Part shown: one piece after another, positions 1 through 64,000 of the stretch | How positions within the stretch are numbered: position 1 is the stretch's first letter | Layout of the letters: each line of letters starts with the position of its first letter | Source of the DNA: Hydrogenophilaceae bacterium | GTDB lineage: Bacteria > Pseudomonadota > Alphaproteobacteria > Caulobacterales > Aquidulcibacteraceae | DNA length: 64,000 nucleotides | Direction of reading: 5' to 3' | Assembly: GCA_013389015.1 (NCBI GenBank) | Contig: JACAEE010000156.1 | Span: forward strand, 58,302 to 122,301 | Notes under the pieces: generated by a model | What the model was told of the DNA's origin: nothing | The model's database searches: none | The model's input: the letters and a program-made list of their open reading frames with translations, nothing else | Made by a program: the position numbers and the translations under genes

Positions 1-1189
1 GCTGTGAGACGTAGCCAATGCGCGAGCGCACCTCTTCGCTTTGTCTTGCTGCGTCGAAGCCGGCGACAGCAGCGGTTCCGGCGCTGGGCGCCAACAGACC
101 GCAAAGGATGCGGATGAGCGTCGTCTTGCCGGCGCCATTGGGGCCGAGCAACCCCAGCACTTCCCCGGCTTTGACCTCAAGGCTCACATCGTCAACGGCG
201 ACGAAGGCGCCGAAGCGATGCGTCACCGCGCGCGCGGAGACCACGACGCCGCCAGGCTGCGTCGTGTTGGGCGGCGCCGGCGCCGGCGTCTCGCGGAGCT
301 GATCTGGCGATATCAACGTGAACGCGTCCTCCATGGAGGGCTGCGCCGGCGCCAACGTCGCGTCTGTGATGGACGGAAGAACGTTCGATGCGAGCTGAAC
401 CCTGAACTCTTCCGGCGATCGCTTCTGGAAGGTGAGCACGCGCGCATCCCGCGTCAGCGCGCGCTCGACGTCGTCAGCCCTGTTGGTGCGCAGACTGAAG
501 ACGCGGCCATGCGCTCGCTTCCGCAGTTCGGCAGGCGGGCCGAGTGCGAGCGGGCGCCCGTCCTTGAGCAGAAGGACACGGTCGCTGGCGTCAGCCTCGT
601 CCATGTAGGAGGTGGCGAAGATGATCGAGCGGCCGGCGGCTTTGGCGGCCTCGAGCATGCGCCAAAGTTCGCGCCGCGACAGGGGATCGACGCCGAGACT
701 GGGTTCGTCGAGAACCAGAAGGGGCGGCTCGTGAATGAGGTTGGCGCAAAGCGCGAGCTTCTTGCGCATGCCGCCCGAGAGCGCGGCCTCGCGGCGGGCC
801 TCGAACCGTTCGAGACCGGCCATGTCGAGCAAGCGCCGTTTGCGGATCGCATACGCGGAGGCAGGGACATCGCGGATCTTGGCCGCGAAGGCGATGTTCT
901 CGGCCACACTCAGGCGATCGTAGAGCGAGAAGCCCTGGCTCATATAGCCGACCCTGGCCTGGATGCGCTCAGCGTGACGACGCACATCCTCGCCAAGCAC
1001 CCGGCACTCGCCAAAACTTGGCCGCAGGATGCCGGAGAGGATTTGCAGCAGCGTCGATTTGCCGGCGCCGTCGGGCCCAACCACGCCAAAGACCTCTCCA
1101 GGAAGGAGTTGAAATCCGACATCTGAGAGCACAGTGCGGCGCCCGAAACGCCGCCCAATGCCTTGCGCGTCAACCAGCGGGACGGTCAT
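1..1189 (-). CDS. ABC transporter ATP-binding protein with two ABC domains (YbhF-like), 3' end runs off the left edge
   Basis: Minus-strand reading frame starting at 1189 (MTVPLVDAQGIGRRFGRRTVLSDVGFQLLPGEVFGVVGPDGAGKSTLLQILSG) and a second Walker A (LLGPNGAGKTTLIR) near 110-250; not in the ORF track because it is open at the edge. Confidence 0.85.
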   Translation of the reverse strand, partial: MTVPLVDAQGIGRRFGRRTVLSDVGFQLLPGEVFGVVGPDGAGKSTLLQILSGILRPSFGECRVLGEDVRRHAERIQARVGYMSQGFSLYDRLSVAENIAFAAKIRDVPASAYAIRKRRLLDMAGLERFEARREAALSGGMRKKLALCANLIHEPPLLVLDEPSLGVDPLSRRELWRMLEAAKAAGRSIIFATSYMDEADASDRVLLLKDGRPLALGPPAELRKRAHGRVFSLRTNRADDVERALTRDARVLTFQKRSPEEFRVQLASNVLPSITDATLAPAQPSMEDAFTLISPDQLRETPAPAPPNTTQPGGVVVSARAVTHRFGAFVAVDDVSLEVKAGEVLGLLGPNGAGKTTLIRILCGLLAPSAGTAAVAGFDAARQSEEVRSRIGYVSQ

Positions 1190-1193
1190 CCCA

Positions 1194-2246
1194 TCACCCT
1201 GGCGCCAGGAGGCGCGCAGGCCATCCGGCGTCAGCGTCCCAGAGGATCCAGGCGTCAGCGGGCATCCCGGGTTTCAAGAGCGTATCGGGATTGTCCGCTT
1301 CGAGCGTGACGCCATAGACGGTTCGGCTGCGCTCGTCCTGCGTGTGCACGTCGCGCGGCGTGAATTGCGCCTGGGCGTCGACCTGCGCCACGCGCGCCTC
1401 GAACAGGCGGTCGGGGAAGGCGTCGACGCCAATGCGCGCGGCCGCACCGAGCCGCACGCGTCCCAGATCTCCTTCGCTGATGAAGACGCGCAGCCGAACC
1501 ATCGACAGGTTCGCGATGATCGCAATCGGCTGGCCGGGCGCGACGATCTCGCCCGGCTCGGCTAGGCGCGCCAGCACGTGACCCGAGCGGGGCGCAGCTA
1601 CGCGCGTCTTGTCGATTTGCGAGCGCGCCAGCGCCGCCATCGCTGCGGCGGCGTCGGCTTCAGCGCGCGCGCGTGCGCGCTGATCGCGCAGCGCCGCTGC
1701 TCCGTCGGCGGCCTGGCGATAGGCATTGCGGGCCATGTCCAAGCGTTGCGCAGTGACGAAGCCCCGCTCAAAAAGGCTCTCATAGCGTTCGAGATCGGCG
1801 CGCGCCGTGCCTGTATGGTGGTCAGCGAGCGCGATCTGCCGGGTGATTTGCGACACCGCTTCTCTCGCTGCGCGTTGCTCGGCCAGAGCGCGGGCGCGCT
1901 GCAATTCATAGTCTGACGGCTCGATACGGGCGATCAAGGCGCCGGCTTCGATGTGTGCGCCTTCCCGCGCATTCACTTCCAGCAATCGACCGGCGACCTC
2001 GACGCCGACGCGTATTTCGTCGGCCTCGATACGGCCGCTGCCGTAAATGACCTGCTCGGCGAGCGCTGGAGGCCTGAGAGCCCAGAAAGCCAGCGCCGAG
2101 ACCAAGACAATCGCGCCCAGCGCGGATGCGACAATAGCTGTCGCTGCGGCCGGCGAGGCTGGAAAACGGCGGCGCAACGATTGCAGGAACGGCGCCCGCT
2201 GCATGCGTTCTGCTAGCGTGCTCGCCTGTCGGCTGGGTTGATCCAT
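1194..2246 (-). CDS. HlyD-family periplasmic adaptor / membrane fusion protein
   Basis: N-terminal TM, biotinyl-lipoyl-like and coiled-coil segments (GSGRIEADEIRVGVEVAGRLLEVNAREGAHIEAGALIARIE); adjacent to ABC ATPase; start MDQPSRQ chosen over the longer ORF. Confidence 0.85.
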   Translation of the reverse strand: MDQPSRQASTLAERMQRAPFLQSLRRRFPASPAAATAIVASALGAIVLVSALAFWALRPPALAEQVIYGSGRIEADEIRVGVEVAGRLLEVNAREGAHIEAGALIARIEPSDYELQRARALAEQRAAREAVSQITRQIALADHHTGTARADLERYESLFERGFVTAQRLDMARNAYRQAADGAAALRDQRARARAEADAAAAMAALARSQIDKTRVAAPRSGHVLARLAEPGEIVAPGQPIAIIANLSMVRLRVFISEGDLGRVRLGAAARIGVDAFPDRLFEARVAQVDAQAQFTPRDVHTQDERSRTVYGVTLEADNPDTLLKPGMPADAWILWDADAGWPARLLAPG

Positions 2247-2265
2247 CTCAAGGCGCTCAGCCGAT

Positions 2266-2937
2266 TCACTGAGACTGCGCGGTTGCGCGCGCGGGTTTTC
2301 GCCCAAGGCGCGGTATGAAACCGGGCGTGCGGGCCGCATAGGCGCGCCACTCTTCGCCGAAGCGCGCCTCCGCTTCGCGTTCCTCGAACTTGGCCAGGCG
2401 CACATACATTACGACGAGCACCGGAAACATGAGCGCCGTGATGATCGTCGGCCATTGCACCAGGAAACCAATCATCACCAGGATGAAGGCGACGTATTGA
2501 GGGTGACGCAGGATCTTGTAGGGCCCGCTGACGGCGAGCTTTCCTTGCGCCTGCGCGCGGTGCAGCACTATCCAGGACTCGCCCAGCAGCCACAAGCCCC
2601 CGATAATGAACCCGTCGCTGATCCAATGAATTGGCGTAAAGTGGGGATCACTGCGCCAGCCGAGCAGAGCCGGCCAGAAGTGGCCGGCATTGTGGGTCAT
2701 GATATCAACGCCTGGGATGAGATTCTGCAGCCATGGCGCTGCGAGATAGAGCGTCAGCGGAAAGCCGTACATCTCAGTGAACAAGGCGACGATGAAAGCG
2801 GAGAAGGCGCCGAGGCTGCGCCAGTCGCGCGACGATCGCGGCTTAGCGAAACTGAAAGCGAAGACGATGAAGAAGATCGAATTGACGATGACGAGGAGCC
2901 AGAGGCCATAGCCGGAAAAGGCGGAGTGCTCATCCAT
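2266..2937 (-). CDS. isoprenylcysteine carboxyl methyltransferase-family (NnrU/ICMT-like) membrane protein
   Basis: Multi-TM protein with GPYKILRHPQYVAFILVMIGF motif near the C-terminus. Confidence 0.8.
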   Translation of the reverse strand: MDEHSAFSGYGLWLLVIVNSIFFIVFAFSFAKPRSSRDWRSLGAFSAFIVALFTEMYGFPLTLYLAAPWLQNLIPGVDIMTHNAGHFWPALLGWRSDPHFTPIHWISDGFIIGGLWLLGESWIVLHRAQAQGKLAVSGPYKILRHPQYVAFILVMIGFLVQWPTIITALMFPVLVVMYVRLAKFEEREAEARFGEEWRAYAARTPGFIPRLGRKPARATAQSQ

Positions 2938-3193
2938 TGCGGCCCTCCGTCGTATTGTCGTGCCGGCCATGACCGGAGTGGCCGCCGTGCCCGTGCAGCA
3001 GGTGCATGAACGGGCAGAGAAGCAGGATGAGAAGCGGCCACGCCGCGAGAAGGTGGGCGCCGTGCTCGGTGACGACGTAGTAGGCGCCGACGGCCAGTAG
3101 CGCCAACATGAGAAGGCGCACGATCCAGCGTGAGCCGCCGCTCTCGTCACGCCCTGCTGGCTCGCCGTGGCTTCCGTGATGATGATCGGTCAT
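2930..3193 (-). CDS. DUF2933-like small His-rich membrane protein
   Basis: MTDHHHGSHGEPAG...WPLLILLLCPFMHLLHGHGGHSGHGRH. Confidence 0.7.
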   Translation of the reverse strand: MTDHHHGSHGEPAGRDESGGSRWIVRLLMLALLAVGAYYVVTEHGAHLLAAWPLLILLLCPFMHLLHGHGGHSGHGRHDNTTEGRNG

Positions 3194-3366
3194 GTCTGTG
3201 GTGATCCTCGCAAGCTCTTGAGCGGCGCGCCGCCGCTGAAACGACGGTTGCGGGGGGCGAGGGGTCGTTTCCTCCCGGCGGCGCGCGCTCAAAGATCAAT
3301 ACGCGCCCGCCGTCCGCGCCCCTGGCCCGCGCGTCCCCGCCTGTGTGGACCCCCCACCATGGGCGT

Positions 3367-4518
3367 TCAGCGGGCCAGCGCCTGTCTAAACTGAAGATGG
3401 CTGGTGAGGTCCTTGAGGGTCAGAACGCCGGCCAGACGGCCTTCAACGGCGACAATGAGCCGGCTGGCGCACGCTCGCTGCATGCGGTCAAGCGCAGCTT
3501 CGATAGCGAGATCAGGTTCAGCCACGGGGAGGTGGTCGATCGGCGTCATCACTGCCGAGAGGGGTGTGGCGGGCCAGTCCGACCGCGGCGTCTGTTTGGC
3601 CTCGCGCAACCCCGCGGCGCCGATAACGCGCCCGTCGCCAAGCACCGGGACGAGATCGTGCGGATGGCGGGCGAGCACGGTCTGCACAAAATCCTCGATG
3701 CTCATATCCGCCGGCGCGGAGACCGGAGTCGTGGTCATGAAGTCACCCACGCGCATGCCCGACAGCATCTGCCTGGCTTCAGCTTCTTTGCGGTGTGCGC
3801 TCGCCATCGATAGAATGAACCAGCCCAGAACGATCCACCAAAGCCCGTGCCCCATCGCCCCGCCGAGCGCGGACAGGAAGCCTGCGGCCATGAGGATGAT
3901 TGCGATGACCTCGCCAGAGCGCGCCGCGATCCGCGTCGCCTTGAGCGCATCCTTGGTGACGAGCCATACGATCGCGCGTAGCACGCGTCCGCCGTCGAGG
4001 GGAAAGGCCGGCGCCATGTTGAAGATTGCGAGCGTCAGGTTGAGCACGCCAAGATAGTGAAGCACCGCGTGGTACTCGGTAGGCGCGGCGGGCTCGGCCA
4101 CGCCGCCGAGATAGAAAAACGCAAGGCCGAGCGCCACGCTCACCAGGGGACCGGCGAGCGCCATCAGCAATTCAGCCACCGGCGCCTTGGGTTCTCCTTC
4201 CATCTCGGCCACGCCGCCAAACACAAAGAGCGTGATCGACTTGATCGGCAGGCCAAAGGCTCGCGCCACCAGAGTATGGCCGAGCTCGTGCAGGATGATC
4301 GAGACGGCGACGCCGACGACGGTTGCGGCGGCCATGACCCAGTACGTCGACTGCGGCAAGCCGCCATAGAGCTCGGGAAAAACGCCGGCCGCAAGCGACC
4401 AGGCGATCAAGAGCGCCAACAGCACCCAGCTTGCGTCAATCCTGATGTTTACGCCCAGCAGCGAAAAGGAGGCGATACGTTTGGCCAAGACTGAAGACCT
4501 CCGACCTCTCAGCTGCAC
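3367..4518 (-). CDS. site-2 protease family (M50) zinc metalloprotease with CBS domains
   Basis: HELGHTLVARAFG, NMAPAFPLDGGRVLRAI, C-terminal CBS pair; exact start uncertain. Confidence 0.9.
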   Translation of the reverse strand: MQLRGRRSSVLAKRIASFSLLGVNIRIDASWVLLALLIAWSLAAGVFPELYGGLPQSTYWVMAAATVVGVAVSIILHELGHTLVARAFGLPIKSITLFVFGGVAEMEGEPKAPVAELLMALAGPLVSVALGLAFFYLGGVAEPAAPTEYHAVLHYLGVLNLTLAIFNMAPAFPLDGGRVLRAIVWLVTKDALKATRIAARSGEVIAIILMAAGFLSALGGAMGHGLWWIVLGWFILSMASAHRKEAEARQMLSGMRVGDFMTTTPVSAPADMSIEDFVQTVLARHPHDLVPVLGDGRVIGAAGLREAKQTPRSDWPATPLSAVMTPIDHLPVAEPDLAIEAALDRMQRACASRLIVAVEGRLAGVLTLKDLTSHLQFRQALAR

Positions 4519-4747
4519 CGCGAGTACGCGGGGGCGTAGGGCTCGTTGTGTGGTTACGCGCCGCAGCGGTCGCGCCCTGACTGGCGCGCATTGACGCGGG
4601 GCCGCTGGGCAAAGGGCTCGGGCGACTCGGCGGGCCGGTCAGGGCGGCGGACTTGGGCTGCGTAAGATCAATGAGCGTGTCCGCCTGCGCGCTCGCAGTT
4701 CCCGGCGCGGACGAGCGCCAGCGCAGAGATGTATCGAGGAAAGCGCC

Positions 4748-6016
4748 ATGTCACTTCAACCGTCCGACGCGCCGAACGCAAGGAGCGGCGCGCTTGGCTT
4801 CAGTCCCTCTGAGCAGCTCTTGGCGGCGATGCTTGACCAGCTCATCGAGAAGGACGCGCTGGCGGTTGCTTTTCCAAGCGGGCGCGTGCGCCGTTTTGGC
4901 CAGGCGGACGCGGCGCCAGTGTCGGTCGCGCTCAAGGATGCGGGCGCTCTCAAACGCCTCATGGCGAACCCTGAGCTTGCATTGGGAGAACTCTATGTCG
5001 AGGGCCTCCTCGCGGTCGAAGGTGATAGAATCGACGCACTCCTTGCCGTTGTTCTGCAGAATCTGCGCGACAGGGGTTTCCGCGCCCGCACCGCGCCGGC
5101 GGGCCTACGCCTTATCGAAGGACCGCGGCGCGAAGTGAACAGCAGGGACCGCGCCGAGCGCAATGTCGCCCACCACTACGACATCTCGAACGAACTCTAT
5201 CGGCTCTTCCTCGATGACGACATGCAGTACTCCTGCGCTTATTTCGAGCAAGCTGGCGACACGCTGGAAGCGGCGCAAGCGGCCAAGAAGAAGCTGATCG
5301 CCAGAAAGCTTTGCTTGCGCCCTGGCCTTTCCGTGCTGGACATCGGTTGCGGCTGGGGCGGGCTAGCGCTCCACCTGGCACAGGTGCACGATGTGCGTGT
5401 GCGCGGCATCACCTTATCGCAGGCGCAATTGCCTGTGGCGCGCATGCGGGCGAATGCGCAAGGCCTGGCCGAGAGGGCGAAGTTCGCGCTTGAAGACTAT
5501 CGCGATACGAAGGGCAAGTTTGACCGCATCGTCTCGGTCGGTATGTTCGAGCATGTCGGGCGCGGGCATTACGACGCGTTCTTCCGCCAGGTCGCAGCGC
5601 TCCTCGCTGAAGACGGCGTTGCACTTCTGCACACGATAGGGCGCGCTGACGGGCCCGGCGCCACCAGTCCCTGGATCGACCGCTATGTCTTCCCTGGCGG
5701 ATATACGCCGGCGCTTTCCGAGATCATGCCGGCGATCGAGCGCGCGGGCCTTTACGTCACCGACGTTGAAGTTTGGCGGCTTCACTATGCACTTACGCTG
5801 CGAGCCTGGCGCGAGCGCTTCGAAGCGCGCATAGATGACGTACGAGAGATGTTCGATGAACAGTTCTGCCGCATGTGGCGCTTCTATCTCGCCGCCAGCG
5901 AAGCGGCGTTTCGCTATGGCGGGCATGTCGTGTTTCAGATTCAACTTGCGCGCCGCCAGGATGCGGTTCCGCGCACGCGGCGTTACCTGGCGGAGAACGC
6001 GGGTCCCATCGAATGA
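4748..6016 (+). CDS. cyclopropane-fatty-acyl-phospholipid synthase family SAM methyltransferase
   Basis: NVAHHYDISNELYRLFLDDDMQYSCAYF and VLDIGCGWGGLALHLA motifs. Confidence 0.9.
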   Translation: MSLQPSDAPNARSGALGFSPSEQLLAAMLDQLIEKDALAVAFPSGRVRRFGQADAAPVSVALKDAGALKRLMANPELALGELYVEGLLAVEGDRIDALLAVVLQNLRDRGFRARTAPAGLRLIEGPRREVNSRDRAERNVAHHYDISNELYRLFLDDDMQYSCAYFEQAGDTLEAAQAAKKKLIARKLCLRPGLSVLDIGCGWGGLALHLAQVHDVRVRGITLSQAQLPVARMRANAQGLAERAKFALEDYRDTKGKFDRIVSVGMFEHVGRGHYDAFFRQVAALLAEDGVALLHTIGRADGPGATSPWIDRYVFPGGYTPALSEIMPAIERAGLYVTDVEVWRLHYALTLRAWRERFEARIDDVREMFDEQFCRMWRFYLAASEAAFRYGGHVVFQIQLARRQDAVPRTRRYLAENAGPIE

Positions 6017-6157
6017 CGCAATCGAGTGCATTCTACGCCGCTCCGCTCACCGCTGGCATGGCTCGTCTGTCGCGCGGAGGAGGTGACCGGGTGCGCTAGG
6101 CCCCCAATAAGAAGGCAGCGGTCGCAGCGGCCGCGATGAGGCAGACTACGGAGGTGC

Positions 6158-6451
6158 GTGATGAGTTCGACCCGGGATGGCGACAAAACCGTAGGCATTG
6201 GCGTGCTGCCGCTTGGCGTCGCCTTGGCCGTCACCTTGCTGGCGGCGTACGCGGTCTGTTGGCTGGTCGCCGCTTCGCCCTATTCAAGCCCGTTTGCACA
6301 CGCCTGGCTCGATCTGTTTTCGGCCGCCCCTCAGGGATCGACCGCCCAATTGATCGAAGGGGGCGTCTACAGCGTCGTCGCCGCCTGGTTTGCGGCGCTC
6401 ATTTTTACACCGGTCTACAATATCGTTGCGCGCGCCGATCGTTTGATCTGA
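6158..6451 (+). CDS. small membrane protein, unknown function
   Basis: 97 aa ORF with two predicted hydrophobic segments between two well supported genes. Confidence 0.5.
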   Translation: MMSSTRDGDKTVGIGVLPLGVALAVTLLAAYAVCWLVAASPYSSPFAHAWLDLFSAAPQGSTAQLIEGGVYSVVAAWFAALIFTPVYNIVARADRLI

Positions 6452-6463
6452 TTTCGGTCTGCT

Positions 6464-7795
6464 TCAGGACGCGCCGGCGGCTGGCGGACCACGCCAGCGC
6501 CCCAGGTAGACCCGCTCAAAGGCGAACACCGCCAGAATGGCGATGGCTGCATAGAGCACGATTGCGGGATCGCTCTGCAATTTCATGGCGGTAAATGCCG
6601 CCAGTACGACGCCATCGAAGCTTAACGCAGCCAGCAGAATTGCGGTGCGTGCGCCGGCCTCGCGGCGCCGGTAACGAAAGACGCCCCAATGCACCACCAT
6701 ATCCATCATGAGATAGAAGAACGCCCCGAGCGAGGCGATCCGCGTCAGATCGAAAAACACCGCCAGCAGCGAGGCGATGACGACCGTATAGATAAGGGTG
6801 TGCCTCTGGATCGATCCCGACATGCCGAAATGGCTATGTGGAATCATATTCATGTCGGTGAGCATTGCGAGCATGCGCGACACCGCAAAAACGCTGGCCA
6901 GAAGACCCGACGCGGTGGCCACAGCCGCCAGGACGACGGTCAGGATGAAACCGATTTGCCCGAGCGCCGGCTCGGCAGCCTCGGCCAGGGAATAATCGCG
7001 CGCGGCGATGATCTGTTCGATTGAAAGGCTCGAGCCGACGCCGTAGGCCACCAGCAAATAGACCACGACGCAGAGCCCGATCGAGATCATGATGGCGCGC
7101 CCGACATTGCGGTTGGGTTCGGTGATTTCAGCGCCGGAATTGGTGATAGTGGTGAAGCCCTTGAACGCGAGGATCGCCAGCGCCACCGAGGCGATGAACC
7201 CGCCAACGCCATGATCGCCGGGCGCTTCGCCTTCTGGTGTGAAGGAAAAGCCGCTCGACCACAGCGCGGCAATGCCGAAGAGCGCGATGCCGCCGACCTT
7301 GATCACGGCCATGAGCAGCGAGAAGAGGCCGACGGAGCGGTTGCCGGCTACGTTGACGAGGAACGCGAACACAATCACGCCGACCGCCAACGCAGGCACG
7401 AGCGGACCCTCGGTGATCTCGAACGGGCGCAGCACATAGGTGGCGAAGGTGCGCGCCACGAGGCTTTCGGCGATAACCATGGAAAGCGCCATCAGGAGCG
7501 CCGCGCCCGCAGCGACTGCGCCGGCGCCGTAGCACTTCTCCAAAATCATGGCGATGCCGCCGGAGGAGGGCCATTTGTTGGACATCGCGACATAGCTGTG
7601 GGCGCTTAGTCCGGTCACGACGGCGCCGGCTATGAAGGCGAGCGGAAACAGCGGCCCGGCGAGCTCGGCGATCTGACCGGTTAGGGCGAAGATGCCGGCG
7701 CCGATCATCACGCCCGTGCCCATCGCCACGGCGCCGCCCAGGCTGATGGAGCCTTGCTTGTACTCGCCGCCGCCGTGCTGATGCGCCTGGATCAT
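6464..7795 (-). CDS. APC-family amino acid permease
   Basis: GAVAMGTGVMIGAGIFALTGQIAELAGPLFPLAFI; about 12 hydrophobic segments; start MIQAHQHGGGEY. Confidence 0.88.
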   Translation of the reverse strand: MIQAHQHGGGEYKQGSISLGGAVAMGTGVMIGAGIFALTGQIAELAGPLFPLAFIAGAVVTGLSAHSYVAMSNKWPSSGGIAMILEKCYGAGAVAAGAALLMALSMVIAESLVARTFATYVLRPFEITEGPLVPALAVGVIVFAFLVNVAGNRSVGLFSLLMAVIKVGGIALFGIAALWSSGFSFTPEGEAPGDHGVGGFIASVALAILAFKGFTTITNSGAEITEPNRNVGRAIMISIGLCVVVYLLVAYGVGSSLSIEQIIAARDYSLAEAAEPALGQIGFILTVVLAAVATASGLLASVFAVSRMLAMLTDMNMIPHSHFGMSGSIQRHTLIYTVVIASLLAVFFDLTRIASLGAFFYLMMDMVVHWGVFRYRRREAGARTAILLAALSFDGVVLAAFTAMKLQSDPAIVLYAAIAILAVFAFERVYLGRWRGPPAAGAS

Positions 7796-7941
7796 CGCGT
7801 CAGTCTGGATCAGCGGTGCTGCGAGGTCCACCGGCGCGGGAGCGGCCGGAAGTTCGCGGAGAGGAACAGGGATCGATTTGATCGATGTCAATGTCGCGCC
7901 GCGCCGCCGGGCGCAGCATTGTCCGCCGAGGAGCAAGATTC

Positions 7942-8208
7942 ATGAAGCTCAAGCCTGTCGCGCTCGCCATAGGCGCTGCTGTTGCATTCGCTATCATCTG
8001 GTCGCTGTGCAGCGCCTTTGTGGTGCTTGCGCCCGGCTCCGCCGATGCGATCTTCGCGGCGATGATGCACGCCGACATGCCGATGATGCGCGTGACGCTT
8101 GACGGATTCCTGATCGGGCTCGTCGGGTGGGCGCTGGGCGCTGGGGTGACGGCGCTTGCGCTTGCGCTCTGCTACAATGCGCTGGCTGGCGACAGGACAA
8201 AAGCGTGA
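7942..8208 (+). CDS. DUF5676-like small membrane protein
   Basis: MKLKPVALAIGAAVAFAIIWSLCSAFVVLAPG... Confidence 0.55.
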   Translation: MKLKPVALAIGAAVAFAIIWSLCSAFVVLAPGSADAIFAAMMHADMPMMRVTLDGFLIGLVGWALGAGVTALALALCYNALAGDRTKA

Positions 8209-8230
8209 TTGGCCGAAAGGAAGCTTGAAG

Positions 8231-8479
8231 ATGCGACTAGCTCTCGTTTCGCTCGCCGCCGCCGGTGTTCTTGGCGGCTGCATGAGCACGCAAGGCATGC
8301 ACGGCGGCGGCATGGCTCATGGCGCCATGAGCCATGAGGACATGATGCGCCATTGCCAGATGATGCGCGAAGGCGGCGATCAGGCGCCTGAGCACGATCC
8401 CGCCATGCACGGCGGAATGAGCCGTGAGGAGATGATGCGCCGCTGCCAGATGATGCAAGAGCACCCTAGTCCGGAATGA
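8231..8479 (+). CDS. Met/His/Cys-rich lipoprotein, candidate metal-binding protein
   Basis: Lipobox LGGC after signal peptide; internal repeat MSHEDMMRHCQMMREG / MSREEMMRRCQMMQEH. Confidence 0.65.
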   Translation: MRLALVSLAAAGVLGGCMSTQGMHGGGMAHGAMSHEDMMRHCQMMREGGDQAPEHDPAMHGGMSREEMMRRCQMMQEHPSPE

Positions 8480-8651
8480 ACGACCGGCCGAATGTGGCGG
8501 CGCCACGCCCACGTCCGCCGACAGGCGTGGCGGTAGGGCGCTGCTGCATGGGCTGGTTGGGATTGCCACCGGCGGCGAAATAGGCAGTGTTATGCCCCGG
8601 TTGAAGCCGCGCCGCGCAGTGAAGGCGCGCTTGGGGGAGGAGACTGCCGCG

Positions 8652-9428
8652 ATGCGCTTGCAGATGACAATCGGCATGTCTGCCGCCGCGATTCTTGCGT
8701 TGGCGCCGGCGCCGGCGCTTGCACACGACTTTTTCTTGTTGCCGGCGTCCTTCAACGCCGGCGCTGAAGTCCGCGTACAGGCGACCGTTGGCGCAAGCTT
8801 TCCAGCGGCTGAGATCGTCGTCACCGAGGACAGGGTCGCTGAAGCAGCGGCGAGCGAAGGCGCTTCGCTGCGCGTCGCCGGGGCGGGGCCAAGCGCCCTG
8901 GATCTGATCTTCGCCAGCGCCGCGCCCGGCGCGCATGTGGCTTCGCTGCGGCTGGCGCCAAGAGACGTCGAATATGCCGAAGACCGCATCCCGCTCATCA
9001 TGGAGGAATACGAGGTCGACGAAGCGGCGCGCGCAGCTGTCGCCGCACTGCCAGCCCCGCGTGTTCTGCGGGCGAGCTCTCAGCGTTTCGCCAAATCGAT
9101 CGTTTGCTTCCAATCTTGCGCCGACTGGACGCGGGCTGCGCGTCCGGCGGGCCATCCGCTTGAGTTCGTCGCTGACCCGGCCGAGCCGGGGCGTTTCGTA
9201 CTGCTGTTCCAGGGCGAGCCGCTTGCCAATTATCCGATCGCGCTCGCGCGCGCTTCAGAACGCGCGCATCTGGTGACCGACGACGCCGGCGCCGTCCGCG
9301 TCGGCGGCGGGACCGCGGGCGCATTCATGCTGTTCGCGGCTCACATGAGCGCGCCTGCCAGTCCGGGCGAACGATTTCAGATGCTGCTGAGCTCACTGAC
9401 GGCTCAGCTTAGTGAGCCGCCGCGCTGA
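8652..9428 (+). CDS. DUF4198-family periplasmic (metal-uptake-associated) protein
   Basis: Signal peptide then AHDFFLLPASFNAGAEVRVQATVGASFP. Confidence 0.75.
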   Translation: MRLQMTIGMSAAAILALAPAPALAHDFFLLPASFNAGAEVRVQATVGASFPAAEIVVTEDRVAEAAASEGASLRVAGAGPSALDLIFASAAPGAHVASLRLAPRDVEYAEDRIPLIMEEYEVDEAARAAVAALPAPRVLRASSQRFAKSIVCFQSCADWTRAARPAGHPLEFVADPAEPGRFVLLFQGEPLANYPIALARASERAHLVTDDAGAVRVGGGTAGAFMLFAAHMSAPASPGERFQMLLSSLTAQLSEPPR

Positions 9429-9479
9429 CGCGCCGCCGATGCGATCGCCGGGCTCAGGCAACTTGACCGGTGTGTTGGA

Positions 9480-9635
9480 TTTCGCTTGCGCCCGACAGGC
9501 ATGATTGAGCGGCTCACGCGCAAGCGGCCGCCATCACCGAACACAAGACTTTGCGCGAGATCGAACGCTACCGCAGCGGCCGATCAAGAGCGGCTCGCGC
9601 GCGAAGCCATCTCGCGGCTCATTCTGAACGGGTGA
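9480..9635 (+). pseudogene. decayed C-terminus of a tyrosine recombinase/integrase
   Basis: AAAITEHKTLREIERY (frame ending 9571) continues after a 1-nt shift as AAADQERLAREAISRLILNG* (stop 9633-9635); in-frame stop upstream (D*AAHAQ). Confidence 0.65.
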
Positions 9636-9939
9636 CGAACGCCAACTACCAAACCTAGCGCCAAGCCTTCCAAAGCACTCAATGAAATCAAGCGCGTTGG
9701 AAGGGAGTGGCGACCCCGGAGAAACGAAACCCGGCGCATCACGGCAATACGTCAACGCGGCTCGCCTCATGCTCAGACTCGGCCCGCCATTGGACCCTCA
9801 GTCGGCTAAGGGAATAGCGAAGCCGCGCGGGGCCCACGTCCAAGGCCAAAGCTGGCGCCGGTATGAATTGTGGTGCAAGCGACGTCGTTTCCGATCCATC
9901 AAGCACCGACAGCCCACGCTGCGATATATGGTTGGCCGA

Positions 9940-10467
9940 ATGAGACAACGCCCAGGCCATTCCTCGCCATTGCGGCCCACCCCGCAGTGGCGACGGCTCT
10001 GGCGCCGACGCCGGATACGCAGCCTTGCGGTCGGACTGGCGCTCGTGGGCGCCCTCGGGCTCGCGCAGCTGACGCTGTCGCCGCCGTTGATGCAATCCGC
10101 CGCTCAAGAGCCGTCAGCAAGCATTCGCCTTCGCGTCATCGATGGCGACACGGTTGAAGTTCGAGAGACCGGTGAACGTATCCGGCTGGAAAATATTGAT
10201 ACGCCTGAGACCGGTGATCGCGCCCGCTGCGCGGGCGAGCGCCAAGCCGGTGAGCTGGCGACCGCTGAAGCGCGCAGGCTCATTGGTCAAGCCGATCGCA
10301 TCAGCATTCTCCGCAGCGGGCGGACCGACCGGTATGGGCGCACGATCGGATGGATTGCGCTGGACGGACGCGATCTCGGCGCCATGCTGATTGAAGCAGG
10401 GCTTGCGCGGCCCTGGCGGGGACGGCGCCAATCTTGGTGCTCAGCCTCCGGACAATTGCTGCATTGA
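9940..10467 (+). CDS. thermonuclease (SNase)-like protein
   Basis: RVIDGDTVEVRETGERIRLENIDTPETGDRARC...DRYGRTIGWIALDGRDLGAMLIEAGLARPW; TM N-terminus. Confidence 0.85.
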   Translation: MRQRPGHSSPLRPTPQWRRLWRRRRIRSLAVGLALVGALGLAQLTLSPPLMQSAAQEPSASIRLRVIDGDTVEVRETGERIRLENIDTPETGDRARCAGERQAGELATAEARRLIGQADRISILRSGRTDRYGRTIGWIALDGRDLGAMLIEAGLARPWRGRRQSWCSASGQLLH

Positions 10468-10704
10468 GCGGCGGCTCAGTCGCAGCAGGTGGCGGGCGAT
10501 GAGGCCTGCAATGGCGGCGCGCCCTAGCGCTTCGAGATGGCCAGCGCCGCAACGTTGCGCGAGCCAGCCGGAGAGGGCGCCTGCAGCAATGACCGGCGTC
10601 CAGCGCACCAGGCCGAGCGCAATTCTGTACGCGGCTTCGAGCAATACGATCGCGAACAAGACAAAGAGCGATACGATCAGCGCTTCCATGACGCCGCGCT
10701 CCAA
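10441..10704 (-). CDS. small membrane protein, unknown function
   Basis: 87 aa ORF with hydrophobic N-terminus MEALIVSLFVLFAIVLLEAAYRIALG. Confidence 0.45.
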   Translation of the reverse strand: MERGVMEALIVSLFVLFAIVLLEAAYRIALGLVRWTPVIAAGALSGWLAQRCGAGHLEALGRAAIAGLIARHLLRLSRRSMQQLSGG

Positions 10705-11012
10705 TTCCGGTGCGGCTGATCAAAGGGGCGGCCGCGCAGCTTTGGCCCGTATCTGCGCCGGCGCTCATATTGCGAGAGCACAGCGCCGTTAAGGCGCTTC
10801 GCTTTCCAGATCGCCTTGATGTCGCGCAGCGTTTTGACCTTGTGGCACGCAGCGCACATGAGCTGGTCGGGTTTTGCGCGCCGCCATGCGTTCGGCGTCG
10901 AGTGCTCGCCGATCAGACCTTCGGTCTCTTCGCACTCGTCGATGCAGCAAGCGCCGTTCTGCTTTTTCAGCAGCGCTTGGTACTCGCGCGCGGTCAGGTA
11001 GAGGCGGGTCAT
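10677..11012 (-). CDS. HNH-endonuclease-like protein
   Basis: CCIDECEETEGLIGEHSTPNAWRRAKPDQLMCAACHKVKTLRD: paired Cys motifs flanking EH, HNH-like. Confidence 0.5.
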   Translation of the reverse strand: MTRLYLTAREYQALLKKQNGACCIDECEETEGLIGEHSTPNAWRRAKPDQLMCAACHKVKTLRDIKAIWKAKRLNGAVLSQYERRRRYGPKLRGRPFDQPHRNWSAASWKR

Positions 11013-11177
11013 GTCGAGACGCGCCTTCTTCAAAAGTTGAAGCGAAGGGCGCTGATGTCTCGACGTGTTTGGCTCGCAACGCTGCGCGTCGAACGGTCCC
11101 CAGATGTGAGAACAAAACAAGCACAAATTGGTTGAGCGTGCAAGCGGTGTCTGCGAGGACGCGCACCTACTTTCGCG

Positions 11178-11522
11178 TTGCGAGCACGTCACGTGGCTTA
11201 CGAGGAGAAAGTGCCGGTGAAGTTCGGTCAGCTCGGGCGACTGAGCGGGCTCTATTTCGGTTGCACGGGATGTGCGCGCGGCAAGCTCTTTACGGCGATT
11301 GAGCTGGTGAAGCTCTATGGCGCCGAGGGACGCGTTGGTGATCTCGCCAAGCGCCTGTCTTGCAAATTCTGCAAGCAGCATAGGAAGCGTCCGCCGCGTG
11401 TTTATGTGGAGGTCGCAAAGCCCGGCTATACGAAAGCGGAAGTCGCGGCGCTTAACGCAACAGACCTAGATGCATTGGTGTTGAGCTTGGAGAAGCTGCA
11501 ACCCAAGAAGAAGATTTCGTGA
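11178..11522 (+). CDS. hypothetical protein with paired Cys (zinc-ribbon-like) motifs
   Basis: CTGCARGK ... CKFCKQHRK. Confidence 0.45.
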   Translation: MRARHVAYEEKVPVKFGQLGRLSGLYFGCTGCARGKLFTAIELVKLYGAEGRVGDLAKRLSCKFCKQHRKRPPRVYVEVAKPGYTKAEVAALNATDLDALVLSLEKLQPKKKIS

Positions 11523-11663
11523 TGGTGCGAACCCGCGCGGTGCGCGGGACGCGCCCCTTGCGCTTCGCTCCGGGAAGAGATTTCTCGTGAACCGAGCCGC
11601 GCTTGTTGAAGCTTGGTGCGCGTCTCGGCCCTGCGGGCTTCGATCGCTTTCGCCGGCGCGCCG

Positions 11664-11993
11664 CTAGTCCGTTGAGGTTTTGTTGCGCCGCCGGTCCGCA
11701 ATCCAGGCATCGAGATCGATTGGATCGTAGCGCACAGCCCTGTCGGTCGACTTGATGAAACGCGGACCCTTCCCGGCGCAGCGCATCTTGTCGAGCGTCG
11801 ACTTCGAGAGGCCAAGCCGGGCGGCGGCTTCGCGGACGTTGAGCAGCACTGGCGGCGGCGCGATGACGCGTTTCGTCTGCGTGGCTGACGCCGATCGTGT
11901 GCGAACAGACTGCGGCCGCGCTCCTGCTTGGCTCGCGTTGCCGAAAAGGTCTGGCTGCGGCGGGCGCTCCTCGTTGAGGCGCTGCTTTTTCAC
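11664..11993 (-). CDS. AlpA/excisionase-type helix-turn-helix protein
   Basis: LLNVREAAARLGLSKSTLDKMRCAGKGPRFIKSTDRAVRYDPIDLDAWIADRR; start overlaps trbI stop. Confidence 0.8.
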   Translation of the reverse strand: MKKQRLNEERPPQPDLFGNASQAGARPQSVRTRSASATQTKRVIAPPPVLLNVREAAARLGLSKSTLDKMRCAGKGPRFIKSTDRAVRYDPIDLDAWIADRRRNKTSTD

Positions 11994-13129
11994 GGCGGGT
12001 AGGGACGCAGTTGAATATCTTGGCTGACCAACACCCGAACGCGCGCGCCGGCGCGTATGCGAAGTGTTGGTCTCACATTGAGTTCGCGATCGACGAGACG
12101 CGAACCAGTCTGCGCCGCTTGTTGAGCAGCGGCGTCACCAATGCTCTGCGAAAGTCTGGCATCGTCTTCGTCCTCACTTTCATTGGCGGCCACGCCGAGG
12201 ACGGCGGAGATAAGCGAGGCGAATGCAATGCGTCCAATGTGGGCGTCGACATCGCCGGTTAAACCGGTGCTGCCGCCGGCGTCGGCGCCGGGCATCGCGC
12301 GCAGCGGGATCGACCACCCATTTGGCATGATGAGCCTGTTCCAAACAACCAGCAGACGCCGCTCCCCATAGGCGGTGTCAGCGTCGTAGGAGCCGATCAG
12401 TCGCGCCCCTTGCGGAATCAGCAGTGTCTCGCCCGTGACGCTGTCGAAGACGTTTTCGCTCACTTGAGCGATGACGCGTCCGGGCTGATCGGAATTCAGG
12501 GCGGTGATAAGCGCCGCAGATATCGTGGCGCCTGCCTGGATCGTGTATGGCGAACGCGGCGGCGCATAGGTTGCGTCGAGCACGCCGTCGTCGCGTCCGC
12601 GCTGACCATTGAGGAAGGCGGCGCGCCGGCCGGTCTCAGTGAAGCTCTGACCGTCCGCTGGGCGGACGACCGCGCGGCGCTCTGAAAAAAGAATGGATGA
12701 CGTGCGCGCCGCGTCGGCCTCCGTTTCAAGAGGCGAGGGGCGGGCTGGCGCATATGTGGCGGCGCCAGTATCGTCCGGCGCAGACAATGTCGCGTCAGCC
12801 GGCGCGTGATCGCCCCAGAAATAATCGTGGCCTTCCTCGGGCGGCTGCAGCGTTGCCAGATCGTAGTTTGCGGGGGCCTCGCGAATGTTCTCCGGCGGGT
12901 TGGAGGTTTGCAGGCTTTGTGAGCCGTCTTCGCCCGCAACCGGCCTGCGGTCGCGTTCGGACAATCCGTTGATGAGCGCAAACGCGATGAGCCCGCCGAG
13001 GCCGAGAGCACCGGCCATCAACGTCTTACGCGAGAGCCGTCGCGGCTTTGGCGGCGCGGCGCGGATGGAGGTGATCGGCGCTGGCGGTGGCCGCGCCTCA
13101 TCCGTTGCGGCCGGCTGGGGAGCGGTCAT
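11990..13129 (-). CDS. trbI: TrbI/VirB10-family conjugal transfer protein
   Basis: Single TM N-terminus, IQAGATISAALITALNSDQPGRVIAQVSENVFDSVTGETLLIPQGARLIGSYD. Confidence 0.93.
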   Translation of the reverse strand: MTAPQPAATDEARPPPAPITSIRAAPPKPRRLSRKTLMAGALGLGGLIAFALINGLSERDRRPVAGEDGSQSLQTSNPPENIREAPANYDLATLQPPEEGHDYFWGDHAPADATLSAPDDTGAATYAPARPSPLETEADAARTSSILFSERRAVVRPADGQSFTETGRRAAFLNGQRGRDDGVLDATYAPPRSPYTIQAGATISAALITALNSDQPGRVIAQVSENVFDSVTGETLLIPQGARLIGSYDADTAYGERRLLVVWNRLIMPNGWSIPLRAMPGADAGGSTGLTGDVDAHIGRIAFASLISAVLGVAANESEDEDDARLSQSIGDAAAQQAAQTGSRLVDRELNVRPTLRIRAGARVRVLVSQDIQLRPYPP

Positions 13130-13956
13130 GGGCGTCTCCCGCGGCGGGCCGTGCGCGGCGCGTGCGCATCGTCGCGACTGATGCGCACGATTTGAGGACG
13201 CTCGGCGCCTAACCGAAGTTCGGCGATGTCGAAGAGACGATCGATCACGTAGCGGCTGCCGGAGACCCGATAATTCACGAGCCCTGCCTCGCCATTCTCG
13301 ATGACGAAGAGCGGCGGCGCCTCGCTGGTGGCCATCGCCGGTGGAAACTCGATGTAGGTCTTGGCCCCGTCGTCGAAGACACGGACGGGCCGCCAGTGCG
13401 GATTGAAGCCGCGCACGGTGCGGATGCGATAGCCGAAGTTCAGCGTTTCCAAAGCAGCAGGAGCGCCGGCGAGTTCGTCGTCAGCGTCGGCGGGATAGCG
13501 CCACGCGGTCTGCGCGGAATAGGTTTGACCACTGGTCGCGATGGCTTCGATGGCGTAGGTGCGCCGATCGGTGATGAGAACAATGTTGGTGCGGATGCTG
13601 GCGCGTGTCGGCTTAATAAGCAGCATGGCGCGCGCGTTGGCGACGTCGCCGCCCACCGCCTGTTCAACCATCCAGCGGGTTGTGTCTCCCGCTGCAACAG
13701 TGACGATTGTTTCACCGGGTTCAAGCAGCACCGTCGAAATGAAGCCAGGCGCGCCATAAACCTCGTAGATGGCGCCAGGCGCATAATCGTAGATATGTGT
13801 TGCGTCGGTGAAGTTGGCCGGGTCCGGGCGCCGGCGTGCCTCCGCATTGGCTTCCGCAAGCGTAGTGATGGGCGCTGTGGCCCGCGAACCCTGCGCCTCG
13901 GCGGACGTGCAGGCCAAGCTTGTGAGCGCGAAGCAAACAAAGGCGGTTCGGTTCAT
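13126..13956 (-). CDS. trbG: TrbG/VirB9-family conjugal transfer protein
   Basis: Signal peptide, VAAGDTTRWMVEQAVGGD, C-terminal VIDRLFDIAELRLG. Confidence 0.92.
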   Translation of the reverse strand: MNRTAFVCFALTSLACTSAEAQGSRATAPITTLAEANAEARRRPDPANFTDATHIYDYAPGAIYEVYGAPGFISTVLLEPGETIVTVAAGDTTRWMVEQAVGGDVANARAMLLIKPTRASIRTNIVLITDRRTYAIEAIATSGQTYSAQTAWRYPADADDELAGAPAALETLNFGYRIRTVRGFNPHWRPVRVFDDGAKTYIEFPPAMATSEAPPLFVIENGEAGLVNYRVSGSRYVIDRLFDIAELRLGAERPQIVRISRDDAHAPRTARRGRRP

Positions 13957-14663
13957 GGCTGCACTCGCGGAGAGGAGAACGCGGGCGTTTCCGGCGAAAT
14001 GGAAAATTCGGTGATGAAAAGCCCCAGCGGATTGTGCATCAGAGCATCGGCGTTGCGTGGGCGGTCGAAGCGCACGGTGAAGAGCCCTGTAAAACTCTGA
14101 GCCGAGCGCGCGTCGGCCCCGTGTGTGGCCTCGATCCAACTCACTTGCCACGTCGCCTCTGAACGTTGCACGACGGAGGTGATGACAGCGGTTCGCGCGC
14201 TCGTACCCAACCGCGCGAAAGGATCGTCTTCGCGCGCGATCTCGTTGAGCTGCTGTGACGCCTGCGGTGTCAGGAAGCGGTAGGCCGCAAACCAGTTTTG
14301 GCGCAGCACCACGCCGTCGGTTGGAATCTCGCGCACCAGCCGAACGAAATGGCCAAGGAAGTAGCTGACCTGCGCGTCGGTCGGTGTATAGCGCCCCGAC
14401 AACGGTTCAACCGAGAGCACGCGGCCTTGCGGACTTACTTCGACTACGTGAACGAAGGTGCGCTTCTGCAGAGCCACGAAGGTGAGACCGGCCGCGAGCA
14501 CGATAGCGAGCAGACCAAGGCCGAACGCGAGCCAGCGCCAAGTCACGGCTGCTTGCACGGCGGCGCCCATGCGTGCGTCCCATGCTTGCTGGGCGCGCGC
14601 GAATGGCGTGTCTGGCGCATCGGCCGCGTAAGCGCGAGGGGGACGTCGAAAAGGAAAGCTCAT
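13953..14663 (-). CDS. trbF: TrbF/VirB8-like conjugal transfer protein
   Basis: TM N-terminus, VSYFLGHFVRLVREIPTDGVVLRQNWFAAYRFLT; position in trb order. Confidence 0.92.
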   Translation of the reverse strand: MSFPFRRPPRAYAADAPDTPFARAQQAWDARMGAAVQAAVTWRWLAFGLGLLAIVLAAGLTFVALQKRTFVHVVEVSPQGRVLSVEPLSGRYTPTDAQVSYFLGHFVRLVREIPTDGVVLRQNWFAAYRFLTPQASQQLNEIAREDDPFARLGTSARTAVITSVVQRSEATWQVSWIEATHGADARSAQSFTGLFTVRFDRPRNADALMHNPLGLFITEFSISPETPAFSSPRVQP

Positions 14664-14681
14664 GACGGTGCTTTCTCCGTG

Positions 14682-15650
14682 TCAGGACTTCTGGCGCGGC
14701 CGCATCGCCGCATAATTGGGTCGTGGGCGTGCGCCGCCGCTTGAGCCGCGCCCCCGCGCGGGGCGCCCGCGAGAACCGCCGCGGCCAGACGTCAGCAGTT
14801 TCGTTGTGACTGCCGCGCCGACGACCATGCCGGCGCCAGCCATGGCGCCTTGAATGGGCTGCGCGGCAGAGAGGCTGGGATTGCCTTGCATCACTTCGCT
14901 TGCGAGCGCAGGCGCAAGGAATGAAAGCGCGAGAATAGTGAGGCCGAACAACAGCACATCGAGGGCGCCGCCATTGGCGAGTGTCATCGTCTGGGGCAAT
15001 TCGGCAACGAAACTCAGCGCCACGCTGGCGACAAAGGCCAAGAGGAAGAGCCGGATCGCAGAACTTGCGACCCACCCCAGCGGCCGTTCAGCGGCCCACG
15101 CCGTGCCCGAGAACACGCCCCAGGGCAGGGCGACGAAGGCCGCGAGCGAGCCAAGCTTGAAGGCGATAAGCTGGACAAAGATCTGCAGCGCCAGCACGAA
15201 GAAGGCGACGAGAATGGTGACACCCGCCAGCAGAATGGTGGCGAGCGTCAGGAAGTCCGTAAAGATGTTCAGCCCATCGCCCATTTCCATGACGCGGCCA
15301 AATAGCTCCTTGCCTTGAACCGCGACGCGGGCGGGATCGTGCAGTTGTGCGAGGCTCATGCCGGAGCCGCCGGCCTTCAAGCCGAGTGCCGCGCCTGATT
15401 GATTGATGGCGCCTGCGATCGCGTTCCAATTGTTCACAAGAAACGCGAAGAGGCCGACGAACAGCACCTTCCGGAAGAAGGGCGCTATCGGCGCTTCGGC
15501 TTTGAGCGCCCACATGGCGCCGGCGAGCGTCACCGAGATGACGATAAGCGCGTTCAGGACGAAGGCGACATCGCCTTGGATCAATCCAAATCCACGGTCG
15601 GCAAGACCGAGGAAGCGATCGAGGAAGGAATTGACGCTGCCGGTGTTCAT
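14682..15650 (-). CDS. trbL: TrbL/VirB6-like conjugal transfer protein
   Basis: Polytopic protein; position in trb operon. Confidence 0.92.
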   Translation of the reverse strand: MNTGSVNSFLDRFLGLADRGFGLIQGDVAFVLNALIVISVTLAGAMWALKAEAPIAPFFRKVLFVGLFAFLVNNWNAIAGAINQSGAALGLKAGGSGMSLAQLHDPARVAVQGKELFGRVMEMGDGLNIFTDFLTLATILLAGVTILVAFFVLALQIFVQLIAFKLGSLAAFVALPWGVFSGTAWAAERPLGWVASSAIRLFLLAFVASVALSFVAELPQTMTLANGGALDVLLFGLTILALSFLAPALASEVMQGNPSLSAAQPIQGAMAGAGMVVGAAVTTKLLTSGRGGSRGRPARGRGSSGGARPRPNYAAMRPRQKS

Positions 15651-15656
15651 GGGGCT

Positions 15657-16370
15657 TCAGAACCGGGGCTGCGCCGCTGGTGCGTCGCTCGAAACTTCAG
15701 TCGGGAAGGCTTGGCGGCGCACCGCACGAGCGCGCTCTTCGCGCGCGATCTGCTCAAGGCGTTCGGAGGCAAGAGCACGCGCTTGAGCGGCTTGCAGCGC
15801 TTGGAGCTGCGCGACCTGTGAGGAGAGGACGCCGATCGCTTGCGCCGTCGCTTGTTCCGCCGATGTCTGCCCCTCCGCACGTGCGCTGGCCTGAAGCGCT
15901 CGTGACATCGCGCTGTCGGCGTCTTCCAACCCATTGCTGCTGGCCGACGCACTGATCGTCATGAGCGCCTCTACGCTATCGCGGCTTTCCTCCAGCCAGC
16001 GGTCGGACTGGGTGAGCAACCTATCGAGATCGAAGCTTGAGACGTCTTCCGGATAGAGCTCGCGCATATCGCGCGCGATTGTTTCGGCGTTCTGCTGTAG
16101 GCCTTCTGCTTCGTGCAGCAGATTGCGCACTTGCCCGATCGAGGCCGACAGTTCGGGCGACATTTCGAGGCCCAGGCCCTCCAGCATCTGCGCCTGTTGT
16201 CGAATTTGCTCGATCTGGTTGTTGATCTGCGAGATCATGTGCGTCACTTGCGTGATGCTCTGCGCGAGATTGGCAGGATCGATCACGACCCATTGCGCGC
16301 GCGCGGGCGCTCCACCGAGTGCGAGTGCGAGCGCGCAAGCGGCGATGAAAAGACGTGGTCTGCGCTTCAT
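15657..16370 (-). CDS. trbJ: TrbJ/VirB5-like conjugal transfer protein
   Basis: Signal peptide, QWVVIDPANLAQSITQVTHMISQINNQIEQIRQQAQML. Confidence 0.92.
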   Translation of the reverse strand: MKRRPRLFIAACALALALGGAPARAQWVVIDPANLAQSITQVTHMISQINNQIEQIRQQAQMLEGLGLEMSPELSASIGQVRNLLHEAEGLQQNAETIARDMRELYPEDVSSFDLDRLLTQSDRWLEESRDSVEALMTISASASSNGLEDADSAMSRALQASARAEGQTSAEQATAQAIGVLSSQVAQLQALQAAQARALASERLEQIAREERARAVRRQAFPTEVSSDAPAAQPRF

Positions 16371-18838
16371 GTGAGAGCTCCTTCCGTTTGGAGGTGCGGG
16401 TGTGGCGCAGGCGCGGCCGCAAAGTGCTGCAGAGCGAGCGCCGCGTCGGGGAGATTCTTGTGTTCGAGCCAAGCTGCGGCGAAGCAGGAGCGGTTGGTCC
16501 GAGCGCTCACCGCATCGATGTCGCGCTGATCTTGAGGTGTGGAGGCGCCAAGAAAGGCGAGCGCCGCGGGCCCGAGCGCCAAGTCTATGAGGCGGGCGCC
16601 GCTACGCGTCTGTACATAATAGTCCCGCTTGGGCGCAGCTTCGCCGATCAGGGCGATTTGGCGGGCGTTGAGGCCGAGGCTCTCATAGAACGCACTTGTG
16701 CGCGGCTCACGGGCGCGGTCGTTTGCGAGGAAGATACGTGTTGGGCACGCCTCGAGAATGGTGGCGGCGATCGCGCTCGCTTCGACATCGGCCAGTTCTT
16801 GCGTGGCGAACACGACGGCGACGTTCTTTTTCCGCAATGTCTTCAGCCACGCTTGGATCTGTCCGGCAAATGCCGGATCACGCAGATAGGCCCAGGCTTC
16901 ATCCAGGATGAGCAAAGTGGGGCGGCCATCGAAACGCGCTTCAAGCGCGTGTACGAGACAGGGGAGCACGGCCGCCAGCGCATCGGCACGCGTCATGAGT
17001 TCCCCCATTTCGAACGCTTGCAAGTCGTGCTCGGCCAAATGACTTGCATCGGCATCGATCAAACGGCCCCAGGGGCCCGCGTGCGTGAAGGGATGCAGCG
17101 CTGTTCGAATGTCTGCGTCCTGGATGAGCGCCGATAGAACCGAGAGCGTGCGCTCATGTGGCGGCCTTGCGCCAAGCACCGAGAGCGCGGCCCAGATTTC
17201 TTCTCGCCTCGCAGGATCGATGGCGATGTTGGCGCGCTGGAGAAGTGCGATCAGCCAATCGCGCGCCCATGCGCGCTCCGCTTCCTCCTCGATTTGAGCC
17301 AATGGTTGGAGCGCAATGGATGCTGGCGCATCGTCTTGCATCAAGTCGATAAAGGCGCCGCCCAGCCCCAGCGTGAGCGCGCGGCACGATCGACCGGCAT
17401 CGAGCAGGAACACCTGCGCGCTTGCATAACGGCGCCATTGGGCGGCGATGAGGCCAAGAAGCACGGATTTTCCCGCGCCCGTCGGCCCGACGATCAAGGT
17501 GTGGCCGACATCGCCATGATGGAGGTTGAGCCGGAAGGGCGTCGCCCCATCAGTTGCAGCAACCAGGAGAGGCGGGCCGTTCAGATGCTTATTGTGGGGT
17601 TCGCCCGCCCACACCGCCGAAAGCGGCAACAAGTGCGCGAGCGACGGCGTCAACAGGATCGGACGCCGGAGATCGGCATAGGGCTGGCCGGGCAATGAGC
17701 CGAGCCAAGCTTCTACAGCATTGATGGTTTCGAGCGCGGTGACGAAACCCATGCCGTCCGCGACCTGGCGAATCTGGCGGATGCGCTCAAATGCGGCAGC
17801 CTCATTGGCGCCGGCGACCGTGATCGTAAGCGTGACATAAGCGGCGCCAGCGGCCTCGCCGTTCACTTCCTGTAAGGCGAGGTCGGCGTCTTCCGCCTGC
17901 GCCGTCGCGTCATTGTCGAGGAGAGTCGCTTCTTCGCGATAGAGCGCCTCGCGCAGGAGTGTGAGGATGCCTTTGCGTTTGGAGAACCAGCGCTTGCGGA
18001 TCTTCTCGATTTCGGCGCGTGCTTCTTCGCGGTCGAGCGGCATCACCCGAGTCACCCAGCGATAGGGAACGCCCAAACGGTTGAGCGCGTCGAGAAAACC
18101 TGGCTCTGTCTCACTCACATAAGCGCGAACCGAGAGCACCTTGAGGTAGAGCTCGCCAAGCTTAGGCGCGATACCGCCAACAAGAGCGGAATCCGAAATG
18201 AGTTCGTCGAGGTGGAAGGGCGTAGGCGGTACGGCCACCGGGTGTGGACGGTCGGAGATACAGGAATGCAGATAAGTGAGCGTCTCGGCGCCATCGAGAA
18301 AGCGCACGTCGTTCATGACAAGGTCGAGCAGCGCCTTGAACGCCTGGGTCTCCTCAACAAAGCTGGCGAGGCAGGCCTTGTAGTCGACGCCGATTGGAGC
18401 CGATGCCGCGCCGTTCTCGAATAGCGCGGCTTCGAGTCTTCCTGAGCTTTCGCTTGGCGGAAGCCATGACAAAGTCAGATAGTAGGCGCTCTCAAAGCGG
18501 CCGCCGGATGCGGCAAAATCTTGTGCGCGTTCCTGGTCGATAAGCCAGGAGAGCGCATCCGGCCAGTCGCTGACGGGATATTCGTACGTCGGCGTGCGGC
18601 GCGCTTCTACGTGCAGGCACCACCCCGACCCAAAACGCTTAAGCGCATTGTCGAGCCGGGCGCTCGCGCCCATCAAATCAGACAGCGTCGAAGAATCGAG
18701 ATCAGGTCCACGGAAGGTGAGCGTTCGTTGAAATGCGCCATCCTTGTTGATGACGACGCCGTCAGCGACGAGTCCGGCCCAGGGCAGCCAATCCGCAAGG
18801 CGGGCTTCATTCTGGCGATAGGGACGCAGATCCATCAT
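16367..18838 (-). CDS. trbE: TrbE/VirB4-family conjugative ATPase
   Basis: Walker A VGPTGAGKSVLLGLIAAQW, Walker B PTLLILDEAWAYL. Confidence 0.96.
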   Translation of the reverse strand: MMDLRPYRQNEARLADWLPWAGLVADGVVINKDGAFQRTLTFRGPDLDSSTLSDLMGASARLDNALKRFGSGWCLHVEARRTPTYEYPVSDWPDALSWLIDQERAQDFAASGGRFESAYYLTLSWLPPSESSGRLEAALFENGAASAPIGVDYKACLASFVEETQAFKALLDLVMNDVRFLDGAETLTYLHSCISDRPHPVAVPPTPFHLDELISDSALVGGIAPKLGELYLKVLSVRAYVSETEPGFLDALNRLGVPYRWVTRVMPLDREEARAEIEKIRKRWFSKRKGILTLLREALYREEATLLDNDATAQAEDADLALQEVNGEAAGAAYVTLTITVAGANEAAAFERIRQIRQVADGMGFVTALETINAVEAWLGSLPGQPYADLRRPILLTPSLAHLLPLSAVWAGEPHNKHLNGPPLLVAATDGATPFRLNLHHGDVGHTLIVGPTGAGKSVLLGLIAAQWRRYASAQVFLLDAGRSCRALTLGLGGAFIDLMQDDAPASIALQPLAQIEEEAERAWARDWLIALLQRANIAIDPARREEIWAALSVLGARPPHERTLSVLSALIQDADIRTALHPFTHAGPWGRLIDADASHLAEHDLQAFEMGELMTRADALAAVLPCLVHALEARFDGRPTLLILDEAWAYLRDPAFAGQIQAWLKTLRKKNVAVVFATQELADVEASAIAATILEACPTRIFLANDRAREPRTSAFYESLGLNARQIALIGEAAPKRDYYVQTRSGARLIDLALGPAALAFLGASTPQDQRDIDAVSARTNRSCFAAAWLEHKNLPDAALALQHFAAAPAPHPHLQTEGALT

Positions 18839-18845
18839 CGCCGCC

Positions 18846-19109
18846 TCACGCGCTGAAATAGGAAGGCTTGGCCATGGCGCGCGGCCAGGTGTCCAAGAAC
18901 CATGGATCGCGCGCCGAGGCGTAGGCGCCGGCGCCTTGGATGATCGCCCAGAGCGGAATGCCGATGAGAGGCTGTTGCAGGCCAAAGGCGATTGCGGCAG
19001 CGACCGTCGCGTTCATGATCGCAAAGGTGCGTGGGACGCCGGCAATGAGGAGCGGCCGCGTCAGCGAAGTGCGCAGTGGAATACGAAAGCCTTCTGGTTC
19101 TTCCAGCAT
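18846..19109 (-). CDS. trbD: TrbD/VirB3-like conjugal transfer protein
   Basis: MLEEPEGFRIPLRTSLTRPLLIAGVPRTFAIMN. Confidence 0.9.
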   Translation of the reverse strand: MLEEPEGFRIPLRTSLTRPLLIAGVPRTFAIMNATVAAAIAFGLQQPLIGIPLWAIIQGAGAYASARDPWFLDTWPRAMAKPSYFSA

Positions 19110-19429
19110 CAGAGCACCGACCCACCGGCGAAGCCGAAGAAGTCGAGGAAGAATGAGACGGCTGCGAACATGATGGCGATGCCGAGACCGACAAACGCGA
19201 GTTTTCGGATACCGCCGCCACCTTCGCCGAAAATAATGCCGACGCCGGAGATGATGATGGCGATGACGGCGGCAGCGCGCGCGACGGGGCCGGTGATGGA
19301 GTCGACCACTTGCTGCAGCGGCGCTTCCCACGGCATGCCCGAGCCGGACGCACAAGCCGGACCCGCCGCCGAGAGCGCCACCACGAGCACAGCGCTGGCC
19401 ACAACGATCTTCAAGTATGATGCTTTCAT
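19109..19429 (-). CDS. trbC: TrbC/VirB2-like pilin
   Basis: Signal peptide plus two hydrophobic segments; order in operon. Confidence 0.9.
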   Translation of the reverse strand: MKASYLKIVVASAVLVVALSAAGPACASGSGMPWEAPLQQVVDSITGPVARAAAVIAIIISGVGIIFGEGGGGIRKLAFVGLGIAIMFAAVSFFLDFFGFAGGSVL

Positions 19430-20367
19430 CGCTCAACTCCCTTGCAGCGGACGATTTCTTCGATGCGGCGCCCTTCAGCCGTGCGGGCCATGAAGACGAT
19501 GGTGTCGACCGCCGATGCGATGAGCCGTTCGGGACGCGCCGCGCCCGTTTCGAGGCAAAGATCTTCAAGCCGCAACAGTGCGTCGGCGGCGGAATTGGCG
19601 TGGATGGTCAACAGACCGCCCGGGTGACCGGTGTTCCACGCTTTCAGGACTTCGAGTGCGGCGCCGTCGCGCACTTCGCCCACGACGATCCGATCAGGCC
19701 TGAGGCGCAATGTCATTTGCACGAGATCGCGCATCGAGACTGGCGGGTGCGAGCGCTTGGTGAGGAGCTGCACCACATCGGCGCCAGCGCACTGCAGTTC
19801 GGCTGTGTCCTCTAGGATGAGGAGACGCGAAGCGGAAAAGTCGGGCTCGGCCAATAACGCATTGAGAAGCGTCGTCTTGCCTGACCCGGTGCCGCCGGCG
19901 ACCACGATGTTGCGCCGTGCAAGAATAGCTTGGCGAAGTTTCACAGCCTGCCCTGGCGAGGCGATGCCCGTGCGCACATAATCATCGAGCGTGTAGATCA
20001 GCTTAGGCCGCTTTCTGATCGCCAACACCGGCGCGCTGACGATCGGCGCGATGAGCGCCTGCACGCGCGCGCCGGAGCCGGGGAGGGTCGCGGCGAGGAA
20101 AGGGTGGTCTTCTGTGACGGTTTCGAAGGCTTCGGCCGCGAGCAGGCGGATTGCGGTCTCCCGCTCCGCTACGCTCAGGCGCGTGTCGGTCGTCTCAATT
20201 CCACGGCCGACGCGGTCGACGCGCATCTGGCCATCGCAATTGATCAGCACTTCGACGACGGCGTCATCGGCCAACGCCGCCTGCATCGCTGGGCCCAGCG
20301 CTTTTGTTAGGGATGCAAGGCGCCGCTCGGCGACGACGCGCTCTTGCGAAGGGGACATTGTGTTCAT
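19426..20367 (-). CDS. trbB: TrbB/VirB11-like secretion ATPase
   Basis: VVAGGTGSGKTTLLNALL, MTLRLRPDRIVVGEVRDGAALEVLKAWNTGHPGG. Confidence 0.95.
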   Translation of the reverse strand: MNTMSPSQERVVAERRLASLTKALGPAMQAALADDAVVEVLINCDGQMRVDRVGRGIETTDTRLSVAERETAIRLLAAEAFETVTEDHPFLAATLPGSGARVQALIAPIVSAPVLAIRKRPKLIYTLDDYVRTGIASPGQAVKLRQAILARRNIVVAGGTGSGKTTLLNALLAEPDFSASRLLILEDTAELQCAGADVVQLLTKRSHPPVSMRDLVQMTLRLRPDRIVVGEVRDGAALEVLKAWNTGHPGGLLTIHANSAADALLRLEDLCLETGAARPERLIASAVDTIVFMARTAEGRRIEEIVRCKGVER

Positions 20368-20813
20368 TCCGCCGCTCCATTCATGGCCGCGTCGGCGTCT
20401 GTGTGGCGGCCATGGGCTGCGTAGGGAAAGAGCGTCTGACCCGGCGCCATGCTCTCGGCCAGGAGTTCAAGAAAGGACTGGAAGCGCCGCTCAGCGACGG
20501 CATTGGTCGCGTCGAGCGTTTCCTCGCGCGGCGGCGGCGTGTGCTCAAGCCAAACACGAATGAAGAGCAGCAACGTCTCTTTGACGATGGCGATCTCGCG
20601 CTCGCGGACGACTTCGCGCTTTTCGAGGCGGTCCAACCGCATTTTTACCGTATCGGCGACCGCGTCATCCTTTTCATCGAGGAAGACACGCCGCAATGCA
20701 TCGGCCGCCGCGCGCGTCGTCGGCAGACCGCGAAGACGAGCTTCCAAGTCGAGCGCACGTGCGAGGTCTTGTTCGAGGTAGATCGTAATTTTCTTCTTGG
20801 GCCTGGCGCTCAT
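20364..20813 (-). CDS. CopG/ribbon-helix-helix-like protein of conjugation operon
   Basis: KKKITIYLEQDLARALDLEARLRGLPTTRAAADALRRVF; between traG and trbB. Confidence 0.65.
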   Translation of the reverse strand: MSARPKKKITIYLEQDLARALDLEARLRGLPTTRAAADALRRVFLDEKDDAVADTVKMRLDRLEKREVVREREIAIVKETLLLFIRVWLEHTPPPREETLDATNAVAERRFQSFLELLAESMAPGQTLFPYAAHGRHTDADAAMNGAAE

Positions 20814-22822
20814 GAGCCGGCCTCGTTCGCGGAATCGTCGGAGGCCGGACGCAGCGCGAAGCGAGAAGGCGCTGGCGCTGTAGTTGACGCTGTGGCGGAA
20901 TGATCGGGTTCGCTGTGCCCGTCCGGCTGGCTCGCCTCAAGCGCTGAAAGGAGATCGCCCTGTTGCTGGTCGGCGGCGGTGCGCGAGCGCAGCGGCGCCT
21001 TCCGGGAAAGAGCGCGAACAATCGCGCCATCGCGTCCGGGCGGCGTATCAGGTGCGCGGCGCTGCGCGAACCCGAGCGATGAGATTCCGGACCACGGCGA
21101 AGGCAGCGCGCGCCGGCGCGGTTCTTCAGGCGCAGGTAGCAGCCGCGCACGGAAGATCGGCTCCTCGTCGTAGCGCAGCTTCTCGGCGCGCAACGGTTTT
21201 GCGCCGGTGACGAAAATGAGTTCCTCGCGTTCGCTGAGGCGACGTACTTCAGAGGGTAGGAGAAGCGGGCGCCGTTCCTCACGATAAGTGATGGCGCGGT
21301 GATCGAGGCCGAACAGCTGGCGTTTGCCCGACCAGGTCTCTTGCGGTCGCGTCTCGAAGATGTCGCCGGCGAGCTTGGATACTGTCTCTGCGGTTTCGAC
21401 ATCGGTGGCGGCGAAGCTCGTGACGATCTGGCAATTGTCTAGAATTGTGTGATAGCGGCCATAGGCTTGCGTGACCTGATGCAGCGATTGGGTAACGAGG
21501 TAGGCACTGAGCCCATAACCGGCCATCGCCCCCATCGATTGTTCGAATACATCGAGCTTGCCGAGCTGTGGAAATTCATCGAGCAGGAGGAGGAGGTTGT
21601 GCTTCTTTTCGCGCCCGTCCGTAGCGCGCTCTTGATGCTCCATCAGAACGCGCAGCACGGCGCCGAAGACGAGCCGGATGAGGGGTTTCACCCGCTTTGC
21701 GTCATTTGGCGGCCAGCACAGATAGAGCGTTACAGGCTCATCCGCGCACATAAGGTCGGAGATGCGGAATGTTGATGTCGCCGTGTTCTGCCGCACGAGC
21801 GGATCGGCGAAGAGGCCTAGATAGCTTTCGGCGGTCGCTTTGATGCCGGCCCTGAGTTTCTCGTGATAAGCGGCATAAGAGTGAGCGGCGCGCTTGACTT
21901 CCGGGTGCGTTTCGGGCTCGCCGCTTGTCTCGTTCGTGCGATGGAGCGTCGCCTCCATCAGCTTCACCGTGTCATCGAAACGCGCCAGCAATTCGAAAAC
22001 GCGCGCCAGCGTTTTGCTCGGCAAGGGTTCAGCATAGACAACGTGAATGATGAGCCCGGCTAGGATTTGCTTGGCGGCGCGGTCCCAGAACTCCTGGAAG
22101 CGCCCGTCGCCATACGGGTCGGCGATTAGTTCGACGAGGTTCTGCACGTCGCGCACTTCTTGCGCGCCGGGCCGGATCGTATCCAGGAGATTGAGCCTGT
22201 CGGAGACTTCGTCCGTCGGCGCAAAGCGGATCACCGGACCGAGCTTGGCGCGCCAGCCCGCGGTGCCGGGAAAATCGACGCGGGCGTCGCCGGAATGAAG
22301 TTCGCCTTTCAGGTCCAAGGCGAGGATCGAGTGGGGAGCGGCGAGCAGCGTGGGGATGACGCTGCCGCGGGTCTTACCCGAGCGCGTGCCGCCCGTGAGC
22401 AAGAGATGATGTGGGCCATCGTAGGCGAGAATCTCGCCGCCGATCTTGCCGATGATGATGCCGCCTTCCGCGAAGAGGCCGGCCTCGCGCGCATCTCTCT
22501 TCCCGCCCCAGCTCTTGGCGCCGAACGGCCGCTGACTGGGATGAGGCGATTTCAGCACTAACAACAGGAGGATCGCGCCACTCAGGAATCCGGCGAACAC
22601 AATCAGTTTCGGCAGCGCAAAGGCGCGCGGGTATTCGCCGCTCCAGCGCTTCGACCAGCGCAGCACCGAGAAAGGGGTGTAGACAGGTGTCGAACCCAAC
22701 ACGAAAGCTGGCCTGCCGAGTGCGGCTTGGTAGTTGAAGGTCTGGGCGCACGTTTGGGTCGCTGCGAAGCACGCGAGCACGCTGATTGAAGCGGCCGCAA
22801 TGCCACCCCACACCAATCGCAT
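20810..22822 (-). CDS. traG: TraG/VirD4-type coupling protein
   Basis: HHLLLTGGTRSGKTRGSVIPTLL, LLLLLDEFPQLGKLDVFEQSMGAMAGYG. Confidence 0.95.
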   Translation of the reverse strand: MRLVWGGIAAASISVLACFAATQTCAQTFNYQAALGRPAFVLGSTPVYTPFSVLRWSKRWSGEYPRAFALPKLIVFAGFLSGAILLLLVLKSPHPSQRPFGAKSWGGKRDAREAGLFAEGGIIIGKIGGEILAYDGPHHLLLTGGTRSGKTRGSVIPTLLAAPHSILALDLKGELHSGDARVDFPGTAGWRAKLGPVIRFAPTDEVSDRLNLLDTIRPGAQEVRDVQNLVELIADPYGDGRFQEFWDRAAKQILAGLIIHVVYAEPLPSKTLARVFELLARFDDTVKLMEATLHRTNETSGEPETHPEVKRAAHSYAAYHEKLRAGIKATAESYLGLFADPLVRQNTATSTFRISDLMCADEPVTLYLCWPPNDAKRVKPLIRLVFGAVLRVLMEHQERATDGREKKHNLLLLLDEFPQLGKLDVFEQSMGAMAGYGLSAYLVTQSLHQVTQAYGRYHTILDNCQIVTSFAATDVETAETVSKLAGDIFETRPQETWSGKRQLFGLDHRAITYREERRPLLLPSEVRRLSEREELIFVTGAKPLRAEKLRYDEEPIFRARLLPAPEEPRRRALPSPWSGISSLGFAQRRAPDTPPGRDGAIVRALSRKAPLRSRTAADQQQGDLLSALEASQPDGHSEPDHSATASTTAPAPSRFALRPASDDSANEAGS

Positions 22823-23022
22823 ATGAAGCGTCCGCTCCCACATGCTGGAAGCGTCTCGCCCATTTCCTGGCGACGCCACATGTTGCAACTCTTTCGAGGC
22901 GCACCGGCACACAGGCGCCGACTCGCGTGCGAGTTTCCTCACGCGCGTTGGTGTTAAGCGCTCAATTGGGGCAGCGAACGCCAGGTGATTCGGCGCTCCA
23001 AATCGGCTATACTCCGGGTTGC

Positions 23023-23757
23023 ATGCGCGAAAACCTCATCGGCGCCGAGATGATCGCTTTTGCTGCCGCCTGCGATGCGGCGGCGACACTGGACGAGCTC
23101 AATGGCATCTGGCGCCGGCGCTTGGTCGACGCCGGGTTCAACTTCGTTGCTCTCGGCGTGCACGCCGACCCGTTGCGGCCCGAGCGCACCGCTTATGTCT
23201 TCCAGAACTATCCCGAGGAATGGGTCGCTCACTTTTCGGCGCAGCGTTATCATCTCGTCGATCCGGTCTTCCGCGCAGCGGAGGCAGGGGCCGAGGAGTT
23301 CGTATGGACCGATCCGGATTTCCTGCAGCCGCTGTCTTGGCGTCAGCGCCGCATCCTCAATGAAGCGCGCGAGTTCGGTCTCCGCCATGGGCGGACCCAT
23401 AGATTGGCGTCCATTCTCCCCTTTCGCGCCTCCGCATCCCTGGTGACGAGCGAGCCGGACATGCCGGAAGAAGCGTACGCAGCCGGCAAGCTGATTAATG
23501 TCATCGTGCACCACCGCGCAGCGCAATTGTGCATCGCGGCCGCGCCGCGTTTTGAGGAGCTGCGCCGGCGCGAGCGGCAATGCCTGGAACTGTGCGCACA
23601 CGGCCTCGTCGACGCCGATATTGCGCGCGGTTTGGGACTGAGTGTTGCAACTGTCCGGCGCCACATCGAGCGCGCGCGGGTTCGGCTGGGCGCGAGCACA
23701 CGCATTCAGGCGGTGGCGCGTGCGATCGCTTCTGGGCAAATCAAGCCGATCGCTTGA
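23023..23757 (+). CDS. LuxR-family AHL-responsive transcriptional regulator (1)
   Basis: N-terminal AHL-binding pattern (W..HF....Y...DPV......FVW) and C-terminal LuxR HTH (RERQCLELCAHGLVDADIARGLGLSVATVRRHIERARVRLG). Confidence 0.9.
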   Translation: MRENLIGAEMIAFAAACDAAATLDELNGIWRRRLVDAGFNFVALGVHADPLRPERTAYVFQNYPEEWVAHFSAQRYHLVDPVFRAAEAGAEEFVWTDPDFLQPLSWRQRRILNEAREFGLRHGRTHRLASILPFRASASLVTSEPDMPEEAYAAGKLINVIVHHRAAQLCIAAAPRFEELRRRERQCLELCAHGLVDADIARGLGLSVATVRRHIERARVRLGASTRIQAVARAIASGQIKPIA

Positions 23758-23915
23758 ACCGATGCGAGGCTACACGGCCTCTCAAATCATGGTGAAGATT
23801 TCTCAAAAGATATTCACCTTGAGCGCTTGCGAAAATTTCGTCACGCAAACGTCACGCTCTCTCTTGTCATCGAACCTTCTTCGCCATCTAAAGTTGCGTA
23901 GGCGAGGAGTTTCTT

Positions 23916-24644
23916 ATGCAAGCCCGCATCAATTGGGCGTTCGCGGAGGTCTGCGATCGCGCCACAAGTGTTGACGAACTTCATGTCGCGTTCATGCGTG
24001 AAGTCCGCGAACTGGGCTTCACTTATGCCGCGTGCGCCTCTCACGTAGATCCGTTGCGACCGCCCGCGGACGCCGTGATGATGGTGGACTATCCACTCCC
24101 ATGGTTGCAGCGCTTCAGTGACCAAAACTATGCCAAGCGCGATCCCGTCTATTGGAGGGCGCGTCGTCAAACACTGCCGTTCCAATGGAGCGACCGGGTC
24201 TTTCGCGCAGGCCTGGCGGCCGATCAAATTCGGATCTTGAACGAAGCGGCCGAGGCTGGCCTCACCGATGGCATAACAATACCCATACATGCGCCCGACG
24301 CTTTGCCAGCCTCATGCTCGCTGGTCATCGGCCCAGAGGGGGTGGACCCGCTCAATGCGCAGAAGGCCACCTGGTACGGCGTCTATGCGCACGAATGCGC
24401 GCGGCGACTGCGGCTGGCGGGGTTGCCGACCAAACCCGTTCTGAGCCCGCGCGAGCGTGAGTGTGTGCAGCTGTTGGGCCAGGGCAAGGACGATGGCGAC
24501 ATGGCCGTCATACTGGGCCTCAGCGAGCACACCGTGCACAACATAGTCCGCCGCGCGATGCACAAATACGGCGTCGCAAGCCGCGTGCAGGCGTTCGTGC
24601 GCGCGCTCAAAGACGGGCAGATCAGGCTCGAAGATGTGTGCTGA
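23916..24644 (+). CDS. LuxR-family AHL-responsive transcriptional regulator (2)
   Basis: W..RFSDQNYAKRDPVY...FQW...; HTH SPRERECVQLLGQGKDDGDMAVILGLSEHTVHNIVRRAMHKYG. Confidence 0.92.
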   Translation: MQARINWAFAEVCDRATSVDELHVAFMREVRELGFTYAACASHVDPLRPPADAVMMVDYPLPWLQRFSDQNYAKRDPVYWRARRQTLPFQWSDRVFRAGLAADQIRILNEAAEAGLTDGITIPIHAPDALPASCSLVIGPEGVDPLNAQKATWYGVYAHECARRLRLAGLPTKPVLSPRERECVQLLGQGKDDGDMAVILGLSEHTVHNIVRRAMHKYGVASRVQAFVRALKDGQIRLEDVC

Positions 24645-24666
24645 GATCACCTAAAGCGGCGCTGTC

Positions 24667-24688
24667 AATGGGCACGTCCGTGCCCATT
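24667..24688 (+). promoter_or_regulatory. lux-box-like perfect palindrome upstream of luxI
   Basis: AATGGGCACG-TC-CGTGCCCATT: 10-bp perfect arms, 2-nt centre, 55 nt upstream of luxI ATG. Confidence 0.65.
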
Positions 24689-24743
24689 TTCTACGGGTGC
24701 AGAATGCGCATGCTCTGGCCGTCCTTTGACGACCGGAGCCCCC

Positions 24744-25373
24744 ATGATCCACATCATCACCGCTGAGAACCGGCGCCATTATCATCATGCGCTGATGGAG
24801 ATGCATCGTCAGCGCAAAGAGGTGTTCATCGATCAGATGAAATGGCGCTTGGAGGAAAGCGCCGGCATCGAGATCGACGCGTACGATTGTCCGGAGGCGA
24901 TCTATCTTGTCGAAGCGGCGGCGCCGCGCGCCCCGGTTACGGGCTCAGCGCGCCTCCTGCAGACCGATCGCCCACATCTATTGGCCGATCACTTCCGTTT
25001 CTTGTGCGATCATGAACCGCCGACGGGTCTCGATGTTTGGGAGGCGACACGGTTTTGTCCCGCGCCTGACACGGGGCAGGGCCAACCGCGCCATGATCTG
25101 CTTGCGCGCATTATCGCGGGTATCATGGAAACGGCTCTCATCTTCGGCATTGAGCGCGTGACGTTTGTCGCCAACGCAGCGCTGACACCGCTCGCTGCCA
25201 AGGCTGGCTGGGATGCGCAGCCGCTAGGCCCCGCGCGCCGGGTGGGCTGCGATCGGCTTACCGCTTTTGTCGCCGCGATCGACCAGCAAGGCTTGAAGCG
25301 CGTGCGCCAAACCAACGGCATCAAGACGCCGGTCACCCGATTTCTCGGCGGCGATCTCACTCAGGCGGCGTGA
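24744..25373 (+). CDS. luxI: LuxI-family acyl-homoserine-lactone synthase
   Basis: RQRKEVFIDQMKWRL...EIDAYDCPEAIYLV...GSARLLQTDRPHLLADHFRFLC...VWEATRFCP. Confidence 0.94.
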   Translation: MIHIITAENRRHYHHALMEMHRQRKEVFIDQMKWRLEESAGIEIDAYDCPEAIYLVEAAAPRAPVTGSARLLQTDRPHLLADHFRFLCDHEPPTGLDVWEATRFCPAPDTGQGQPRHDLLARIIAGIMETALIFGIERVTFVANAALTPLAAKAGWDAQPLGPARRVGCDRLTAFVAAIDQQGLKRVRQTNGIKTPVTRFLGGDLTQAA

Positions 25374-25385
25374 AGGAGAAACACC

Positions 25386-26285
25386 ATGATGAAAGCTTCC
25401 AACGTCGTGCCGTTTCCGCCTGCGGACCAAGATCACCTGTCGATCCTGGAACGCGACGGATTTGTCGTGCTTGAAAACCTGCTCGACGAGCGCCGCTGCC
25501 GCAAGCTCGCGGAAGAGCTCGAGCCGTGGCTTGAAGCGACGCCCAAGTGCGAAGGTGATTTCTACGGTTGGAATACGACGCGCGTCGGCGGACTTCTCTC
25601 GAAGGCGCCAAGCTCGCGCGATCTGGTCATGGACCCCTACATTCTGGCGATCGCCGAGGCATTGCTCAGGCCCAATTGCGATTGCATCCAACTCAATCTG
25701 ACCCAAGCCGTTCGGGTGCATGGCCAAGAGCGCCCGCAAGCGCCGCACCGTGATGAGGAGATGTGGCCCTGGCCGACCAGCGGGCGCCACTGGCTCTTGA
25801 ACGTCATGTGGGCTGTGAGCGATTTCACCGAGGAAAATGGCGCGACGCGCCTTTGGAAGGGTAGCCACCGCGCGGCGCTCGATCGCAGCGTCGATCCCGC
25901 TGATAGCGTGCCCGGCGCGATGAAAGCAGGCTCGGCGCTCCTCTTCTTGGGTTCGCTGACGCACGGCGCTGGTCAAAACCTCACAGCGCTTCCACGCACC
26001 GGTGTCATCGTCAGCTATTGCTTGGGCTGGCTCAAGACATATGAGAACCAGTTCCTGGCCTATCCGCGCGAGGTCGCTGCTTCCTTCCCAACAGACCTCC
26101 AACAGCTGATCGGCTATCGCATACACCGGCCCAATCTTGGCGGTTGGGAGGGGCAGGACCCGATCAATTGCCTGCGCGAGCAGCGTGGGTTCATGCCCCA
26201 TGTCGATGCGCTGACGCCGGAGATCGAGGCGCAGCTCAAGGAGCATTATGCGGCGGGCGGCGCGCGAGGCGAGGATGGCGCTTGA
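25386..26285 (+). CDS. phytanoyl-CoA dioxygenase (PhyH)-family Fe(II)/2OG oxygenase
   Basis: DGFVVLENLLDERRCRKLAEELEPW, HxD motif PHRDEEMW and distal LTHGAGQN. Confidence 0.85.
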   Translation: MMKASNVVPFPPADQDHLSILERDGFVVLENLLDERRCRKLAEELEPWLEATPKCEGDFYGWNTTRVGGLLSKAPSSRDLVMDPYILAIAEALLRPNCDCIQLNLTQAVRVHGQERPQAPHRDEEMWPWPTSGRHWLLNVMWAVSDFTEENGATRLWKGSHRAALDRSVDPADSVPGAMKAGSALLFLGSLTHGAGQNLTALPRTGVIVSYCLGWLKTYENQFLAYPREVAASFPTDLQQLIGYRIHRPNLGGWEGQDPINCLREQRGFMPHVDALTPEIEAQLKEHYAAGGARGEDGA

Positions 26286-26886
26286 TCTGCGTCCAGGCGA
26301 ACGCGTCTACCAGGAGATAAAACAAGCAATCTTGTCCGGCGAGTTTGTGATCCTGCAGCGTCTGGACATCGACAAGCTCGCAGCTCAGTTCGGCGTAAGC
26401 GCAACGCCGGTCCGGTACGGTTTGGCCATTCTGGCGGCGGAGCGATTGGTCAAGCTAAACTCGTCGCGTGTCTATCAAGTCGCGTTTTGGTCGGAACAGG
26501 AGCTGCGTGAGCTTTACCAATGGCGCCAACGTCTGACGAAATGGGCCTTGCAATCGTACGTACCCGAAGCTGCGCCGGCGATGTCGCCGGACGCAGACTA
26601 TGCCGGCGTGTATTTGACGGTGATGGGGCATATCGACCGCAACGCGAATACTGAGGCCCGGCGTGCTGGCCGGTCCGCCGATGAGCGCCTTCAACAGGCG
26701 CTGCGCGCCGAGGACGACGCTCTGCCAGGCGCGCTTGACGAGTTGCACCGAATTGCCGCCTTACTCGATCGCGGCGGCGCGCCACTCGCCAATAAGCTGC
26801 GCAGATATTTTGATCGACGTATCTCTCATTGTGCCCTCATAAGAAGTGCGGCGCACGCCAAGGCGATGCCCAACAACGGCGCCTGA
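26275..26886 (+). CDS. GntR-family transcriptional regulator
   Basis: ALDLRPGERVYQEIKQAILSGEFVILQRLDIDKLAAQFGVSATPVRYGLAILAAERLV; start overlaps phyH stop. Confidence 0.88.
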   Translation: MALDLRPGERVYQEIKQAILSGEFVILQRLDIDKLAAQFGVSATPVRYGLAILAAERLVKLNSSRVYQVAFWSEQELRELYQWRQRLTKWALQSYVPEAAPAMSPDADYAGVYLTVMGHIDRNANTEARRAGRSADERLQQALRAEDDALPGALDELHRIAALLDRGGAPLANKLRRYFDRRISHCALIRSAAHAKAMPNNGA

Positions 26887-26996
26887 TGCGCCGCAAAAAC
26901 TTCCGACGAAATCTTTAGTCAGATAGTCCGCCAAATTGTGCGGTGGTGCTGCACGCTGTCAATCGCCGCAAGGTCATGCGGTGGATGGAGAGTGCA

Positions 26997-27122
26997 ATGC
27001 GTGAAGACATCGAACGCCAAGAAGACATCGTGGACCTCGGCGCGGCGACCGAAGTGACGCAAGGGATCTATGATCCCGTGAAGAAGGAAAACCTCGTCAC
27101 GCCGCAAGCGCGCGACTTCTGA
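26997..27122 (+). CDS. lasso peptide precursor A1: MREDIERQEDIVDLGAATEVTQ|GIYDPVKKENLVTPQARDF
   Basis: 41-aa ORF below ORF-track cutoff; GGAG Shine-Dalgarno 6 nt upstream; leader Thr at -2, core Gly1, Glu9; directly upstream of lasso B/C genes. Confidence 0.85.
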   Translation: MREDIERQEDIVDLGAATEVTQGIYDPVKKENLVTPQARDF

Positions 27123-27186
27123 TCGTCCGTCTGCGGCGCGGACGACGTCGTCTGCGCCGCAGATCAGTAGTTCAAGGAGCATTGCG

Positions 27187-27318
27187 ATGGAAACCCGCGA
27201 AGAGCTGGATCACGATGAGATCGTGACCGACCTGGGATCTGCGAGCGAAGTCACGCTCGGCGTCTGGGATCCCATCTTCAAGGAAAACTTCGTCACGCCG
27301 CATATGCGCGACATGTGA
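27187..27318 (+). CDS. lasso peptide precursor A2: METREELDHDEIVTDLGSASEVTL|GVWDPIFKENFVTPHMRDM
   Basis: 43-aa ORF below cutoff; AAGGAG 7 nt upstream; paralogous to A1 with conserved DLGxAxEVTxG junction and G1/E9. Confidence 0.87.
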   Translation: METREELDHDEIVTDLGSASEVTLGVWDPIFKENFVTPHMRDM

Positions 27319-27330
27319 CCTCATGAGGAA

Positions 27331-27357
27331 CGCCGGGCGCGGATCGCGCGCCCGGCG
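27331..27357 (+). terminator. intergenic hairpin between lasso A2 and B
   Basis: CGCCGGGCGCG-gatcg-CGCGCCCGGCG, 11-bp perfect stem with no following T-run: attenuator or mRNA stabiliser candidate. Confidence 0.6.
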
Positions 27358-27365
27358 ACGCTGCC

Positions 27366-28010
27366 ATGACAACCTACCAATTGAGCCCGCACGTTCGCGC
27401 ATGCAGGGATGGTGGTTACATCGTCTTCCTCGATTTGCGTTTCGATCGCTATTGGAGCGTCCCTGTGCGAAGCGCTCCCGACATCGTTGGACTCGTAGAG
27501 ACGGAATGTGAGCATCGGACCGGCGCGCGGCTCATTGAGCTGGGCCTGATTGAGCCGGTCGGGCAGTGTCCCGCGCCCTATGGGTCACGTACGGCCGCGC
27601 CGGAGCAGAAGCTTCTCTCCACGGAGCAATCTAAGGCGTCGCCTTTTGAGTATGGCCAGTGCGCGTCAGCTTGCTGGTGGACCGCGGGCACGCTCTCCCG
27701 CCGCAGATTGGATCTGACGCTTGCGCGTCTGGCCGAGCTTAAAGTTCGCGATGCAGAGCGCGAGGCGGACACGCCACATCTGATTGGCGTGTTCGAGAGC
27801 TTTCGACCCTGGTTTCCGCGCAGGCGTGTGTGTCTCTTCGACGCCGTCGCGCTGTTTCGCTTCATGGTGATGCGTGGGCTGAAACCGGACATCGTCATTG
27901 GCGTGCGCACGGCGCCGTTCGCCGCCCATTGCTGGGTCGAGTGGCAAGGTTGGCTCGCCGGCGACAGTTCCGATCACTGCGCGTCTTTCACGCCGATCGC
28001 GTGGGTATGA
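27366..28010 (+). CDS. lasso peptide leader protease B (RRE N-terminus fused to transglutaminase-like B2 domain)
   Basis: PqqD/RRE-like N-terminus; RVCLFDAVALFRFMVMRGLKPDIVIGVRTAPFAAHCWVEWQG with catalytic Cys/His pattern. Confidence 0.9.
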   Translation: MTTYQLSPHVRACRDGGYIVFLDLRFDRYWSVPVRSAPDIVGLVETECEHRTGARLIELGLIEPVGQCPAPYGSRTAAPEQKLLSTEQSKASPFEYGQCASACWWTAGTLSRRRLDLTLARLAELKVRDAEREADTPHLIGVFESFRPWFPRRRVCLFDAVALFRFMVMRGLKPDIVIGVRTAPFAAHCWVEWQGWLAGDSSDHCASFTPIAWV

Positions 28011-28013
28011 CGC

Positions 28014-29813
28014 ATGTCCTTCATTGGCTTTCGCTGGACGCCGGGAGAGCGCGATGGGGCGCGCGCGGCGCGCGCGCTTGCCGAACGCCTAAGCGATGGC
28101 GCCGCGTCTCTCCTCGACTGGCGCGGGCTCGTGCTGTGTCATCATGGAACGGGACCGCTGGAGGTGTTGCCCCATAATATGGGCTTTGTCTTCGGCGAAC
28201 GTTTCGGGCGCGGGCCTGATCCATCGCCGCCATGCGAGGCGTGCATTGATCCCACGCCAACATGGATCGCCGAGCGATGGGGCGCTTATGTCGCCGTCCT
28301 GATCGATCGCGGCTTTGACATAGTTCGCGTGCTTCGCGATCCGAGCGGCGCGCGCGCTTGTTTCATTTCTGAGATAGGGGGTGTTCGCATTTTCTTCTCC
28401 GACGCCGAAGACTTCCTTCGTTTAGCGCCTGATACCCGCGCCGACCTTGGGTTCATTCGCGCGTTCTTGCGCTATCCGCCGCATCTCGGCCGGCGTACGG
28501 GACTTGAAGGAGTTGAGGAACTCGCACCCGGAGAGTGCGCGATCTATCCGCGGCATGGTTGGACGATTGAAGCGGCGTGGACGCCAAGGGAGTTCGCGCG
28601 CGCCAGAAAGCCGCTTGACTGGAGCGAAGGCAAAGAGGCGTTGCACACCGCGGCGGACGCGACCGTGAAGGCGTGGGGCGGACGGCACGGGCGGATCGCG
28701 CTTCGGCTGTCCGGCGGTTTCGATTCATCGGTCATGCTGGGATTGCTACGCCGCAACACCGAAGCGGAGATCACTTGCGTCACGGAATATTGGGAAGGCG
28801 CGCCTGAAGGCGACGAACGCGCTCATGCGCGCGCGGTGGCGGCCGCAAATGGAACAGAGCTCAAGGAACTGCGCTTCGATCCCGCGCGGGTAAATTACGC
28901 GCTTTGCTTGAATGCGCCGCTTACGGCCAAGCCGACGCTAACGTTGCTCAGTCTGGGCAATCGCGATCTCACATCCTTCTACGACGAACTTGGCGTGAGC
29001 CTTGTCACCTCGGGGCAGGGCGGAGATCATCTCTTCCAGCGCAGCCGCACGCCTTGGATCGCAGCTGATGCGCTTTGCGATCGCCTGCATCCCAAGGCGC
29101 TTATGGACATCGCGCTCGACACCGCCCGGCTTACCGGACAACCCGTCTGGGATGTGTTTGCCGCCATGATCGTCGGCGCGGCACGGCTGAAGTCGCCGGT
29201 TCGACCTCACTCCAATGTGATGGGCGCCCTCAAGGCGGCAGGGGACGAGGCTGAGGCGCCGGCCGACCACGCGTGGCTTGCCAAACTGCGATGGGCGTCA
29301 CCTGCGCGCGCGCTCAGAGTTCATCAACTGCTGCAGGCGCTCAGCTATTTTGACGAAGGCGCTCTCCCTGGCGGCGGTCGCACGCACCCGCTGCTGCTTT
29401 CGCAACCGATCGTGGAAACCTGTCTGCGTATCCCGCCCTATGTGATGACGGCAGGCGGCAAGGAACGTGCACTCGCGCGCGCAGCCTTCGCGGATCTCGT
29501 TTCTCTCGATGTAGCGCGCCGTGTCACCAAGGGCGAGACCACGCGCTATTTTGCGGCCGTCCTTGCGGCCAACGAAACTTGGATTCGCGACCTCCTGTGC
29601 GGAGGGAGGCTCGTTGAATATGGCGTCGTCGATTCCGATGCGCTTAGGCGCGCTCTCGCTGGCGGTTGGTTGCAGGACGGCATGGCGGCGGATGGTCTCT
29701 ATGCACTCATCGCCGCTGAATGTTGGCTTAGGAACTTGGAGGCAGCGCGTGAACGCGCCGCCTCAGCGTTAGCGGCGGCCAGCGCGATCGCGCAAAGCAC
29801 GCCAACGGGCTAA
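28014..29813 (+). CDS. lasso cyclase C (asparagine synthetase-like)
   Basis: PP-loop RLSGGFDSSVMLGLL, SGQGGDHLFQR; 3 nt after B stop. Confidence 0.92.
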   Translation: MSFIGFRWTPGERDGARAARALAERLSDGAASLLDWRGLVLCHHGTGPLEVLPHNMGFVFGERFGRGPDPSPPCEACIDPTPTWIAERWGAYVAVLIDRGFDIVRVLRDPSGARACFISEIGGVRIFFSDAEDFLRLAPDTRADLGFIRAFLRYPPHLGRRTGLEGVEELAPGECAIYPRHGWTIEAAWTPREFARARKPLDWSEGKEALHTAADATVKAWGGRHGRIALRLSGGFDSSVMLGLLRRNTEAEITCVTEYWEGAPEGDERAHARAVAAANGTELKELRFDPARVNYALCLNAPLTAKPTLTLLSLGNRDLTSFYDELGVSLVTSGQGGDHLFQRSRTPWIAADALCDRLHPKALMDIALDTARLTGQPVWDVFAAMIVGAARLKSPVRPHSNVMGALKAAGDEAEAPADHAWLAKLRWASPARALRVHQLLQALSYFDEGALPGGGRTHPLLLSQPIVETCLRIPPYVMTAGGKERALARAAFADLVSLDVARRVTKGETTRYFAAVLAANETWIRDLLCGGRLVEYGVVDSDALRRALAGGWLQDGMAADGLYALIAAECWLRNLEAARERAASALAAASAIAQSTPTG

Positions 29814-31799
29814 CCGGCCAGGTTCATCTGGGTCTGCTCTTTCGATGCCGCGCAGCCAAAAGTCCAGCCAGTCCATGGCGCGCGTCTGCGCCGCCAAGAG
29901 CTGACTCGGACGCCATTTGATGTGATAGGCGCCGGGATAGACGTAAGTCTCGACGGGGCGACCCAGTTCTTCCAGCCGCGTCGCCAATGGAAATCCCATG
30001 ATGGCTTCGCTCTCAGCCAGGTTCATAAGGAGGGGCGCGCGAATCCGCTCCGCATGGAGCACTGTCGCGTTGCGCGCCCACCAGGCCGCCCACGGATCGT
30101 CGCCATCGGCGTTGGGGCCGCGCATGCCTTCGCTCAGAAGGCTTTGCCGGAAAGCGCGCGAGCCAAGCGTCCATGCCGTGGTATCGGTGGGTTGCGTGCT
30201 GGCGACGGCCACGGCGAACAGGTCGGAATTGGTGATCGCCCAATAGAGTGTCTCGGCGCCGTCGCTTAGCCCCGTAATGCCGATGCGGCGCGGATCGCTG
30301 AGGCCGCGCCGGTCAAGCTCAGCGAGCATGGCTTCAAGCGCGGACTGCTTCATCAGATTCTCGGAATTATCTAACGCCGTTCGCTGATCGAGCTCCGCTT
30401 GCGGAAGCGATGCCTCGGCGCCGCGCCATTCGGGACGATCGACACTCAGCACGAAGTAACCGCGGCCGGCCAGCGGCAAAATCGGATACTCGCCGCCGAC
30501 GCCGCCGCGCAAAAAGCCGCGCGAGCGGTACTGCACCACAATAACGGGATAACGACGTCCGGCTCGATAGTTTGCGGGGAAGACGAGATGGGCGAAAGAG
30601 GCGTTGCCGTAAGTGTCGTGGACTTCAAGAGTCTCAATGCGTGGTTGGTCGAACGCCCGCCAATCGGGATTCGGATCGTAAAGTTCATCGAGGTCGCCCG
30701 TATCAACGTCGATGGAGACAATGCGGCGCGGCTGGATGGGACTTTCCTGCAGGCAGACCAGCCGGGCGGCCGCGCGCCCGCAGCCAAACAATTCTTCGTC
30801 CGCTCGTCGGATGCGGCGTACCGTGTTCGCCCGCCAGTCCCATGCATAAAGCGCGGTCAGACCGCGCCCGTGTCCTTCCATCCGGCGAAACACGATTCGA
30901 TCGGCGAAAATCCACGCGCCGAGCATGCGTCCGCTGCAGGCGGGATCCGCGCACATCACGATATCGTGGTCCCTGGCGGCGGCGTAGTAGAGGCCGAGCG
31001 CGGGGGTCGAGGCTTGATCGCCGGCGATGCGCGGCGAGATCCAGGCAAATGCGTCGCCAGTTCGATCATGCGCGATAGCATTGGGCGGCGCTGGATGGGG
31101 TGGACGGACGTTGAGTTGCTCGCTCTCCTCGGGCGATGCCGCCCGCGCTGCGCGCGTTGCTGCGTTGACGACAAGTTGCACGTGCGCCGCATCGACAGTC
31201 GCGCGCGGTGTGAGGCTCGCGTAAGGCGCGAAGAAGTCGTCGGGGTGGAAGCCATAAGTCGCCGCACGTGAATAGGCAGCGCTTAAGGCGTCGCGTGATG
31301 CAGCTGTTTCCACAGCGAGATGGGTGTCGTCGAGCCATACAAAGCGAAGGACTTCACCAGGCCCGTCGACGAGCAACTGAGCGGCCGCGCCGTCCGGCGA
31401 GGCGCGCCAGAGTTCGGCGCGCCCATCACGTTCAGCGATGTAAGCAAGATAGCGCCCACCGGGCGCCCAAACCGGCGCCCGGTCCGCCGCGGCGCCGGTC
31501 GGGCCATACGGGGTATCGCGCAAGATGATATCGCCTGCGTCGGCGATTTCGCGTGGCGAACCGCCCGTGGTCGGCATGACGAGAAGCCGATGGCGATAGT
31601 CATTCTCCGGCACGCGCGTTTCGCGGGCGAAAACGGCCAGTGTTTGGCCATCGGGCGAGATCGACAGGCCGCCGCGATAGTCGCCCAGTTCGATGAGCGC
31701 GAGGAGGTCTTCCGCAGTTGGGGGGCGCGCCGCGGCTTGGCCTGAAAAGAGGAGGGTGATCCCCACCAGTGCAGCGGCGCGCGTGAAGCGCGTTACCAA
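29769..31799 (-). CDS. S9 prolyl-oligopeptidase-family lasso peptide isopeptidase (AtxE-like)
   Basis: Signal peptide; IGITGLSDGAETLYWAITNSDLFAVAVAS (GxSxG), C-terminal YPGAYHIKWRPSQLLAAQTRAMDWLDFWL; location beside lasso B/C and TBDT. Confidence 0.88.
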   Translation of the reverse strand: MVTRFTRAAALVGITLLFSGQAAARPPTAEDLLALIELGDYRGGLSISPDGQTLAVFARETRVPENDYRHRLLVMPTTGGSPREIADAGDIILRDTPYGPTGAAADRAPVWAPGGRYLAYIAERDGRAELWRASPDGAAAQLLVDGPGEVLRFVWLDDTHLAVETAASRDALSAAYSRAATYGFHPDDFFAPYASLTPRATVDAAHVQLVVNAATRAARAASPEESEQLNVRPPHPAPPNAIAHDRTGDAFAWISPRIAGDQASTPALGLYYAAARDHDIVMCADPACSGRMLGAWIFADRIVFRRMEGHGRGLTALYAWDWRANTVRRIRRADEELFGCGRAAARLVCLQESPIQPRRIVSIDVDTGDLDELYDPNPDWRAFDQPRIETLEVHDTYGNASFAHLVFPANYRAGRRYPVIVVQYRSRGFLRGGVGGEYPILPLAGRGYFVLSVDRPEWRGAEASLPQAELDQRTALDNSENLMKQSALEAMLAELDRRGLSDPRRIGITGLSDGAETLYWAITNSDLFAVAVASTQPTDTTAWTLGSRAFRQSLLSEGMRGPNADGDDPWAAWWARNATVLHAERIRAPLLMNLAESEAIMGFPLATRLEELGRPVETYVYPGAYHIKWRPSQLLAAQTRAMDWLDFWLRGIERADPDEPGRLARWRALRDRAGRR

Positions 31800-34768
31800 C
31801 GCTGCCTCACTTCGACCATGACCACGCGTCCCACCGGCGAGGCGTTCAGCGTGTCGAAACCCATGCCAATCGGATTGTTGGCGAATGGAGGATCCTCGTC
31901 AGTGAGATTGCGGACGTCGAGCGTAATCTCTGTCCCCGCGCCGTCATCGCCGACCTGGAAGTGGCGTGAGATCCGCGCGTCGAACGTCGTCCACGATGAG
32001 ATGTCACGAGCCGGCGTGCTGAACGAGTCGCGGTAGTCGTCCGTGTATTGCATCGACAGCGCGCCACGCCACGCGCCGGTGTCGAGCGCGACGCCCGCAC
32101 GGGCGCGCCAATCCACCGGGTTGAGCATGGTATCGAGCACGTCGGCGCTCGCGAGCGACGGATTGTTCTGTCGCGAGAACTGCAGCAGGCCGCTTGCCGT
32201 GGCGAACACCGAAAGTTCGCCGAAGCCCGTGTCGAAGGCATAGGACGCGGAGAGGTCGACGCCGAGGACGCGCAGCGAGGCGAGGTTGGTTAGCCGCTCG
32301 TCCCAGATGACTTCAATCCCATCCGGCGGAATGACGCCGGATACATCGTCCGTCAGTCCTAGATAGAAGGCGATCTGATCGGGCGTTGGGTTGCGAATGA
32401 AATAGCCTTCGTATTGTTCGGGGTTCTGGAAGGCGTCGAGAATAAAGCCGGGGATTGCGATGCGGTTCGAGAAGGTAATGTCGAAATACGTGGCCGAGAG
32501 TCGGAATCCATCGAGCCAAGACGGCGCAAGTTCAAAGCCCGCAGTCCAAGTCTCGGCTTCTTCTGGTTCAAGCTCACGATTGGCGCCGAGAATTTGCAGG
32601 AGGCCGGTGGATCCGTTGGTGGCGTCAGGATCCAGGAATCCCGGAAGCGAACCGATAGTGGCTCCCGTGCCGCCCAGCATCTGGGCAAACTGCGGTGCTT
32701 TGAAAGACTCACCCCAAGTCGCTCGCAAAGTGAGATCCGTAAACGGTGTCCATTGCAGGCCGATCTTCGGCGTCGTTGCGTCGCCGAAGTCAGATGAGTC
32801 CTCGCGGCGTACGGAGAGCGACAAGGACACGCTGTCGAACACTGGCAAAAACGCCTCGGCATAAATCGCGTCGGTGGTGCGCTCGCCAGGCTCTTGGGTG
32901 AACGGATTGGTGATTAGGCCCGAACCAGAGGTCTCGGTTCGGTCGATGCTGAAGGTTTCGTCGCGTCGTTCGATACCCAGCGCGACACGCGCGCGACCGC
33001 CGGGCAAGTCGAACACACCGCCATCAGCGCGCAGTGCGTAACCCGTCAGCTCTGAATCGGTCTCGATGTGCTGGCGCATTGTGAGTGCCGTCAGCGCCGC
33101 GGCGGGCGTATCGCCGCCGTCGCCAAACGGGTTGAACGCTATTGAAGGATCGGAACTGGCAAGCGCTGCGCCGATCGCCCCAGAATCGGCGATGTTGGTG
33201 TTGTCCACCTCGTCGGCGTGAAAGCCGTAAGAGATGCTCGCCTCGACGCGCCAATCCCAGCGCAGCGCGAATTCCAGACCTGCCGCCGTGGCGATGGTGT
33301 CGGACTGTGTATCCGTCATCAGCGGACCGAGATCGTCGCCGAAGAAATAGGCGACGTAGATGTCGCCATCTCCGGCAAACAAGCCGTTCTGTTGACGATA
33401 GTAGTTCGTCTCGGGAACGGCGACGACACCGCCGAGCTGCGCCTTCTCGGCGTGAGCCTCGCGTTGTGACGCCAACACATCGACGAAGAGGCGGACGTTC
33501 GTATTGAAATCGTAGCTGAGCGAGCCAAACAGCGAATGGCTCTGCTGCTCCGGCAACAAGAAGGAGCCTTCATTGCCGTTTTGCAGATTGAGCACGCCGT
33601 TGAGCAGATCGCCTTCGCTCAGCGTAAGGCCGTCCTGACCGTCCGGAATTGCCAGTGTGACGGGCGCGCCGCCCACCAGAATGATGTTGCCGGGTGAAGC
33701 CGTGAAGCGGGAAAAGTTCGTGCCGCCGAACGGCGCGAGATCTGTGTTTGCGGCGTAATCGCGGTCTGAAGCAGAGAGCGCGTCGCGCTGGCGATACTCA
33801 TAACCGGCGATCAACGAGCCGCCCGACCAGTCCGCGCCCAGAACATGAGAAAAGCCGGTCTCATTCATGCCGTCGGCGACGCTGAAGCGAGCGCTCGTTT
33901 CGGGATGGTCGAGCGTGCGCCGAAGCAGGACGTTCACCACGCCGCCCACCGCGTCGCTGCCATACGTGGCCGATGCGCCGTCAGCGAGCACCTCGACGCG
34001 CTCAATCGCGGCCAAAGGGATGGCGGAGATATCGACGAAGTTGCCGAGGCCCGCTGGCGCGAGGCGGCGCCCGTTTAGCAGAGTAAGAGTTGCGTCGGAG
34101 CCCAAGCCGCGAAGATCGACGGTCGAACCCAAGGCGATGTTGTTGCCGGGCGCTGTTGAGTTGAGCTGCGTGAGTTCACCTTGGCTGCCTGGGAAAACCT
34201 GCGGGAGCGTTTGCAGCAGGTCTTGAATGGTCGTGCGACCGCTCTCTTCAATGTCGCCGCGATCAAGTGTGAGCAGGTTGGCGCCCGCAGGCACGGCCCC
34301 GCGAATGCGCGTGCCGGTGACGACGATCTCTTCTTCGCTTTCGCTGACCGCGGCGCTAGATGTCTGCGTGGTTTCAGCGCCGCTCGCGGCGCCCTCGCGC
34401 TGGGGGCGGGAAGATTGCTCCTGTGCGAGCACCAGATTGCCGCCGTTGATGCGGCCATTGTAGCCCGAGTGCGCGAGCAGGAGATCGAGCGCCTGCTGGC
34501 GCGTGTACGACCCGCGCAGGGCAGGGGAGGAGAGGCCGCGCAGGTCGTCTGAGAAGTAGAGCGCGTTCACGCGCGCCTGCCGCGCGTATTCGCTCAAGGC
34601 GCTGCTGAGAGGCTGGGCGGCGATGTCGAACTCAATGCGCTCATCACTGATTTGCTGCAGGTCTTGCGCATGCGCCGGTTCGGCGGCGACGGCGCCCATC
34701 GCGCTGAGAATAAGAGCGGTCGCCAGCTTTCGCCGGCGGTCATGCCGTTTCGTCGTCTTGCCCTTCAT
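31793..34768 (-). CDS. TonB-dependent receptor with N-terminal STN (secretin/TonB signalling) domain
   Basis: FDIAAQPLSSALSEYARQARVNALYFSDDLRGL (STN), EEEIVVTGTRIRG (TonB box/plug), C-terminal beta-barrel; overlaps isopeptidase start. Confidence 0.93.
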   Translation of the reverse strand: MKGKTTKRHDRRRKLATALILSAMGAVAAEPAHAQDLQQISDERIEFDIAAQPLSSALSEYARQARVNALYFSDDLRGLSSPALRGSYTRQQALDLLLAHSGYNGRINGGNLVLAQEQSSRPQREGAASGAETTQTSSAAVSESEEEIVVTGTRIRGAVPAGANLLTLDRGDIEESGRTTIQDLLQTLPQVFPGSQGELTQLNSTAPGNNIALGSTVDLRGLGSDATLTLLNGRRLAPAGLGNFVDISAIPLAAIERVEVLADGASATYGSDAVGGVVNVLLRRTLDHPETSARFSVADGMNETGFSHVLGADWSGGSLIAGYEYRQRDALSASDRDYAANTDLAPFGGTNFSRFTASPGNIILVGGAPVTLAIPDGQDGLTLSEGDLLNGVLNLQNGNEGSFLLPEQQSHSLFGSLSYDFNTNVRLFVDVLASQREAHAEKAQLGGVVAVPETNYYRQQNGLFAGDGDIYVAYFFGDDLGPLMTDTQSDTIATAAGLEFALRWDWRVEASISYGFHADEVDNTNIADSGAIGAALASSDPSIAFNPFGDGGDTPAAALTALTMRQHIETDSELTGYALRADGGVFDLPGGRARVALGIERRDETFSIDRTETSGSGLITNPFTQEPGERTTDAIYAEAFLPVFDSVSLSLSVRREDSSDFGDATTPKIGLQWTPFTDLTLRATWGESFKAPQFAQMLGGTGATIGSLPGFLDPDATNGSTGLLQILGANRELEPEEAETWTAGFELAPSWLDGFRLSATYFDITFSNRIAIPGFILDAFQNPEQYEGYFIRNPTPDQIAFYLGLTDDVSGVIPPDGIEVIWDERLTNLASLRVLGVDLSASYAFDTGFGELSVFATASGLLQFSRQNNPSLASADVLDTMLNPVDWRARAGVALDTGAWRGALSMQYTDDYRDSFSTPARDISSWTTFDARISRHFQVGDDGAGTEITLDVRNLTDEDPPFANNPIGMGFDTLNASPVGRVVMVEVRQRW

Positions 34769-34945
34769 GTTTCCCCCTTCCGCGCTTGAGCGCGTGTTGT
34801 CGGGAGAAAGACACTTCAGTCCAAAAAGTGCGCCACGCATGCGCGAACAATGTTTGCGGAAGAGGCGCTAGCCTGCGGACCTGCGCTCTCCGATGATCGC
34901 AACCCTCACTGGCCTACAGAAGGCTAAGCCCCTAAGTTTTTCCGC

Positions 34946-35644
34946 ATGTGCAATCGATACGCCGCCGACATCCGCAAAGCCGGGAGGGAAAGAGCTTATT
35001 GGGGCTTCGACGAATGGAGCGAGACCCGCATCAATCCTGTGCTCGGCAATGCCGTTCTCGAGGTCTTTCCCAAGAGCCAGGCGCCGATCATTCGGAGCCG
35101 ATGGATCGACGGCAAGCGGACGGATCAACTTGAGTGGCAAACCATGCGTTGGGGTTTGCCGGGCCCGCCGCAATTCGGGGCCATGCCGGTCACCAACATC
35201 CGCAATTTGAAGAGCCCGCATTGGCGCAGCGTCTTGGGCGTGGCGCATCGATGCCTTGTGCCGTTCACGGCGTTCAGTGAGTACGAAGATGCGTCGCCGA
35301 AAGGAAAGAAGCAGATTCGGTGGTTTGCACCGCCGGAGCGGGGCGTTGCGTACTTCGCCGGGCTCTACAGAACCTGGTGCGGCGATTACGGCTCCAAGAA
35401 GGAGCCGAATGAAGGCGACCACGTGCTGTTCGCGTTCTTGACCACCGAGGCGAACGAGCTTGTTCGGCCCGTGCACGCCAAGGCGATGCCGGTTGTGCTA
35501 ACCGACCAGGCCGGCTGCGAGGAATGGCTGAACGCGACGCCCGAGGAGACCGAAGCGATCCAAGCACGCGTGCTGCCGGCGCACGCACTTGAAATCGTCG
35601 GCGACGATGAAGCGGCGCAATATGTTGGCGGCTACATCAAGTAG
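34946..35644 (+). CDS. SRAP/YedK-family (SOS response-associated peptidase) protein
   Basis: MCNRYA (catalytic Cys2), HRCLVPFTAFSEY, FAFLTTEANELVRPVHAKAMPVVL. Confidence 0.9.
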   Translation: MCNRYAADIRKAGRERAYWGFDEWSETRINPVLGNAVLEVFPKSQAPIIRSRWIDGKRTDQLEWQTMRWGLPGPPQFGAMPVTNIRNLKSPHWRSVLGVAHRCLVPFTAFSEYEDASPKGKKQIRWFAPPERGVAYFAGLYRTWCGDYGSKKEPNEGDHVLFAFLTTEANELVRPVHAKAMPVVLTDQAGCEEWLNATPEETEAIQARVLPAHALEIVGDDEAAQYVGGYIK

Positions 35645-35729
35645 CGCTCGCGAAGTCCCTTGCCGCATTTTGCGGCAAGCTCCCCAGCGGCGGCCGTTTC
35701 GGATATGATCCGAGGAGGAGGCGATTCCG

Positions 35730-37310
35730 CTGCCGCTGACGATTTTCATAAGTAGCGTTCAAGACGAGTTCGTTGAGGAACGGCGGGCGATCAAGGCCTA
35801 TATCGAGGGCGACGCGTTGTTCCGGCGCCAATTCGAAGTATTCCTGTTCGAGGACGAGCCGGCGCAGGACCGGGGCGCGCCAGACATCTATCTCGCCAAG
35901 GCCGGCGATTGCGATGTCTATGTCGCCTTGCTGGGCATCGCATATGGATTCGAGGATGACGAAGGGGTCTCGCCGACCGAGCGGGAGTTCGATCGCGCTG
36001 TTGCGCGCCGGCGCCACCGGCTCGCTTTCGTCAAAAACATTTCCGATCACTACCGGCATCCGAAGATGGTGCAGTTCATCCGCAAGGTCGAAGGTCAGGT
36101 CACCCGGCGCCGGTTTGTCGGCGCCGCCGATCTGACGGCGGAACTCTATCGCAGCCTGATCAAGATCCTTGAAGATGAAGGCGTGCTGGCGGCGCGCCCG
36201 TTCGATGCTTCGCAAAATCAATTGTCGTTCGACCTCATCGACGCGGACCGCGTGGAAGAGTTCGCAAAACTCGCAGCCAGCAAGCGGCAGTTGCGGTTGA
36301 AGAAGACCGGCGGCGCCAAGGAAACGTTGGCGCAACTCGATCTCTTCGATGAGAACGCGCTGACTAATGCCGCAGTGCTGCTATTTTCGGACGCCTCGAA
36401 GCGTGTCGCCAGGGGAGCCGAGGTGAATTGCCAACACTATGCGGGGACGGAGGCGTTGCGGCCTTCCTTGTCGCACAAAGTGTTCGGCGGCTCGGTGTTC
36501 GACCAGGCCGACGCGGCCGTCGCGTTCGTGATGGACCGCCTGGCGCTCTCGGTCGGCGTGCGGGACGCTGGCCCGCAAGTGGACACAAGTGCGGAGATCC
36601 CGCATGCCGCAGTGGCGGAAGCCATCATCAATGCGGTGGCGCACCGCAATTATCGCTCGGCGTCGGCGGTGCAGGTGACGGTTTTCGCCGATCGGGTCGA
36701 GGTCTCCAATCCCGGCGAGCTGCCGCGTGGATTGACGCCTGAGCAATTGAGGGGACCGCATTCGTCCATTCCCCAAAACCCGCTGCTCGCTGAGGCGCTC
36801 TTTCTGTCGGGCTATATCGAGAAGTCCGGCACCGGCACGACGGAGATGATCCGCCAGTGCAAGGCCGCGGGTCTGCCGGAGCCGACATTCGAGCAACGCG
36901 GCGATCAGTGGACGGTGACGCTCTGGCGCGATTGGCTGACGGACGCCTATATCGCCAGCGCTTCGCTGAACGCGCGTCAGATCGCGGCGCTCGCGGCCGT
37001 CAAAGCGAAAGGCGCCATCGACAACACCGCCTACCAGGATTTGACCGGCGCTTCGAAGCGCACCGCGACGCGCGATCTGGGCGAGCTCGTCGAGAAAGGC
37101 ATCTTGGTGCGCACCGGCGGCGACATGGGGCGTGGCGCCGGTTATCAAAAAGCCAAGGCGCGCCCTGACCCTGCCGAGCGGCGAGCGGCGACGCCGAAGC
37201 GGCCCGCGGCGAAAAGGGGTCAAAAAGGGGCCAAAGGGGCCAAGACCGCCGCAAAAACAAGGGGCCATAAAGGGGCCACGACGGCGAAGAAGGCGAAAAA
37301 GCCCAAGTAA
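35730..37310 (+). CDS. DUF4062 N-terminus + AlbA_2/HATPase-like ATP-binding protein with Lys/Ala-rich tail; non-ATG start
   Basis: Frame extends upstream of the track's TTG start to encode LPLTIFISSVQDEFVEERRAIKAYI; later EIPHAAVAEAIINAVAHRNYRSASAVQVTVFADRVEVSNPGELP. Confidence 0.75.
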   Translation: MPLTIFISSVQDEFVEERRAIKAYIEGDALFRRQFEVFLFEDEPAQDRGAPDIYLAKAGDCDVYVALLGIAYGFEDDEGVSPTEREFDRAVARRRHRLAFVKNISDHYRHPKMVQFIRKVEGQVTRRRFVGAADLTAELYRSLIKILEDEGVLAARPFDASQNQLSFDLIDADRVEEFAKLAASKRQLRLKKTGGAKETLAQLDLFDENALTNAAVLLFSDASKRVARGAEVNCQHYAGTEALRPSLSHKVFGGSVFDQADAAVAFVMDRLALSVGVRDAGPQVDTSAEIPHAAVAEAIINAVAHRNYRSASAVQVTVFADRVEVSNPGELPRGLTPEQLRGPHSSIPQNPLLAEALFLSGYIEKSGTGTTEMIRQCKAAGLPEPTFEQRGDQWTVTLWRDWLTDAYIASASLNARQIAALAAVKAKGAIDNTAYQDLTGASKRTATRDLGELVEKGILVRTGGDMGRGAGYQKAKARPDPAERRAATPKRPAAKRGQKGAKGAKTAAKTRGHKGATTAKKAKKPK

Positions 37311-37377
37311 ACCGCCGGTTTTGTGTGACCCCTTTTTCGCTGGCGGTTCCGCCGAGAGGCTGAGCAGGATCAAAGCG

Positions 37378-37758
37378 TCATCGCCCCGCCGCTGTGATCA
37401 GCCAGCCCCCGGCGAGTATTGCAGCAGCGAGCCAGATCGCGACGATGACAGCGGCCGCTACTCTGCTTACGGGGCGTTCCGAGATTGCCTCCGCCCGCGC
37501 ACGGCAGTCAGCCATCACTGCGTTTGGAATGAGTCGAATGACCATCCAAAGCCCGAGCGGCGCCAGCACCACATCATCCAGATAACCAACAATTGGGATG
37601 AAATCGGGAATGAGGTCGATGGGCGACAGCGCGTAAGCCACAACGACGAGCCCAACCGTCTTTGCGTACCAAGGCGTGCGGGCGTCGCGAACGGCCAGAT
37701 AGGTGGCCAGCGTATCTCGCTTGATCGCCCGCGCCCATTGTCTAACGCCGGACCACAT
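37378..37758 (-). CDS. YkvA/DUF1232 family membrane protein
   Basis: AVRDARTPWYAKTVGLVVVAYALSPIDLIPDFIPIVGYLDDVVL. Confidence 0.88.
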   Translation of the reverse strand: MWSGVRQWARAIKRDTLATYLAVRDARTPWYAKTVGLVVVAYALSPIDLIPDFIPIVGYLDDVVLAPLGLWMVIRLIPNAVMADCRARAEAISERPVSRVAAAVIVAIWLAAAILAGGWLITAAGR

Positions 37759-37815
37759 GCTCCGGGTTTAGCGCCCGGTGGCGATAGGCGCCAAAACTAC
37801 AAGCGCAGGGGCTTG

Positions 37816-38802
37816 TTATGAGCTTCGCGACAGCACGATGCGGCGGTCGCCTTCACGATGCGCTTTGAGATTGAGGTTCGATGAGACCAGGGCAATGAAG
37901 GCTTCTGGATCAGCGGCCACATAACCGCCGATGCGCATCTCGCCCAGTGCGGGGTCGGCGAGTTCGAAAGTCCAGCCGGTTTGGCGCGAGACTTCGGCGA
38001 TCGCTTCGTTGAGCGTCTCGCCGTCGAACGCCAGCATGTTGTCGCGCCACGCCAGACGGCGCGGAATCGCTTCCGCCGCGATCTCGACCAGCTCGGCGGC
38101 GCCATCCCTCAAGACGATCTCCTGATTGGCGCCGGCGGTGACGCTGTTGCGGCGCGCGCTGAAGAAGCCTCTATCAACCGCTCCAGACACAGAACCACGC
38201 AAGACCGTTGTGCGCACTTCGCCTTCGCTGATGCGTACGACGAAGGAGGTTCCGAGAACGGTGATGTCGCCCTCGGGGGTGCGCACCACGAATGGGCGCT
38301 CGGGATCGTGCGCAATGTCGAAGAGGGCGTAGCCACGGGCGAGGTCGACGCTGCGCTCGGTGTTGCTGATCGCGATCGCGGCTTCGCCGGCGCCTGAGAG
38401 CGTGATGGTGGAGCCGTCGGCGAGGGTGATGGTGCGCACTTCGGCCGGGGCCGTGGTGTAGTGTTCGGAAGGCGCGAAAGGGGTCGGCGCACGGGTGAAC
38501 CAGACGCCCGCGCCGATCGCCAGCAGTGCGCACGCGGCGATGGCGGCAGCGGGAAGCCAGCGGCGGCGGCTTGGTGTCGGGCCGGTGTCGTTGGCGGCGG
38601 CGCGGCCCTTGAGATGCTGCAGCGATTGAACCGCACCCCACGCGCGCTCCAGCTTGGCGTAGGCGGGTGGATGGTCGGGATCGGAATCGAGCCAGGCCTG
38701 GAAATCTTGGCGGTCGCGCTCTGTCGCATCGTGCGCCTTGATGCGGACGATCCAGCCGCTGGCTTCGCGCTCGGCTCGTGTCAGGGTTTGCCGGGTAGGC
38801 AT
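37816..38802 (-). CDS. FecR-family anti-sigma factor
   Basis: TRAEREASGWIVRIKAHDATERDRQDFQAWLDSDPDHPPAYAKLERAW, TM, FecR domain, C-terminal STN-like. Confidence 0.92.
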   Translation of the reverse strand: MPTRQTLTRAEREASGWIVRIKAHDATERDRQDFQAWLDSDPDHPPAYAKLERAWGAVQSLQHLKGRAAANDTGPTPSRRRWLPAAAIAACALLAIGAGVWFTRAPTPFAPSEHYTTAPAEVRTITLADGSTITLSGAGEAAIAISNTERSVDLARGYALFDIAHDPERPFVVRTPEGDITVLGTSFVVRISEGEVRTTVLRGSVSGAVDRGFFSARRNSVTAGANQEIVLRDGAAELVEIAAEAIPRRLAWRDNMLAFDGETLNEAIAEVSRQTGWTFELADPALGEMRIGGYVAADPEAFIALVSSNLNLKAHREGDRRIVLSRSS

Positions 38803-38815
38803 TGTGCGTCGGAGC

Positions 38816-39316
38816 TTAGGTGTCGGGTTCGGCGAGGGCGAGCGCCAACTGCGCTAGGGCGGTCTCGATGTAGCGCTGGAGCGTGCGGCGCGAGACGCCG
38901 AGGCGCCGCGCGGCTTCGGGTTGCGTGAGGCCCTCGATGATGTGCAGCAGCAGGGCTTCGCGAAGATGCGGCTCCAAAGCCGCGAGCGCTGCTTCAGCGG
39001 CTGAGGCCTGCTCAGAGGCGATCAGGTCGGCTTCGGGATCGGCGGTGGCTGTGAGGGCGAGGGTCTCAATCCCGGCTGAAGCGTCGGTCTTGTGATTAGC
39101 CTGACGCCTCAGATCGTTGAGCGCCAGATTGCGGGCCGTGGTCATGAGATAGGCCTGGGGATTGGCGATCTCTCCGGTCTTTGCAGCACAGAGCTTGGCG
39201 AAGGCGTCCTGGGAGATGTCTTCAGCCGAGATGCGGGGACCGAAGCGGCGGAGGAAACGCATCAAGCGAGGGGCTTCTTCTTCAAAGAGGTTGGCCCAGT
39301 CGAGGGTGGAGCTCAT
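38816..39316 (-). CDS. ECF (FecI-type) RNA polymerase sigma factor
   Basis: LMRFLRRFGPRISAEDISQDAFAKL ... ALLLHIIEGLTQPEAARRLGVSRRTLQRYIETALAQLA. Confidence 0.92.
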   Translation of the reverse strand: MSSTLDWANLFEEEAPRLMRFLRRFGPRISAEDISQDAFAKLCAAKTGEIANPQAYLMTTARNLALNDLRRQANHKTDASAGIETLALTATADPEADLIASEQASAAEAALAALEPHLREALLLHIIEGLTQPEAARRLGVSRRTLQRYIETALAQLALALAEPDT

Positions 39317-39663
39317 GGGGGGCTCTCCTTGGCGAGGAGTGCGGCAAGCTCGTCGATGCGGGAGAGGGGGTAGGTTGGGATGTCGCCTGTGAGATCTGTT
39401 TCGTCTCCGGTGTGAACTAGGAAGGCGCGGTCGAAGTCGCCCTCGGAGAGCATGGTTTTGAGGGCGATGTGATCAGCGGCGCGCGGTTCAGTCACGCAAC
39501 GAACTACGACGGTTCGACCATCTTCGTTCCGAAACGCCAAGTCGTAAGCGCGTTTTGATTCCCGCACGCGGCCGATCAAGGCGACGCGCGTCGCCTTTAG
39601 TTGGCGCTCGATCAACTGCGTGCTGAATGCCAAATCCGCGAATGTCTCGGTTGCGCCGGTCAT
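39313..39663 (-). CDS. hypothetical protein, possibly PD-(D/E)XK-like fold, coupled to the sigma factor
   Basis: AYDLAFRNEDGRTVVVRCVTEPRAADHIALKTMLSEGDFDRAFLVHTG; ATGA overlap with sigma gene. Confidence 0.5.
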   Translation of the reverse strand: MTGATETFADLAFSTQLIERQLKATRVALIGRVRESKRAYDLAFRNEDGRTVVVRCVTEPRAADHIALKTMLSEGDFDRAFLVHTGDETDLTGDIPTYPLSRIDELAALLAKESPP

Positions 39664-39754
39664 TTCGGGCAAGAGTCTACGTGATCCCTCTTCGGGATCA
39701 ATCTGAAAACTGCTTACTCGGGCTGTCCACCGCGTTTTTGGCGGAGCGGACGCC

Positions 39755-40018
39755 TTGGCCACCACACTTCGCGATCCAAGATACCGAGCCATCGTCGCTC
39801 GCCTGATCGCGATGCGGAAGGCGGCGGGATTGAATCAGCGCGAATTGGCCGAGCGTCTCGAGAAAACCCAATCATACGTTGCCAAAGTTGAGCTTCACGA
39901 GCGACGCCTCGACATCGTTCAACTCGTCGAGTGGCTTCGTGCGCTTGAAGAAGACGAGAAAGCCTTCTTCGCCGAGATGTTGAGAGACATTCCGAAGGCG
40001 AAGCGTAGGCGCGGTTAA
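39755..40018 (+). CDS. XRE-family helix-turn-helix protein
   Basis: IVARLIAMRKAAGLNQRELAERLEKTQSYVAKVELHERRLDIVQLVEW. Confidence 0.85.
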   Translation: MATTLRDPRYRAIVARLIAMRKAAGLNQRELAERLEKTQSYVAKVELHERRLDIVQLVEWLRALEEDEKAFFAEMLRDIPKAKRRRG

Positions 40019-40137
40019 ACGACATTGGCGTCGCCCGCTGCGCGAGGCCGGGCTCTCGTCGCTTCGCGATCGAGCCGCGTTCGCGTCTCGACCCTGCGGG
40101 GCTTCGATCCCTGACGCGGATGCGTCCGCTGCGGGCC

Positions 40138-40554
40138 CTAGCTGTGCCGCGTTTCAGCTTCCGCTAACCGCGCGAACGCCAGCCGGCCGCCAAAGAGCGC
40201 GTAAGCGATTGAGATTGCCTGTCGCCACAAGTCGGACGGCACGATGCCTTCCAATATATCCAGACCGATATTGTAGCCCAGGATTAGCGAGGGAAGGATG
40301 AGCAAGACAGCGGCGCCCGACCGCATCGGGCCATCAGGCACTTGCGCGAGAATGAAGCGCAGACAAGTGAAGGTCGCCACCGCTGCCGCAATGCCGACGA
40401 GGCCCGCGCCTTCCGGGCCGGTGCCAGACTTGAAGGCGAGCGCCGCCGCGCCCCATCCTGCCACCAAGGGCAGGGCATAAACCGTAACCGCGTGCAGCAT
40501 CCAAGCAAACAAAGTTGCGACGAGTACGATCAGCACCAGAGGCAAGACAAGCAT
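40138..40554 (-). CDS. small polytopic membrane protein, unknown function
   Basis: MLVLPLVLIVLVATLFAWMLHAVTVYALPLVAGW; preceded by lux-box-like palindrome. Confidence 0.55.
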   Translation of the reverse strand: MLVLPLVLIVLVATLFAWMLHAVTVYALPLVAGWGAAALAFKSGTGPEGAGLVGIAAAVATFTCLRFILAQVPDGPMRSGAAVLLILPSLILGYNIGLDILEGIVPSDLWRQAISIAYALFGGRLAFARLAEAETRHS

Positions 40555-40587
40555 GGCGAGTAGCAATCACATGAACGACGTTTGGAG

Positions 40588-40609
40588 AACGGGCACGTTC
40601 GTGCCTATT
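40588..40609 (-). promoter_or_regulatory. second lux-box-like palindrome
   Basis: AACGGGCACGTTCGTGCCTATT, 19/22 identical to the luxI-upstream palindrome, 34 nt upstream of the 40554 start. Confidence 0.55.
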
Positions 40610-40854
40610 GACAAGCGCCAATAAGCTAGGCGCGTCCGTTCGCGGCAGTTTCAGAAGTTAGCGACCACTCTCGCGCTCCGATAACGGACGCTGGCACAGC
40701 GCACCCCTAAGATGAGATCGAGATTCGACAGAAGCCGCCCGGAGCGGACCGGTGGTCAAGCGTGCTAGATACGCTAATCTGACGCAGGCACCACAACATT
40801 TGCGCGTCTCATTTTGGAGGGCCTGACGGCCGGTCGGCAGTTCAGCGCGAACTT

Positions 40855-42006
40855 CTATGCCGCAAATGAGCTACGAATGTCTCCCATGCGCGTAATCTCC
40901 CAAGCTTGGTAGCTTGCTGGCGCGCTCCAAAACGCCGTCCATGCTTCGTTCAGTAGCTCGCGAACTGGCGCCTTCGTGTTGGGAGCGGCCAATCGCACGC
41001 CAATCCCTTCGACGCCGGTGGTCGCACAGGCGACAACGGTCGCGATGAGGCGGTCGGAATAGCAGTTCAGATATTCGGGCGACGGGCGATAGCCCATAGT
41101 GGTGACGAATTCTTTCCAGGCCTTGTCAATGGTCGCGGCTTCTTGCGCGTATGCATTGGTCGAGCGCAGCGCCGTCAGTAGGGCGCGCATTCTGGCGTCG
41201 TCGGCGGGATGGGTAGTTTCAAACATCTCCGGCGTGGCGAACGGATCTCCGCCCCGTTTGATGCAGAGATGATAGTGCGACCATGCGAACGCTGGCCCGG
41301 CCGTGAGAACGCCGAACAAATCGCAGAAGAATTCCTCCATCCAATATTTGGCCCAGCAGGTTTGCCAAAGCTGCAGCTGATAGATGCGGGCGTCTTGGTG
41401 GCGTAAGCGGTCGGCGGCGGTAACCGCGCCCTGGAAGTGAGACACCATGGCAAAGAGGCTGCTGGTGTAGGCGCTTTTGTACGCCTCGAGCTCCGGCATA
41501 TCGAGATTGCGCGGCCGATGCAGAGGATGGCAAAGCTCGTGATAGATGTCGGGTAAGTGCAGCAGGAACCGGCTTTCAATCAGCGGCAGGCAAAGCAGAT
41601 TGAACTCGGGGTAGATATGAAAGTAGTCCTGCGACATCTGGCTGATCGCTGGCGTGACCAGGGGATAGGCGATCTCTTGGCAGATGTCGGTGATGAGACG
41701 GTTCAGAAAGTCGTCGTCCGCGCTTTTGCGATTGAGGGCGAAGACGCCGACGCCTTCGATCGTATTCAAGAGTTCCACAGCGCGTTTGAAAGTGCGGATG
41801 CGAATGGGAGTTTGAAGTGCGCTATCAACGATGCGTTCGCCAGCGAGCGCGGAAAGGTTAGCGTCCGCTTGCTCAAGGTGGGTCAAGCAAATCTGTCTGA
41901 GGCCGTCATATTCGCGGGCATAGCCGGGGCGCTGGACGATACTGCGTAGGGCGCGTGTTCGTTCGCGCGCCTGGCCTATGGCGCCTTGTAGATAGGCTTC
42001 AATCAT
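40855..42006 (-). CDS. predicted HExxH zinc metallopeptidase-like protein in Argonaute operon
   Basis: YHELCHPLHR (HExxH), WMEEFFCDLFG (possible third ligand), THPADDARMRALL; 4-nt overlap with upstream gene. Confidence 0.6.
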   Translation of the reverse strand: MIEAYLQGAIGQARERTRALRSIVQRPGYAREYDGLRQICLTHLEQADANLSALAGERIVDSALQTPIRIRTFKRAVELLNTIEGVGVFALNRKSADDDFLNRLITDICQEIAYPLVTPAISQMSQDYFHIYPEFNLLCLPLIESRFLLHLPDIYHELCHPLHRPRNLDMPELEAYKSAYTSSLFAMVSHFQGAVTAADRLRHQDARIYQLQLWQTCWAKYWMEEFFCDLFGVLTAGPAFAWSHYHLCIKRGGDPFATPEMFETTHPADDARMRALLTALRSTNAYAQEAATIDKAWKEFVTTMGYRPSPEYLNCYSDRLIATVVACATTGVEGIGVRLAAPNTKAPVRELLNEAWTAFWSAPASYQAWEITRMGDIRSSFAA

Positions 42007-42371
42007 CGACGCGCCCGAAGGCGGTTCGCCACGTCGGTGCGTTCCTGCTCAAGGCCCGCGGCCAAGATTTCGAGTTGGCGCTGATCGGACGCGTCGATCG
42101 GGCCAGCGAGGAGGCGCCGCCCCAGCTTTTCCAAATCAAGCAGCGGCTCACCGGTGCGCGTGCGCAGCAGGCTGTCGAACATCAGCGCTTCATAGGACTG
42201 AGCGCTTCGCCCATGATCGCTTGCGTCCACAAGCAGTTGGCCGAGATGGGTTTGGTCGGCGTTTGGGACCGCCGCTCCATCTTGGCGAACGCGCTGGATG
42301 ACCGCGTCAATCAGAGAAGCGAATTCCTCGACATTGGCATAAACGCTGGAAAGCAGGCTGAGGTCGCTCAT
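42003..42371 (-). CDS. small helical protein of Argonaute operon, unknown function
   Basis: 122 aa ORF, ATGA-type overlaps on both sides. Confidence 0.6.
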   Translation of the reverse strand: MSDLSLLSSVYANVEEFASLIDAVIQRVRQDGAAVPNADQTHLGQLLVDASDHGRSAQSYEALMFDSLLRTRTGEPLLDLEKLGRRLLAGPIDASDQRQLEILAAGLEQERTDVANRLRARR

Positions 42372-44734
42372 CTCGACGTCTCCGCTACATTGTCGTTGCC
42401 GTATTCGATTTCGTCCTCGTTCACGTCCTCAGCTTCCTCGTAGAGGCTGCGGTCACAGAGTTTGATTGAGATCGGCAGCCGCATGGCGCCTTCGGGCCTG
42501 CCCCAAGTCAGGCAGCTCAAGTCGAAAACGTCCGCTAGGCATTTTTCAATCGACATGGTGCCATGGACGCGCCGGACGTGAAGGGGGTTGGCGGTCCCGG
42601 GGATAGAGAACGGGCGACCCGTTGTGCAGACGAAGCCTTCGGTCTCGCCGACCTGAAGCCAACTGCCGACGACTGGATTTTGCACCGCGAGTTCGTTTGA
42701 GCCGCTCGCTTGCTTCACGCTGAACATGCGCAATGGGGCGGGCGCAGATTTGGAGATTTCCAAAATGGTGAGGCGCCAATCGGATGCGATGAAGCCTTCT
42801 TGTTGGAGCGCTTCGCATGCCTCTTTGAGACCCTCGATTTCGCTCGGCCAGGCGCGTCCATCGCGGTGGATGACAATCTCTTTCGGGGCGGACTGGAGGT
42901 ATCTCCGCTCCTTGCGAATAAGGTCGGCGACAATTTGCGAAACTTGGTTTTTCAGCAGTTGCTCCTTCTGGCGCGAAGCCTTGGTGGAGAAGCGGATGAT
43001 GCGTCCGCCGTCGGCGATGAGCGTAAAGGCGGCAGTGCTGTTCTTGACGTCGATGCCAACCACCACCTCGGCGTTGAGTGCGGTATCGAGGACGAATGGC
43101 CATTTGCCGTTGGTCAGCAGGATTTTATTGATGGCGACATTGCGGATGTAGCCGCGGATGCGTCGCTGCTCGGAATCCTTCACGACATACTGGGTTTGAC
43201 CATTCCGGCGCAAAGCGATGTAGCCCCGGTTGATCATGTCGGTATGAATGACCGATGCCGTCAATTGGCGCTGGCTAGCGAAATCCTTGACCACCCAGGC
43301 TGCAAGTTGATCGGCGGCGCGGGCGCGCTTTTCATAGCGGTGCACGATCACTAGCGCGAAGCCCGGTTGGATGCGCTCGGCGTCCATGGCTTCTCTGATG
43401 GCGCGCGATTGGCTGGCGAAATTGCGAGTGCCGTTCAGGTCGTCATAGACGACCACTTCTGGATTGTAGTCGCCGCCAGCGGGGTAAATCGCCTTCAGCT
43501 GGGCGCGGAGATCGGCGAGGAATTGCGGGCCGCTGCTATCGTGAACGCTTCTCGGCATGACAACGAGCTGGCGCGCCAAAGTGCTGCGTTCGTAAAAGCC
43601 CGCCGCGCTGTTGTTCAGCATGTTTAGGCGCTGGCGGCCATATTCAGCGACGGCGTCAACGTATGGCCCGTCTTCGCGCGGCTCAAGCGTTCTGTCGCCG
43701 CCATAGAGAAGGCGAGGGACGATGAGGAGCTTCGGCTTGGCCAAGCCCGCTTGTGGCGCAACGCGAAGTTCGACATCGCCAATGCGAAAAGACCCAAGGA
43801 ACATCTTGGCCAGACGATTGAGTTGGCGATGACGATCGTCGGGTTGGATGATGGTATGCGGCTGGCTCTGGGCGCCAGCGCGGCCATGTGTGTCTTCGAT
43901 CAGATGACAAAGTGCGGCCGGGGCGGAGCGTTGTGTCGGCCCGTTGGTGCGATAGAGTATGGCCGCGCCGTCGGGCGACAAGCGCGCGATGGCCGCTGCA
44001 ACCGGCTTAGGCGATTTGGAGTGAAGATAGTCGCCGAGGCTGACAATTGCCCCGTCTAGCGGAATTGACGGCTGGCCCACCGCATAGTCGGAAAGGCCGG
44101 ACAGGCTCACTTCGAACCAATCGTCGCCCATCTTATAGAGGCATGATCTTCCCTTCAGCCGGTTGGCTTCGTCTCGCGTGATCGACGGCGAAAGAGCGGC
44201 GCGTGAGATGAGTTTGCGACGCAAATCTATGACAACGCCGAACCCACCATCGGGATGAGGAACAACGCGTGGCGTGAAGCCCTCATAGAGGTCTAGGTTG
44301 CCGAGCGCTCTGTCGGGACGCCTGAAGAAGAACGGTTTGCCTGCGCCAGGCTGCCACAGCCGCGCATCGCGGAAGAGCGGATTTTGCATAGCAAATTGCA
44401 GAAACCGAACGCGGACATCGTCCAACTCGGGCTGGTCGCCATTGAAGGCGAGTTCGATGGTTTCGTTGGTGGGCCGTAGCGACGCCACTGCGCCGACAAG
44501 CAGTAGCTGTTCGGGCGGGTCAACACCAAGCGGTGACAGCAGAAAGGCCTCGCCGTCGCGATGGTGGACCGTGATCGGCGCGCGCAGCTGGTAACTTAAG
44601 TTGCGAATGATCCGTTGCAGGTTGCCGTAATAATCAAGGCCATCGGCGTTGAGGCCGACGATCTTGAACAACCGATAGGTGGTCGAGAGAGCGTCCAGCC
44701 CTTCGATCTTGAAGCAATTGGTTTCAATGGGCAT
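42368..44734 (-). CDS. prokaryotic Argonaute (PIWI-domain) protein
   Basis: PIWI motifs VVVGIDVKNSTAAFTLIADGG, KEIVIHRDGRAWPSEIEGL, and C-terminal HGTMSIEKCLADVFDLSCLTWGRPEGAMRLPISIKLCDRSLYEEA. Confidence 0.85.
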   Translation of the reverse strand: MPIETNCFKIEGLDALSTTYRLFKIVGLNADGLDYYGNLQRIIRNLSYQLRAPITVHHRDGEAFLLSPLGVDPPEQLLLVGAVASLRPTNETIELAFNGDQPELDDVRVRFLQFAMQNPLFRDARLWQPGAGKPFFFRRPDRALGNLDLYEGFTPRVVPHPDGGFGVVIDLRRKLISRAALSPSITRDEANRLKGRSCLYKMGDDWFEVSLSGLSDYAVGQPSIPLDGAIVSLGDYLHSKSPKPVAAAIARLSPDGAAILYRTNGPTQRSAPAALCHLIEDTHGRAGAQSQPHTIIQPDDRHRQLNRLAKMFLGSFRIGDVELRVAPQAGLAKPKLLIVPRLLYGGDRTLEPREDGPYVDAVAEYGRQRLNMLNNSAAGFYERSTLARQLVVMPRSVHDSSGPQFLADLRAQLKAIYPAGGDYNPEVVVYDDLNGTRNFASQSRAIREAMDAERIQPGFALVIVHRYEKRARAADQLAAWVVKDFASQRQLTASVIHTDMINRGYIALRRNGQTQYVVKDSEQRRIRGYIRNVAINKILLTNGKWPFVLDTALNAEVVVGIDVKNSTAAFTLIADGGRIIRFSTKASRQKEQLLKNQVSQIVADLIRKERRYLQSAPKEIVIHRDGRAWPSEIEGLKEACEALQQEGFIASDWRLTILEISKSAPAPLRMFSVKQASGSNELAVQNPVVGSWLQVGETEGFVCTTGRPFSIPGTANPLHVRRVHGTMSIEKCLADVFDLSCLTWGRPEGAMRLPISIKLCDRSLYEEAEDVNEDEIEYGNDNVAETSR

Positions 44735-45662
44735 GTGCGCTCTCCCAGCAAGGTGCGCGGAACGCACAGCTCTGGCAGCTTTCAGGATGGATGGCCGGCA
44801 TGAAGTCTGCGGCGTTGAGCTCTTCGTATTTCTTGCCTTCGGTGAGGCACGCAATCTCGTAAGCCGAGCTCATCATGTATTCTTCTGTTTCCTCGATTTG
44901 AGCGGCATCGAGGCGGTGTTCGCGCACCAGATTGGTCAGCAACTGCGCTTCCAGCAGCAAGATCTCGTCAGGCTTAGCGCTAAAGTCTGGGGGGAAATCG
45001 TTGTGCGACGAGCGTGCCAAAGCGATCGCGTAGATTGCAAGCTGCAGCCAAGCGTCGTTGTCGCCAAAGGCATGCACTTTCCAATCGACGATGACGGGAG
45101 GCGTGTCGTCCAAAAACGCGATCGCGTCGGGGTAGGAAATGACAGTGACCCCATCCATGAGATCAAATTGCAGAGCGCGTTGCGCAATGACGTGGTCGGC
45201 GGCCTTCAGCGGCGCTTTGACGGCGTCCAGGGCGTAGAGGTTGGCGAGAGCCTGAGCGATCTCCTCCCACGCTACGTTCAGTTCGTCGTCCGTCGGCGGT
45301 GCGCCATATTCCATGCCATGCAGGAGACAGAAGTCGTCGCCGTGGTCCGAGGGCTTGGTGTCGAAACTGGCGATCGAATGATTTCGTGCGAACAGGAGTT
45401 GGCGGTCAAAGAGGGCGCGCGCTTGCGCTTTGGCCTCGCGCAGCATCACGGGTGCGCCGCGATTGATGCCTGGGATGACGGTGTTGGAAATGACTTGATC
45501 GACGATCCGGCCCCGCCAGGCGCTTACGCTCTGCAGCTTGCTGAGGAGATTGATGCGACGCCGCACCGGATCGCGCGCCTTCGCGCTGGCGACCATGTTC
45601 TTGTAGAACCACTGCCGCTGGCATTTCTTAAAGCTGCGGCTTGCTGAATATGACCATCGCAT
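44724..45662 (-). CDS. Cas4/RecB-like PD-(D/E)XK nuclease with Cys motif
   Basis: SASRSFKKCQRQWFYKNMV, YPDAIAFLDDTPPVIVDWKVHAFGDNDAWLQLAIYAIAL, C-terminal CQSCAFRAPC. Confidence 0.8.
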   Translation of the reverse strand: MRWSYSASRSFKKCQRQWFYKNMVASAKARDPVRRRINLLSKLQSVSAWRGRIVDQVISNTVIPGINRGAPVMLREAKAQARALFDRQLLFARNHSIASFDTKPSDHGDDFCLLHGMEYGAPPTDDELNVAWEEIAQALANLYALDAVKAPLKAADHVIAQRALQFDLMDGVTVISYPDAIAFLDDTPPVIVDWKVHAFGDNDAWLQLAIYAIALARSSHNDFPPDFSAKPDEILLLEAQLLTNLVREHRLDAAQIEETEEYMMSSAYEIACLTEGKKYEELNAADFMPAIHPESCQSCAFRAPCWESAHAH

Positions 45663-46006
45663 CAGTCGCCTCGTTTGCGCGACCGAATGAACTGAAGATA
45701 CTCGACGAGAGCTGCTTCCTCGTCGTCGGTTAGGGGCCCGATACGTGCTGCTTTGTTCGCCGTGGCCCGATCTGAAGCGTTCGGCAACGGAAAGCCGGCG
45801 AGCTCCATCAAGAGTTCATACGAAACGCTATAGCAAAGCGCGAGCTTGTGCAGATTCTGCGGGGACGGCGATTTGATTTTGCCGTTCTCCAATTGACTCA
45901 AATAGGCGTTGGAAATGCCCGTCTCGCTCTCGACAGCCCGCAGTGTTTTTCCGGCGGCGGTGCGCGCCTTGCCCAAAAATTCGCCCAGGGATTGCAGTGC
46001 ACTCAT
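45662..46006 (-). CDS. XRE-family helix-turn-helix regulator of the Argonaute operon
   Basis: LGEFLGKARTAAGKTLRAVESETGISNAYLSQLENGKIKSPSPQNLHKLALCYSVSYELLMELAG. Confidence 0.88.
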   Translation of the reverse strand: MSALQSLGEFLGKARTAAGKTLRAVESETGISNAYLSQLENGKIKSPSPQNLHKLALCYSVSYELLMELAGFPLPNASDRATANKAARIGPLTDDEEAALVEYLQFIRSRKRGD

Positions 46007-46017
46007 TCTGCTTGGTA

Positions 46018-46042
46018 TAGCAAGCGTTGCTAATAATAGCAA
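46018..46042. promoter_or_regulatory. candidate XRE operator: three alternating half-sites
   Basis: TAGCAA-gcg-TTGCTA-ataa-TAGCAA, 12 nt upstream of the XRE start. Confidence 0.55.
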
Positions 46043-46177
46043 GCAAAATATAAAAGCATATGAATCAGGGGGATACGGGAGGCTCCTCGACTGAGCTGGG
46101 GAATCTCTGCCTGTGATTCGGTGTGCAGGGGTGGCGAGACGGGTGCGTGTTTCAGGTGAATCTGTTAAGTTCTGAGT

Positions 46178-47230
46178 ATGTCCGGTTTTGTTCAGACACG
46201 AAGCAGTCGCGGGCTCTTGGCGCTCACGGGTCTACGCCAAGTGGGACCGGCGACGGCCGAGCGGCTTGCCAACCGTTTTGCGACTTTGGAAGAGGTCGCC
46301 GAGGCGCCGGTTTCCCAGCTGCAGGGCGTCGCGACAGCGGCGGCGATCGAAAGCATACGTCAGCGGGGCAGCATAACCGAATCTTCGCGCCGTGCTGAGG
46401 CTGTGTTGGAGGCGTCTGAGCGCCACGGCGTACGGGTATTGTCAGTCTTCGACGAGGACTACCCGAAGGCGCTGCAGAGGCTAACCGACCGCCCGCCCGT
46501 GCTCTACGTGAAGGGACGGCTGCGCGACGTCGAAAGATGCGTGGCCTGTATCGGTACGAGAGAGCCTTCCGAGTTTGGAGAGAAGGTCACTGATCGCATC
46601 GTGGGCCAACTGGTCGAAGCGCGATGGATCATCGTGAGCGGGCTTGCGACTGGGGTCGACACAATTGCCCATCGCGGCGCGGTCAGCCGGCGCGGTCGCA
46701 CAATTGCAATTCTGGCCGGTGGCTTGGAGAAAGTTTATCCTGCGCACAACGCGAAGCTTGCTGAAGAAATCCTAGCGGATGGCGGGGCGCTCATCAGCGA
46801 ACATCCGATTGGCGTGCCATCGGCGCCGCGCAACCTGGTGCAACGTGATCGATTGCAGAGCGGGATGTCGGTCGCCACGATCGTGATGCAGACCGATATC
46901 AAGGGCGGATCGATGCATACGGTTCGATATACGTTGTCACAGGACCGGTTGTTGTTTGCACCGGTCCCACAGGGTCGTCACGCTGAGCACCCAAAGAGCC
47001 AGGGCATCCTCGCATTGGCGCGTCTCACAGGTCCCGAATTGGCGAAAGCGCTTGGTGCTGAAGGCCCATATGAACGTTTGCTGGTCACCAAATATGCGCG
47101 CAGGCCAGTTGCGATCCCGCTCGCAAGTCGAGACGATTATTCCTCTATGCTAGCGACGTTGGAACGGCGCTTAGCCGAAGGCTGGCAGTCCGAGAGCACT
47201 GGCGGATCTGAACAGACCTCGATGTTGTAA
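46178..47230 (+). CDS. DprA/Smf-family DNA-processing-like protein
   Basis: VACIGTREPSEFGEKVTDRIVGQLVEARWIIVSGLATGVDTIAHRGAVSRRGRTIAILAGGLEKVYPAHN. Confidence 0.9.
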   Translation: MSGFVQTRSSRGLLALTGLRQVGPATAERLANRFATLEEVAEAPVSQLQGVATAAAIESIRQRGSITESSRRAEAVLEASERHGVRVLSVFDEDYPKALQRLTDRPPVLYVKGRLRDVERCVACIGTREPSEFGEKVTDRIVGQLVEARWIIVSGLATGVDTIAHRGAVSRRGRTIAILAGGLEKVYPAHNAKLAEEILADGGALISEHPIGVPSAPRNLVQRDRLQSGMSVATIVMQTDIKGGSMHTVRYTLSQDRLLFAPVPQGRHAEHPKSQGILALARLTGPELAKALGAEGPYERLLVTKYARRPVAIPLASRDDYSSMLATLERRLAEGWQSESTGGSEQTSML

Positions 47231-48462
47231 TGCCGAAGGCGTTCTTGTTCGACCTGGACATGACGCTTGTGGACAGCTCAGCGCTGGCAGATCTCCGGCG
47301 TCAGCGCATGTGGACGCAGGTCGCCGCGAGCATGCACCTCATACGTCCATTCAAGGTCGAAGCCGGCGCCGCCGCCCACGAACTGCCTGGCAAGCTGAAA
47401 GCACGCGATATCCCGATCGCTGTCGTGACATCTTCGCCGCGTCGCTACGCCGAGGCGGTCATAAAGGCGTTCGATATCGAGTGCGATGCGCTCGTCACGT
47501 ATGAAGACACGACGGAGCATAAGCCCGATCCCGCGCCAATTGTCGAAGGTTTGAAACAGATCGGCGTGAAGGCGTCGCGCGACGTCTTCTACGTTGGCGA
47601 CGACGGCATCGATGTTGAGGCCGCATATCACGCCGGCGTATCGAGCATTGGCGTCGGTTGGGGCATCGAATCCCTGTTCGGGATGTCCTCGACCGCTCCA
47701 GACATCCTTGTCGACGAGCCCAAGCAATTGTTGCGGGCCATTGAACTCGACCAATTGTCTTACATCGGTGAGCGCTCGGCTGCGGGTGAGAAATATTCGT
47801 CGCACTGGGGCTCGGTCTTGCACTGCGACGATCATCAAAACGAGGTCTATGCGCTTGGCCGCTACATGACCGCTGGAGATCCGCGTCATGCCGGCCATCA
47901 ATTGTCGCGCGCAATTCTGTCGCTGAAGAGTGGGGACAAGCACGCGGACATGTTTGGTAAGGCCCTCGGCAAGGCGATTGGGCTAATCGAAACAGAGGCA
48001 GCCTTCATTGTGCCGGTTCCGCCAAAACCGTCGCAGACGCGCAACCGGTTTGAGGCGGTGCTCGCCGCTGCGGAGGCGCATCTTCCAGATGACATGGAAA
48101 TCGATCTGGAGGGCCTGAAGTGTGTGAAGGAGGTTGAGGGATACAAGGCGATGGGCCCGGGTGAGCGTGCGGCCGCTATTCGCGGAGCCTTCGAGACCAA
48201 GTGGGATTGGGACGGAGCAGATGTCATCCTCATCGATGATGTGTATACGACCGGGGAAACGATCGCCGAGTGCGCGCGCATTCTGAAGAAGCAGGGGGCC
48301 GGGACAGTACAGACGGTGGTGTTGGGCAAAGATCAACGCGCCTTTGTTCGCAAACGCTGCGAGTGCGGTCGGACTATGAAGATCCGCAAGAACCGCCAAG
48401 GCGTGCAGTTTTGGGGGTGTTCAGGCTATCCCACATACTGCCAGCGCACTGAGGATTTGTAG
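47230..48462 (+). CDS. HAD hydrolase fused to phosphoribosyltransferase with C-terminal topoisomerase-type Zn ribbon
   Basis: MPKAFLFDLDMTLVDSS (HAD), DVILIDDVYTTGETIAEC (PRTase), CECGRTMKIRKNRQGVQFWGCSGYPTYC; start overlaps DprA stop by 1 nt. Confidence 0.88.
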   Translation: MPKAFLFDLDMTLVDSSALADLRRQRMWTQVAASMHLIRPFKVEAGAAAHELPGKLKARDIPIAVVTSSPRRYAEAVIKAFDIECDALVTYEDTTEHKPDPAPIVEGLKQIGVKASRDVFYVGDDGIDVEAAYHAGVSSIGVGWGIESLFGMSSTAPDILVDEPKQLLRAIELDQLSYIGERSAAGEKYSSHWGSVLHCDDHQNEVYALGRYMTAGDPRHAGHQLSRAILSLKSGDKHADMFGKALGKAIGLIETEAAFIVPVPPKPSQTRNRFEAVLAAAEAHLPDDMEIDLEGLKCVKEVEGYKAMGPGERAAAIRGAFETKWDWDGADVILIDDVYTTGETIAECARILKKQGAGTVQTVVLGKDQRAFVRKRCECGRTMKIRKNRQGVQFWGCSGYPTYCQRTEDL

Positions 48463-48753
48463 TTCAAATGTCGTGTGCGAGGCGAATATGGAAAACCTCG
48501 AGAGCAGTTGGCGGCGATCATCATAAACGCGCGACGCGCGACCCTGTGTTTTGACGTTGTGACGACGAAAACCGCTCGCTCTGCGAGTGACTGCGAAAAG
48601 CGGCGACGGATCGATAGGTGAGTGAGGATGGTTCGTCGCTAAAGGTCTGCTTCGCAGTGGCCCCGCTCCAATGACCGTTAATGGGATTATCCGGAAAGAA
48701 TATGGCGGCACGGGCCTCTGCGCCGCCGCCGCGCGCGTGCACGAACACCATTT

Positions 48754-48827
48754 CGCCCGCGCGTCCGTCCCTGTCGAGGGACGCTCACGCTCTAAAGCCC
48801 TCGACAGGCCCGGCCTGAACGCGGGCG
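48754..48827. repeat. long two-stem inverted repeat in the parB-like gene leader
   Basis: Outer CGCCCGCG(48754-48761)/CGCGGGCG(48820-48827); inner CCTGTCGAGGG(48770-48780)/CCCTCGACAGG(48798-48808). Confidence 0.7.
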
Positions 48828-48896
48828 GTGGGGAAGGGGTCGCGCACGCGGCCCCGGCGAGCAATCACGCTGCCGGGAAAGCCAATGAGGCTTTCC

Positions 48897-50867
48897 ATGA
48901 CCCAAGCAATCGCAACACATGACGAGCATGCCGTCCAAACCGGCGTCGTCCTTATCCCGCTCAACAAATTAAAGAAGTCGCCCGCCAACGCGCGCAAGAC
49001 GCCGCATCCAAAGGCCGACATTGAAGCGCTTGCCGCCTCCATTCACGCCAAGGGCATTTTGCAGAACCTCGTTGTTGCCCCCGAGCTCGCTGAATCTGGC
49101 GTGGCGACCGGGTTCTATTTCGTCACCATTGGCGAGGGCCGCCGACAAGCGCAGCTCTTGCGCGTCAAGCGCAAGCAGATCGCCGAGACCGAGCCGGTGC
49201 GCTGCGTCATCGACACCGGCAATGACGCCGCCGAGATCAGTCTCGATGAGAACGTCACTCGTTCGGCCATGTCGGTGATGGACGAGGTTGAAGCGTTCGC
49301 GGGTCTGGTCGATGGCGGCATGAGCGCCGACGACGTGGCGCGGCGCTTTGGCTGCACGGTGCGCCTCGTCGAACAGCGCCTGGCGCTGGCGCGACTTTCG
49401 CCCAAGATCCGCGCGGCCTATCGCAAAGGCGACATTAATCTCGATGTGGCGCGGGCGTTTTCGATCAATGACGACCACGCTGCACAGGAACGAGTGTTTC
49501 GACAGCTCGCAAAGCCCATCACCCATGCCGCGAGTGTTCGCAGTGCGCTAACGGTGGGACGCATTCCCGCGCACGACCGCCTCGCACGTTTCGTCGGCGC
49601 CGAGGTCTATGAAGCTGCCGGCAGGCGCCTGGTCCGCGATCTCTTCGAGCCGGACATCGTCTTCTTCGATGATGGCGAGTTGCTGCAGCGGCTTGCGGTC
49701 GAACGCCTCGATACGATGCGTGAGGCGCTTGCCGCGGAGGGCTGGGGCTGGGTGGAGACCTTGACGGGCCATGGCCAGGTCGATGGTTGCGCCGGTGAAC
49801 GGCTGCATCCGACGCAACGCAAGCTGAAGCCGGCGGAGAAGAAGGAGATCGCGGCGCTGGAAGCGCGGCTCGACGAACTGGACGAGAAGCTTGAGGATGC
49901 CGAGGAAGACAATCCGCTCTGGGCCGAGCGCGACGAAGTGGATGCCAAGCTCGATGGCTTGCGTGAAGCGGCGCGGGTCTTCGATCCGAAGCTGATGAAG
50001 CACGCTGGCGCTGCGGTGGCGGTCGATCGCGACGGGCGGGCGGTCATCACCAAGGGCCTCATCAAGCGCGCAGATGCGAAGGCAATAGCCAAGCTGCGGA
50101 AACCCGCGCAGTCGCCGGCAGACGAGTCTGGCGCCTCTGCTGGCGCCGAGGTGGAAGAGGAGGCAGGGCCGCGCCTGACGAAGGCGCTGACGGAGCGATT
50201 GAGCGAAGCCCGGACTCGTGGCCTTCGCGCCGCTCTTGCCGGCAATCCTCAGGTCGCCCTGGGCCTTATGGTCTACACGCTTATGCGCCAAAGTGCGGAT
50301 CGTTCCGCTGTGCCGGGCGTCGGGATCGAGGCGCGCCCCGTTGGATTCGACGATGACGACGTAATGGAGAAGGCGCGCATCTCCTGTGCTGACAAGGCCG
50401 AGGAGCAGGAGTTCGCGTTCTTCGCCGCCTGCATTGAACAGCCTGCCGACAATTTGCTCGACATGCTCGCGGTGTTTGTCGCCGAGACCATTGATCTAAC
50501 CCATGGCGGCGTCACGCCCGAGGATAAACGCCGTCAGCTCATGGGCGATGCGCTCGCTGCCGCCCTCGACCTCGACATGACGCGTCATTGGGAAGCCGAT
50601 GAGGATTTTTGGGTTGCGGCGCCGAAAGCGCTCGCGGTCGCGGCGCTCGAAAGCGCGCCAGGCATCGTCTCGCTCGGCGAGAAGGAACGTAGCGGCATGG
50701 CCGCGGCGTTCCAGAAGATGAAGAAGGCCGAACTCGCGCGCACGGCGGCGCAAACGCTGAAAGGCGCGGGCTGGCTGCCGGATCTTTTGATCACGCCGCC
50801 GCGTGAAGGGGCGTTCGCCGTCACGGCCGAAGGCAAGCGGGCCTTGGCGAAGGCGCACGCGGCCTAG
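48897..50867 (+). CDS. ParB/RepB/Spo0J-domain ICE/plasmid-type protein
   Basis: VVLIPLNKLKKSPANARKTPHPKADIEALAASIHAKGILQNLVVAPE, FYFVTIGEGRRQAQLLRV. Confidence 0.88.
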   Translation: MTQAIATHDEHAVQTGVVLIPLNKLKKSPANARKTPHPKADIEALAASIHAKGILQNLVVAPELAESGVATGFYFVTIGEGRRQAQLLRVKRKQIAETEPVRCVIDTGNDAAEISLDENVTRSAMSVMDEVEAFAGLVDGGMSADDVARRFGCTVRLVEQRLALARLSPKIRAAYRKGDINLDVARAFSINDDHAAQERVFRQLAKPITHAASVRSALTVGRIPAHDRLARFVGAEVYEAAGRRLVRDLFEPDIVFFDDGELLQRLAVERLDTMREALAAEGWGWVETLTGHGQVDGCAGERLHPTQRKLKPAEKKEIAALEARLDELDEKLEDAEEDNPLWAERDEVDAKLDGLREAARVFDPKLMKHAGAAVAVDRDGRAVITKGLIKRADAKAIAKLRKPAQSPADESGASAGAEVEEEAGPRLTKALTERLSEARTRGLRAALAGNPQVALGLMVYTLMRQSADRSAVPGVGIEARPVGFDDDDVMEKARISCADKAEEQEFAFFAACIEQPADNLLDMLAVFVAETIDLTHGGVTPEDKRRQLMGDALAAALDLDMTRHWEADEDFWVAAPKALAVAALESAPGIVSLGEKERSGMAAAFQKMKKAELARTAAQTLKGAGWLPDLLITPPREGAFAVTAEGKRALAKAHAA

Positions 50868-50888
50868 TTCGAATTTCTCACCAACTTC

Positions 50889-50919
50889 GCGCCGCTGGCC
50901 TCGCGCCGGCGGCGCTTTT
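50889..50919 (+). terminator. candidate rho-independent terminator or palindrome after the parB-like gene
   Basis: GCGCCGC ... GCGGCGC followed by TTTTCTTT. Confidence 0.45.
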
Positions 50920-50936
50920 CTTTCGAGGTCATCATC

Positions 50937-51860
50937 ATGACAAGCCCTCATGCGCGCGCTGGCGCGCGCCGCGACATTGCGGCTGAAATCACCGCAAAGA
51001 TACTTTCTGAGCTGGAGGCGGGCGTTCTGCCTTGGCGTAAACCTTGGGACGGCGCGCGCACCGGCGCGGTGCTGCCCCGCCGTGCTACCGGCGAGACTTA
51101 TCGGGGCGTCAACGTCATCTTATTGTGGAGCGCCGCGATCCAGCGCGGCTATCTCTCCCCTTATTGGCTAACCTTCAATCAAGCCGTGAAACTCGGCGCC
51201 CAGGTGCGCAAGGGCGAGCGGGGTGAAGTCGTCGTCTATTACGGTCAGGGCAAACGCACGCGCCTCGGCGAGGGCGGCGCGGAGGTCGAAGACGCATTCC
51301 GCTTCCTGAAATGGTACGTGGTCTTCTCGACCGATCAGATCGACAATCTTCCGGCTCGCTTTCATCCAGCGCCTCTCGCGCCTTCACGCGCGCCGCTCGC
51401 AGCGCACGAGTATTGGTTCGAGAAGCTGGAGATCGCGCGCATCGCCACGCGTGACATCGCCTGCTACATTCCGAGCAAGGATGTGATTGGCATGCCGCCG
51501 GTTGCGGCCTTCGACACGGCCGAGGACTACGCCGCAACGCTCAATCATGAGAGCGTGCATGCGACCATGGCGCCGCACCGTGTCGGGCGCGACATGGGCA
51601 GGAAATTCTCCGCCCATGCGATCGCCGCCGAAGAACTCGTCGCCGAAATCGGCGCCAGCATTCTCGGCGCTCACCTTCGTCTGCCGCCCCAGCACATCCA
51701 CGACCACGCTTCCTATATTGGTCACTGGATGAAGCTCTTGGCCGATGACAAACGCGCGTTTTTGACCGCCGCAGCGCAGGCGCAGGTGGCGGTCGACTGG
51801 CTGCTGGCGAAAAGTCCTTCACCTTTCGCGGAGGAGGAGACCGCCGATGTCGCGGCTTGA
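50937..51860 (+). CDS. ArdC-like antirestriction protein (ssDNA-binding N-terminus + zincin-like domain)
   Basis: DIAAEITAKILSELEAGVLPWRKPWDGARTGAVLPRRATGETYRGVNVILLW; LNHESVHATMAPHRVGR; ELVAEIGASIL. Confidence 0.9.
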   Translation: MTSPHARAGARRDIAAEITAKILSELEAGVLPWRKPWDGARTGAVLPRRATGETYRGVNVILLWSAAIQRGYLSPYWLTFNQAVKLGAQVRKGERGEVVVYYGQGKRTRLGEGGAEVEDAFRFLKWYVVFSTDQIDNLPARFHPAPLAPSRAPLAAHEYWFEKLEIARIATRDIACYIPSKDVIGMPPVAAFDTAEDYAATLNHESVHATMAPHRVGRDMGRKFSAHAIAAEELVAEIGASILGAHLRLPPQHIHDHASYIGHWMKLLADDKRAFLTAAAQAQVAVDWLLAKSPSPFAEEETADVAA

Positions 51861-52740
51861 GCGCATCGTCGCGGCGTGCGGCGGCATCCTGCTGGATGGC
51901 GCCACGCGTGCGCTCATCCCTGGGCCCAATCACAGCCACAAGGACCGCTCGGTCTCGCTGCGCCTGACGGAGGAGGGGCGCATCCTCATCCATTGTTTCA
52001 GCCCAAAGGATGACTGGCGCGACGTCCGCCGCGCGCTGGCTGATCTTGGTCTGTTGGATGGTGAGCCTCGTGTAGTCGAGGGAAGCGCGCGCCGATCGCC
52101 GCTGAGGGTCGTAGCCCAGCCGGTTGATGAGGAGCGCCTCGCACGCGCAGGGCGGCTCTGGGAAGAAAGTGGCCCGCTGAAGCACTCGGTGGCGGAAGCC
52201 TATATGCGCAGACGCGCCGTCCCTTCCGGACTATGGAAGAGCACCGCGCTTCGCTTTCACCCGCGTATGACCAGCCTCGATGATCGCGCCAAGCGGCCGG
52301 CTCTGGTCGCGGCAATCAGCGATGCGCACGGCGCGCTTCAGGGCGTACAGGTCACTTTGCTGAGTGCGCACGGGACGGCCAAGGCCGCCGTGGCGACGCC
52401 CAGACGCGTCATCGGCAATCTGATGGGCGGGACGGTGCGTCTAGCCGATGCGCAAGACGAACTGGTTGTCGGCGAGGGCATCGAGACCATGCTGACTGCA
52501 TCCGACGTCTTTGGCGTTCCAGCTTGGGCCGCACTCAGCGCTGACAATCTTGCGCGCCTCATCATCCCTCACGCGCTGCGGCGGCTCATCATCGCAGCCG
52601 ACAATGACGAAGCCGGATTGCGCGCTGCTCAATTCTTGGGGGCGCGAATGGTGAACTCAACAACCGTCGAGATCGAAACAGCGCCGCCCGGCTTCAACGA
52701 CTGGAACGATTGGGCGCGTGCACAAGCGCTTCGTTCGTAA
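51847..52740 (+). CDS. Toprim-domain primase-like protein of mobile elements
   Basis: LVVGEGIETMLTASDVFGVPAWAALSADNLARLIIPHALRRLIIAADNDEAGLRAAQFL. Confidence 0.88.
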   Translation: MSRLERIVAACGGILLDGATRALIPGPNHSHKDRSVSLRLTEEGRILIHCFSPKDDWRDVRRALADLGLLDGEPRVVEGSARRSPLRVVAQPVDEERLARAGRLWEESGPLKHSVAEAYMRRRAVPSGLWKSTALRFHPRMTSLDDRAKRPALVAAISDAHGALQGVQVTLLSAHGTAKAAVATPRRVIGNLMGGTVRLADAQDELVVGEGIETMLTASDVFGVPAWAALSADNLARLIIPHALRRLIIAADNDEAGLRAAQFLGARMVNSTTVEIETAPPGFNDWNDWARAQALRS

Positions 52741-53024
52741 GCGCCATCGTCAGGTGAAAAGCATCCTCGCGCACTTTCCGCCACCCGAGCGTCCGCAAGC
52801 CTCGCCCACGCCGTCGCCAGTGACGCCCGTCCGTCGCCGCCGGCAAGGCGAAAATCGTTTCCCCGCCCCGCTGACGCGGGCTTCGGCCGCGTGCGGGCGC
52901 ACGCGACGCGGGCCCCACCATTTTCACCTTGCCCGCGCCGCCTCATGGCCGGGCGCGATGTGCGCCGTCGCGGGCGAGGCCCGCGGCCCCGATCAACCGG
53001 GAAACGCTTATCGAGGATGCTTCC

Positions 53025-53363
53025 ATGACCAACCGCGTCACCATCACCGGCACGCTCGTCGACGATCCCAAGATCCGCTCGTTCGAGCAAAAGGGCGGCA
53101 CAATCGAAATCGTCTCGCTCTGGCTTGAAGTCAAAGATGAGCACCGCACCGATCGCTTCACCGTCGAGATCAATGACGGCAAGGCCGCCAGCGCCGCCAA
53201 GGCGCTGACAAAGGGCGTGACCGCCGAAGTGAGCGGCAAGCTTCGCCACGACCGCTGGAAGGACAAGGGCACCGGCCGCTGGACCGGCAAGGTGTTCGTC
53301 GCCGTCGATCCCGGCGAAGGCGCGATCAAATCACTCGGCAAGGCGAACGCCGCCGCCGCCTGA
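53025..53363 (+). CDS. ssb: single-stranded DNA-binding protein (SSB-like)
   Basis: MTNRVTITGTLVDDPKIRSFEQKGGTIEIVSLWLEV, OB-fold-like length and pattern. Confidence 0.75.
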   Translation: MTNRVTITGTLVDDPKIRSFEQKGGTIEIVSLWLEVKDEHRTDRFTVEINDGKAASAAKALTKGVTAEVSGKLRHDRWKDKGTGRWTGKVFVAVDPGEGAIKSLGKANAAAA

Positions 53364-53369
53364 TCGCGA

Positions 53370-53400
53370 GACGCCGCTTCCGAGGGTTGGAAGCGGCGTC
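53370..53400. repeat. perfect 12-bp hairpin downstream of ssb
   Basis: GACGCCGCTTCC-gagggtt-GGAAGCGGCGTC. Confidence 0.8.
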
Positions 53401-53442
53401 GCTGAGCTCTGTTCATCTCCGTTCAATCGAGGAGACACCGCC

Positions 53443-53805
53443 ATGTCTTCACCAACGCTGCGCGCCAGCGATCTGGCGCAGTTCACCGGCAGCGCATGCT
53501 GGTATCGCCATCCGCTCTATCCTTCCATCACCTACACGGACGGCGCTCAATACGTGGCCGAAGCCGGCGGCGCCTATTGGCTGCTCGATGCGATCGTCTC
53601 ACACCAGCACGAGCCCCGCGTGCGCAGTCGGGAGTTCCAGGTTTGGACGCTTCGTGTAGCGCAAGATCGCAGCGCTGTGCTGACCTGCGAGGACGGCGAT
53701 CATGGTGTGCTCGCCAGCCAAGCCATCGCGTTCACGGATTTTCCGCTGCCTGAAATCACGCTCTGGCTTCAGAACGATGTGATCTTCCTGCCGAGCGAAT
53801 ATTGA
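53443..53805 (+). CDS. DUF6876-like protein
   Basis: DLAQFTGSACWYRHPLYPSITYTDGAQYVAEAGGAYWLLDAIVSHQ ... FTDFPLPEITLWLQNDVIFLPSEY. Confidence 0.75.
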   Translation: MSSPTLRASDLAQFTGSACWYRHPLYPSITYTDGAQYVAEAGGAYWLLDAIVSHQHEPRVRSREFQVWTLRVAQDRSAVLTCEDGDHGVLASQAIAFTDFPLPEITLWLQNDVIFLPSEY

Positions 53806-53825
53806 GCCTGTTCTGCGGGCGAGAC

Positions 53826-53855
53826 CGCATCCGCCGGCGCTCGCCGGCGGATGCG
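53826..53855. terminator. 13-bp perfect hairpin between convergent genes (bidirectional terminator candidate)
   Basis: CGCATCCGCCGGC-gctc-GCCGGCGGATGCG between + DUF6876 gene and - copC-like gene. Confidence 0.6.
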
Positions 53856-53862
53856 CGCGGGG

Positions 53863-54216
53863 CTATTGCACCGTAAAGTGAAGCGTGCCTTCCATGGCGT
53901 GGCCGTCGCCAGTTGCGTTCCAGTGCACCTCATAAGCGCCCGATGCCAGCGCGGGGAGGGCAATGACATAAGCGGCCTGCGGCGAAGTTGGCGCGGTGTG
54001 GCTCACCGGAATGGGGGTGTGGCCCGGGCCATGCACCTGCACCTGGGTCAAGATCACGGCATGCTCGAAGGTGAGCGAGATGTTTGAGGGCGCGGCCGCA
54101 AGCACCGCGTCGTCGGCGGGCGCTGAGACCACTTCAGCGTTGTCGCCGTGCGTTTCTTGGGCAAGCGCCGTGGCCGGGGCCAATGCAAGCGCGAGCGCAA
54201 TCATCAAACGCTTCAT
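53863..54216 (-). CDS. CopC-domain copper resistance protein
   Basis: VVSAPADDAVLAAAPSNISLTFEHAVILTQVQV...AYEVHWNATGDGHAMEGTLHFTV. Confidence 0.85.
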   Translation of the reverse strand: MKRLMIALALALAPATALAQETHGDNAEVVSAPADDAVLAAAPSNISLTFEHAVILTQVQVHGPGHTPIPVSHTAPTSPQAAYVIALPALASGAYEVHWNATGDGHAMEGTLHFTVQ

Positions 54217-54238
54217 GTCGTCTTCTCCTTGGTTGACT

Positions 54239-54721
54239 TTAACTTGCTGCGTAACGGGCAAAGACCCGCGTCGTCCCCCCATCTCCAAACGCGATGACTT
54301 CGAATGCATCGCGCCGGCCGTCGCTGCGCTCCATGCCGGGCGAGCCCGCCGGCATTCCTGGAACCGCCAGCCCGCTCACGCCTGCGGGGCGCTGTTCAAT
54401 CAAGCGAATGATGTCGCGGGCCGGCACATGACCTTCAATCGCAAAGCCCGCCACCGACATCGTGTGACACGACGCCAATGCCTGCGGCACGCCAAGCCTT
54501 TGCTTAACCCCCGCCATGTCGTTCGTTTCCGTCACCTGGACCGCAAAGGCGCCGCTGGCGCGCAAGTGCTCGACCCAAGCAAGGCAGCAGCCGCAATGAG
54601 GATCGCGATAGACTTCCGCCGCATAAGCTTGCTGTGCGGCCGCTGGTCCCGACGCCAGCGTCGCTGCTGTTGCGAACAAGATCACGCGTCGAGACAGCGT
54701 GGGAGGCCGTGTAGAATCCAT
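54239..54721 (-). CDS. DUF411 metal-associated protein
   Basis: AEVYRDPHCGCCLAWVEHLRASGAFAVQVTETNDMAGVKQRLGVPQALASCHTMSVAGFAIEGHVPARDI. Confidence 0.9.
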   Translation of the reverse strand: MDSTRPPTLSRRVILFATAATLASGPAAAQQAYAAEVYRDPHCGCCLAWVEHLRASGAFAVQVTETNDMAGVKQRLGVPQALASCHTMSVAGFAIEGHVPARDIIRLIEQRPAGVSGLAVPGMPAGSPGMERSDGRRDAFEVIAFGDGGTTRVFARYAAS

Positions 54722-54725
54722 TCTC

Positions 54726-55310
54726 TTATTGCCCTCCGTGATCGCTGGCGTCGCGCAGAATGGCGACGCCGCCCTTGAGTGAAATGGCGGCGACCGCGGC
54801 GCCGACGACCAGATCGGGCCATTGTTGGCCAGTCCACGCCACCGCCGCGCCGGCAAGCAAGATGCCGCCATTGCCGATAAAATCATTGAAGCTGAAAGTG
54901 CGCGCCGCCTTTATGTTGGGGTCGGATGTTTTCAGCGACTGCATGAGCCGCAGGCAGACGAGATTTATGATCGCTGCAACGATCGCCAGCGTCATCATCG
55001 TGGCGCCGATCGGCTCAGAACCGAATATGTAGCGCCGGGCCGTATCGCCCAACACGCCGATGGCGAAGACGATGAGCAGCGCTCCTGAAACGGTCGCGGC
55101 GGCGCGCTTCCAGCGCGCGCCCGCGCCGACGGCGAACAGGCTTAGGGCATAGACGACACTGTCGGAGGCATTGTCGAGTGCGTTAGCGAGGAGGCTGCTT
55201 GAGTCCGCGGTCCAACCGCCAACGGCTAGACCTGCGGCAAGCAGCACGTTCAAGCCGAAGGTCAGCCCGAGTATGCGCCGCTGACGCGCCGGTGAAGGCT
55301 CGCCCGTCAT
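54726..55310 (-). CDS. cation diffusion facilitator (CDF)-family transporter
   Basis: ILGLTFGLNVLLAAGLAVGGWTADSSSLLANALDNASDSVVYALSLF. Confidence 0.85.
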   Translation of the reverse strand: MTGEPSPARQRRILGLTFGLNVLLAAGLAVGGWTADSSSLLANALDNASDSVVYALSLFAVGAGARWKRAAATVSGALLIVFAIGVLGDTARRYIFGSEPIGATMMTLAIVAAIINLVCLRLMQSLKTSDPNIKAARTFSFNDFIGNGGILLAGAAVAWTGQQWPDLVVGAAVAAISLKGGVAILRDASDHGGQ

Positions 55311-56017
55311 GCCTTGCGCGCCAGCGTCATCAGCGTCCAGCCGAATCCCGCCGAACCCAGGGTGGTTTCCAATCTTCGCCCGGACAGCGCGCGCATCACG
55401 CGCCGTCCCCAGCGGCCGGCGATAAGGCGCATCGGGCCCTTGTTGGCGATCGGCGTCATCGTGCGCATCGCTTCGACGGTGAAGTGTGGCGCTAGCAGTT
55501 CACTCAATTCGTTGCGGTCGAACCAGCGCCTGAGATGTCCGGCCTGGGTCGGCGCAACCTTATTGTGCCGCTCAAGCACCGGGCGGTTCTGCGTCGCCAA
55601 AATGAGCACGCCTCCGCGGCGCAGCAGGCGCGCGATCTTGGCGATAAAGGCCGGTTGATCGCCGACATGAGACAAGACTTCGAGCGTCACCACCACGTCG
55701 AATCCATGCTCGGGAAAATCGAGCGTCATGAAGTCGCCGTTGATGAACTCGACGCCGGCTATGCGCTCGGCGGCGCGCCTCAGCACATCCGGCGACAGAT
55801 CCGTAGCGGTTACGCGGCCATAGGGCTTGAGCCAGGGGCAAAGCCAACCCGCGCCGCAGCCGACTTCGAGGATGTCGAGATCGAACCGGCCGGTTGCGCT
55901 CAGCCAGCCGAGAGCGGCCTCTTTCTGGTCGTGCGAAATGTCTGACTGCGCATGCTCGCGGTTCTCCGCGTTCCACGCATCCCAATAGGAGGCCTGTTCG
56001 GCAATTGGATCGCTCAT
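55307..56017 (-). CDS. UbiG-like class I SAM-dependent methyltransferase
   Basis: FDLDILEVGCGAGWLCPWLKPYGRVTATDLSPDVLRRAAERIAGVEFINGDF. Confidence 0.88.
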   Translation of the reverse strand: MSDPIAEQASYWDAWNAENREHAQSDISHDQKEAALGWLSATGRFDLDILEVGCGAGWLCPWLKPYGRVTATDLSPDVLRRAAERIAGVEFINGDFMTLDFPEHGFDVVVTLEVLSHVGDQPAFIAKIARLLRRGGVLILATQNRPVLERHNKVAPTQAGHLRRWFDRNELSELLAPHFTVEAMRTMTPIANKGPMRLIAGRWGRRVMRALSGRRLETTLGSAGFGWTLMTLARKA

Positions 56018-58458
56018 GCCTGGGTGTCCCGCATCGCGATTGGAGCATCGGCGCTGGTCTCAGCCTGGCTTGCGGGCGCCTTGTAGGCGAGGAGCCGCAG
56101 CGCATTGACCACGACCACAAGCGTTGAGCCTTCGTGGAAGATGATCGCCGCGCCGATCTTCAAGCCGAAGAGAGTGGAGGGGATGAGCACCGCCACCACG
56201 CCAAGACTGACCCACAAGTTCTGGCTGATGATGCGTGTCGTCTGGCGGCTGAGGCCTACGGCGAACGGCAGGTGATTGAGATCGTCGGCCATCAACGCGA
56301 TATCGGCGGTTTCGAGCGCAATGTCGGAACCGGCCGCGCCCATGGCGATGCCGACGGATGCGTTAGCGAGCGCCGGGGCGTCGTTGACGCCGTCGCCCAC
56401 CATGGCGACGCCGCCCTTGTGGCCCCCAAGCTGCTTGATCGCGGCGACTTTGTCTTCGGGCATAAGGCCCCCGCGCGCTTCGGTGAGGCCGACCTTGGTT
56501 GCGATCGCATCGGCGACGCGCTGGTTGTCGCCGGTGAGCATGATCATGCTCTGGACGCCGAGTTGGCGCAGGCGCTGCAGCACGGGCCTGGCTGCTCCCC
56601 GTTCGGTGTCCATGAGGCCAAGAGCGCCCAAGTCGTTGGCGCCGCGCCGCACGATCATCACAGTGCGGCCGTCGCGTTCAAGATCGTCGGCGGCGCGCTT
56701 CATTTCTTCGCTGAGCGGGCTTGCGCTGTCTTGGAATAGACCCGGCTTGCCGATCTGCACGATCTGGCCGCCGATGCGGCCTTGGACGCCTTTGCCGGTG
56801 ATGCTCTCGACCGCTTCCGCATTTGGAGCGGGCGTGTCTCCAAGCCTTGTTCGTCCGTCGCGCACCACGGCCGTTGCGAGGGGATGGTCGCTGCCTTGCT
56901 CGATGGCGATGGCGACCGCGAGCAGCTCGGCTTCGCTGACCCCGCTTGCCGGAACGACGTCGGTCAGCCGAGGCTTGCCTTCGGTCAGCGTGCCGGTTTT
57001 GTCAAAAGCGATGGCGCTGACGCGGCCCAGGGTTTCAAGCGGCGCGCCTCCTTTAATGAGAACGCCGCCGCGCGCGGCGCGCGCGACGCCGCTCAGCACC
57101 GCGCTCGGCACCGAGATGGCGAGCGCGCAAGGGCTTGCGGCCACCAGCACCGCCATGGCGCGGTAGAAGCTTGCGGCGAACGGCTCATCGACAACGACCC
57201 ATGCGAAGAGAAGCGCGGCGACGAGCAGGAGCACGCATGGCACGAAAATGCGCTCGAACTTGTCGGTGAAGGCCTGCGTTGGCGAACGCTGCGCTTCAGC
57301 TTCGGCGACCATGGTGACGACGCGCGAGAGCGTGCTCTCGCTGGCAACCCGCGCCACTTTGACATCGAGTGCGCCCGCGCCGTTGATCGCGCCCGCGAAC
57401 ACCCGGTGCTGGTCCGGCGTCTTGGTGAAGTCGGCGAATTCGTCCGACGCCGCCTTGTCGACCGGCGCGCTTTCGCCGGTGATCGGCGCCTGATTGACGC
57501 TGCTCTCGCCCTTGATGACAAAACCATCGGCGGCAATGCGATCGTTGGCGCGAACCAGAATGACGTCGCCGGCTTTGAGCTCGGCGACAGCGACTTCTTC
57601 GGTCTTGTCGCCGCGGCGTACGATCGCGGTTTCCGGCGCGAGCTCTGCGAGCGACTCGATGGCGCGCTTGGCGCGGCCCATCGCCCAATTCTCGAGCGCG
57701 TGGCCGAGGCTAAAGAGAAACAGAAGCAGCGCGCCTTCGGCCCAGGCGCCAAGCGCGGCTGCCCCGATCGCGGCCACGATCATCAGGCTATCGATGCGCA
57801 GCTTCTTATGGCGCGCGTTATCGATTGCCTCGCGCGCCGTATAATAGCCGCCGAGCGCGTACGCGAGGAGATAGAAGACAAGCGGCGCTGTCGCCCCGCC
57901 GGCTTGCGCCGCGAGCCAGCCGGCCGTCAGCGCGACGCCCGATCCCAGCGCAAAGATGAGCTCAGAGCGCTCGCCGAACGGGCCGCCATGGTCGTGTGAA
58001 TGGCCGGTCTTGGGGGCGGCCCGCTTTGCTTCTGCTTCGATTGCTCGTCCTTGCACGGACTTCGCCAGCGTCTCGCCCATGAGCAGGCGAGGGTCGTAGT
58101 CGACCAGCACGCGCGTTGGGCTGAGTTCGCTTGCCGTCAGAACGCCGGTCGTGGTGCGAAGGCGTTTGGTCTCGTGCATGGCGTTGGCGACGTCGAGGGC
58201 GATGTGTTCGCGATGGCGAATGACCTCATTGGCCAATCGGGCGCCCAGCACATGGATGCGCTTATTATCTTCTTTCCTGGAGTCAAAATGCACGCAAACG
58301 CGGAGCCCCGTTTCCGTGCCGCCTTCGACGTGGGCGCGCTGTACCGGGGCCTCCTTCTGCAGCCGGCGCGCCACTTCAATCGCACAGGCGCGGCAGGCGG
58401 CCGCGTCTTCCGAGCGGAAGAGCGCAGCAAGCTCCAGCTTGACCTTGGCCGGCGTCAC
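56014..58458 (-). CDS. heavy-metal translocating P1B-type ATPase
   Basis: SPCALAISVP, DKTGTLTEGKPRL, MVGDGVNDAPALANASVGIAMG. Confidence 0.95.
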   Translation of the reverse strand: MTPAKVKLELAALFRSEDAAACRACAIEVARRLQKEAPVQRAHVEGGTETGLRVCVHFDSRKEDNKRIHVLGARLANEVIRHREHIALDVANAMHETKRLRTTTGVLTASELSPTRVLVDYDPRLLMGETLAKSVQGRAIEAEAKRAAPKTGHSHDHGGPFGERSELIFALGSGVALTAGWLAAQAGGATAPLVFYLLAYALGGYYTAREAIDNARHKKLRIDSLMIVAAIGAAALGAWAEGALLLFLFSLGHALENWAMGRAKRAIESLAELAPETAIVRRGDKTEEVAVAELKAGDVILVRANDRIAADGFVIKGESSVNQAPITGESAPVDKAASDEFADFTKTPDQHRVFAGAINGAGALDVKVARVASESTLSRVVTMVAEAEAQRSPTQAFTDKFERIFVPCVLLLVAALLFAWVVVDEPFAASFYRAMAVLVAASPCALAISVPSAVLSGVARAARGGVLIKGGAPLETLGRVSAIAFDKTGTLTEGKPRLTDVVPASGVSEAELLAVAIAIEQGSDHPLATAVVRDGRTRLGDTPAPNAEAVESITGKGVQGRIGGQIVQIGKPGLFQDSASPLSEEMKRAADDLERDGRTVMIVRRGANDLGALGLMDTERGAARPVLQRLRQLGVQSMIMLTGDNQRVADAIATKVGLTEARGGLMPEDKVAAIKQLGGHKGGVAMVGDGVNDAPALANASVGIAMGAAGSDIALETADIALMADDLNHLPFAVGLSRQTTRIISQNLWVSLGVVAVLIPSTLFGLKIGAAIIFHEGSTLVVVVNALRLLAYKAPASQAETSADAPIAMRDTQA

Positions 58459-58988
58459 GCCGCCGTCGCCTGCTTGATGCGCAGCGCTGTGTTCATTGCG
58501 TTTACCGTAGCTGCAATGCGCAGCGCCGCTTGGACACGCTCAAGCGTGACGCCGCGTTTGTGCAGCTCAGATTCGTGAACATTGAGGCAGGCCCCGCATT
58601 GAGCCATCGCAGATATGGCGAAAGCCCAAAGCTCGAAATCGATCTTGTCGACATCGGTTTGGGAGAGCGCCGTCATCGACAGGTTGGCGGGCGCGCCGCG
58701 ATAATCATGGTTGTCGAGCAGGTTGAGCGCGCCGTAATAGACCGTGTTCATCGCCATGAGGGTTGCAGCCAGTTTGGCGGCGTTGCGCGCTTTGTCGGAG
58801 AGGAGCGGGCCAGCCGCACTCTCCATATGTCTGATCAGCGTTGGATTATCGGTGGCGTACGCGCACGCCAGCAGGCAGCCCCACCTCTGTTGATCGCTGA
58901 GCAAGGTCTCGGTGATGATTGCGTCGAGATTGCGCTTTTGGTCCCAGGCAAAATCTGGGAGGGCCTCGCGCAGTGCGTCGATGGGCAT
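58455..58988 (-). CDS. carboxymuconolactone decarboxylase/AhpD-like protein
   Basis: FELWAFAISAMAQCGACLNVHESELHKRGVTLERVQAALRIAATVNA (CxxC...H). Confidence 0.85.
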   Translation of the reverse strand: MPIDALREALPDFAWDQKRNLDAIITETLLSDQQRWGCLLACAYATDNPTLIRHMESAAGPLLSDKARNAAKLAATLMAMNTVYYGALNLLDNHDYRGAPANLSMTALSQTDVDKIDFELWAFAISAMAQCGACLNVHESELHKRGVTLERVQAALRIAATVNAMNTALRIKQATAA

Positions 58989-59005
58989 GGTGTCTATCTC
59001 CCTTC

Positions 59006-62000
59006 TTATTCTGCTTGCGCGGGCGCGCCGTCGCCCGGCGAATAGACGGTCGGCATCTCGCCTTCACGGGCCTGGTGGCCGCTCTTCAGCATGAGCTTGC
59101 AGATCGCCGGCAGCACAAAGAGCGTCAGCAGCGTCGCGGTGATGAGGCCGCCAATGACGACGGTGGCGAGCGGTTTTTGCACTTCCGCGCCGGTGCCGTG
59201 GGCAAGCGCCATCGGCACAAAGCCGATTGCCGGAACGATGCCGGTCATCAAGACGGCGCGGAACTTCTCGCGCATGCCTTCATAAATCGCTTCCTCGAGC
59301 GGCAAGCCTAAATCGAGGCGCTTGTTGATGCCGGTCATGACGACCAGGCCGTTCAACACCGCAACGCCCGCCAAGCAGATGAAGCCCACCGCCGCCGAGA
59401 TCGAAAACGACATGCCGGTAATGAGCAGCGTAAAGACGCCGCCCGCGAGACCAAGAGGCACGGCCGTATAGACCGCCGCGGCCGCGCGGACGTTGCCCAG
59501 CGCCATGTAAAGGATGCCGAAGATCAGCAAGAAGCAGGCCGGCACGATGAGCGCCATGCGTTGCGAGGCCGATTGCAGATTTTGAAATTGGCCGCCCCAT
59601 TCAAGGCGGGCGCCAACCGGCAACTGGACTTCTTCGCGCACGCGGCGCTGGGCCTCGGTGACAAAGGAGCCAAGGTCGCGGCCGCGCACGTTGGCTTGCA
59701 CGACCACGCGCCTCGACCCGTTCTCGCGGCTGACCTGGTTTAGGCCCTCGGAGAACGAGAAGGTCGCGACCTCGCGCAAGGGTATCGATTGCCTGAACCC
59801 ATCGCCTTCGTCGGGCAGCATCACCGGAAGCGCGCCGACCGCGTCGAGATCGTCACGCACCGCGTCGGGCAGGCGCACGACAACGTCGAAGCGGCGGTCG
59901 CCTTCAAAGACGAGGCCGGCTTCGCGTCCGCCCATTGCGGTGGCGACCGTGTCGGTGACCTCCTGCAGCGAGAGGCCGTAGCGGGCGATGGCGTCGCGGT
60001 CGAAAGCGACATCGAGCGTCGGAAATCCTCCGGTTTGCTCGACCTTCACATCCGCTGCGCCATCGATGGACTGCAGCACGGCCGCGATCTGCCCGGCGAC
60101 CTGGCTCATTTCCGTCAGGTCTTCGCCGTAGAGCTTGATCGCGACATCGCCGCGCACGCCGGCGATGAGTTCGTTGAACCGCATTTGGATGGGCTGGCTG
60201 AACTCATAGCCGTTGCCGACGAGCTGGGTGATGCGCTCCTCAATCCGCGCCATCAACTCCGCTTTGGTTTCGCCGCGATTGGGCCATTCAGAGCGCGGGC
60301 GCAGGATCACGAACGAGTCGGAGATGTTCACCGGCATCGGATCGGAAGCGACTTCCGCTGTGCCGGTCTTGGAGAAGACGACGAGCACTTCTGGAAACTC
60401 GCTGATCGCTTCTTCGACGCGTTGCTGCATCGCCGTCGATTGCTGCAGCGATGTCGATGGAATGCGCACCGCCTGAACGGCGAAGTCCTGCTCGTCGAGT
60501 TGGGGAATGAATTCTTGGCCCAGCGTGAAGAAGAGTGCTGCGGCGATCGCGAACACCGCAACGCCGCCGCCGATCACAGGAAGCGGGCGGCGGATCGAGG
60601 ATGCAAGCGCCGGCTCGTAAGCCTTGCGTGCGATCTCAAGCGGCTTGACTTCCTTTTCCGAGACCTTGCCGCGGATGAGCACCGCGACCATGGCCGGTAC
60701 GAAGGTCAGAGAGAGAATAAAGGCCGAGCCCAGCGCCAGAAGCAGCGTGATCGCCATCGGCGAGAACATCTTGCCCTCGACGCCCGAAAAGGTGAGCAGC
60801 GGCAGGAAGACGAGGAAAATGATGATCTGGCCGAAGATGGTCGGCTTGATCATTTCGCGGCTGGCTTCGAGCGTCTCGTGGAGCCGCTCCTGTAAGCTCA
60901 GCAACCTCCCTTCATGATGCTGCCGCTCCGCTAGCCGCCGCAGGCAGTTTTCGATGATGATGACCGAGCCATCGACGATGAGGCCGAAATCGAGCGCGCC
61001 GAGCGACATGAGATTGCCGGAGACGCCGAAGACATTCATGCCGATCGAGGTCATCAGCATCGAGAAGGGGATGATCAAAGTGGCGATGATCGCCGCGCGC
61101 ACATTGCCCAGCATCAGGAAGAGCACGGCGGCGACGAGGAGCGCGCCTTCGGCCAGGTTGCGCTCGACCGTGGCGATGGTGGCGTTGACGAGCTTGGAGC
61201 GGTCGTAAACCACATCGACCACGATGCCCGCCGGCAAGGTGGCGGTGATCTCCTGAAGCCGCTCAGCGGCCGCCGCCGCGACCGTGCGGCTGTTGCCGCC
61301 GGTGATCATCAGCACCGTGCCGATGACCACTTCGCGGCCATTGGCGGTTGCAGCGCCGGTACGAAGATCGCCGCCGACGCGCACGTTGGCGACATCGCGC
61401 ACGGTGACCGGCACGCCGTCGCGGGTGGCGACGACGGCTTCGGAAATTTCTTCGAGCGTGCGAATGCGCGCATCGGCGCGCACAAGGAAGCTTTCGCCGC
61501 CGCGTTGCACGAAATTGGCGCCGACAGAAATGTTGGCGCGCTCCAGCGCTTCGGCGAGCTCAGAGAACGAAATCCCGTAGGCGCTCAAGGCGCCGGTGTC
61601 GGGCTCGACCACATATTGCTTTTCATAGCCGCCGATCGAGTCGATGCCGGCCACCCCCTCGACCGCGCGCATTTGCGGGCGCACGACCCAGTCCTGTACT
61701 GTGCGCAGATAGGCCGCTTGCGAGACCGGATCTGTCAGCAGCTCGCCCTGCGGCGTGCGATAGGTGGTGGCGTTGATCCAGCCTGAGCCGTCGGCGCCGG
61801 CGCGGCGCTCGTCGCCTTCGGCGTACCGCACCGTCCACATCAAGACTTCGCCCAGCCCCGTCGAGATTGGTCCCATCTGCGGCTCGACGCCTTCGGGCAA
61901 GCTCTCGCGCGCGGCGGTCAGTCGCTCGGCCACCTGCTGGCGGGCAAAGTAGATGTCGACGCTGTCTTCGAAGACGACGGTGACCTGAGAAAAGCCGTTG

Positions 62001-62260
62001 CGCGAAATCGAGCGCGTGCTCTCCATGCCGACAATGCCGGACATGGCGGTTTCGACAGGGTAGGTGACCAGGCGCTCGACATCGAGCGGGCCAAAAGCCG
62101 GGGCCACAGTGTTGATCTGAACCTGCCGGTTGGTGATGTCGGGCACCGCGTCGATCGGCAGGCGGATGATATTAAAGACGCCGATCGCCGCGACTACGAG
62201 CGTGATGGCGATGACAGTCCAGCGAGCTTTGACGGCGAATTCGAGGAGGCGGCTGATCAT
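59006..62260 (-). CDS. czcA: CzcA/CusA-family heavy-metal RND efflux transporter
   Basis: MISRLLEFAVKARWTVIAITLVVAAIGVFNIIRLPIDAVPDITNRQVQINTVAPAFGPLDVERLVTYPVE. Confidence 0.95.
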   Translation of the reverse strand: MISRLLEFAVKARWTVIAITLVVAAIGVFNIIRLPIDAVPDITNRQVQINTVAPAFGPLDVERLVTYPVETAMSGIVGMESTRSISRNGFSQVTVVFEDSVDIYFARQQVAERLTAARESLPEGVEPQMGPISTGLGEVLMWTVRYAEGDERRAGADGSGWINATTYRTPQGELLTDPVSQAAYLRTVQDWVVRPQMRAVEGVAGIDSIGGYEKQYVVEPDTGALSAYGISFSELAEALERANISVGANFVQRGGESFLVRADARIRTLEEISEAVVATRDGVPVTVRDVANVRVGGDLRTGAATANGREVVIGTVLMITGGNSRTVAAAAAERLQEITATLPAGIVVDVVYDRSKLVNATIATVERNLAEGALLVAAVLFLMLGNVRAAIIATLIIPFSMLMTSIGMNVFGVSGNLMSLGALDFGLIVDGSVIIIENCLRRLAERQHHEGRLLSLQERLHETLEASREMIKPTIFGQIIIFLVFLPLLTFSGVEGKMFSPMAITLLLALGSAFILSLTFVPAMVAVLIRGKVSEKEVKPLEIARKAYEPALASSIRRPLPVIGGGVAVFAIAAALFFTLGQEFIPQLDEQDFAVQAVRIPSTSLQQSTAMQQRVEEAISEFPEVLVVFSKTGTAEVASDPMPVNISDSFVILRPRSEWPNRGETKAELMARIEERITQLVGNGYEFSQPIQMRFNELIAGVRGDVAIKLYGEDLTEMSQVAGQIAAVLQSIDGAADVKVEQTGGFPTLDVAFDRDAIARYGLSLQEVTDTVATAMGGREAGLVFEGDRRFDVVVRLPDAVRDDLDAVGALPVMLPDEGDGFRQSIPLREVATFSFSEGLNQVSRENGSRRVVVQANVRGRDLGSFVTEAQRRVREEVQLPVGARLEWGGQFQNLQSASQRMALIVPACFLLIFGILYMALGNVRAAAAVYTAVPLGLAGGVFTLLITGMSFSISAAVGFICLAGVAVLNGLVVMTGINKRLDLGLPLEEAIYEGMREKFRAVLMTGIVPAIGFVPMALAHGTGAEVQKPLATVVIGGLITATLLTLFVLPAICKLMLKSGHQAREGEMPTVYSPGDGAPAQAE

Positions 62261-62299
62261 GACGAGGTATCCGAACCGGTTTGCACGGGGAGGCGGCGA

Positions 62300-63262
62300 T
62301 CAGTGGTGATCGGCGGCGCTCGCGCCCAATTGCGATTTGATGAGGAAGGCGTTGTGCGAAACGTACGATTCGCCCGCGGCTAGACCTGCCGTGATCTCGA
62401 CGCTGTTGCGGCTCGAGCGGCCAATTGTTACGTCGCGCGGCTCGTAGGTGTCCGCGCCGAGGCGAACGAAAACCACCGTGCGTCCTTCGAAATTTTGCAC
62501 GGCGTCGGCGGGCACGACGACGGCCGCGTCCTGGCTTGCCAGCACCACATTGGCGCGGATCGCCATCCCTGGCCGCAGCGCTGAATCGGCGCCGACCGTA
62601 ATTGGCGCGCGCGCAATCAGGGTTTGCGAATGCGAGTCCGCTGTCGGCAGCACCGAGGCGATGCGCGCCTGGGTCGGGGCCGAGCCATCAAGGGCCGTGA
62701 TGATGACCGCCTGGCCCGCGGAAATGCGGCCGACATCGCGCGGCACGACGTTCAGTTCTGCTTGCAGGCGGGTGAGGTCGCCGACCACAAAGAGCGGCGC
62801 CTCGCTGGTGACGTCGCCGATATTGGTCTGCCGTTCCAGCACAACGCCGGAAATCGGCGTGACGATGGAATAGGTCTGCAAGCTCTCAGAGCTTTCAACG
62901 CGCGCCAGCGTCTCCCCGCGGCGAACCGCATCGCCGATATTGCGCTGGACGGCGCGCACCGGCCCCGGATACGGCGCGTGGATTTCAGCGCGGGCAGCTG
63001 GTTGCAGCATGATGCGCCCGGTGAGACTCAAGGTTTCTTGCAGCGCGCCTGGACCCGCCTGCGAGACCACGATCTGCGAGGCTTCAGCGGAAGCTGCGGA
63101 AATCGTGATGCGGTCAGCATCTTCTTCTTCGCCATGACCTTCCTCGCCTTCCTCGGCTGAGGCCGGATCTGCGGGGCCGTTCCCGGCGCCGCAGGAGGAC
63201 ACACCCAACGCCAACATGAGCGCGAGCGGCGCAAGCGCCAGTTTCATCGATGACGTCTTCAT
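62300..63262 (-). CDS. czcB: CzcB-like RND periplasmic adaptor
   Basis: Lipoprotein signal; LTGRIMLQPAARAEIHAPYPGPVRAVQRNIGDAVRRGETLARVESSESLQTYSIVTPISGVVLERQ. Confidence 0.9.
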   Translation of the reverse strand: MKTSSMKLALAPLALMLALGVSSCGAGNGPADPASAEEGEEGHGEEEDADRITISAASAEASQIVVSQAGPGALQETLSLTGRIMLQPAARAEIHAPYPGPVRAVQRNIGDAVRRGETLARVESSESLQTYSIVTPISGVVLERQTNIGDVTSEAPLFVVGDLTRLQAELNVVPRDVGRISAGQAVIITALDGSAPTQARIASVLPTADSHSQTLIARAPITVGADSALRPGMAIRANVVLASQDAAVVVPADAVQNFEGRTVVFVRLGADTYEPRDVTIGRSSRNSVEITAGLAAGESYVSHNAFLIKSQLGASAADHH

Positions 63263-64000
63263 TGGTGAGCCTCCTGCTCGGGGAGCATGTCGCCGAAGCG
63301 CGCGGTCAGGCGATCGAGCGCGGCTTCGTTGTTGTGATAAGATTGAAGGGCGTCGACGCGCGCTTGGCGCGCATCGGTAAGGGCGCGTTGCGCCTCCAGC
63401 ACGTCGAGATACGAAAACGCGCCGCGATTGTAGCCGTCCTGGGCAAGCCCGAGCGCGCGTTCGGCCTGCGGGATGACTTCGTCTTCGGTCGAACTGATGG
63501 CGGCCGCATCGGCGGAGATCGCCCGTTGCAGCGCCGCGAACTCGCGCATCAAGCTGCGCCGGCCGGCTTCAAGATCGAATTCAGCGCGGCGTTGCTCGGC
63601 GCGCGCTCGCGCCACCGCGCCTTGATTGCGGTCGAAGATGCCGAGGGGAATTGAGACGCCGGCGACGAGGGCGCCTTCGTCATTGTCGGCGGCGAACTGG
63701 CGATAGCCGAAGCTCAATGTAGGATTCTGCCACGCGAGCGAACGTTCGACGTTGATCGCGGCGTTAGCGCGGTCGCGCGCGGCCGCAAGGCGCGCGAGAT
63801 CGGGCGCGGCCTCGCCAGGCTCGGCGTGATCGTGCTCGCCGGCGCGCGGCAAGGCGAAGTCGGCTGGAATGAGCGCAAAGCCGGTATCGCCGCCAAGGAG
63901 CGATGCAAGCGTCGCCCGCGCGTTCGCTGCGGCGGCCCGCGCCCGCGTCAGCGCAATGCGCGCTTCGGCTAAACCCGCTTCGGGGGGCCCCCCCCCCCCC
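63259..64000 (-). CDS. czcC: CzcC/TolC-like outer membrane efflux protein, 5' partial at window edge
   Basis: NVERSLAWQNPTLSFGYRQFAADNDEGALVAGVSIPLGIFDRNQGAVARARAEQRRAEFDLEAGRR; frame open to the right edge. Confidence 0.88.
   Translation of the reverse strand, partial: GGGGPPEAGLAEARIALTRARAAAANARATLASLLGGDTGFALIPADFALPRAGEHDHAEPGEAAPDLARLAAARDRANAAINVERSLAWQNPTLSFGYRQFAADNDEGALVAGVSIPLGIFDRNQGAVARARAEQRRAEFDLEAGRRSLMREFAALQRAISADAAAISSTEDEVIPQAERALGLAQDGYNRGAFSYLDVLEAQRALTDARQARVDALQSYHNNEAALDRLTARFGDMLPEQEAHQ

Follow-up and report, generated by a model that had tools for sequence, protein, structure and literature searches.

We analysed a window, by which we mean the whole 64,000-nucleotide stretch of DNA under study, and observed luxR, luxI, phyH and gntR genes directly upstream of twin lasso-peptide precursor genes, an arrangement common to the complete Terricaulis-type loci that we compared. 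The head of the locus lies on the plus strand and begins with two regulators of the AHL receptor type, luxR1 (22954-23757) and luxR2 (23916-24644), both with Pfam Autoind_bind and GerE matches. luxR2 occurs in 22 of the 22 aligned lux-lasso loci of the window's family, and luxR1 is an extra luxR beside the T4SS genes, present in the T4SS-flanked loci L002, L032, L033, L041 and L088. They are followed by luxI, encoding an acyl-homoserine-lactone (AHL) synthase (24744-25373; Pfam Autoind_synth, 70.8 bits), by phyH, encoding an Fe(II)/2-oxoglutarate dioxygenase (25386-26285; Pfam PhyH, 99 bits), and by gntR, a GntR-type regulator gene at the junction of head and body (26248-26886; Pfam GntR, 49.8 bits). 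The conserved start of luxI is the ATG at 24744, and an in-frame TTG is also present at 24726. The R/F/W, ExD..D, SARL and WEATRF motifs of LuxI and the HRD...H...R motif of PhyH are invariant in the 22 loci. Upstream of luxI we observe a lux-box-like palindrome, GTCAATGGGCACGTCCGTGCCCATTTTC (24664-24691, plus strand; 20-mer at 24668-24687), in which nine of ten pairs are palindromic. The same type of site, GTCAAT(A/G)GG-N10-CC(C/T)AT, recurs some 60-80 bp ahead of luxI across the loci of the family. At five or fewer mismatches the site is usually unique in the ~20 kb of each locus; shuffled-motif controls at this threshold gave means of mostly 0.03-0.6 per locus, and 0.77 in the 64-kb window. 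The Pfam matches of the two luxR genes, luxI, phyH and gntR all exceed their cut-offs. The head thus has what identifies a LuxI/LuxR quorum system, namely an AHL synthase adjacent to an AHL-binding LuxR and a conserved palindrome before luxI.

A second lux-box-like palindrome lies at 40589-40608 on the minus strand and, read on its two strands, shows 3-4 mismatches when compared with the luxI box. It fronts an ORF for a small predicted membrane protein (40138-40566, minus strand) without Pfam match; this ORF could be a further gene of the element under quorum control. In locus L043 a second such palindrome is present at position 1632, before an ORF of about 200 aa (923-1651 region) that is divergent from fecR; its HTH-like C-terminal stretch looked like that of an excisionase-type protein, but this is an impression only.

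The head genes are co-directional with the first precursor gene, and gaps of 12, -38 and about 110 bp lead from luxI through to it. The original prediction had placed twin short ORFs with 19-residue cores at 26997-27318, and these are confirmed by translation, by their neighbours and by recurrence in four genomes. A1 (plus strand, ATG 26997 to stop 27122) encodes 41 aa, with leader MREDIERQEDIVDLGAATEVTQ and core GIYDPVKKENLVTPQARDF (27063-27119); A2 (plus strand, ATG 27187 to stop 27318) encodes 43 aa, with leader METREELDHDEIVTDLGSASEVTL and core GVWDPIFKENFVTPHMRDM (27259-27315). An upstream GTG at 26943 gives A1 as a 59-aa ORF, and the conserved start is ATG 26997. Shine-Dalgarno-like stretches, GGAGAG for A1 and AGGAG for A2, accompany the two genes. 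A hairpin between A1 and A2 (27130-27163, plus strand) has 17-nt arms that are 94% complementary and, by alignment, kept in four orthologous loci; another, between A2 and B (27331-27357, plus strand), has perfect 11-nt arms and a 5-nt loop. Thr(-2) precedes Gly1 in both precursors (TQ/G...E9 and TL/G...E9, the slash marking the predicted cut), and Glu9 is the sole acid among positions 7-9 of either core. A leader ending in Thr-x, a core opening with Gly1 and Asp/Glu at positions 7-9 mark a lasso precursor, and both peptides have them. Asp4 as ring acceptor is ruled out by ring size, and we agree with the earlier judgement that it is too near for a lasso ring. Against NCBIfam NF033522 (lasso_benenodin) the leaders of A1 and A2 scored 29.4 and 21.2 bits, both under the curated cut-off of 33 bits, so membership of the benenodin family is not met. 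Because the match is below the cut-off and confined to residues 1-27, we describe the leaders as sharing their type with NF033522 and not as scored members. The further claim, that the pair are lasso precursors with a predicted nine-residue Gly1-Glu9 ring, is supported by the leader family, Thr(-2), the B, C and E genes and conservation. Since the leaders match, B, C and E are adjacent and the pair recurs in four genomes, A1 and A2 are beyond chance. These findings support two putative lasso-peptide precursors as judged from sequence, with cyclisation, threading and the cleavage site being inferred.

The twin pair is present in the window, L002, G011 and G046, with gene order constant and the A1 core identical in 19 of 19 residues; precursors in relatives were located by pattern. 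L002 is JANPZV010000005.1, from a MAG named Terricaulis, and is apparently the same contig as G053. Among loci of about 79-83% overall DNA identity, the A1 core shows no amino-acid and only 1-2 nucleotide differences, and the A2 core has as many as four residue differences. Synonymous sites of the A1 core (27063-27119) are nearly unchanged too, at 1-2 nt of 57, for which an RNA-structure constraint or gene conversion is possible. More divergent kin cores are GIYDPIRKENFVDPEARDLQ and GVWDPLLKETHETPESFPM in L023 and GLPDDILKENYVEPEARDE in L006, and the distinct Terricaulis-type cores found carry an acid at position 8 or 9. The cores had been claimed to be unlike known lassos. No PDB chain matches the core by sequence, and the core strings were not found in PMC papers, a search that left out subscription papers, preprints and RODEO precursor tables; these results favour the claim without proving novelty.

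Downstream of the precursors lie the genes expected of a lasso pathway. B (27366-28010, plus strand) encodes a leader peptidase with an N-terminal leader-binding region and a transglutaminase-like protease whose Cys/His are invariant (Pfam Transglut_core3, 64.7 bits; NF033537, lasso B2, 67.4 bits against a cut-off of 33). The lasso cyclase gene C (28014-29813, plus strand) matches Pfam Asn_synthase over the cut-off and carries an LSGGFDSS motif, with SGGxDS invariant across 22 loci. B and C beside a precursor are the enzyme pair that defines a lasso-peptide cluster. The gene E (29769-31799, minus strand), whose 3' end overlaps that of C tail to tail, encodes a lasso peptide isopeptidase of the Atxe2 family (NF033523, 575 bits against a cut-off of 400) with GxSDG and H invariant in the 22 loci. 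Next come a TonB-dependent receptor (31793-34840, minus strand; Pfam STN below the cut-off, Plug and TonB_dep_Rec_b-barrel), a fecR-type anti-sigma factor (37816-38802, minus strand; Pfam FecR, 73 bits) that adjoins the receptor in most loci of the window's family, and a fecI-type ECF sigma factor (38816-39316, minus strand; Pfam Sigma70_r2 and Sigma70_r4_2). With an Atxe2-family E, TonB receptor, FecR, ECF sigma factor and GntR, the cluster qualifies as isopeptidase-type, the standard layout of which has GntR before the precursor together with E, TonB and sigma/anti-sigma genes (PMC9266682). The cluster resembles the astexin, benenodin, caulosegnin and sphingopyxin clusters, which have NF033522 leaders, in leader type, Thr(-2), B, C, E, TonB, sigma/anti-sigma and GntR, but differs from them in its cores, in its luxR-luxI-phyH head and in the exchange of the body together with the receptor plug and barrel. 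In L002 the C gene (8649-10442) is split over frames, reflecting either a sequencing error or decay. In loci L064, L067, L070, L072 and L073 of family f2, luxR-luxI is divergent from lasso B-C and TonB matches occur in most; an isopeptidase or phyH match was absent there at the cut-off used.

The association of lux and lasso genes is not confined to the window. A tblastn comparison of the window's genes with some 20 kb of surrounding DNA at each of the family's lasso loci showed the head upstream of lasso genes in L002, L032-L036, L038-L051, L091, L093 and L100; L037 is cut short by a contig end. Many of the compared genomes are MAGs, and the assemblies of L036 and L046 consist of about 20 and 10 contigs, respectively. 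Across 398 Caulobacterales genomes, luxI (PF00765) lies within 10 kb of the B gene at 46 of 129 lasso-B loci, against a chance expectation of about 0.7 pairs calculated from gene counts and one average genome size, and this difference excludes chance linkage, although shared ancestry within families means that the 46 loci are not independent events. By family label, linked loci number 25 of 32 in f1, 17 of 30 in f2, 4 of 15 in f5 and none of 52 in f3. Six of the seven unlinked f1 loci sit at contig ends, and L101 is a true exception. The lux and lasso genes of f2 and f5 run divergently, which means that the linkage comes in two or more arrangements. Outside Caulobacterales, at class level, none of 40 B loci is near luxI, and the plasmid collection gave only five weak B matches, none of them close. 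Genome G034 holds both L101, a lasso body without lux head (B at 9391), and L092, an 'empty' luxR-luxI-phyH-gntR head (luxI at 9752, gntR to 11849) followed by unrelated genes; neither head nor body therefore strictly requires its partner. No lux box was found directly before A1 at five or fewer mismatches, so for AHL to control the lasso genes, transcription would have to read through the gap of about 110 bp or GntR would have to act as a relay. Nor was a second box found at this threshold in f2 and f5, in which luxI and the lasso genes are divergent. AHL-dependent control of the lasso genes thus remains a prediction inferred from gene arrangement.

Among 22 loci, distances correlate at 0.77-0.88 within the head (luxR, luxI, phyH) and at 0.83-0.95 within the body (B, C, E, TonB), but at only 0.24-0.36 between head and body, with gntR intermediate. 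The exchange breakpoints can be observed in the DNA itself. L036 and L046 share about 92.5% DNA identity over 7.2 kb on the left, as far as the phyH/gntR region. Across A1, A2, B, C, E and most of the receptor no DNA similarity is detectable, and on the right identity returns to about 90% over the 3.1 kb that begin at the 5' end of the receptor gene and run through fecR. The two loci have unrelated cores (GIVQRFAEESTGLPDYRD and GIPKVPFEESTGQMDHRD versus GGVDTEIEDREPLF and GGVDHLMEDRDPLM). Conserved DNA flanking unrelated alleles on both sides, as in this pair, is the signature of an exchangeable specificity locus. L038 and L049 share an 8.3-kb stretch of 96.0% identity that stops where phyH ends, with similarity lost beyond it, and L034/L047, L039/L042 and the window/L041 show a sharp left break of the same kind. 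L044 and L093 represent the reverse case, with bodies 82.6% identical and heads diverged. Since exchange is seen in both directions, rate variation alone is insufficient as an explanation. Sliding correlations place the right-hand boundary within the receptor: residues 1-180 follow the head (partial r 0.48-0.53) more than the body (0.08-0.26), and residues from about 200 onward follow the body (0.63-0.89) and not the head (~0). As the Pfam STN match, itself below the cut-off, covers residues 71-113 and Plug starts at 166, the signalling portion remains beside the sigma/anti-sigma pair already in place and the portion that binds the ligand moves with the lasso. For the C-terminal half of GntR, considered as a sensor travelling strictly with the lasso type, the sliding correlations were intermediate. 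Near-identical heads bear unrelated bodies, the reverse also occurs, and the receptor plug and barrel track the enzymes of the lasso pathway; together with the isopeptidase and the receptor barrel, the lasso genes therefore behave as an exchangeable specificity cassette. In L041, three copies of a fecR 3' fragment lie beside the swapped body (16479-19392), and two of these have copies of the window's 40027-40118 sequence adjacent; they may be scars of repeated exchange.

Genes for TrbI/VirB10, VirB4, VirB11 and a TraG-type coupling protein flank the cluster (12190-22942, minus strand) and an ArdC antirestriction gene is found at 50937-51860; with conjugative T4SS genes and ArdC present, an integrative conjugative element or a plasmid probably carries the locus. 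The cluster could then be an ordinary isopeptidase-type one whose lux genes belong to the element and regulate transfer only. VirB4/VirB11/TraG-type genes also flank L002, L032, L033, L041, L091 and L093, and lux-phyH-virB without lasso genes has been described in sphingomonads, where topology T reads luxR-luxR-luxI-phyH-X-virB (Gan et al. 2015, PMC4288048). The window shares with this topology two luxR, luxI, phyH and adjacent T4SS genes, but here GntR and the lasso cluster come after phyH, and lasso genes are unmentioned in that paper. Among our own loci, L083-L087 and L096 carry luxR-luxI-phyH, and L098 luxI-phyH without luxR, all of them lacking lasso genes within the stretch seen; in L083-L087, luxI is 46-50% identical to that of the window. 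However, the lux-phyH-gntR-lasso order persists in more than 12 loci without a T4SS gene in the ~6 kb seen upstream, luxI lies near lasso B in two further families with different orientation, and the linkage is far above chance. Lux genes as mere passengers of a conjugative element were downgraded, most family loci lacking T4SS genes in the flank seen, and we consider this explanation quite unlikely. The partner of PhyH is a related question. PhyH could be a lasso-tailoring hydroxylase, in which case its adjacency to luxI would reflect peptide modification; phyH stands beside lasso genes in the family loci compared, its Fe/2OG motif is retained, and CanE, the Fe/2OG enzyme beside the canucin genes, sets a precedent for a lasso hydroxylase (PMC9266682). 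Unlike CanE, PhyH tracks luxI (distance correlation 0.83 across 22 loci) and not B, C and E (0.31-0.36), it is about 89-92% identical across pairs whose lasso bodies and cores are replaced, and it accompanies luxI in the lasso-free loci listed above. Its occurrence without lasso genes and its tracking of luxI led us to doubt and downgrade a tailoring role, which we regard as very unlikely; that PhyH modifies the AHL or an AHL precursor is a guess.

We therefore favour, as a probable reading, a quorum-headed isopeptidase-type lasso cluster exchanged as a specificity cassette, with the following proposed mechanism. At high density AHL would accumulate, and AHL-LuxR would raise luxI-phyH-gntR transcription and in turn, by read-through or via GntR, that of the lasso genes. 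B would cut the leaders after Thr-x and C would close the Gly1-Glu9 ring, giving two 19-residue lassos that would exit the cell and be taken back by the matching receptor barrel. The N-terminal domain of the receptor would signal to FecR/FecI, and E would open the re-imported lassos. Within this bacterial family, the block from part of gntR through A1-A2-B-C-E to the receptor plug and barrel is swapped as one specificity cassette, with the head on one side and the receptor signalling domain plus sigma/anti-sigma pair on the other as its constant parts. Re-uptake, signalling and privacy are, like cyclisation and AHL control, inferred steps of this proposal. Ligand and receptor barrel are co-inherited, and selection on specificity therefore follows, but co-inheritance alone does not decide between signal, carrier and weapon. 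It is possible, and we put it forward only tentatively, that the quorum-gated lassos are private, type-specific signals or type-specific shared goods, imported and sensed by none but cells bearing the matching barrel, with whole ligand-enzyme-receptor cassettes passing between strains like pherotypes. The lassos could instead be antimicrobials of narrow spectrum, triggered by density and aimed at close relatives; E and the receptor would then serve in self-protection or re-uptake, and exchange would reflect toxin-immunity turnover. This would fit the co-inheritance of diversified cores with E and the barrel, as in arms-race loci, and microcin J25 is a lasso antibiotic. We nevertheless hold this to be unlikely: between A and the receptor of the window we noted neither a dedicated immunity gene nor an McjD-like ABC exporter, and receptor signalling is indicated by the STN domain, which is retained, and by the anti-sigma and sigma factors. 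The lassos could also be siderophore-like carriers of unknown cargo, a high-density shared good from which barrel specificity excludes cheaters. The exchange pattern resembles that of pyoverdine/FpvA types. The TonB receptor, FecI/FecR layout and isopeptidase fit carriage, as discussed in PMC9266682 and PMC11006600. With no known cargo and no obvious shared metal-binding motif in the cores, carriage seems somewhat unlikely.

The cluster type is thus known, and the luxR-luxI-phyH head and the cassette exchange provisionally constitute its new part. A link of lasso peptides with luxI, AHL quorum sensing, Terricaulis or Hyphomonadaceae is not described in the literature that we found, and the novelty of both this link and the cores is provisional because subscription papers and preprints lay outside the search. 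The f3 loci, whose cores look caulonodin-like and which have no luxI within 10 kb at any of 52, may explain why the link has gone unreported, assuming that f3 corresponds to the well-studied lassos. The agr, comQXP and pyoverdine/FpvA systems are allelic signal-receptor loci. By analogy, the present locus may resemble them in that a variable ligand, its maturation enzymes and the specificity region of its receptor are inherited as a block beside conserved signalling parts. It differs from them in its RiPP lasso ligand, TonB receptor and isopeptidase, so that the likeness is one of analogy and not of homology. A lux head combined with exchange of ligand, enzymes and barrel, while the signalling domain stays, speaks for selection acting on ligand-receptor specificity, which bears on why many Alphaproteobacteria make lassos alongside a lasso-destroying enzyme. 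The exchange pairs are ready-made natural swaps for specificity, and block swapping behind a constant quorum unit hints that communication or uptake between related bacteria may be private.

Follow-up and report, generated by a model that had tools for sequence, protein, structure and literature searches.

A PliAgo-group Argonaute operon with a conserved small helical protein and a predicted gluzincin-like HExxH protein in a Hydrogenophilaceae bacterium

The 64,000-nt stretch of DNA analysed here (the window), part of a 172-contig assembly, carries five genes on its minus strand between positions 40855 and 46006, each confirmed as an open reading frame at its coordinates. They encode an XRE-family helix-turn-helix (HTH) regulator of 114 aa (45662-46006; Pfam HTH_3, E 1.9e-10), a Cas4-like PD-(D/E)XK nuclease of 312 aa (44724-45662), a long prokaryotic Argonaute (pAgo) of 788 aa (42368-44734), a small all-helical protein of 122 aa (42003-42371) and an HExxH, gluzincin-like protein of 383 aa (40855-42006). 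Neighbouring genes overlap throughout: the XRE and nuclease genes have a single base in common at 45662 (TGATG), the nuclease and pAgo genes overlap by 11 nt (44724-44734), and 4-nt ATGA overlaps join the pAgo gene to the small gene (42368-42371) and the small gene to the HExxH gene (42003-42006). The initial annotation had described five overlapping minus-strand genes, and their coordinates as well as all four overlaps were reproduced. Start/stop overlaps at all four junctions suggest that the genes likely form one translationally coupled operon, and because the gene order is shared by 23 loci, the arrangement is not one of chance.

Upstream of the XRE gene, the palindromic motif GCTTG-N7-WAGC occurs on the minus strand in two putative operator copies, the downstream one (GCTTGCTATACCAAGC, 46010-46025) immediately 5' of the ATG and the upstream one (GCTTGCTATTATTAGC, 46029-46044) inside a larger palindrome, TTGCTATTATTAGCAA. 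Since both copies sit just 5' of the ATG at 46006, this start is favoured over an upstream TTG. A close homologue of the regulator, of the same family, is present in 12 loci, and at the XRE start of 11 of these the motif is found again, often overlapping a TTGACA-like element, and the remaining one (L013) comes close to matching it. It is absent from all ten loci in which the regulator is a sigma pair or a distant XRE or was not recognised, and its background elsewhere is 0.0085 per 560 nt; as the sequences used for the count are those that had revealed the motif, this background and the ten negative loci serve as controls. The window XRE is a putative and, on this pattern, probable autorepressor. 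Other loci have a different regulator gene or carry the core operon with no regulator recognised (L004, L016, L020): in L005, L006 and L094-L096 a pair made up of a sigma-70-family gene and a second, small conserved gene takes the place of XRE (L005 3860-4998, L006 3876-5023, and L094-L096). The HExxH gene and its active site are retained whatever the regulator, be it XRE, a sigma pair or none that was recognised.

The pAgo (PADLOC pAgo_II, E 8e-300; Pfam Piwi, E 2.9e-9) aligns over residues 1-787 with residues 1-788 of 7r8f (E 1.7e-200), in an end-to-end match to the solved structures 7r8f-7r8k, the first of which is that of PliAgo (PMC9360449, partial text). With this full-length alignment the earlier PIWI/Argonaute assignment is safe, and the catalytic Asp positions that had been noted as retained belong to a whole DEDD tetrad (D562, E591, D625 and D761, equivalent to D563/E592/D626/D762 of PliAgo), intact by strict column in 16 of 17 pAgo homologues. 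As in the PliAgo type of guide 5'-phosphate pocket, R466, H497 and Y529 are retained and the canonical KQK residues are absent, the neutral residues A478, V482 and T541 being found instead; the position of Ser501 in the PliAgo pocket is occupied by Met. By these features the window pAgo is a full-length relative of PliAgo, predicted to be of the PliAgo-group type, a DNA-guided and RNA-cleaving (D-R) kind of Argonaute. Because members of the PliAgo group cleave RNA with the help of DNA guides (PMC9360449), DNA-guided RNA cleavage is the activity expected by homology.

The nuclease gene product is assigned to PADLOC family PDLC02406 (Aga_Cas4-like_Nuc, E 2e-120) and also matches Pfam PD-(D/E)XK (5.6e-11), in keeping with its initial description as a Cas4-like nuclease beside a pAgo. 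Residues D179, D193, K195 and Q207, together with C14, C296, C299 and C305, are invariant in all 17 homologues, and judged by its profile matches the protein is a member of an already known, pAgo-associated Cas4-like family. The family profile reaches PDB entries 9iab and 9iac (E ~2e-4), which we take to stem from a study of a cyanobacterial pAgo-Cas4 pair. The Cas4-family nuclease in that study reportedly processes guides, and guide processing by the window enzyme is treated as a lead. The cyanobacterial system (PDB 9iab, 9iac, 9iad) resembles that of the window in its Cas4-like partner, but its nuclease and its pAgo are both distant from those found here (9iad, E 7e-4).

At the 3' end of the operon, the HExxH protein carries HELCH at residues 156-160 and the signature HExxH-x(55-64)-ExxxD-x(32-40)-xPxxxxR, which is kept in 24 of 24 homologues; the residue before the Pro is His in 22 of them, Pro in L010 and Tyr in L020. 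Among the 215 other long ORFs of the loci the signature does not occur, two extra matches being duplicate copies of HExxH genes already counted, and HExxH plus ExxCD is kept in all 18 aligned homologues. An AlphaFold2 model is confident and mostly helical (pLDDT 94.6, pTM 0.91); the structure predictions used 14 of the 18 alignment rows, the plasmid-collection rows being left out. No family match was obtained in Pfam, NCBIfam or PADLOC, and comparisons to the PDB by sequence and profile, and by Foldseek to the PDB and to viral models, returned nothing meaningful. The signature has the layout of M48-type gluzincins, in which zinc is bound by two His and one Glu and HPxxxxR follows. Like the window protein, both M48 and M78 (ImmA/IrrE) combine HExxH with a Glu located downstream on the following helix, and M48 has in addition an HPxxxxR element similar to that of the HExxH protein; for the predicted fold of the window protein, no solved chain gave a match with a meaningful E-value. 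Profile-profile comparison aligned M48 over 17 columns only, at the HPxxxxR element (probability 7%), and M78 over 26 columns only, at the Glu helix (84%). Membership of M48 and of M78 was considered and rejected, neither Pfam PF01435 nor PF06114 giving a match at E up to 1. Because the profile matches are short and no solved chain matches meaningfully, the protein is labelled gluzincin-like and placed in neither family. An HExxH with a downstream Glu, as is characteristic of gluzincins, is present by sequence in all 24 homologues, and on its motifs the protein is a gluzincin-like member of a new family; as there is no solved relative, its putative identity as a peptidase is read from the layout of these motifs.

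The small protein is predicted by AlphaFold2 to be an all-helical bundle (pLDDT 89.5), gave no match in the family and fold searches, and is less conserved than the other three core proteins. Its gene occupies the same slot in all core loci, immediately 5' of the HExxH gene with the gene ends overlapping or nearly abutting, an order of small protein then enzyme that would suit an inhibitor or an adaptor.

The order Cas4-like nuclease - pAgo - small protein - HExxH protein was found in 23 core loci from several phyla, beside which there is one variant (L086). Loci beyond those on plasmids were obtained by scanning genome contigs with a four-sequence pAgo alignment, which favours the PliAgo group, and profile searches showed the order in the window itself, in five plasmids and eleven more genomes, and in a distant locus from Opitutaceae. 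L015 is counted as core though it is without the nuclease gene, the contig ending there; the contig of L019 ends in mid-pAgo and its genome has no HExxH match; and L021, which is no more than a short fragment, and L022, whose outlying pAgo has no HExxH gene in the available stretch, are uncounted. Most core loci came from a pAgo query and so show whether an HExxH gene accompanies a pAgo; in the plasmid and Bacteroidota searches the association was examined in both directions. By tblastn against 72,556 plasmid records, the pAgo and the HExxH protein each gave five matches, in identical records, and the same records were returned when the search was repeated with pAgo and HExxH queries from Spirosoma. 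Among 349 Bacteroidota genomes the HExxH profile matched six, one of them the previously found L014, and the pAgo profile matched the same six, the two genes being adjacent in each; one other pAgo match in this sample was weak (E 2e-7) and in a 501-aa frame. The small gene is in place even in L097, the most distant Bacteroidota locus, with a weak profile match (E 0.018). Closer to the window, it alone was matched by the HExxH profile in 399 genomes of its phylum and by the pAgo profile in 395 genomes of its class. Viral contigs scanned with both alignments contained no relatives, and a phage search gave one weak PIWI match and none for HExxH.

The variant L086 (8354-12089), in a Binatia metagenome-assembled genome, consists of a remote HExxH homologue beside a convergent, remote pAgo, next to which neither the Cas4-like nuclease gene nor the small gene was recognised. 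The same assembly also contains a core operon. Across the homologues, identities range from 17 to 61% over several phyla, with the gene order fixed and the motifs invariant, and the distance matrices of the genes agree (r = 0.96 for pAgo against HExxH protein), as expected for joint inheritance. The initial annotation had allowed for the outer genes not being conserved with this pAgo clade; when this was examined, both proved strictly conserved. The small and HExxH genes belong to the pAgo unit, which is well supported by these observations. An explanation of the pair as functionless passengers carried with the pAgo, in line with the fact that functional data on them were not found in open-access text, is very improbable: both genes are strictly retained in a fixed order, and their motifs do not vary, at such identities in several phyla, and no intact locus of the pAgo clade was seen without them.

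Type IV transfer genes, encoding TrbI, CagX, TrbL/VirB6, VirB4-type, VirB11-type and coupling proteins, lie at 11990-22942 of the window, and the earlier placement of the operon on an integrative and conjugative element is supported, as regards a conjugative element, by this VirB-type gene set at about 12-23 kb. Relatives of the operon were found on conjugative plasmids. Divergent from the operon, at 46178-48462 on the plus strand, is a ShosTA-like pair, consisting of a DprA-like gene (PADLOC ShosA, E 1e-74) and, after it, a gene for a HAD-phosphoribosyltransferase (ShosT-like, E 2.5e-7). The transfer genes and defence-type neighbours would suit the operon as mobile defence cargo, a setting that is not in itself proof of defence. 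Elsewhere in the window, the region 27366-39316 contains transglutaminase-like and asparagine-synthase-like genes, a prolyl-oligopeptidase-like protein, a TonB receptor, FecR and an ECF sigma factor, and looks like a lasso-peptide cluster, and metal-resistance-type genes are located at 54239-63262 on the minus strand (DUF411, cation efflux, P-type ATPase, AcrB-type pump and HlyD-type fusion protein). In the Hassallia locus (L016), TnsB-, TnsC- and TniQ-like genes were recognised by eye at 4913-8004, directly upstream of the Cas4-like nuclease-pAgo operon, which may there be Tn7-like cargo. In two Bacteroidota plasmids a multiubiquitin - ThiF - DUF6527 set adjoins the pAgo operon (L003 10220-12399, L006 1071-3484).

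Operons of the PliAgo group with the same gene composition were described in 2022, the Cas4-like nuclease and an HTH or sigma gene being named (PMC9360449, partial text). PliAgo and RslAgo have in common with the window the pAgo clade, DEDD, the guide pocket, the Cas4-like nuclease and the HTH regulator, as far as the partial text of the same paper goes, and the Runella plasmid of RslAgo carries the same five genes. Neither the small gene nor the HExxH gene is named in that part of its text, though Figure 1b of the paper may show them; in the open-access text of PMC6299218 and PMC2743648, Cas4-like partners are mentioned and the word 'protease' has no match. PADLOC already lists pAgo plus Cas4-like nuclease, as argonaute class II. 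The D-R pAgos of the PnyAgo group have sigma-70 operons (PMC9360449), and L005, L006 and L094-L096 likewise have a sigma gene, together with the four-gene core of the window; these loci differ from the window in having a sigma pair and not XRE, and the pAgos of L005 and L006 have His and Lys at two sites where PliAgo has neutral residues. The proposal of a new system thus holds in part: the pAgo group, the Cas4-like nuclease and the HTH regulator were already described (PMC9360449, partial text), while the obligate small/HExxH pair appears to be uncharacterised as far as open-access text shows. The window operon is thus an additional PliAgo-group operon, and with the obligate HExxH/small pair the group is a form of pAgo system for which no description was found in open-access text.

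Taken as a whole, the operon may be, with a probability of roughly 0.4, an autoregulated, DNA-guided and RNA-targeting Argonaute immune module with the gluzincin-like protein as a second output. XRE would keep expression low until induction, the Cas4-like nuclease would process invader DNA into short DNA guides, and the pAgo would load them and cleave matching transcripts, the latter two steps being modelled on the biochemistry of relatives. From the anatomy only, the small helical protein may tether the predicted HExxH metallopeptidase or hold it in check, and the pAgo, once it engages its target, may license the enzyme to cut cellular or invader protein. The anatomy of the operon is well supported; a protease output is what we infer from the intact motif set retained in every locus, whatever the regulator. 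As the pAgo is itself catalytic, a second effector would not strictly be needed. A more specific version, possible though held tentatively, is a DNA-guided, RNA-activated protease, in which recognition of invader transcripts by the pAgo would switch on the metallopeptidase via the small helical protein as adaptor. Craspase is a protease-coupled CRISPR effector in which guided RNA recognition is linked to a protease; it would work alike if the best explanation holds, but the window has a predicted DNA guide, an Argonaute and an HExxH enzyme, and no sequence relation is claimed.

Second in rank, and unlikely, is a regulatory role for the HExxH protein, as a protease that turns the operon on by cleaving XRE or the sigma partner, much as ImmA reportedly cleaves ImmR in ICEBs1; immunity would be left to the pAgo and the nuclease. 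The pairing of the HExxH protein with a close XRE in 12 loci, 11 of them with the conserved operator, would suit such a role, as would the short M78 profile match at the Glu-helix region (26 columns, 84%). However, the HExxH protein and its active site persist both in the sigma-pair loci (L005, L006, L094-L096) and in those without a recognised regulator (L004, L016, L020), and it is because of this retention in the absence of a recognised XRE that the regulatory role is ranked second; it also leaves the small protein unexplained. Slightly less likely still, the small and HExxH proteins would be an inhibitor and its enzyme, a toxin-antitoxin-like abortive-infection arm set free by a disturbance of the host or the pAgo and not by guide-dependent activation. 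The small gene directly 5' of the HExxH gene in all core loci, overlapping or nearly abutting it, and the fast-evolving helical bundle that it encodes agree with this, but the pair was never seen apart from an Argonaute in the plasmids or the Bacteroidota sample, and the remote HExxH gene of L086 has no recognised small partner. Quite improbable is a metal enzyme other than a protease, serving for example in protein modification or in nucleic-acid processing for guide production or release: the protein matches no peptidase family and no solved fold, and not every HExxH enzyme is a peptidase (PMC12636437), yet HExxH - ExxxD - xPxxxxR, present in 24 of 24, is the layout of gluzincin peptidases as judged from family knowledge.

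According to their discoverers, D-R Argonautes are the only programmable nucleases reported to use a DNA guide against an RNA target, and their cellular function is a question posed by the same authors (PMC9360449). With a dedicated HExxH protein, a small protein and an operator, this cellular role becomes directly testable, and work with the pAgo alone omits part of the conserved system. The small and HExxH partners suggest that the system does more than cut RNA. If the more specific version is true, an RNA-activated protease of this kind would be the Argonaute counterpart of the protease-coupled CRISPR systems, built from unrelated parts.
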